Source: a virus. From it: DNA of 23,448 nt. Below the pieces are notes generated by a model. It made no database searches. It worked only from the letters and a program-made list of their open reading frames with translations, and was not told the DNA's origin. The DNA lies in the IMG/VR virus record IMGVR_UViG_3300034284_002254, positions 1 through 23,448 of that record. One strand, given 5' to 3'. Both the position numbers and the translations under genes were made by a program. This document shows positions 1 to 23,448 of this stretch, one piece after another (positions within the stretch are counted from its first letter, which is position 1; each line of letters opens with the position of its first letter).

Positions 1-422
1 ATATGGTGGGTAATTTTGGCTTTGATTTAGTAACCTGGGAAGTTCTTAAAGGATTTATTGATACAAGAAAAAAGGTTTTAGCACAAACTCCTCATTTTAG
101 ATTTGATGCCAGAACACAAATATTAAAAATTATACCAGAACCTTTTCCAGAATTTTCTTATTTAGGTATAGTAGGATGTTATATTGAAAGACCTATTAAA
201 GACTTAGTTAAAGAAAGATGGATCCAAAGATATACTCTCGCTTTGTCTAAAATTACAGTGGCTACAGTCCGAGGAAAATACCCCGCTACCAATCTTTTCG
301 GTGGAGGTACTGTAAACTATCAAGACTTTTTGTCTCAAGGAATCGCTGAAAGAGACACATTAGAAGCAGAATTAAAACAAGGACATGAAGATGCCAACAT
401 CCCCATGTTCTTTTTGGGTTGA
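1..422 (+). CDS. Virion structural protein, neck/connector-like, C-terminal part (5' end cut by window)
   Basis: The reading frame is open from the left edge; the first ATG is at base 3, but the true start is probably outside the window. The visible 139 residues contain a WIQRYTLALSKI stretch (about residues 72-83) followed by a glycine-rich GGGTVN motif (about 100-105). A W-x-QRY-x-LAL ... GGGT-N arrangement is familiar from a conserved structural protein of T4-like and other large myoviruses, and this is recalled knowledge, not a search. It precedes head genes, so a role in the neck, connector or tail-head junction is the best inference. It ends in TGA three bases before the possible TTG start of the next gene. 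A defined T4 gene equivalent cannot be assigned. Confidence 0.5.
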   Translation, partial: MVGNFGFDLVTWEVLKGFIDTRKKVLAQTPHFRFDARTQILKIIPEPFPEFSYLGIVGCYIERPIKDLVKERWIQRYTLALSKITVATVRGKYPATNLFGGGTVNYQDFLSQGIAERDTLEAELKQGHEDANIPMFFLG

Positions 423-440
423 TTTTTGTTAAATACTTTT

Positions 441-731
441 ATGAATTTTGTTGATACTGTTTTAGAAATTTTAGAAGAGGCTACTGATAAAGATAAAATG
501 CCCGCTAATAAACCTCGTCGTATTCGCAAAGGAGAACCTGGTTACGGAAAAAAGAAATTTGTAGTTAAGGCTAAAGAAGGAAATAAAGAAAAAATTATAC
601 GTTTCGGTGACGCTAATATGAAAATTAAAAAGAATATTCCTGCTAGAAGGAAATCATTCCGGGCGCGTCATAAATGTGATCAAAAGAAGTCTAAGTTAAG
701 CGCTGGCCACTGGAGCTGTAAGGCTTGGTAA
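441..731 (+). CDS. Conserved small basic phage protein, function unknown
   Basis: This is a 96-residue, Lys/Arg-rich protein. I chose the ATG at 441 over an in-frame TTG at 426, because a degenerate late element (TTAAATA, 429-435) sits 5 nt before 441. The C-terminal half carries the pattern IRFGDANM, then RRKSFRARHKCD and the ending HWSCKAW, with two Cys and two His that could bind a metal. This C-terminal signature (RKSFRARH-C ... WSCKAW) recurs in many tailed phages, including T4-like cyanophages, as a conserved hypothetical protein; I know no proven function. It sits between structural genes and overlaps a 10-bp tandem repeat at its stop codon, so a virion or head-assembly role is an inference from position only. 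Confidence 0.75.
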   Translation: MNFVDTVLEILEEATDKDKMPANKPRRIRKGEPGYGKKKFVVKAKEGNKEKIIRFGDANMKIKKNIPARRKSFRARHKCDQKKSKLSAGHWSCKAW

Positions 732-748
732 TGTTTCGTAATGTTTCG
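729..748 (+). repeat. 10-bp tandem duplication at a stop/start junction
   Basis: TAATGTTTCG occurs twice head to tail, followed by TAA. The first copy contains the TAA stop of the upstream gene and a decoy ATG (731) that opens only MFRNVS before a stop. The second copy contains the real ATG (741) of the gp4-like gene. Confidence 0.9.
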
Positions 749-1193
749 TAAAAGAACGTCTAAATTCAAACAGGGAATATTTAAACCTCATTACCCTGAA
801 AAATATAAAGGCACTACTCCTATAATATATCGTTCTTCATATGAATTGTCTTTCATGAAGTGGAGCGATAATAACCCAGCAGTAATTTCTTGGGGATCTG
901 AAACTATTATTATTCCTTATCAAAACCCTATGACGGGAAGACTTCATAGATATTTTGTCGATTTCAATATTACGTTAAAAACTAAAGACGGGTCTTTTAA
1001 AAAATATCTAATAGAAATTAAACCTTACAACCAAACTATTCCCCCAAAACCCGGAAGAAATACGAAAGCTCTTTTAAGAAGACAAGCTGAGTATGTTAAA
1101 AACCAATGTAAATGGAAGAGTGCTCAAGAATGGTGTAAGAAAAAATCTTACGAGTTCTGTGTCTTGACGGAAAAGCATCTCTTTCAAAAATAA
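741..1193 (+). CDS. 4: Head completion protein, gp4-like
   Basis: The 150-residue product matches T4 gp4 (also listed as gp50/gp4), which acts late in head maturation on the packaged DNA-filled head and has a TnsA/restriction-endonuclease-like fold. Visible matches are KFKQGIFKPHYPEKYKG at the N-terminus, then IIYRSSYELSFMKW, a WGSETIIIPY segment, YFVDFNI, and YLIEIKPYNQTIPP. The D in YFVDF and E-x-K in LIEIKP form a PD-(D/E)xK-like active site (about residues 77 and 95-97). Full length is close to the T4 protein (150 aa). The start at 741 is used because the ATG ten bases upstream, created by a tandem repeat, reads into a stop after six codons. No Shine-Dalgarno is visible. Confidence 0.88.
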   Translation: MFRKRTSKFKQGIFKPHYPEKYKGTTPIIYRSSYELSFMKWSDNNPAVISWGSETIIIPYQNPMTGRLHRYFVDFNITLKTKDGSFKKYLIEIKPYNQTIPPKPGRNTKALLRRQAEYVKNQCKWKSAQEWCKKKSYEFCVLTEKHLFQK

Positions 1194-1232
1194 ATTATTT
1201 CTTTAACAAAAATGGAATTTGTTACTGTCTGA

Positions 1233-1245
1233 GATAAATAATAAT
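1233..1245 (+). promoter_or_regulatory. T4-type late promoter element for gp21
   Basis: GATAAATAATAAT, with core ATAAATA at 1234-1240, lies 11 nt before the ATG at 1252. It is identical over 12 bases (GATAAATAATAA) to the elements at 4826 (+) and 17517 (-). In T4 this kind of element replaces the -10 box and is read by RNA polymerase with the late sigma factor gp55. Confidence 0.75.
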
Positions 1246-1251
1246 ACAACC

Positions 1252-1929
1252 ATGGGACTAAAATTCTTAGTAGAAGACATCCACGAAGGCCTTGACTTTT
1301 TAGTCGAGGAGAAAAATAGACTCGGTGAACAAAAGCTTTATATCACTGGTCCTTTCTTAATGGCTGAACAAAAAAATCAAAATGGTAGAATCTATCGTTT
1401 AGATGAAATGGTTCGCGAGGTAGAAAGATATTCTGATGACATGATCAAAAGCCGTCGAGCTATTGGAGAAATGAATCATCCTCAATCTACAGAAGTCAAT
1501 CCTGTCAATGCTTGCCACTTAGTTACCGAATTAAAACAAAGTGGAAATTACTTCATGGGTAAGTCACAAGTTTTGAATACTCCAATGGGACTTCTTTTAA
1601 AGTCTTTAATTCAAGACAATGTTAAGATGGGTATCTCTTCTAGAGCTTTAGGTAATATCACTGAATCTGGTGGAGCTAAGAACGTTTCCAATTTCCATTT
1701 AATTTGTTTAGATGTAGTTCATCAACCTTCCGTTCAAAATGCTATGTTAGAGTCCATCATGGAATCCAAAGAATGGATGGTCCGTCCTGATGGTTCTATT
1801 GTAGAGTGTGCTGCTAGAGCTTACAAACAATTAGAAGAAACCGTAAAGACCTATCCAAAACACGGCACAGACAATTTTCTCAAAGAAGCTTTATTGAGCT
1901 TTATTAATACTCTCAAAACAGGTAAATAA
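1252..1929 (+). CDS. 21: Prohead core scaffolding protein and protease, gp21-like
   Basis: This is the maturation serine protease that is built into the prohead core and cleaves the scaffold and capsid proteins after assembly. From ATG 1252 the product is 225 aa, close to the family length. Visible family features are the FLMAEQKNQNGRIY segment near the N-terminus, the GEMNHPQSTEVNP motif whose His is the expected catalytic histidine, and MGISSRALG whose Ser is the expected nucleophile. An in-frame TTG at 1219 would add 11 residues, but it lies upstream of and across the late promoter, so ATG 1252 is preferred. There is no Shine-Dalgarno. The core protein, gp22 and gp23 follow in the T4 order. 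Confidence 0.93.
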   Translation: MGLKFLVEDIHEGLDFLVEEKNRLGEQKLYITGPFLMAEQKNQNGRIYRLDEMVREVERYSDDMIKSRRAIGEMNHPQSTEVNPVNACHLVTELKQSGNYFMGKSQVLNTPMGLLLKSLIQDNVKMGISSRALGNITESGGAKNVSNFHLICLDVVHQPSVQNAMLESIMESKEWMVRPDGSIVECAARAYKQLEETVKTYPKHGTDNFLKEALLSFINTLKTGK

Positions 1930-1933
1930 CTTT

Positions 1934-2257
1934 ATGGATCTAAAAAAAATAACTAACGCCAGTACCACTGAACTAAAAAAAATGTGGAAGAAGCACAAAG
2001 ATGATGAAGGCATCAGTCCTGTTTTTGGTCAACAATTAAAAAGAATAGCACAAGAACTCAAAAAGAGAGGAGAGAAGTTGAATGAAGAAAAAGATACAAC
2101 TTCTCTCATGAACGAAGAAGTTAAAAAGGCCGTTCAACAGTTTATTGGTGACATCGCTAATAAAGACTATTCAAATGCACAAAACAGTTTAGAACAAGTT
2201 GTAGCAGAAAAAATTAAAAACAAAGTTCGAAACAGCATTAATAATCAGGAAAAGTAA
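1934..2257 (+). CDS. Prohead core protein, gp67/gp68 type (tentative)
   Basis: This charged, 107-residue, mostly helical protein lies between the gp21 protease and the gp22 scaffold, where T4 relatives keep small core proteins or variants of them. The N-terminal part (ELKKMWKKHKDDEGISP) looks like a small helical module. The C-terminal half (VQQFIGDIANKDYSNAQNSLEQ) resembles the end of small phage core/assembly proteins, with a short I-x-D-I-A-N-K-D-Y turn between helices. It starts four bases after the gp21 stop, which implies coupled expression, and GTAAATA precedes the ATG by 5 nt. The assignment rests on position and composition more than on a signature motif. Confidence 0.6.
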   Translation: MDLKKITNASTTELKKMWKKHKDDEGISPVFGQQLKRIAQELKKRGEKLNEEKDTTSLMNEEVKKAVQQFIGDIANKDYSNAQNSLEQVVAEKIKNKVRNSINNQEK

Positions 2258-2267
2258 CACCAATTTA

Positions 2268-2280
2268 GATAAATAAAATT
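2268..2280 (+). promoter_or_regulatory. T4-type late promoter element for gp22
   Basis: GATAAATAAAATT, core ATAAATA at 2269-2275, lies 11 nt before the gp22 ATG at 2287. That is the same distance as in front of gp21. No Shine-Dalgarno lies between the element and the start. Confidence 0.75.
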
Positions 2281-2286
2281 ATAACT

Positions 2287-3255
2287 ATGGATTTCAAAAC
2301 AATTCTTAAAGAACAATTCAAGGATCTTATCACTGAAGAAACTCTTACTAGTGTTCATGAAGCTTTTGAAAAGGCTGTCGATGAAAAAGCCGAACAAAAA
2401 GCTCAACTTCAAACTGAAGCCGCTCTTCTTAAAATCGACGAAGATCACACTGCAAAATTAGAACAACTCGTCGAAGCTATTGATGCAGATCACTCAGCCA
2501 AGTTACAAAAACTTGTTGAAGCTATTGATTTCGATCACGCTCAAAAGATGACCAAGGTTCTTGAGAAGATTGATGAAGATCACACACAAAAACTTCAATC
2601 CGTAGTTGAAAAGTATGAAACCGCTCTTCAAGAAGAAGCTAAGTCTTTCCAAGAAAGAATCGTAGAAGAAGTTTCTAACTATATGGATCTTTATTTAGAA
2701 AAAGTAGTTCCAACTAAACAAATCAACGAAGCCGTTGAAAACATTCAGGCGCAAAGCATGTTAAAGCAAATTCGCCAGATTGTTGGAATTAACGAAGAAT
2801 TTATCAACACAGAGATCAAGGAAGCTCTGGTTGATGGAAAAAAAACAATTGATTCCTTAAAGAAGGAATTAAACGAAGCATTAGAGACTAACACTGAGTT
2901 GAACCATAAGTTCAATCAAGTTCAGTCAGCTCTATTACTTGAACAAAAAACCAAAGACATGCCCGAAGCTACAAAAAACTATGTTAATAAGCTTCTTAAA
3001 GGCAAGTCTCCAAGCTACATTTTAGAAAATTACCAATATGTAGTTGAGATGTTCGACAAGGAAATCTCCGAGCAAGAAGACGTTGCCAGAGAAAAGGTTC
3101 AAAAGCGGATAGTTGAGGCCGTTGACGTTCCCAAATCTGAAAACCTTCTTGAGGAAGAGATTTCTGTAGCACCTGCTAAAGTAGAAACAGGTGTTAGCGG
3201 ATATCTGAATGAGATGAAAAAATTAGATGGTTCTAAATTAAACCTTAGACATTAA
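2287..3255 (+). CDS. 22: Prohead core scaffold protein, gp22-like
   Basis: gp22 is the main internal scaffold of the T4 prohead; gp21 degrades it to small peptides during maturation. This 322-residue, acidic, Glu/Lys-rich protein is almost entirely predicted helix or coiled coil and sits directly before gp23 as in T4. Residues 50-109 are four consecutive 15-residue repeats of the form I-D-x-D-H-x-x-K-(L/M)-x-x-(L/V)-(V/L)-E-(A/K). The repeats contain LVE sites that fit the T4 protease preference (I/L)-x-E. The C-terminal region (about 200-322) holds a second helical block and ends LDGSKLNLRH. The gene uses its own late promoter and is followed by a 44-nt spacer before gp23. Confidence 0.9.
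   Translation: MDFKTILKEQFKDLITEETLTSVHEAFEKAVDEKAEQKAQLQTEAALLKIDEDHTAKLEQLVEAIDADHSAKLQKLVEAIDFDHAQKMTKVLEKIDEDHTQKLQSVVEKYETALQEEAKSFQERIVEEVSNYMDLYLEKVVPTKQINEAVENIQAQSMLKQIRQIVGINEEFINTEIKEALVDGKKTIDSLKKELNEALETNTELNHKFNQVQSALLLEQKTKDMPEATKNYVNKLLKGKSPSYILENYQYVVEMFDKEISEQEDVAREKVQKRIVEAVDVPKSENLLEEEISVAPAKVETGVSGYLNEMKKLDGSKLNLRH
2434..2613 (+). repeat. Four tandem 45-bp (15-aa) repeats inside gp22
   Basis: Codons 50-109 encode four units beginning IDEDHTAKL, IDADHSAKL, IDFDHAQKM and IDEDHTQKL. The DNA has diverged, but the protein period of 15 is exact. Confidence 0.85.
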
Positions 3256-3283
3256 TTGATTCATACTCGCGTTTCTTTATAAC
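3256..3283 (+). promoter_or_regulatory. Possible sigma70-like promoter before gp23
   Basis: TTGATT (3256-3261), a 16-nt spacer and TATAAC (3278-3283) lie just upstream of the gp23 ribosome binding site. No ATAAATA element is present here. The boxes match the consensus 4/6 and 5/6, which can arise by chance in AT-rich DNA. Confidence 0.35.
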
Positions 3284-3291
3284 AAAGGAGA
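3284..3291 (+). promoter_or_regulatory. Strong Shine-Dalgarno of gp23
   Basis: AAAGGAG lies 8-9 nt before the ATG at 3300. It is notable because it is the only clear Shine-Dalgarno found before a gene in this window. Confidence 0.8.
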
Positions 3292-3299
3292 AAAAAACT

Positions 3300-4736
3300 A
3301 TGGAACTTCTGCACATCGATAAATCAAAGGCCGAAGCACTTGTTGAAAAGTGGGCTCCAGTATTGGATTTCACATCTAACAAGATCGCTCCTATCTCTGA
3401 TGAAAGAGTTCGCTTAAACACCGCTATGGTTCTTGAGAACCAAGAAAAGTGGTGCTTTGAGGCTTCAAACCAAGCAGGTGGAACCGGATCAGTATTTGGC
3501 ACTGTTAACGCAGGTCAATATGGTGGCGCTGTACCAAACAGCGATACCTATGCTACTGGTGACGCCCGTCTGCCTAAGGTTCTCATCCCGATGCTTCGCC
3601 GTACTTTCCCTGAGTTGATCACTAACGAAATCGTTGGCGTTCAGCCCATGACTGGTCCAGTTGGTCTCGCTTTCGCTATGCGCTACAAGTACGAAGGTAC
3701 ATCCCTCGGCTACAGCGCCAATGGTGACGGTTCTAACCCATCAGGCCCAATCAGTGGAAACACAGCGACATCACAAGGTAAGGAAATCGGGTACAACTAC
3801 TTAAACACCGCTTTCACTGGTACATCCAGTGCTAAGCTTTCAGGAAATGGCGATTTCGCTATCCTCCCTGAAGATGCAGGTGTTGCTGCCCTTCTTTCCC
3901 AATTTGAGTTGTCCTCAAAGATCCCACAGCTAACCGTTTCATTCGAGAAGACCGCAGTTGAAGCCGGCACACGCCGTCTCGCTGCTAAATGGTCCGTTGA
4001 ACTCGAGCAAGATCTGAGAAACATGAACGGAATTGACATTGATAACGAACTTACCAATGCCATGTCTTATGAGATCCAGGCTGAAATCGACCGCGAAATG
4101 ATCGCGCGTATGATCCAAACCTGCCTCAACGCCGGTAAAGGCAAAGGCTATTCCACATGGTCCGCAATCTCGGCTGATGGCCGTTGGAGTGCTGAGCGTG
4201 CCCGTGACTTCTACAACCGTGTTGTTGTCGAAGCTAACCGTGTTGCTGTACGTAACCGTCGCGGTCCTGCCAACTTCATCATCGCTACACCCCGTGTTTG
4301 CGCTCTCTTAGAAACACTTCCTAACTTCACCATTCTTCCTACCCAAGGTAATGTTAACACATCACCTGTCGGTATTGCTAAGGTTGGTTCAGTTGGTGGT
4401 CGTTTCCAGATCTATCGCGATACCCGCACAGAAGCACAAGCTGCTGATAGTTACGCCAACGCTGGTTATGCCAGCCCACGCGCTGCTACAGTTGACTATG
4501 CTCTCTTAGGTTACAAAGGCAGTGAAGTGTATGACAGCGGTATTTTATATTGCCCATACATTCCTGTCATGGTACAAAGAACTGTCGCTCCAAACGACTT
4601 CAGCCCACGCGTTGGTCTCTTGACCCGCTATGGTGTTGTTGACAACATTTGGGGTGCTGATCTTTATTACCACCTTGTAATCTGCACCGGTTTCGGCGAA
4701 AGCTTCACACCAGGTTCAGCCGCCATTTACCTCTAA
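3300..4736 (+). CDS. 23: Major capsid protein, gp23-like
   Basis: This is the HK97-fold shell protein of the phage head (478 aa; T4 gp23 has 521). Matches to gp23 include the N-terminal VEKWAPVLD, then MVLENQEK, VGVQPMTGPVGLAFAMRYKYEG, a WSVELEQDLRNMNGID segment (T4 YSIELAQDLRAVHGMD), FIIATPRVCALLE and DSGILYCPYIPVMVQRTVAP. The N-terminal propeptide is expected to be removed by gp21. The likeliest site by alignment with T4 is after FE54 (W-C-F-E/A-S-N-Q), although this does not match the (I/L)-x-E rule. The gene has a strong Shine-Dalgarno and a clearly higher GC content and more C-ending codons than its neighbours, consistent with very high expression. A terminator follows 27 bases after the stop. 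Confidence 0.96.
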   Translation: MELLHIDKSKAEALVEKWAPVLDFTSNKIAPISDERVRLNTAMVLENQEKWCFEASNQAGGTGSVFGTVNAGQYGGAVPNSDTYATGDARLPKVLIPMLRRTFPELITNEIVGVQPMTGPVGLAFAMRYKYEGTSLGYSANGDGSNPSGPISGNTATSQGKEIGYNYLNTAFTGTSSAKLSGNGDFAILPEDAGVAALLSQFELSSKIPQLTVSFEKTAVEAGTRRLAAKWSVELEQDLRNMNGIDIDNELTNAMSYEIQAEIDREMIARMIQTCLNAGKGKGYSTWSAISADGRWSAERARDFYNRVVVEANRVAVRNRRGPANFIIATPRVCALLETLPNFTILPTQGNVNTSPVGIAKVGSVGGRFQIYRDTRTEAQAADSYANAGYASPRAATVDYALLGYKGSEVYDSGILYCPYIPVMVQRTVAPNDFSPRVGLLTRYGVVDNIWGADLYYHLVICTGFGESFTPGSAAIYL

Positions 4737-4763
4737 TAGGTACAGGCAAAAAAGAGTCTCAAC

Positions 4764-4796
4764 AAACCCCGATCGAAAGGTCGGGGTTTTCTTTTT
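4764..4796 (+). terminator. Intrinsic terminator after gp23
   Basis: A 10-bp stem (AACCCCGATC / GGTCGGGGTT, one G-T pair) closes a GAAA tetraloop at 4775-4778 and is followed by a T-rich run (TTTTCTTTTT). It isolates the highly expressed head module from the next gene. Confidence 0.93.
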
Positions 4797-4825
4797 CCTT
4801 TTATGTGATAGATCATATCTGGGTG

Positions 4826-4839
4826 GATAAATAATAATA
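4826..4839 (+). promoter_or_regulatory. T4-type late promoter fused to a GTG start
   Basis: GATAAATAATAATA, core ATAAATA at 4827-4833, lies 6 nt before the GTG at 4840. It shares 14 consecutive bases with the gp21 element. No ribosome binding site can fit between the element and the start codon. Confidence 0.75.
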
Positions 4840-6414
4840 GTGAATAAAGAATTAAAAAAAGAGGTTTTAAAATATTTTGTTGAAAATCAAAACATAAATT
4901 TGGTTTATAAACAGTTTGAAGGACAGGCAGGTAAGAGAACTCTGCAAAGATGGTGTTTTCCTGAGTTAAATGAAAAGGCCAAACAAGAGGCTAGAGACTA
5001 CCACAATAAACACAAAAATAACACAGACTATGTCGAAAAAAGAAAATTAAAATCTCAAGAATTTCGTAAGACAGAACATTATAAACAATTACAAAAACAA
5101 TACTACGAACTTAATAAAGAAAAAATTCAAGAGACTGTTAAAGGACATCGACTTAAAAATATAGAACATTACAAGCAAAGAGCTAAAGAAAACTATCAAA
5201 AGAACAAAAAGGCTCATCAAGCTAATGTTAAAAAGTATAGATTAGAAAATAAACAAAGACTGCAAGCTTTAGAATTAGCGAGATACCACAATGATCCTAT
5301 TACTCATTTGAAACAGGCTTTAAGAATGTCTTTAAATAGAGCGTTAAAACACGGAAAAGATATCAAGACTAATCGTTCTTTAAGTTATTTGGGTTGTTCT
5401 ATAGAGGAGTTTAAAAATTATTTAGAGGTTCGTTTTAAAGAAGGTATGAATTGGGACAATCGATCTGAATGGCATTTAGATCATATTATTCCTTTAGATA
5501 AAATTAATGAAGGTTATACTCTTGAGCAATTGTGTCATTATAGTAATTTTCAACCTCTTTGGAAGACGGATAATTTATCCAAAGGTAATCGTTTAACTTT
5601 AAATTTAAATTTTCCGTTAGAAAAATTAAATTACGAAAAAAATTTTTATCTACAAAAAGAAGGGAATTATGAAATTTTACCAACACATAATAAAATTGTT
5701 TTAAATTTTCAACCTCACTTTTATGACCAAGAAAGAATTCTTTGGAGTGATAATAATGTACGTCAAAAATTGATAGATAATAGATGCCAATATTTGGGTA
5801 AAAGTTCTGAAGAATTAACTGATGCTGAAATCCTAAGAGGATTTAAAATTTCAGGAATTTATTACGGGTATTCACATTTTTCTCCTTTATGGTTTAAAAA
5901 ATTTCTAACAGATTATTCTATTCAAAGTGTTTATGATCCTTGTGGTGGTTGGGGTCATCGAATGATTGGATTGTTAGGCACTAATGTCAAAAAATATATC
6001 TATAATGATTTTGATATTAAAACAGTTAGCGGTGCGGAAAAAATAAAAAACTTTTTAGAATTAAATGATGTGGTAGAGATTCACAATAAAAAAAGTGAAG
6101 AATTTGTACCAAATGAAAAGGTAGACGCTATATTCACATGCCCACCATACTTTAATAAAGAAAAATATAATAATAAATCATTCAAAGACTTAAACGATTT
6201 TTCTGACTGGTGGCGTAAAACAGTAGACAATTGTTTAAAATTAAAGCCAAAATATTTCGGTGTTGTCATTGATAATCAACATCTAGAGATAATTTCTAAT
6301 CCATTTAAAAATAGCATTTTGACTTTACAACAAAGGTTACAAAAAACACAAATGCACTTTTCTAAACAATCTCATAGTTCAGAAACCTTGCTGGTCTTTC
6401 AATTTTGTCAATAA
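4840..6414 (+). CDS. HNH endonuclease-DNA methyltransferase fusion
   Basis: This 524-residue protein has three parts. Residues 1-40 look like a transposase-type helix-turn-helix (ending TLQRWCF), followed to about 145 by a Lys-rich series of Y-x-x-N-K-x-K units typical of phage HNH nucleases. Residues 180-250 form an HNH nuclease: YLGCSIEEF, GMNWDNRSEWHLDHIIPL (His212, Asp214, His215), then FQPLWKTDNLSKGN. Residues 290-524 resemble an adenine-type DNA methyltransferase, with motif I VYDPCGGWGHRMIG (364-377) and catalytic motif IV TCPPY (433-437). The only good start is GTG 4840, directly after a late promoter. Placed alone between the gp23 terminator and the fibre genes, it resembles a mobile homing-type gene. 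Substrate and modification site are unknown. Confidence 0.85.
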   Translation: MNKELKKEVLKYFVENQNINLVYKQFEGQAGKRTLQRWCFPELNEKAKQEARDYHNKHKNNTDYVEKRKLKSQEFRKTEHYKQLQKQYYELNKEKIQETVKGHRLKNIEHYKQRAKENYQKNKKAHQANVKKYRLENKQRLQALELARYHNDPITHLKQALRMSLNRALKHGKDIKTNRSLSYLGCSIEEFKNYLEVRFKEGMNWDNRSEWHLDHIIPLDKINEGYTLEQLCHYSNFQPLWKTDNLSKGNRLTLNLNFPLEKLNYEKNFYLQKEGNYEILPTHNKIVLNFQPHFYDQERILWSDNNVRQKLIDNRCQYLGKSSEELTDAEILRGFKISGIYYGYSHFSPLWFKKFLTDYSIQSVYDPCGGWGHRMIGLLGTNVKKYIYNDFDIKTVSGAEKIKNFLELNDVVEIHNKKSEEFVPNEKVDAIFTCPPYFNKEKYNNKSFKDLNDFSDWWRKTVDNCLKLKPKYFGVVIDNQHLEIISNPFKNSILTLQQRLQKTQMHFSKQSHSSETLLVFQFCQ

Positions 6415-6417
6415 ATA
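6411..6417 (+). promoter_or_regulatory. T4-type late promoter overlapping a stop codon
   Basis: The ATAAATA core contains the TAA stop (6412-6414) of the HNH-methyltransferase gene and lies exactly 6 nt before the ATG at 6424. Confidence 0.7.
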
Positions 6418-6423
6418 TCATTA

Positions 6424-7002
6424 ATGGCAACCTGTCCAACTTATACTTCTACTATCAGACCCTCTGAAAATATCGGAGATTCTCTTATAAAGATTAATAA
6501 TAATTTTTATAATTTAAGAGAAGAACTTTGTTCCATAAAAGCTAAATTAGATGGCACCATACAAGTAAGAACATTTTTTTATTATGGGCCTAATGCTGCT
6601 AATGACCCTGTGAGTGGCATGAATGACAATACAGCCTCTAGACCTTCAGACTCTACTATTGAATCATTTGTAAATAGTTCTTCTCAATTAAACGTTCCAG
6701 CCATCTCTAAAGTCAATGATCAAGTCTATGTAGTTTACCAAAAAACAGGATTTTACCAAAACCAAGTAACCAGAGTAACTAGTGGAGTAGCAACAGCTCG
6801 AGTCATTAGCTTTTCTCAAGATATTCCTTGGTCTACTACAACCCCGGAAAGATTCGACACCTACTCTCCGGTATTCATCATCTGGCTATTAGTTTATGAT
6901 GGTAGTAAATATACTGTAGTGACAGGTTATCCTAAATTCTCACAAGCACAAACATTGTCTTCTCCGAATTGGAACAACCCAACAACCTGGGCACAATATT
7001 AA
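6424..7002 (+). CDS. Fibre/appendage-like structural protein, paralogue 1
   Basis: First of three tandem paralogues (192 aa). The N-terminal block NIGDSLIKINNNFYNLREELC (residues 17-37) is of the S-x-x-K-I-N-x-N-F type often found at the virion-attached end of phage fibre and appendage proteins. It is followed by the shared block VRTFFYYGPNAANDP and PAISKVNDQVYVVYQKTGFY. A short variable segment of about 40 residues leads to the shared C-terminal block FIIWLLVYDG ... GYPKFSQ ... NWNNPTTWAQY. A virion surface or receptor-contact role is inferred from the motif and from the neighbouring baseplate genes. The gene begins right after a late promoter, without a Shine-Dalgarno, and the next paralogue follows after 4 nt. 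Confidence 0.7.
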   Translation: MATCPTYTSTIRPSENIGDSLIKINNNFYNLREELCSIKAKLDGTIQVRTFFYYGPNAANDPVSGMNDNTASRPSDSTIESFVNSSSQLNVPAISKVNDQVYVVYQKTGFYQNQVTRVTSGVATARVISFSQDIPWSTTTPERFDTYSPVFIIWLLVYDGSKYTVVTGYPKFSQAQTLSSPNWNNPTTWAQY

Positions 7003-7006
7003 AAAT

Positions 7007-7975
7007 ATGGCGTCTTGTATTGATACACTTATTGAAACTATTGAAAGTACTTCTTGTTTAAGAAATTCATTACCCGTTATCAATAATAATTTTAATGAAT
7101 TAAATGAAATAGTTTGTACTCTTAGAGAAAGAGCCAATGCCAACAAACAAATTAGAACATTCTTTTATTATGGACCTAACGCTCAGGTAGCCCCGGCTTC
7201 TGGAATGGATGATAATTTATTAACTCGACCCTCTAACTTAACTATTGAAGCTTTTGCTAATAGTCCTTCACAGCTTAATCTCCCAGCTATTTCTAATCCA
7301 GGAGATGTAGCTTATGTTTTATACCAAAAAACAGGATTTCAAGGAGCTTTGCCTTCCCAGTCTTCTGGGTTTAATCCTCAAACGGGATCATCTCAGAATT
7401 ATTCTATTGGACGTTCAGTGACCCTTCAATTTAATAAGTGGTATAACGTAGATGACTATCATTCCGTAACGGCTGCAGCAGATGGTACTCCTAATAATTT
7501 AGCAACAATAAACGTTAAGTTTAAAACTCCTACGGGGCAAACCGCAGAATATAACTATACAGCTACAGGAATGGGGGATGATACCTATATGGAATGGGAT
7601 CCATATAGTGTTATTTGGTCAGAAGGTTATCCTGCACCCAAAACCACTAAAGGATTGATTCCTAGACCTTTTAAAAACACTCCAGGAACACAATTTTTAT
7701 TTTCAGTTTCCGGATCACCCGTTTCTAGCACACTCAGTGCCTTCTTAAAAAAAGTAGCAACCACTCCCGGATTAACCCCAGCTTCGGTGACTAATGATCT
7801 CAAAACACAAATTTCTCCAACGTTTATAATTTGGAAATTAAATTATATTGATACACAATATTATGTAGAAATCGGCTTTCCTAAATTTACTAAGGGATCT
7901 ACTTCCAATACCGGAACTCCCAACAGTAATTGGAATAAACCACAAAATTGGACTACTTTCGAATCTTGGACTTAA
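7007..7975 (+). CDS. Fibre/appendage-like structural protein, paralogue 2 (long insert)
   Basis: The longest of the three paralogues (322 aa). It keeps the N-terminal block SLPVINNNFNELNEIVC, the shared IRTFFYYGPNAQVAPASGM and AISNPGDVAYVLYQKTGF segments and the C-terminal block FIIWKLNYIDTQYYVEIGFPKFTKG. Between them lies about 130-150 residues with no counterpart in paralogue 1, rich in Ser, Thr, Gly, Pro and aromatic residues. That part includes a run suggestive of a beta-rich domain (VTLQFNKWYNVDDYHSVTAA). The ends are conserved and the middle is replaced, as expected for a surface-exposed, host-contacting region. Start ATG 7007 lacks a Shine-Dalgarno. Confidence 0.7.
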   Translation: MASCIDTLIETIESTSCLRNSLPVINNNFNELNEIVCTLRERANANKQIRTFFYYGPNAQVAPASGMDDNLLTRPSNLTIEAFANSPSQLNLPAISNPGDVAYVLYQKTGFQGALPSQSSGFNPQTGSSQNYSIGRSVTLQFNKWYNVDDYHSVTAAADGTPNNLATINVKFKTPTGQTAEYNYTATGMGDDTYMEWDPYSVIWSEGYPAPKTTKGLIPRPFKNTPGTQFLFSVSGSPVSSTLSAFLKKVATTPGLTPASVTNDLKTQISPTFIIWKLNYIDTQYYVEIGFPKFTKGSTSNTGTPNSNWNKPQNWTTFESWT

Positions 7976-7978
7976 TAT

Positions 7979-8659
7979 ATGGCTGACTCTTGCGCAACAA
8001 ACGTACAACTCATTTATGGTAATGAAAACATTGGAGATTCTTTAACTAAGATCAACAATAACTTTGAATTACTAAAAACAGCGGCTTGTGATATAGAAAA
8101 ACAATTAGATGACATTGTCAATGTTAGAACCTTTTTCTATTACGGGCCAAACTCTGCAACAGACTCCGAAGATGGTGTTAATTCAGGAAATTTAACTTTA
8201 CCCTCCACAACCACTATCCAAAATTTTGTTAATAAACCCACTGGTCTTAATCTGACCACAGTTTCTGAAAAAGGAGATATTGCTTACGTCATTTATCAAA
8301 AAACAGGTTGGTATACCAACGCACAAAACTATCAAAGATCTGGTGGAGGAACTGTTCCATATACACGGGTTACACAATCGCAAAGAGTAGAAGTTCAAAG
8401 AGTTCGCAGAATCGGCATTGGTTGGACTACCAGAACCAGAACTTATTGGGTGACGGAATATCACACTTATTATGCCGGTTATTCCTGGTCTGCCAATATA
8501 AACGACACTTACAACATATACACTCCTATTTTCGTCATTTATAAATTAACCTTTGATGGTACAAATTATAGTGTCGATGCAGGATTTCCTAAATTTACTC
8601 GCGCTTCATCTAATTCTACCTTAAACTGGAATAATCCCGCAGCTTGGAGTATATATTAA
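7979..8659 (+). CDS. Fibre/appendage-like structural protein, paralogue 3
   Basis: Third paralogue (226 aa), starting three bases after paralogue 2. The shared parts are NIGDSLTKINNNFELLKTAAC, VRTFFYYGPNSATDSEDG, GDIAYVIYQKTGWY and the C-terminal FVIYKLTFDGTNYSVDAGFPKF ... LNWNNPAAWSIY. The middle is again different: about 60 residues rich in Arg, Thr, Tyr and Trp (for example RVEVQRVRRIGIGWTTRTRT). The last base run reads ATTAATATATGG into the next gene. No catalytic motif is visible. Trimeric fibre or head/tail decoration is possible, but which particle part carries it cannot be decided. Confidence 0.7.
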   Translation: MADSCATNVQLIYGNENIGDSLTKINNNFELLKTAACDIEKQLDDIVNVRTFFYYGPNSATDSEDGVNSGNLTLPSTTTIQNFVNKPTGLNLTTVSEKGDIAYVIYQKTGWYTNAQNYQRSGGGTVPYTRVTQSQRVEVQRVRRIGIGWTTRTRTYWVTEYHTYYAGYSWSANINDTYNIYTPIFVIYKLTFDGTNYSVDAGFPKFTRASSNSTLNWNNPAAWSIY

Positions 8660-8662
8660 TAT

Positions 8663-9154
8663 ATGGAAATAACCATAAACAATATTTACGATTATTTACA
8701 AGAAAACAAAAACAATCTCAATTTTAAACAAAGAGATGATGTAGTTACGGAATGTGGGACTAGCAAATTTCAAACCCTCTTTTATGATAAAAAGGCGGAA
8801 TTTTTTGACATTCCAGAAGAAGTTAAAAATTTTTTATTAAAGTCTTTTAACATACAAGAAAGAGATTATCACTTTCTTCAAATTCAAAAGTATGAGGTAG
8901 GGGATTACATTTTACCCCATAAAGATTGTTATCCTCAATTTGCTTTACTGCATTTATCTACCTCCAGTTTAGATGGTCTTACTCTAGAAGACTTTGATGG
9001 TAAATATAAATTTTTACCAGATATTGCAGGAAACCTCGTTCAAATCCCTAAATATCGTTGGCATTGGGTCAACCCAGTAAGAGAAAAAACCCGATATACT
9101 GCCGTATATGGTTTAAACCCTCTTAAAGGTTACGATACAATTTTAGATCAATAA
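8663..9154 (+). CDS. 2-oxoglutarate/Fe(II)-dependent dioxygenase
   Basis: The 163-residue product has the metal triad and cofactor-binding residues of the 2OG-Fe(II) oxygenase fold: H86-x-D88 in ILPHKDCYP, a distal H134 in YRWHWVNPV and R144 in KTRYTAVYGLNP for the 2-oxoglutarate carboxylate. Such genes are common in marine T4-like phages, where their substrates are mostly unknown. Its place directly behind three fibre-like genes suggests hydroxylation of a virion protein, but a nucleic acid or host substrate is just as possible. The stop overlaps the start of the next gene (TAATG), so the two are probably translated together. Confidence 0.82.
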   Translation: MEITINNIYDYLQENKNNLNFKQRDDVVTECGTSKFQTLFYDKKAEFFDIPEEVKNFLLKSFNIQERDYHFLQIQKYEVGDYILPHKDCYPQFALLHLSTSSLDGLTLEDFDGKYKFLPDIAGNLVQIPKYRWHWVNPVREKTRYTAVYGLNPLKGYDTILDQ

Positions 9155-9693
9155 TGAAAAACTACGCTCTATTCTCAGAAAACGGTCGATTTATCGGCTT
9201 CACTAATTTTAAACCAGTTAATGGTCTTTATAAAGAAATGCCTGATTCTTTTGATCCCACTTTAAATGTTTACGTAGGGGATTATGAAACAGGTAGTCTA
9301 AGAGATATTAGCGAACTACAACCTCGAGATTATCGAGAAGCCAATGTGGATAAAAAGTGGGTTCTCTTAGAATCCGAAATGAACCGGGAGGCAGGAACCG
9401 TAATTACTGAACAATACGGTTATCAAATTTTTAAACAATTAAACATCATTATGGATGTTTTAAATAAGAATAGTGATAAAATTCAATTGACTCCTGAATT
9501 TACTGAAATGTATGATAAAATTCAGGAAGTTCGTTTCAACATTAAAGCCTCTGTAGAGTCTTATAAGGAAGCACCTAAAGCTAATGTAGTTACTAAAGAA
9601 GAAGAAAGAATCTTTATTGAAAAGTATACCCAACAACAATTAAACATTAAAGACGAACCTGTAATTTTAAGCACAGGTCCTATTTCTTCTTGA
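9154..9693 (+). CDS. Unknown protein between fibre-like genes
   Basis: I do not recognise this 179-residue protein. The N-terminal 60 residues look beta-rich and begin MKNYALFSENGRFIGFTNF. The rest is predicted helical (about residues 90-140, with EFTEMYDKIQEVRFNI) with a C-terminal Glu/Lys/Gln-rich tail ending ILSTGPISS. The start ATG overlaps the stop of the dioxygenase gene by one base (TAATG). Its position among fibre-like genes would suit a fibre assembly factor, as the beta-rich N-terminus and helical C-terminus recall such proteins, but no specific motif supports it. Confidence 0.6.
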   Translation: MKNYALFSENGRFIGFTNFKPVNGLYKEMPDSFDPTLNVYVGDYETGSLRDISELQPRDYREANVDKKWVLLESEMNREAGTVITEQYGYQIFKQLNIIMDVLNKNSDKIQLTPEFTEMYDKIQEVRFNIKASVESYKEAPKANVVTKEEERIFIEKYTQQQLNIKDEPVILSTGPISS

Positions 9694-9700
9694 ATAAATA
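9694..9700 (+). promoter_or_regulatory. T4-type late promoter before the fourth fibre-like gene
   Basis: ATAAATA follows the stop codon of the upstream gene directly and lies exactly 6 nt before the ATG at 9707. Confidence 0.72.
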
Positions 9701-9706
9701 ATTGAT

Positions 9707-10351
9707 ATGGCTTTTACTTTAGTACAAAATATTTTAGGTTCTGAGTGTATTGGAACTAGCAGACAAAAAATTGTAGATAACTTTACTTCTCTCGAATCTA
9801 CAATTATTGCTTTAAGTTCACAAACCATCAACACAACAGACACCAATACTATTGATTTTACGTACAATAACACAACACGTAATTTACAAGCCAGTATAAA
9901 AGACAATTCTATACAAGAAAGTTTTATTCAATCTAATTCCGTTAGTACCGACAAAATTGTTGATGGTTCAATAACCTACGACAAACTTTACACGGATGTA
10001 ATTCCTAAGTTAGCTAAAGCTTGGGTTAATTTTAATGGCACTACTAACCCCCCAACTATTAATGCTAGTTATAATGTTTCAGGAGTAACCAAAAACTCTA
10101 CTGGAGATTATACTATCACTTTCGAGAATAGTTTAGGAACTGCCTCTTATTCTGTTTGCGGAACCTCTCGACATCAAACCGCTAATACTTCAAATTTAGG
10201 GTTTGGTACTTCAGTTACTCTACACCCTACAGAAGCCCCCACAGACACCACAGTTCGTATTTGGAATACCTCTTTTCAAAAAACTAACGTAGTCTCTAAC
10301 ATTATTTCTGAGGCGGACTCATCTTCAATTTCTGTACAAGTATTTGCATAA
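9707..10351 (+). CDS. Fibre-like structural protein, divergent relative
   Basis: This 214-residue protein carries the related N-terminal module IGTSRQKIVDNFTSLES (residues 16-32), then a stretch with short beta-like repeats (SIKDNSIQESFIQSNSVST, DKIVDGSITYDKL) typical of trimeric fibre shafts. The C-terminal part is Thr/Ser/Asn-rich with a hydrophobic end (SSISVQVFA). It lacks the FFYYGPN and PKF blocks of the three upstream paralogues, so it shares only the attachment-type N-terminus. It is likely a minor fibre or baseplate appendage, which is an inference from motif and context. It starts directly behind a late promoter, without a Shine-Dalgarno. Confidence 0.68.
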   Translation: MAFTLVQNILGSECIGTSRQKIVDNFTSLESTIIALSSQTINTTDTNTIDFTYNNTTRNLQASIKDNSIQESFIQSNSVSTDKIVDGSITYDKLYTDVIPKLAKAWVNFNGTTNPPTINASYNVSGVTKNSTGDYTITFENSLGTASYSVCGTSRHQTANTSNLGFGTSVTLHPTEAPTDTTVRIWNTSFQKTNVVSNIISEADSSSISVQVFA

Positions 10352-10373
10352 TTTGTATCTTTAAATTGAAGCC

Positions 10374-10380
10374 ATAAATA
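10374..10380 (+). promoter_or_regulatory. T4-type late promoter before the baseplate-associated gene
   Basis: ATAAATA lies exactly 6 nt before the ATG at 10387 (ATAAATACAATAAATG), the same spacing as before 4840, 6424 and 9707. Confidence 0.72.
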
Positions 10381-10386
10381 CAATAA

Positions 10387-11895
10387 ATGGCTAAACCTAA
10401 AGATGAACTGGCGCAGATAAAAGCAGAAACTGCTGCTTTGGAAAAACAAGTTATTGTTAAAGCGTCAAAGAATGGTTCTGAATTTAACAAAGCCTTTAAT
10501 GAAGCTCGCAAGAGCGGAAAGAGTGTATGGGATGCTTACAATCAAGCTGATTTAACTGTTAAGGCTAACGCCAATAAACCTTCCCCTGCTGGAGACGGAG
10601 GAAGCTCTTCGGAAGCAGTCAAAAAGAGAGCGATGTGGGATCCTCACTTAGGTAAAGTTTTCGGTAAGATGGGAGAAGCGGTATTAGGGGGTAGTAATGA
10701 AGCTATAGATACCCTAGCGGGAGCTAGTTCCTCCATTCAAAATGTCACAAGACAAGCTGCTGTACACTCCAAAAGATATAAACGGTTAGCACAACAAACA
10801 GCAGAAAACATTGCAGGAACAACGGCAAATATTACCGGAGGTATTGATAGTTTTAGTGATTCTATCACTAGATCTTTAGACACATTTTCAGAACAAATTC
10901 GAACCAATACTAAACCCATATCTGATTTTATGGGACAGACCTTAGGCACTCTTACTGGGGTTATCCAAGATCCTTTAGGTCCAAATGGTTTAGGAAATGC
11001 TGCTACTCGTCTTATTAATTCCGTATCTCCTGGTATGGGAGATAAAATTAATGGTTTAAATAAAAGTCTTCATTTAGAGGCTTTAGGAAGATTGCCTAGT
11101 CAAGTCATGTCTAGTATCAGCCATGTCATGCTAGCCGTGAATAATTTATTGGCTATACCTTTGAGTATATTGTCAGAAATTTATTATGGCTTACAGACTA
11201 TTATCAAATCCATTTCTAAAATGATTAATAATGTCATTGATGGGTTTATGAGTTTATTAATGAATTTTTTAGACAGTATCATACCCATTAAAAGTATTAT
11301 GGGCTTATTAAATTCTATTTCTGATTTGGCTGGTCAGATAGGGGGGTTAGCTGGGTCTTTTAACATTAGCATGGTTACTGATATTACCAGTCAAATTACA
11401 GGATTTACAGATCAATTTACTCAAGTATTAAACAACCCTTTAGACTTTGCAACTTCATTTTTACCCACGGATGTAACAAACGTTTTAAACAACTTAAATG
11501 ATCCAGAAAAATTGTTAGGTCAATTTTTACCGGAGGAAGTAAGTGGTTTTGTTGATGGTATAAAAAACCCAACCGACATGATTAAACAATTCTTACCTCC
11601 TCAATTAGCTCAAGGATTTGATAAAATATCCAGTATGACAGGTTTAGGTTATACTGGAAATATGGGTTATGGTTTTGGTTCGTCTTTAAAGGACACACAA
11701 GGAGATGTGTTAAACAATTTAATGAGCAAGTTTCAACAACAATTACCTATTTTAGCTCCTTTATTAGCAGGACAAGCCGAGACACCAGAAAGCCAGGAAC
11801 CTAAATTATTAGGAGAAGGAGATACTGTGGCTAGTCATCACTTGTATCAAAATAGAGACAAACAACCACAATATCAAAAAGCTCAAAAAGCTTAA
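10387..11895 (+). CDS. Large hydrophobic baseplate- or tail-associated structural protein
   Basis: I do not recognise a family for this 502-residue protein. The N-terminal 80 residues are charged and helical (MAKPKDELAQIKAETAALEKQ), followed by a Gly/Ser linker. Residues about 110-360 are long amphipathic and hydrophobic helices (for example ILSEIYYGLQTIIKSI and FMSLLMNFLDSIIPIKSIMG), with repeated I/L/F-rich segments. The C-terminus is Pro/Gln-rich. It directly precedes the gp5-like hub with an 8-nt gap, so it could be a hub component, a tail-tip membrane-contacting protein or a short tape-measure-like protein. The membrane-like helices in a virion protein suggest it may insert into or cross the host membrane. 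Confidence 0.6.
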   Translation: MAKPKDELAQIKAETAALEKQVIVKASKNGSEFNKAFNEARKSGKSVWDAYNQADLTVKANANKPSPAGDGGSSSEAVKKRAMWDPHLGKVFGKMGEAVLGGSNEAIDTLAGASSSIQNVTRQAAVHSKRYKRLAQQTAENIAGTTANITGGIDSFSDSITRSLDTFSEQIRTNTKPISDFMGQTLGTLTGVIQDPLGPNGLGNAATRLINSVSPGMGDKINGLNKSLHLEALGRLPSQVMSSISHVMLAVNNLLAIPLSILSEIYYGLQTIIKSISKMINNVIDGFMSLLMNFLDSIIPIKSIMGLLNSISDLAGQIGGLAGSFNISMVTDITSQITGFTDQFTQVLNNPLDFATSFLPTDVTNVLNNLNDPEKLLGQFLPEEVSGFVDGIKNPTDMIKQFLPPQLAQGFDKISSMTGLGYTGNMGYGFGSSLKDTQGDVLNNLMSKFQQQLPILAPLLAGQAETPESQEPKLLGEGDTVASHHLYQNRDKQPQYQKAQKA

Positions 11896-11903
11896 TGTAA
11901 CAT

Positions 11904-14195
11904 ATGAAAGAATTTTACGGAAATTACCTAGGAGTAGTAATCACAGGAGGAGACAAAGATCCCGAAGGCAGAGGAAGAACACAAATTTTTATTCCTAATA
12001 TCATGCCGGCTCTTTATGAACTTTGGAATGAACAAGGAGAAGATATTAGTTTTGAAGTAATCGGAGAAGGATTAGAAGGATCTTTAAATCCAGAAATTTT
12101 ACAACGATTACAACAAATTCTTCCTTGGGCAGAATGTGCAGTTCCTATTACAGGATCTTCTCCTTCTTATAAACCCAGTGTGTTAGGACAAGCTTCTGAG
12201 GTTCTTCGTAATGTGGGTAGTGCTGTAGTAGATGCAGGTCGTGCCGCTTTGGATGCGGGTAAAGCGGCTTTAGGAATAGATCAGGTACCCCCAGGAGACA
12301 AAGCAGGAGATTTAGCATTGTCTAATGCTGCTTCAAAATACAGCTATGCTTCTGGAAAATGCGGAACTGCTGTAGGAGAAATTTTAGAAGGAGTTTATGG
12401 GTATTCGGAAGCTGAAATAAGAGCAGGATCTCCAGATGGTAGAAGAGATGGTAAAAATTACGGAACCATCATGAAAGCTAAGGGATGGCAGGAGGTAAAA
12501 ATCAGTCGGCCTGAAGATGCACCACCCGGCGCAGTCATATCTTATAATGCGGTTCAAGGGAATCCTTACGGTCACGTAGAAATGGTGGGCACTGATGCTA
12601 GCGGAAAAAAAGTCTATCATTTTGGTTTAGGGGCAGTTACAACTCCTGCTGGGGGCTCTGGAGCTGCTGGTAGAAGAAATATTAACGGTTTTACTGGTGT
12701 TTGTTATGTTCCCCCACCAGATGTTAAAGCTAAAGCTTTACAAAAATTGGGTGTACCGACCACTAATCCCTCAGCAGATGCTCAAGCTTCTACTACCAAC
12801 ATGACTCCAGATCCAGGTACCGCTGGAAAGAATGAGGAAGAATTAGCAGCGAGTTATGATCAACAATTAGCATCTACTCAATCTTTTGGAGACCAAAGTT
12901 CAAGTTTGGCTTCAGGTGGTTCTTCAACAAGTCCTACTGGGTTTGGTAGTCTTGATAGAGCTAGTGATGCTAGAAGTAGTTTTTCTGGTGGTGCAGATTT
13001 AAAAATAGGACCAAACAATACAGTAAATCCCAATGATTTAAAAAATTATTTAAAAGAACGATTAGCATCTTCTCCTCTGACTCAAGCTAATGATGGAAAA
13101 GGGGTTGTACCTAGTGACGGTTCAAAATACGGGGTCGATGGCTCCGCAAATTCGTGGGCTAACTATCTCACAAAGTTATCAGAAAAAGAATCTTCATTCA
13201 TAGCAAACAAAACATTTACAGAAGGCTTTACAAATAAAAAAGGAGAAAAAGTATTATCCTCTGGTCTTTTTCAGGTGTCTGTAGAGTCCGTAAGACTTTA
13301 CGGTGTAGGTAAAGGTTTAACAGACGCACAGCTCCAAGAAAAATTATTTGATCCTAAATTTAATATAGATGCCGCTATTGCTATTCATGAAAAACAAGTT
13401 TTAAAACACGGAAGAATTGAAATGCCAAACGGAAAGGGCGCTGGGGGTTATTTTGCCAAAACGTCAATGGATAAAATTAAAGTTGACGTTAGTAACGGGA
13501 AGGTCGACAGTTTCGATGCTACTGCTGCTATTTCTGCACCTACTATTAAAAACCCCACTTCTCATCCTGGTGTAGCTGGACCTAATACAAATAACCAAGC
13601 TTTAGGTATGTTTGGTTATGCTTCAGAAGGTCAAGCAGTTTGGGTTTTCTTTAGAGAGGGTAACCCTTTATTTCCTGTTTATTTTGCTGCTTCTTATGGT
13701 CAAAAAGAATGGCAAGCTATGTTCGGGCATGCTTCTCCTGGCGTAGGAGCCGGTATCACTAATCCTCAAGCTGATGGTCAATTTCCAGATGCACCTAATG
13801 CAGCACCCACTGGAGCTATTCCAGGCACAGAAGCTATGTCTTGGAACGCTTATGGTGGAGGTATCCGGTCTGCTATGTCGACAGATGAATCTCCGTTAGG
13901 CGCAGAATTTTTATTCCAACTTTACGGTAAAAATGGATCTCATTTTACTTTCCTTAAAAACCATACAGAATTTTATTCTCCTTATGATCATGTTAGTAGG
14001 GTTATGGCAGATCACCAAGACATCACAGAAGCTAACAAAGAAGTCAGAGTTCGTGGAGATTACAATACTTATGCAGAACAAGATTTAATCATTAGTGTCG
14101 GAAATTGGTCTCAAGAAGCTATTGATGCTTCAGATGAAATTCAAAAATATATTAACGAAGCTATGAAGATAAAAACCGAAGCAGGAAACTCCTAA
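11904..14195 (+). CDS. 5: Baseplate hub protein, gp5-like, with two inserted cell-wall-degrading domains
   Basis: This 763-residue hub protein has an N-terminal OB-fold half (residues 1-90; GVVITGGDKDPEGRGRTQIFIP and LPWAECAVPITG, as in T4 LPWMSVIQPIT). The second OB half comes only at 563-600 (GQAVWVFFREGNPLFPVYFAASYG). Between the halves lie a Cys/His peptidase-like domain (about 145-270; Cys153 in GKCGTAVGE, His224 in GHVEMV) and, after a Ser/Gly linker (273-405), a lytic-transglycosylase-like domain (about 410-515; EKESSF with likely catalytic Glu429, GLFQVS 454-459, NIDAAIAIHEK). The C-terminal 100 residues look beta-rich and probably trimerise. T4 gp5 instead carries a lysozyme domain after the OB-fold. 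The protein would cut peptidoglycan during DNA injection. A spike-like gene follows 22 nt later. Confidence 0.85.
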   Translation: MKEFYGNYLGVVITGGDKDPEGRGRTQIFIPNIMPALYELWNEQGEDISFEVIGEGLEGSLNPEILQRLQQILPWAECAVPITGSSPSYKPSVLGQASEVLRNVGSAVVDAGRAALDAGKAALGIDQVPPGDKAGDLALSNAASKYSYASGKCGTAVGEILEGVYGYSEAEIRAGSPDGRRDGKNYGTIMKAKGWQEVKISRPEDAPPGAVISYNAVQGNPYGHVEMVGTDASGKKVYHFGLGAVTTPAGGSGAAGRRNINGFTGVCYVPPPDVKAKALQKLGVPTTNPSADAQASTTNMTPDPGTAGKNEEELAASYDQQLASTQSFGDQSSSLASGGSSTSPTGFGSLDRASDARSSFSGGADLKIGPNNTVNPNDLKNYLKERLASSPLTQANDGKGVVPSDGSKYGVDGSANSWANYLTKLSEKESSFIANKTFTEGFTNKKGEKVLSSGLFQVSVESVRLYGVGKGLTDAQLQEKLFDPKFNIDAAIAIHEKQVLKHGRIEMPNGKGAGGYFAKTSMDKIKVDVSNGKVDSFDATAAISAPTIKNPTSHPGVAGPNTNNQALGMFGYASEGQAVWVFFREGNPLFPVYFAASYGQKEWQAMFGHASPGVGAGITNPQADGQFPDAPNAAPTGAIPGTEAMSWNAYGGGIRSAMSTDESPLGAEFLFQLYGKNGSHFTFLKNHTEFYSPYDHVSRVMADHQDITEANKEVRVRGDYNTYAEQDLIISVGNWSQEAIDASDEIQKYINEAMKIKTEAGNS

Positions 14196-14217
14196 TCCGG
14201 TTAAATTATTAATATCT

Positions 14218-15618
14218 ATGGCAAAAAGAAAAGTACCCTGCCCTTACTGTAAAGGAGAAGTTTTAGCGACACAAAACGGAAGAGGAACTTCTTCTCAACC
14301 TTTATTTCCGAGAGTACAAAATTTTTTAACATCTATTGGAGATCTATTAGGGGCTTTAACTGGTGGTCAAAAAACAGTCTCACGTAAGGAAGCGTTAAAG
14401 GGTAAATGTAAGACTTGCGGAGGGTCTGGTCAAATTGAAGATGTCACAGATACAGCCGATGCAGATAAAGCTGCAGCTAATTATTTGGCTAGCGTGGCTG
14501 ACAAGATCGAAGAACTTAACCTGAAAAGAGGTAATTCTCCTGGTGGTAATATGTTGGAAAGGATTTCTGGGGTTAAGGTTACGATTGTTGGTACTACCCT
14601 TAATAATGCCCCTAGCGTAACAACTCACAAGGGTAAGGGGGCTAATCCAACTAGCCAAGAGGTCAAAGAAAAGGCTGCTGGTATCCCTCAAGGACCAGAG
14701 AAAGGTAAAGGTACTAACGTCATTACTGGCAACAACGTCCCTTCTAATGGGGGTGGTCTTTATTATATTCAGTGTGGTAATAAATTTAAATTGACGGCCG
14801 GGTCGCAAGGTATTGAAATCGGGTCTCACGGTCCAATTAACATTGACGGTTCTCAAGTTCGTTTAACTGGAGCTGAAGTCACGGTAGGAGGAAGTGGAGG
14901 TCCTACTGTTATTGAAGGAGATCATTTACAGGTTAATGGTAAGAGCATTGCTTTAACTCCTTCAGGTCAAGCCGGAGAGGTTGTCATTCAAGGTTCTGCT
15001 TCTTGTTCTGGAAATCTTAAAGCAGGAGGTGGTTACATAGAAAATATGTATTGTGCTTCTCTCACTATGCCTTCTACCCAAACCTCCTCTAAAGTAGCAG
15101 CTGGTACTACAGACTATATTACAGGACCTGCTAAGTGGTCAGGTATGTCAATTGGATTTACAAAATTGGCTGTACAAAATTTAATTAAATGGTTTCAAGA
15201 TAGTACCACAGATATTAATCTAGCTAGCAGCATGAGTCCATTAAACCCTAGAAGCATATTAAAAAATAACAATAATATGGCTAATTTAATCTATGCTATT
15301 CAAAGCATAGAAACAACACCAACAGGAATATGTATTACCTCCGCTGGTCCTGGTTTGGTTTATAATTTCCCACACGCCCATGCTTTACCAGACTCTCCCC
15401 ATACTCATGATATGACAGTACCTGCGATAAGCCACGATGGTAATTCTACAGCAGAAGTGGTTAGACAAAAATTCGAAGCAGCTGGTGGAAATAGTAAAGT
15501 TCCTTGTGGCCCTACAGAGAACGGAAATCTTTTAACAAAACTGGTTGGTGGTGTAGGGGGAGTAATTAAAGCAGGAACTAGTTTGTTTTCAAATGTAGAC
15601 CCTTATTCAAACGCCTAA
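14218..15618 (+). CDS. Tail spike/needle protein with zinc-finger-like N-terminus and HxH tip
   Basis: The 466-residue product starts with CPYCKGE (Cys8, Cys11) and a second CKTCGGSGQ (Cys64, Cys67), the CxxCxG pairs seen in DnaJ-type zinc fingers. Residues about 180-290 are short glycine-rich beta-strands (IEIGSHGPINIDGSQV, GAEVTVGGSGGPTVIEGDHL) as in the beta-helix of T4 gp5 or tail spikes. Near the C-terminus are HAH (386-388) and HTH (395-397), the HxH metal-binding pattern of trimeric spike tips in contractile tails. Following the hub gene, it is probably the membrane-puncturing needle. Its stop (TAA, 15616-15618) overlaps the stop of the opposing gene. Confidence 0.72.
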   Translation: MAKRKVPCPYCKGEVLATQNGRGTSSQPLFPRVQNFLTSIGDLLGALTGGQKTVSRKEALKGKCKTCGGSGQIEDVTDTADADKAAANYLASVADKIEELNLKRGNSPGGNMLERISGVKVTIVGTTLNNAPSVTTHKGKGANPTSQEVKEKAAGIPQGPEKGKGTNVITGNNVPSNGGGLYYIQCGNKFKLTAGSQGIEIGSHGPINIDGSQVRLTGAEVTVGGSGGPTVIEGDHLQVNGKSIALTPSGQAGEVVIQGSASCSGNLKAGGGYIENMYCASLTMPSTQTSSKVAAGTTDYITGPAKWSGMSIGFTKLAVQNLIKWFQDSTTDINLASSMSPLNPRSILKNNNNMANLIYAIQSIETTPTGICITSAGPGLVYNFPHAHALPDSPHTHDMTVPAISHDGNSTAEVVRQKFEAAGGNSKVPCGPTENGNLLTKLVGGVGGVIKAGTSLFSNVDPYSNA

Positions 15619-16139
15619 ACTACTTTAATATATTCGGAAATGATTTTCTTAGCGATAGGTAGATAATTAAAGTCTGTAATAGAATCCAAGGGAATATTAC
15701 GCACCATTTCCACAAACTCGATATAATTTTTTTGTTTATCATAATCTGGAACTACACAATCACAAGACATTTGTGTGAATGCTGTATCTACTCTTTCTTC
15801 CACACAACAGGTTAAATTATGAAAAGAAGTAGACATTAATTCTTTATTTTTACTTTTAATATACTCTAAACAATTATCTAAAGGAATTTCATCAGGTTCT
15901 TGTAGATCTTCAATTTTTTTAAATTCATGGTTTGGTCCGAAATAACTATATTTTAATCTCTCATAAGGATGAACCGGTACTGCACTCAATGAGGCGGTCA
16001 TTTCTTGTTCTAAAGAAGTAATAGTGTGAGTAAAAGATGTAAGGTCGTTTTTAAATTCTAAAAATTCTGGAGTCTGTAAAGAAGTTAAAGTAGCAGTTAA
16101 AAGAGAAGATAACTGATCTACAATGGTATTAGAAGTCAT
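15615..16139 (-). CDS. Unknown protein with Cys pairs, downstream of phoH
   Basis: I do not recognise this 174-residue protein. The N-terminal half is helical and Thr/Ser/Leu-rich. The centre has a P-Y-E-R-L-K-Y-S-Y-F-G segment, then Cys-Cys (LTCCVEERVD) and Cys-x-Cys (SCDCVVPDYD) about 20 residues apart, which could bind a metal or form disulfides. The C-terminus (LPIAKKIISEYIKVV) is amphipathic. It is the third gene of the leftward phoH cluster and its stop overlaps that of the spike gene (CTAA). A degenerate late element (ATAAATT, on the minus strand at 16151-16145) lies 5 nt before its ATG. Confidence 0.62.
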   Translation of the reverse strand: MTSNTIVDQLSSLLTATLTSLQTPEFLEFKNDLTSFTHTITSLEQEMTASLSAVPVHPYERLKYSYFGPNHEFKKIEDLQEPDEIPLDNCLEYIKSKNKELMSTSFHNLTCCVEERVDTAFTQMSCDCVVPDYDKQKNYIEFVEMVRNIPLDSITDFNYLPIAKKIISEYIKVV

Positions 16140-16155
16140 GAAATAATTTATGTCT

Positions 16156-16647
16156 TTAAATAAAAAGTTCTCCTAAAAACCCTTCCCATTGCTCATGATG
16201 GGCTGCTATATCCTTTTGTTCGTGACTGATAAAAACGCTTTTAGATACTTGACGATAAAAAGAAGGAGAAGGAGCTCCATGGTATTTCCATCTATTTTCC
16301 ATAGCCTTAACTCTAAAAGACAAGGCCATCAAGGTTTTAGATGCGAATTCTAAACCTTCATCGTCAATTAAAGAAGGAAGTACCTCTTTGGGTTTATCTA
16401 AAAATTGATATATGGTTATAGCTACTCGATGGCATTCATCTTCAGAAGAAGCAAATTTAGCAGTCAAACAAAGAAGACATATAATATCCAATGCATTCGT
16501 GGTGAGAATTTTGTCTTTCTCTAAAACAATTTTATTACCTATAGCCTCTCTTAAAGACAAACGGGAGGAAGGATCTTCTAAAAACAATTCTTTAATTGTT
16601 TTACATTCTTTCTTTCCGTAAAGTTCTTCTATTAATGCCAACGGCAT
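16156..16647 (-). CDS. Unknown helical protein, downstream of phoH
   Basis: I do not recognise this 163-residue protein. It is mostly helical, with the blocks IEELYGKKECKTIKELFL, LDIICLLCLTAKFASSEDECHRVA and LMALSFRVKAMENRW, and a C-terminus rich in His, Glu and Trp (HEQKDIAAHHEQWEGF). It begins 8 nt after the phoH stop and is presumably cotranscribed with it. ATAAGTA, one base from the late core, lies 5 nt before its ATG. No enzyme motif is visible. Confidence 0.62.
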   Translation of the reverse strand: MPLALIEELYGKKECKTIKELFLEDPSSRLSLREAIGNKIVLEKDKILTTNALDIICLLCLTAKFASSEDECHRVAITIYQFLDKPKEVLPSLIDDEGLEFASKTLMALSFRVKAMENRWKYHGAPSPSFYRQVSKSVFISHEQKDIAAHHEQWEGFLGELFI

Positions 16648-16655
16648 AAAAATAC

Positions 16656-17429
16656 TTATGAGATTTTAGTCTCACGATAGAGTTGAACCTTCTCAATAAT
16701 GAATTTAAGAATTTCAGATCTCATAATATCTTCTTTAGTAAACTCTACACAATAGATGCCTTGTTTTTGAGATTCCTCATCATTGAACAAATCAAACATA
16801 GCTTTGAAACCTGATTGCTCTTTATGTTTCAAATCTGTTTGCATGGGGTCACCCAAAATGAAATATTTGGTGAATTTACCGATACGAGTCAAAGAAGTTA
16901 ATAATTCTGAAAAATTGGCGTTTTGAGCTTCGTCCACGATAACTGCTTTAGCATTATAAGACGCCCCTCGAAGATAATTGACAGGCATTCCTTTAACTCT
17001 TTCATCAGCATGAAGTCTTTTAATATCACCAGAAGGAAGCAATTCTTCTAATTTATCATTAAGAACAGAAACGAAAAATTGTAATTTTTGATCTGCATCT
17101 CCTGGAAGTGTGCCCATAGAATGAGCAGCACTCTCTACAATAGTTCGCACATAAATGATGTCACTAATTCTTTTAGAATTCAAAAGTTCTAAAGCAGAAT
17201 ATACTGCTAATATAGATTTAGAAGTACCAGCTGGACCAGAAAGAAACACAATTCTGGTATCTTTATGAGTAGCTAATTCTATAAAAGCTTTTTGTTTTTC
17301 TGTCCAATCTAACCCTCTCAAATTTAAAACATAATCTATTTTCTCTCTTTGATGAACTCTTGGAGAGGTATCTTTAGTGGCTTCTGAATTAGTCGGGTTA
17401 ATAATTTTTGTTTTTTTAATTTTTTTCAT
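16656..17429 (-). CDS. phoH: PhoH-like ATPase
   Basis: This 257-residue protein is a PhoH-family P-loop ATPase, a common marine phage gene thought to act in RNA or phosphate-starvation metabolism, though its phage role is unproven. Motifs in order are Walker A GPAGTSKS (65-72; a Ser at the position that is usually Gly), Walker B VIVDEAQN (163-170) and GDPMQTD (193-199). The conserved VRTIVESAAHSMGTLPG and the LRGASYNAKAVIVDEAQN segment fit the family. The first 30 residues are a basic, Ser/Thr-rich extension. Start at ATG 17429 is fixed by the leader structure just upstream. The gene is divergent from the nuclease-like gene at 17540 and has no Shine-Dalgarno. Confidence 0.93.
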   Translation of the reverse strand: MKKIKKTKIINPTNSEATKDTSPRVHQREKIDYVLNLRGLDWTEKQKAFIELATHKDTRIVFLSGPAGTSKSILAVYSALELLNSKRISDIIYVRTIVESAAHSMGTLPGDADQKLQFFVSVLNDKLEELLPSGDIKRLHADERVKGMPVNYLRGASYNAKAVIVDEAQNANFSELLTSLTRIGKFTKYFILGDPMQTDLKHKEQSGFKAMFDLFNDEESQKQGIYCVEFTKEDIMRSEILKFIIEKVQLYRETKIS

Positions 17430-17434
17430 GGTAT

Positions 17435-17460
17435 AAAAAAAAGCAACCTACAAAGGTTGC
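17435..17460 (-). terminator. Intrinsic terminator in the phoH leader
   Basis: On the minus strand a 7-bp perfect stem (GCAACCT/AGGTTGC, 17460-17454 and 17449-17443) with loop TTGT is followed by eight Ts (17442-17435). It ends 5 nt before the phoH ATG at 17429. It lies between a minus-strand late promoter and phoH, so transcription starting there should end before the gene unless it is read through. Confidence 0.85.
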
Positions 17461-17503
17461 CTGTTGCTGATGAATAATAAAATGTTGATACTTTCAATAG
17501 CAT
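17435..17503 (-). ncRNA. Possible short terminated leader RNA upstream of phoH
   Basis: If transcription starts about 7 nt after the late element and ends at the T-run, the product is a roughly 65-70 nt RNA with a 3' hairpin and U tail, which is the size and shape of a small RNA or an attenuated leader. The start site is inferred from T4 promoter geometry, not seen. No known RNA family is recognised. Confidence 0.35.
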
Positions 17504-17505
17504 CG

Positions 17506-17517
17506 TTATTATTTATC
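17506..17517 (-). promoter_or_regulatory. T4-type late promoter on the minus strand, upstream of phoH
   Basis: On the minus strand this reads GATAAATAATAA, with core ATAAATA at 17516-17510. It is identical over 12 bases to the elements before gp21 and before 4840. Transcripts would begin near 17503 and meet the terminator stem about 43 nt later. Confidence 0.72.
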
Positions 17518-17539
17518 ATTCAAAGTTAAATATTAAACG

Positions 17540-19030
17540 ATGTCACAAGATTACTTTTTGTCTAAGGTTTATGAGTCTGTAAGAAATCAAACAGCTCCTC
17601 CTTCCAATAAACCACAAAATCTCAAACAAGCTTACTATCGGGTTATTTTAGAACAAATCAATGAAGATGCAGATATCTTAATGCAAGACCGAGATGCAGA
17701 AGGAAAACCTGTCGGTGACGTAGAAGAATTTAAAGTCTCTGATACAGTAGCTAGTAAAATAAAATCGGAAATTAGAAAAGAAACATCAACTGAAATAGAA
17801 GGTAAAAAAATTAACGTAACACAAATTATTGATGAAGTTCTAAGGGATAAAAATTGGGCAGGTAAAGGCAAAAAAGATATGAGTGAGTATCCAGAACTGT
17901 TAGAAAAAACATTGCAAATATTTGCGAATAAAGAATTAGTGTTAGAAAATTTAATAAAATATAAACAATTTGCTAATCAAAATGATTCTTATGTTGAGCA
18001 ATTTTTTTCTAATAATGTTAAAAAAAATATTTCACTATCTCAATTAATTCCTGATTGGTTTAATAATTTCTTTAAAGACAAAGATGGGTTGTCTGTTGCT
18101 AACAAACTTTGGGATATAAAAACTAAAGGCAAAACCAGTGTAGGAAAGGGTGAATTAATGTTTACCCTTATTTCTGATTCTAAAAAAGGAACAACGGGTG
18201 ATTTGTATTTTGATACTCTGGGTCACGTTGAAGTAAAAGGGTTAGGAGGGACGATGGGAGGAGATGCATTTGTTAACAATAAGACACCTGCGTTATTGAA
18301 TGATATATACACCCAATCGTCGGAAGGTACTACCTCGTTACCAGAAAAGATTTTAAATCGAGCTAAACAAAGCATTAAAAACACTATAAACAGCATCTTA
18401 AAAGAAAGAGAACTTAAAAGAAAAACACAGGAGTCTGATTTAGTAGGACTTCGACAAATAATCTTAAAATTGGATGAACTAGAATCTTTTAAAGAGTTTG
18501 AAGATCTTATAGACAAATCTAAAATACAACAAGTTCAAAAAAATGCTATTAAATCTGGTATTGAAAAGGTTTTAAAAATTAAAGAGAAAAAAATTAAAAA
18601 TACATATAGACCAGCCTTAGAAAGTTTTTTTACTTCTTTTAAAGAGTTAACAGACGAGCAATTAACAGAAGGAATTTTGGCTTCCAGATCTTATGAAAAT
18701 TTACCTTTAGAAGAATTAAGAGAAGCAATCTACGAAATAATTGTCAGTAATAAATCACAATTATTCAGTGAAACAGGATTAACCGCAAAATTTGACTATC
18801 TTATTACTGCTTTACATATTGTAGGTTATCAAGAAATGAAAAGGTTTTCTGGAATTTTATTCCTCAATGACAATACAAAAAATATGATTTACTATTCATT
18901 CACGAAAGATTCTTCTTTGGGTGATAGGTTGAAAAATGTTTTTCAATTTTTAATTGAAAAATCTCCAGCTGTCTATTTGACAATGAGTGAACAAGCCTTT
19001 TCTGTCGGAGTTTCATTTTCCAAAATTTAA
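17540..19030 (+). CDS. Predicted PD-(D/E)xK nuclease-like protein
   Basis: The 496-residue product has a helical, charged N-terminal region (1-190) and then GKGELMFTL (Glu205), GTTGDLYFD (Asp221) and HVEVKGLGGTMGG (Glu231-x-Lys233). The order E ... GD ... ExK is the core pattern of PD-(D/E)xK restriction-type nucleases. The following 250 residues are helical and Lys/Glu-rich (for example KIKEKKIKNTYRPALESFF), ending with a beta-like segment. Similar phage proteins exist in marine T4-like phages as structural or hypothetical products, and I recall this only loosely. Its role could be DNA processing during packaging, host DNA degradation or defence. A degenerate late element (TTAAATA, 17526-17532) lies 7 nt before the ATG. 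Confidence 0.55.
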   Translation: MSQDYFLSKVYESVRNQTAPPSNKPQNLKQAYYRVILEQINEDADILMQDRDAEGKPVGDVEEFKVSDTVASKIKSEIRKETSTEIEGKKINVTQIIDEVLRDKNWAGKGKKDMSEYPELLEKTLQIFANKELVLENLIKYKQFANQNDSYVEQFFSNNVKKNISLSQLIPDWFNNFFKDKDGLSVANKLWDIKTKGKTSVGKGELMFTLISDSKKGTTGDLYFDTLGHVEVKGLGGTMGGDAFVNNKTPALLNDIYTQSSEGTTSLPEKILNRAKQSIKNTINSILKERELKRKTQESDLVGLRQIILKLDELESFKEFEDLIDKSKIQQVQKNAIKSGIEKVLKIKEKKIKNTYRPALESFFTSFKELTDEQLTEGILASRSYENLPLEELREAIYEIIVSNKSQLFSETGLTAKFDYLITALHIVGYQEMKRFSGILFLNDNTKNMIYYSFTKDSSLGDRLKNVFQFLIEKSPAVYLTMSEQAFSVGVSFSKI

Positions 19031-19067
19031 GGTTGCTATAATCTCATAAATTTGCCATACTCTCATT

Positions 19068-19598
19068 ATGGCATTCTGTAAATTAGCTAACTATCAGGGT
19101 CAAGTATTCAAAGATATGAATCTTTGGGCACCTCCAGGAGCTTATGTTTTTGATGCTGAGACTCACGAACCTATAGAGGTCACAGAAAAAACGGCTTTTT
19201 ATACCACAGGAAACATGAGATTGGGTATCGGAAAATACCGAATCAATATGATCACACCAAACGGCAAAAAGGTTTATTGCAATAACTACATGATGGGAAG
19301 CACTAAAAAGCGTTTTTACGCTGTATGGGAACTCAAAGACAAGCCTTATACAGCTGAGGATATATTCGAAAAGTATGGTTATAAGGTTACACCAGACCAT
19401 CAACGAGTCAAAAAGTATAAATTGACTGGGCGAGTTAGGGTTAAAAAAACTGCTAAAATTCTTAGAGAACAAGGTCGATTAGAAGAGGCTAATCGCATTG
19501 AAAAAGAATTAGAAGAACATTTGAAAATGGGTAAGCGATATATTTGTCCTATTTGGATGGATTTTAAAACTGAAGAACAAAAAAAATCTTTTCATTAA
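19068..19598 (+). CDS. Unknown conserved-looking phage protein
   Basis: I do not recognise this 176-residue protein. The N-terminal 100 residues look like a small beta-rich domain (LANYQGQVFKDMNLWAPPGAYVF, then MRLGIGKYRINMITPNGKKV). The C-terminal 70 residues are basic and helical (KKTAKILREQGRLEEANRIEKELEEH) and end in CPIWMDFKTEEQKKSFH. The basic helical part could bind nucleic acid or a protein partner. It follows the nuclease-like gene on the same strand after 37 nt. No late element is seen close to the ATG, and a long antisense frame in this gene is a shadow. Confidence 0.6.
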   Translation: MAFCKLANYQGQVFKDMNLWAPPGAYVFDAETHEPIEVTEKTAFYTTGNMRLGIGKYRINMITPNGKKVYCNNYMMGSTKKRFYAVWELKDKPYTAEDIFEKYGYKVTPDHQRVKKYKLTGRVRVKKTAKILREQGRLEEANRIEKELEEHLKMGKRYICPIWMDFKTEEQKKSFH

Positions 19599-19639
19599 AG
19601 CGTGACACTTTTTACAAAATACTATTTAATTTTCAAGAT

Positions 19640-19978
19640 ATGATTACTAAAGAAACACAAGAGTTGGCTCGTCAAGTTAAAGCGACAAACATTCAAGTAG
19701 TTGTAGATGACCCTGAGTGGCAGACCTTGCGTCTCTGGCTCAAAGGAAAGTGGGCAGTCAAAGGTAAAGAGTGTGTTCAAAGAATGCGAAATTACTTTGA
19801 AGTGGATAAGGAAAATCCTTGGAGGGTTCGTCGTCTTTTGAATTATCTAACCTGTTCAGGGTTTAGAACAGGAGCTATTAAAGAACCTTCGGCAGACATC
19901 CTTCGAGAAGAAGTTCGTGAAGCTTGGCATAATCTCCTCGGTGAAAATGCTACATGCCGAACCGGTGGTAAGTTGTAA
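19640..19978 (+). CDS. Unknown small basic protein
   Basis: I do not recognise this 112-residue protein. It is helical, with Trp-rich patches (PEWQTLRLWLKGKWAVKGKE) and basic residues (RNYFEVDKENPWRVRRLLNYL). A small nucleic-acid-binding or structural adaptor role is conceivable but unsupported. It sits between other small rightward genes and has no Shine-Dalgarno before the ATG. Confidence 0.6.
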   Translation: MITKETQELARQVKATNIQVVVDDPEWQTLRLWLKGKWAVKGKECVQRMRNYFEVDKENPWRVRRLLNYLTCSGFRTGAIKEPSADILREEVREAWHNLLGENATCRTGGKL

Positions 19979-20021
19979 CCATCCTTGATTATTTCTTTCT
20001 TTGTTTTAAATTATTTTTAAT

Positions 20022-20198
20022 ATGGATAAAAATTTCCTTAAACAACTTGAGCGCATTGAAAATAAATTGGATTTAATTATTAAATCATTTTCTTTGGAAT
20101 TTTGTTCTCAAAAAGAAAAGAAAGAAGATCCAGATCAATATCATTTTCCTTGGTATAATAATTTTAAACCAGCGAATCCCACAGACGTTCTAAAGTGA
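20022..20198 (+). CDS. Small 58-aa protein, unknown
   Basis: This frame encodes 58 residues, starts MDKNFLKQLERIENKLDLII and ends TDVLK. The N-terminal half is a short amphipathic helix of heptad-like type and the C-terminal half is polar with a PWYNNF segment. The ATG is preceded by TTTTTAATATGG, like several other starts here. Its stop overlaps the next start by 4 nt (GTGA), a normal translational-coupling pattern, which supports it as real. Confidence 0.6.
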   Translation: MDKNFLKQLERIENKLDLIIKSFSLEFCSQKEKKEDPDQYHFPWYNNFKPANPTDVLK

Positions 20199-20506
20199 CT
20201 GCTTTTCAGTTAAATGAGGAACTTAAAGAAAGGTGTATTCTTTTAGGAGCTTCTAAGTGTTATACTCAATACATCGACCATCCTAGTTCACCCTTTTGGT
20301 ATAATGCAGTTAAGATGGGGCCACAAATGCATAAAAATTATGTTATGGTTATTTGTGGTCTAATAGACAATTATTTAGAAGAGTTTGACTTTTTAGGGTT
20401 TCAAGACACATCAACAGATGTCATGTTAAATCAGGATCATCGGTTTGTAGTATATTGTTTTTATAGTGATAAAGAAAATTTCAACAAAGAAATGAACCCC
20501 GCATAA
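20195..20506 (+). CDS. Small 103-aa protein, unknown
   Basis: I do not recognise this 103-residue protein, which starts at a GTG inside the previous stop (GTGA). It has an N-terminal helix with two Cys (EELKERCILLGASKCYTQY), a hydrophobic mid-part (NYVMVICGLIDNYLEEFDFLGF) and an Asp/Phe-rich end. The TAA stop lies inside the ATAAATA late element (20503-20509). Confidence 0.55.
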   Translation: MTAFQLNEELKERCILLGASKCYTQYIDHPSSPFWYNAVKMGPQMHKNYVMVICGLIDNYLEEFDFLGFQDTSTDVMLNQDHRFVVYCFYSDKENFNKEMNPA

Positions 20507-20509
20507 ATA
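20503..20509 (+). promoter_or_regulatory. T4-type late promoter overlapping a stop codon
   Basis: ATAAATA contains the stop of the upstream gene and lies 10 nt before the ATG at 20520. A 6-bp inverted repeat (GCATAA 20501-20506, TTATGC 20518-20523) flanks the intervening A-run and covers the start codon. Confidence 0.6.
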
Positions 20510-20519
20510 AAAAAAAATT

Positions 20520-20696
20520 ATGCCACTATCAAAAAACGAAATTGAATGCTTTGTAGATACCGCTATTGACGAAGCTATCTTTGAAATTTTTAAAAATGAA
20601 TTCAATACTCTCAAAGAGATTGAATATGCTATTGAATATCTTCAAACAAAAATTCAAGATTTAGATCCTGAAGACTTCGAAGATTTTATTTCTTAA
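20520..20696 (+). CDS. Small acidic 58-aa protein, unknown
   Basis: This frame encodes 58 residues, strongly acidic and helical, starting MPLSKNEIECFVDTAIDEAIF and ending LDPEDFEDFIS. It is preceded by a late element, and its TAA shares the bases TTAA with the stop of the convergent gene on the other strand. The high Glu/Asp content resembles small phage modulators or inhibitors that mimic DNA, but that is only a general resemblance. Confidence 0.6.
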   Translation: MPLSKNEIECFVDTAIDEAIFEIFKNEFNTLKEIEYAIEYLQTKIQDLDPEDFEDFIS

Positions 20697-21223
20697 AGAC
20701 CTTTAAGGTATTGAGAAGTATCAGCTGGTTGCTGTGTGCCTGGTAATTGAGAAGGAGTTTCTCCTACTTGTGCTGGTGTTTCAATTCCTGCTGTTTGTTG
20801 GTTCTTAGCTTCTGTTTGTTTGGTTTCTAAATAATCGACAATTTCTGATATAGAGTCCTCGTCATAGGTATTATCTATGACTTTAGGTTTTTCATCTTTT
20901 TGAGGAGGGACAGAAGTAACCCGAACTGTTAAATTATTAGTTGATTGATTTTCAGGAGACTTGACTGTGTTTTCACCACCCTTAAAAATAAAATCTATTT
21001 TTTGAGAAACCCCAGTTTTTTCGTCAATAAAATTAAAATACCCTTTACGGACGATATCCATAGCTGTTTTACGAACATCTGTTAATTTGTTAGGGTCCAA
21101 CAAATTTTTTTGTTTGATTTGTTGTAATAAAATAACAACATAATCATAAAAAGAAGGGTCATTCCGGTCTTCTACATTAAATTCTTTTAACAACTCAGAA
21201 TAGACTAAATCAAATTTTTTCAT
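20693..21223 (-). CDS. Unknown protein with Pro/Gln-rich tail
   Basis: I do not recognise this 176-residue protein. Its first 90 residues are helical and charged (DLVYSELLKEFNVEDRNDPSFYDYVV, IKQKNLLDPNKLTDVRKTAMDIVRKGYF), and the C-terminal 85 are low-complexity (Pro/Gln/Thr/Glu-rich), ending PADTSQYLKGL. Such tails often act as flexible linkers or peptide ligands. It lies on the minus strand between the lysis cassette and the small rightward genes. The start ATG is at 21223 and its stop overlaps the neighbouring stop by TTAA. Confidence 0.6.
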   Translation of the reverse strand: MKKFDLVYSELLKEFNVEDRNDPSFYDYVVILLQQIKQKNLLDPNKLTDVRKTAMDIVRKGYFNFIDEKTGVSQKIDFIFKGGENTVKSPENQSTNNLTVRVTSVPPQKDEKPKVIDNTYDEDSISEIVDYLETKQTEAKNQQTAGIETPAQVGETPSQLPGTQQPADTSQYLKGL

Positions 21224-21235
21224 TATATAATAATT

Positions 21236-21364
21236 ATGAGAAAGAAAATCTTTTTTACTATATTTTTCGTTTATTATTTTACTATCAATTTTCCAGAAAT
21301 CGTATACCTCTTTTGTTTAAGAGAGTGGTTGTATTTTAAAACTATTATTAAAGAATTGTTTTAA
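21236..21364 (+). CDS. Tiny hydrophobic protein (42 aa), candidate lysis-region modulator
   Basis: The 42-residue frame begins MRKKIFFTIFFVYYFTINF and is basic at the N-terminus and hydrophobic after it, so it could be a signal-anchor or small membrane protein. It points rightward, between two leftward genes, and its last four bases overlap the stop of the endolysin gene. It is preceded by TATATAATAATT, with no Shine-Dalgarno. It may be a short antiholin or just a chance frame in AT-rich DNA. Confidence 0.35.
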   Translation: MRKKIFFTIFFVYYFTINFPEIVYLFCLREWLYFKTIIKELF

Positions 21365-21837
21365 AGTAAAGCAGCCTGCATGTGCATGTAATCGTAGCCA
21401 CGAGCACGACCTAAACTTACCCATCCTTCAGACTCCACGATACCCCAAAAAGGTTCGTATTCTTTTTTTGCGAAAGAAGCGTGGCTACTCGTCATTCTTA
21501 AAGTGTTTCTATCTGGATCCAGATCTACAGCAGCACCCCAGGAATGAATAGACCAAGAAGTAGTGCTCCCTCTCATTTTACGAACATTTAAACAACCCCC
21601 GAAATAATCTAATCTTAATTTTCTTAATTCACCTTCACCATAAAGTTTTAAGGTTTTTTCAAAAATAGTGTATAAAGAATTTGCAACTTTTTGATGGCAG
21701 GTAACCTTTTTGACTGTCACTTTTGTATCCCAGGCTAATTTAAGAGTATATGGTAATTCTAAAGAAGTCATATTAGTGCCCACAGGACCGTAAAAGTTTA
21801 CCATAGATTGATAATTTTGTTTAGGCCAAGTATTCAT
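21361..21837 (-). CDS. Endolysin, M15-family zinc peptidase
   Basis: This is the lysis peptidase that cuts cell-wall peptide bonds, of the L-alanyl-D-glutamate/D-Ala-D-Ala type. It has the M15 pattern S-x-H-x-x-G-x-A-x-D-x-D at SIHSWGAAVDLD (His98, Asp105) and the distal DYMHMQ (Asp149, His152), matching the zinc-binding H/D/H set and catalytic Asp known from Listeria phage Ply500. The upstream TTG at 21846 would add three residues and overlap the previous gene, so the ATG at 21837, one base after the previous stop (TAATATG), is the better start (158 aa). The N-terminal 90 residues contain no signal peptide, so release requires a holin. Confidence 0.88.
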   Translation of the reverse strand: MNTWPKQNYQSMVNFYGPVGTNMTSLELPYTLKLAWDTKVTVKKVTCHQKVANSLYTIFEKTLKLYGEGELRKLRLDYFGGCLNVRKMRGSTTSWSIHSWGAAVDLDPDRNTLRMTSSHASFAKKEYEPFWGIVESEGWVSLGRARGYDYMHMQAALL

Positions 21838-21838
21838 A

Positions 21839-22297
21839 TTAAACAATTTTTTCTTCTATCCATTTTAAAGGAGCATAAGACGGGTCATCTTTGTATTTTT
21901 CTGCGTATTGTTCTATAATTTTTTGATCTACCTCTTCTTTAATATATTCACTGGACAAAGAAACTTTAGAGTCTGAATCATGTTTCCAGTCGACTAATCC
22001 TTGAATACCTACTAAAGTCGCTACGATACTAGCAACAGCCACAATCATGTCTTTATACATATTAACTAAAGCAGAAACAAAAGGGTCACCTGGCAAAAGA
22101 AATAAAAACAACACAGACGCAAAATACATAAACGCAATAATGGCTACAGCAACCATGGTCATAGCAAATTTTTTAGAAGCCATGTGATTCATGTTTTTTA
22201 ATTCTTCTAAATTAGAAACATTTTTCGTATTAGGGCTTACCCCAGAACGAAGGTACCAAGTCATGTTGTCCAAAATACCTTTTAATTTACCTAACAT
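21839..22297 (-). CDS. Two-transmembrane membrane protein, holin candidate
   Basis: The 152-residue protein has two hydrophobic segments: about residues 42-68 (AMTMVAVAIIAFMYFASVLF) and 78-104 (MIVAVASIVATLVGIQGLV), separated by a short Gly-Pro-Asp turn. A charged, helical cytoplasmic C-terminus (DQKIIEQYAEKYKDDP) follows. Two TM segments plus a charged tail, placed directly before an endolysin, fit a class II type holin, but no holin family signature is certain. Its start ATG lies within the stop region of the upstream tiny membrane gene (7-nt overlap) and it ends one base before the endolysin ATG. Confidence 0.6.
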   Translation of the reverse strand: MLGKLKGILDNMTWYLRSGVSPNTKNVSNLEELKNMNHMASKKFAMTMVAVAIIAFMYFASVLFLFLLPGDPFVSALVNMYKDMIVAVASIVATLVGIQGLVDWKHDSDSKVSLSSEYIKEEVDQKIIEQYAEKYKDDPSYAPLKWIEEKIV

Positions 22298-22410
22298 AAA
22301 ACAGCCCCCACAATAAAACCTAAAACGAAACCCATCAAAAAAATACTTTTAACTGGATTTTCCATAGACCACGCTTTATATTTTTCAGCCCATTTAACAA
22401 TTGTTTCCAT
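22291..22410 (-). CDS. 39-aa single-transmembrane protein in lysis cassette
   Basis: The frame encodes METIVKWAEKYKAWSMENPV and then a C-terminal hydrophobic helix (IFLMGFVLGFIVGAVL) ending in Cys. It starts one base after the u-spanin stop and overlaps the start of the next gene by 7 nt, so it is tightly packed in the lysis operon. A pinholin, antiholin or small lysis regulator are plausible roles. The tight gene packing makes it likely to be real. Confidence 0.6.
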   Translation of the reverse strand: METIVKWAEKYKAWSMENPVKSIFLMGFVLGFIVGAVLC

Positions 22411-22411
22411 A

Positions 22412-23011
22412 TTATAAAACCCCTTTCATTCTCAAATAAACACCTCCACCAATTGTTAATATTAAAACAACAATAAGAATGTTTCTTTTAAGAATAGCTA
22501 AATCCTTTTCAACCAATTGTTTTTGCATTCTATTAAGATCTTGTATCATTTTATTGTTATAATTTTCTTGCTTAGTAAGTTCCTCGTCGACGTTTTTAAC
22601 ATGCTCCTGAAGATTAGAATGATCTTTTTGAAGTTGCACAAAGACATCTTTGTCTTTAAGCAATTGTTGATATTCTTGCGAACTTACTACTATAACAGTT
22701 TGATTTTTAAATTTTTCAGGAACAATAACTACCCTATCTCTTGATACAATTTTATTATTGCTATTAGATACAGACTCGTTGAAATGTTCTGTTGTTTTAT
22801 AAATCCCTTGTATGTTGATTCTTTTTTTAGGGGGTTTTACGATTCTAGAAGCTTGTTCAGAATATTTGTCAGCTAAATCAATACGGGCTTCATTGATAGA
22901 GTCTTTGGTAGCATAAACGGATTGAGATAAAGCCTCGGACTGTTTTTCAGTATAAACGGTGCAAGAGGTTAAAAATAAAGTGCAGACCAAAAGACCGAAT
23001 ATCTTATTCAT
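22412..23011 (-). CDS. Predicted unimolecular spanin (u-spanin)
   Basis: The 199-residue protein has an N-terminal secretion signal with lipobox LTSC (Cys17), so it should be a lipoprotein anchored in the outer membrane. It also has a C-terminal transmembrane helix (about 178-194, ILIVVLILTIGGGVYL) that would anchor it in the inner membrane. Between them lie a beta-like segment (DRVVIVPEKFKNQTVIVV) and a long coiled coil (about 115-172). A lipoprotein anchor plus a C-terminal TM in one chain defines u-spanins such as phage T1 gp11, which fuse the two membranes in the last lysis step. It is the second gene of the visible lysis cassette and is longer than T1 gp11. Confidence 0.78.
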   Translation of the reverse strand: MNKIFGLLVCTLFLTSCTVYTEKQSEALSQSVYATKDSINEARIDLADKYSEQASRIVKPPKKRINIQGIYKTTEHFNESVSNSNNKIVSRDRVVIVPEKFKNQTVIVVSSQEYQQLLKDKDVFVQLQKDHSNLQEHVKNVDEELTKQENYNNKMIQDLNRMQKQLVEKDLAILKRNILIVVLILTIGGGVYLRMKGVL

Positions 23012-23018
23012 ATGTAGA

Positions 23019-23448
23019 TTACTTATTGTCTTCCGTAGAAAGTTGAGCTACATACCCAGATAATAGATGAGCTTTCTTTTTTAAATGATCGTGGGTTTGA
23101 TCATTTAATACGTCACACTTTTTAACAAAGTCGACCCCTAAAATACCAACAAAACCCCCTTGAATACAAACAATAGGAAAAAGATAAACGGAATTGATTC
23201 CTCGATTAGACCAAAAAGATTGTAAAGCGTAATCGTCTTCTGTATCTACATTTATGATCCAACTTTCATGGCCGCTACTTAATTTTTGTAAGGCATCTGA
23301 AAAAAATGAAACTGGTAAATTTTGCATTTTCATAATGTCTGTAGAGACACCAGGAGCAGTGGATTCAAAGGTAACAGACATTTTTTTCATGGATCGATTA
23401 CCAGGAAAGAAATTACCCCCATTATGAAATTGAGCTAACCAAACACGG
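23019..23448 (-). CDS. GAF-like domain protein (5' end cut by window)
   Basis: The frame is open to the right edge, so the start lies outside the window; an ATG at 23390 is internal. The visible part includes VWLAQFHNGGNFFPGNRSMK near the edge, then VTFESTAPGVS, SFWSNRGINSVYLFPI and GGFVGILGVDFV. The pattern FHNGG ... K-x-S-V-T-F-E ... P-V-S ... G-x-x-G-x-L-G-V resembles the GAF-type sensory fold of phage proteins found next to lysis genes. It ends 7 nt before the u-spanin ATG, so it is probably cotranscribed. A ligand cannot be named. Confidence 0.6.
   Translation of the reverse strand, partial: RVWLAQFHNGGNFFPGNRSMKKMSVTFESTAPGVSTDIMKMQNLPVSFFSDALQKLSSGHESWIINVDTEDDYALQSFWSNRGINSVYLFPIVCIQGGFVGILGVDFVKKCDVLNDQTHDHLKKKAHLLSGYVAQLSTEDNK

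Follow-up and report, generated by a model that had tools for sequence, protein, structure and literature searches.

Most promoter-proximal late genes of a T4-like phage and its relatives, viruses of aquatic bacteria, are probably expressed as leaderless or near-leaderless messages, through a gp55-type late promoter box (ATAAATA) that lies 5–6 nt ahead of the start codon. Judging from sequence comparison, we put the probability of this reading at roughly 0.8. The window, which is the whole stretch of viral DNA that was analysed (23,448 nt), was compared with about 1.9 Mb of IMG/VR relatives. In the proposed mechanism, ATAAATA would act as the late promoter box at −12 to −6 in T4 numbering, and selection would keep it 5–6 nt from the start codon. 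RNA polymerase would then begin transcription at the first base (A or G) of the start codon or one position upstream, yielding late mRNAs that would be translated by leaderless initiation and need no Shine–Dalgarno (SD) sequence. The major capsid gene gp23 retains an SD leader, and in many relatives host-sigma promoters at early genes follow the fused layout too.

Placement of the late box in the window

All seven plus-strand copies of ATAAATA in the window sit 6–11 nt ahead of a gene start, with gaps of 11, 11, 6, 6, 6, 6 and 10 nt (Table 1). As a word, ATAAATA is no more frequent than chance would give (8 copies in the window, 11.4 expected); it is the placement that is unusual. The original prediction placed the box exactly 6 nt before the start codons at 4840 (GTG), 6424, 9707 and 10387, without an SD in between. 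Both points were confirmed, as no SD was found ahead of these four genes, and a fifth case was located on the minus strand. There, the mini-ORF, whose stop ends at 17426, runs across a terminator-like hairpin located ahead of phoH (ATG at 17429). The genes with gaps of 10–11 nt (1252, 2287 and 20520) had gone unmentioned.

The prediction also held that the constant spacing is not due to chance, and this stands. An A/T-rich word falling near starts in a single A/T-rich window would agree with the lack of over-representation, but this explanation is refuted by the random placements, in which four of seven sites shared one gap in 0 of 200,000 trials, and by the very strong enrichment in relatives described below. 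When the promoters are granted and the gap alone is randomised, p is 0.002 (gaps 5–30) or 0.05 (gaps 5–12); from the window alone, a position very close to the start is thus strongly backed and a gap of exactly 6 modestly. In the nearest relatives (L006 and L007), the genes orthologous to 6424, 9707 and the one that follows keep ATAAATA and N6, with different spacer letters (TCATTA/TCATAA, ATTGAT/ACTTAT and CAATAA/CATAAA). As a matter of sequence conservation, this settles that the N6 spacing in the window is real.

Table 1. Promoter boxes and start signals in the window.
Feature	Position	Strand	Gene or remark
ATAAATA (4827-4833) + N6 (ATAATA) + GTG 4840	4827..4842	+	endonuclease VII-like/methyltransferase-like gene 4840-6414
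ATAAATA (6411-6417) + N6 + ATG 6424	6411..6426	+	gene 6424-7002; N6 kept in L006
ATAAATA (9694-9700) + N6 + ATG 9707	9694..9709	+	tail-fibre-like gene 9707-10351; N6 kept in L006
ATAAATA (10374-10380) + N6 + ATG 10387	10374..10389	+	tape-measure-like gene 10387-11895; N6 at L006 counterpart
ATAAATA + N6 + ATG, fifth case (17510)	17501..17516	-	precedes 25-codon mini-ORF; N6 also in L133/L137
ATAAATA + N11 + ATG (1252)	1234..1254	+	gp21-like head maturation protease
ATAAATA + N11 + ATG (2287)	2269..2289	+	gp22-like scaffold gene
ATAAATA + N10 + ATG (20520)	20503..20522	+	small gene
TTAAATA + N5 + ATG (441), probable variant late box	429..443	+	~5-fold enrichment of TTAAATA-N5-ATG in relatives
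SD AAAGGAG ahead of gp23, exception	3282..3302	+	major capsid gene; kept in most relatives
TTGCTA-N17-CATACT-N6-ATG, possible sigma-70-like promoter	19028..19070	+	gene at 19068; sequence; 142 sites alike in relatives

Spacing of the late box among relatives

The relatives were surveyed as two independent sets with deduplicated sites. A gap of 5 nt between ATAAATA and ATG occurs at 96 independent sites, where about 2 would be expected at any one gap, and accounts for 51 of the 179 and 45 of the 114 deduplicated sites in the two sets (log10 p about −35 and −37). Scanning related genomes for the box followed by a start codon thus bore out the predicted enrichment of a fixed spacing, but not 6 nt as the general rule: the mode over the relatives is 5, and the subclade of the window uses 6. 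Generic A/T-richness as the cause of the peak was ruled out by comparing 21 A5T2 permutations, as only ATAAATA (62 sites) and its shifted readings peak at gap 5, while unrelated words reach at most 9. The upstream profile of the box covered 12 nt; the leading T of TATAAATA is conserved in only 23 of the 96 gap-5 sites, which deviates from the T4 consensus.

The spacing varies between genes and subclades. Ahead of gp21 and gp22, the gap is mostly 9–13 nt in the window's subclade. For gp21 it is 5 nt in the sister subclade, where the orthologues keep box and gap constant and vary in the spacer letters. For the gaps of 9–13 nt, a leader of a few nucleotides is predicted, too short for an SD. SD signals are scarce throughout the clade: SD 4-mers precede 49 of 508 other genes, compared with 72 of 160 (45%) in HTVC008M. 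Among genes on the clade contigs with a gap of 4–8 nt, where the box itself fills the space, only 1 of 87 carries an SD. SD motifs in the clade are near background, with the exception of gp23 and its proper SD leader. The proposal of a built-in rule for leaderless expression therefore holds for the fusion of late promoters to start codons, which the comparative evidence supports, but not for its uniformity, given the gaps at gp21/gp22 and the SD leader of gp23.

Fusion had been presented as a trait of late genes; it does occur there, but is not restricted to them. In many relatives, host-sigma promoters (TTG...TAnnAT) also abut the starts, with a peak at gap 6, where the start codons are ATG (142), GTG (40) and TTG (2). 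Here too, +1 would fall on the start codon. Read from these promoter positions, promoter–start fusion extends beyond late genes in many relatives. The window holds a single sigma-70-like fusion, at 19068, which is weak by itself.

Transcription start and leader length

The T4 late box occupies −13 to −6 (PMC2988020). With these coordinates, a gap of 5 places +1 on the A of ATG, and a gap of 6 predicts a transcript start 0 or 1 nt ahead of the start codon. The expectation that +1 is the first base of the start codon thus fits the gap-5 sites, and at gap 6, as in the four window genes, it shifts to a start on that base or one nucleotide before. At gap 5, the relatives use ATG (94) and GTG (25) but neither TTG nor CTG (0 each), as would follow from a requirement for a purine at +1. 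A pyrimidine precedes the start codon at 90 of 94 gap-5 sites vs 376 of 680 controls; since it is common at gaps 9–11 too, it is no clean sign of initiation. In E. coli, a GTG start such as that at 4840 would support leaderless initiation only weakly (PMC9031893), though this is not so in some other bacteria.

Transcripts might also begin 1–6 nt before the start codon, with the zero leader being incidental. The window's gaps of 6, 10 and 11 nt are equally compatible with such short leaders and with no leader at all, and the sigma-70-like promoters of HTVC008M peak at gap 10–12. Against this, the modal gap over the relatives corresponds to a zero leader for both promoter types, and the purine rule acts at the start codon itself. 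We regard the short-leader alternative as unlikely, though it deserves to be taken seriously.

Compaction and translation signals as alternatives

Genome compaction alone could squeeze promoters onto gene starts through short intergenic spaces, leaving the exact spacing without translational meaning. The genes are indeed tightly packed, to the point that the TAA within the box at 6411 doubles as the stop codon of the preceding gene, and some gaps in the window's subclade are 9–13 nt. Packing would not, however, be expected to yield peaks one base wide, at gap 5 for the late box and at gap 6 for the sigma-70-like promoters, nor the absence of TTG and CTG at gap 5, and T4 and the cyanophages are also compact yet mostly have leaders of 15–30 nt. 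We therefore disfavour compaction and consider it improbable.

The A/T-rich stretch might instead be a translation signal, either unstructured or bound by bS1, with transcription beginning further upstream; A/T-rich, SD-free starts do precede many box-less genes of this group. This is still harder to reconcile with a peak that is specific to the T4 late consensus and missing for other A5T2 words, and with a second, unrelated promoter type (TTG...TAnnAT) that shows a matching offset, making it the least probable of these readings short of chance. Leaderless or near-leaderless expression from a fused late promoter accounts for these features best.

Phage lineage, host and translation apparatus

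The window encodes a gp23-family major capsid protein with gp21 and gp22 neighbours (phrog_138, E 7.6e-85; phrog_207, E 3.8e-56; phrog_237, E 3e-4), which by protein homology makes it a T4-like phage of the gp23 lineage. A gp55 profile (phrog_234) matches five long relatives (G004, G006, G010, G011 and G013) and HTVC008M; the nearest relatives G001–G003, which are fragments, gave no match. Profiles for gp33 and gp45 (phrog_254 and phrog_223) had no match in the relatives, which are fragmentary and whose proteins may have diverged. No close DNA relatives were found among phage isolates. In a gp23 tree, HTVC008M and Mosig stand apart from this clade, with long branches meeting and a thorough search incomplete.

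Bacteroidota ribosomes ignore SD sequences. A Bacteroidota host is disfavoured by the SD kept at gp23 and by the motifs ahead of genes: in most contigs TTG...TATAAT is enriched there, whereas the Bacteroidota −7 element TAnnTTTG shows no clear enrichment. Searching for the host via MAG-binned relatives gave one distant match only (29%). A phage initiator tRNA assisting leaderless translation was also rejected: in G011 and G004, tRNA-Met(CAT) has a paired 1:72 and an anticodon stem without GGG/CCC (read by eye), so that neither gene is of the initiator type. Many of these phages encode bS21 beside the replicative helicase. It does not appear to be a requirement, as gap-5 sites also occur at helicase loci without a bS21 match (L191, L197, L199 and L213).

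We speculate that this T4-like lineage made nearly all of its messages leaderless, both the early ones from host-sigma promoters and the late ones that depend on gp55, with the capsid gene SD-led and phage bS21 helping to shift host ribosomes to such messages, but this is a long shot. If true, promoter–start fusion would be one half of a translational takeover. Independently of this, the placement of the late promoter on the start codon in a large, abundant group of aquatic T4 relatives would show that a phage can do without such translation signals throughout its expression programme. The fused layout would also offer a simple predictor of promoters and start codons for these phages, pelagimyophages included. 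It raises questions on how host ribosomes handle leaderless messages and on the role of phage-encoded bS21.

Comparison with known systems

T4 late transcription, a textbook case, produces messages that carry an SD leader. The gp55/gp33/gp45-dependent late promoters of T4 (TATAAATA) resemble those described here in the box, its position before structural genes and the A/T-rich downstream segment, and the gp55 family is present in the relatives. The distance from box to ATG differs (12–35 nt, mostly 26–28, in T4; 5–13 nt in this group), as do the weakly kept leading T and the unmatched gp33 and gp45 profiles in the relatives. The marine cyanophages P-SSM2, S-PM2 and Syn9 likewise have ATAAATA near late genes and gp55, but their gaps are mostly 15–30 nt, without a peak at 5–6.

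Closer in layout are the pelagimyophages HTVC008M and Mosig EXVC030M, with ATAAATA-N5-ATG at 9 and 6 genes, respectively, as well as gp55 and a phage bS21. Unlike this group, they have a second late class with leaders of 15–28 nt, usually carrying an SD, and little in between the classes. Prediction of late promoters had been 'unsuccessful in PMP genomes' (PMC7029224). A literature search outside subscription journals found no description of leaderless T4-like phages, and promoter–start fusion in this lineage is apparently previously undescribed. The nearest parallel comes from bacterial leaderless genes of Actinobacteria and Deinococcus-Thermus, in which TANNNT lies about 12 nt before the start (PMC3160421). 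As proposed here, a −10 box at a fixed distance makes +1 coincide with the start codon (PMC3160421), but those genes use the host sigma-70 −10 element, whereas in this lytic T4-like group a phage late-sigma box would be used in the same manner as well.

Late promoters fused to start codons

The four cases in which the box ATAAATA was said to end 6 nt before a start codon (4840, a GTG; 6424; 9707; 10387) are exact on sequence check, and the minus strand carries a fifth. All seven plus-strand boxes of the window lie 6-11 nt 5′ of a gene start, with gaps between box and start codon of 11, 11, 6, 6, 6, 6 and 10 nt. The original prediction held that a constant spacing was unlikely by chance; placement is indeed non-random (0 of 200,000 random placements matched it), but once promoters are assumed to lie close to starts, finding the same gap four times within a single window is modest evidence (p 0.002 to 0.05). 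In the nearest relatives (L006 and L007), the box and the 6-nt length are retained, with changed spacer letters.

Among relatives (80 loci around gp23 and 80 around a relative's replicative helicase, about 1.9 Mb), the search revealed a sharp peak in spacing, at 5 rather than 6. At the gp23 loci, the distance to ATG has its maximum at 5 (91 of 424 boxes, with about 5 at other distances). With open frames required, gene starts called mechanically and near-identical sites removed by approximate deduplication, gap 5 accounts for 51/179 sites (log10 p about −35) at the gp23 loci and 45/114 (log10 p about −37) at the helicase loci. Of 21 five-A/two-T words, none but ATAAATA and its shifted readings gave this peak, and a backwards-pattern control gave far fewer matches (17 forward versus 0 reversed in G011, a contig of a relative).

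Subclades differ most clearly at gp21: nearly all members of one have ATAAATA-N5-ATG despite varying spacer letters, while gaps in the window's subclade are mostly 9-13, as at gp22 (5-13, mostly 9-13). In the gp23 tree, branches are long and the search was incomplete.

Predicted position of +1 and proposed leaderless mRNAs

The T4 late box is an 8-bp element starting at −13 (PMC2988020), so +1 would be the sixth base past the box; gap 5 would therefore set +1 on the start codon, and gap 6 on it or one base 5′. Start codons at gap 5 (94 ATG, 25 GTG, no TTG or CTG) are as expected if a purine is needed as first transcript base. A pyrimidine at −1 (90/94 at gap 5 versus 376/680 controls) is given little weight, because sites at gaps 9-11 often have one too. 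Sigma-70-like promoters (TTG-N19-21-TAnnAT) at these loci are most frequent at gap 6 (142 ATG, 40 GTG, 2 TTG, 1 CTG); as such a box ends at −7, +1 would again fall on the start codon. G011 carries a run of early-type genes with TTGAC...TATAAT-N6-ATG, and putative early promoters share the fused layout in many relatives.

Judged by box spacing, the prediction that late promoters are fused to start codons, giving leaderless late mRNAs, is supported in its core. It needs amending in that gap 5 is commonest, with 6 in the window's subclade, some late genes would have a very short leader, and gp23 is an exception: most members retain a Shine-Dalgarno (SD) sequence (AAAGGAG or similar) before it. 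This retention may mean that host ribosomes are able to use SDs and that their lack elsewhere would be a layout choice. SD 4-mers, expected by chance at about 7% (our base-composition estimate), precede 49/508 box-less genes in clade contigs (counts including the partly overlapping G001 and G002) versus 72/160 in the Pelagibacter phage HTVC008M; they precede 1/87 genes at gaps 4-8, where the box itself fills that space.

Transcription and translation machinery

Profiles of gp55, the T4 late sigma, match in G004, G006, G010, G011, G013 and HTVC008M, and searches of the relatives with gp33 and gp45 profiles gave no match. Initiation at late boxes is thus likely driven by gp55, a claim that stops short of the full T4 activation scheme.

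The ribosomal protein bS21 is encoded by G006, G011, HTVC008M, Mosig and Melnitz, and a bS21-like gene lies close 3′ of the helicase in 42/80 loci (L143-L222), as also in L102 and L103. HTVC008M bS21 reportedly enters ribosomes (PMC6375957); another study connects phage bS21 with late replication (PMC9723584). The protein does not seem to be required for the gap-5 layout, because loci without a bS21 match also have gap-5 sites.

Gene content of the window

The 23,448-base IMG/VR fragment belongs to a T4-like phage, without a DNA-level match to phage records; its gp23 shares no more than about 35% identity with those of isolates, mostly marine cyanophages. The fragment encodes head-tail and head-closure proteins, a gp21-like protease, a gp22-like scaffold and the gp23 major capsid protein, followed by an endonuclease VII-like/methyltransferase-like gene (missing at the corresponding place in L006), tail-fibre-like and tape-measure-like genes, and PhoH. 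The mini-ORF before phoH spans a hairpin resembling a terminator (GGCAACC...GGTTGC-T8; fold z −3.8), and its stop overlaps the phoH start. The nearest relatives at this locus (L133 and L137) retain the promoter, N6 and the mini-ORF N-terminus; they have a hairpin of different sequence and no mini-ORF stop at the corresponding place. The arrangement is possibly an attenuator.

Features in the window and its relatives
Feature	Location	Strand	Remarks
gp23 SD leader and 5′ region	window 3255-3300		SD leader retained in most relatives (L005-L084), many of which also have a GGTCGA element or hairpin just 5′
Strong intrinsic terminator	window 4764-4789		3′ of gp23; 11 pairs, T-rich tail; directly precedes endonuclease/methyltransferase gene
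Genes 6424, 7007, 7979	window 6424-8659		consecutive; look like diverged paralogues sharing an RTFFYYGPN-like motif (by eye); no family match
ATAAATA-N6-ATG	window 17516-17501	minus	fifth case
Fused late promoter and 25-codon mini-ORF	window 17426-17516	minus	mini-ORF lies between the promoter and phoH
One-piece tmRNA	L118:11891-13361; L066:18605-19245		in some relatives; tag AEYDYSFEDEEVAIAA; among several tRNAs
17-tRNA-gene array	L131:10993-18257		one relative (G004)

Comparison with known phages

Published late-promoter prediction in pelagimyophages was attempted without success (PMC7029224), and other searches used TATAAAT (PMC3037559; PMC9004378). In T4 and the marine cyanophages Syn9, P-SSM2 and S-PM2, ATAAATA lies mostly 15-30 nt 5′ of ATG. 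The methylophage Melnitz has two gap-5 sites. Late genes of the pelagimyophages HTVC008M and Mosig (L093, L111-L115, L139, L140) are bimodal, with either gap 5 and no SD (nine genes in HTVC008M, six in Mosig) or a gap of 15-28 nt, in which case an SD is usually present. Sigma-70-like promoters of HTVC008M peak at gap 10-12, and its annotated starts at 6280, 7562, 19456, 31132 and 49760 match the gap-5 prediction.
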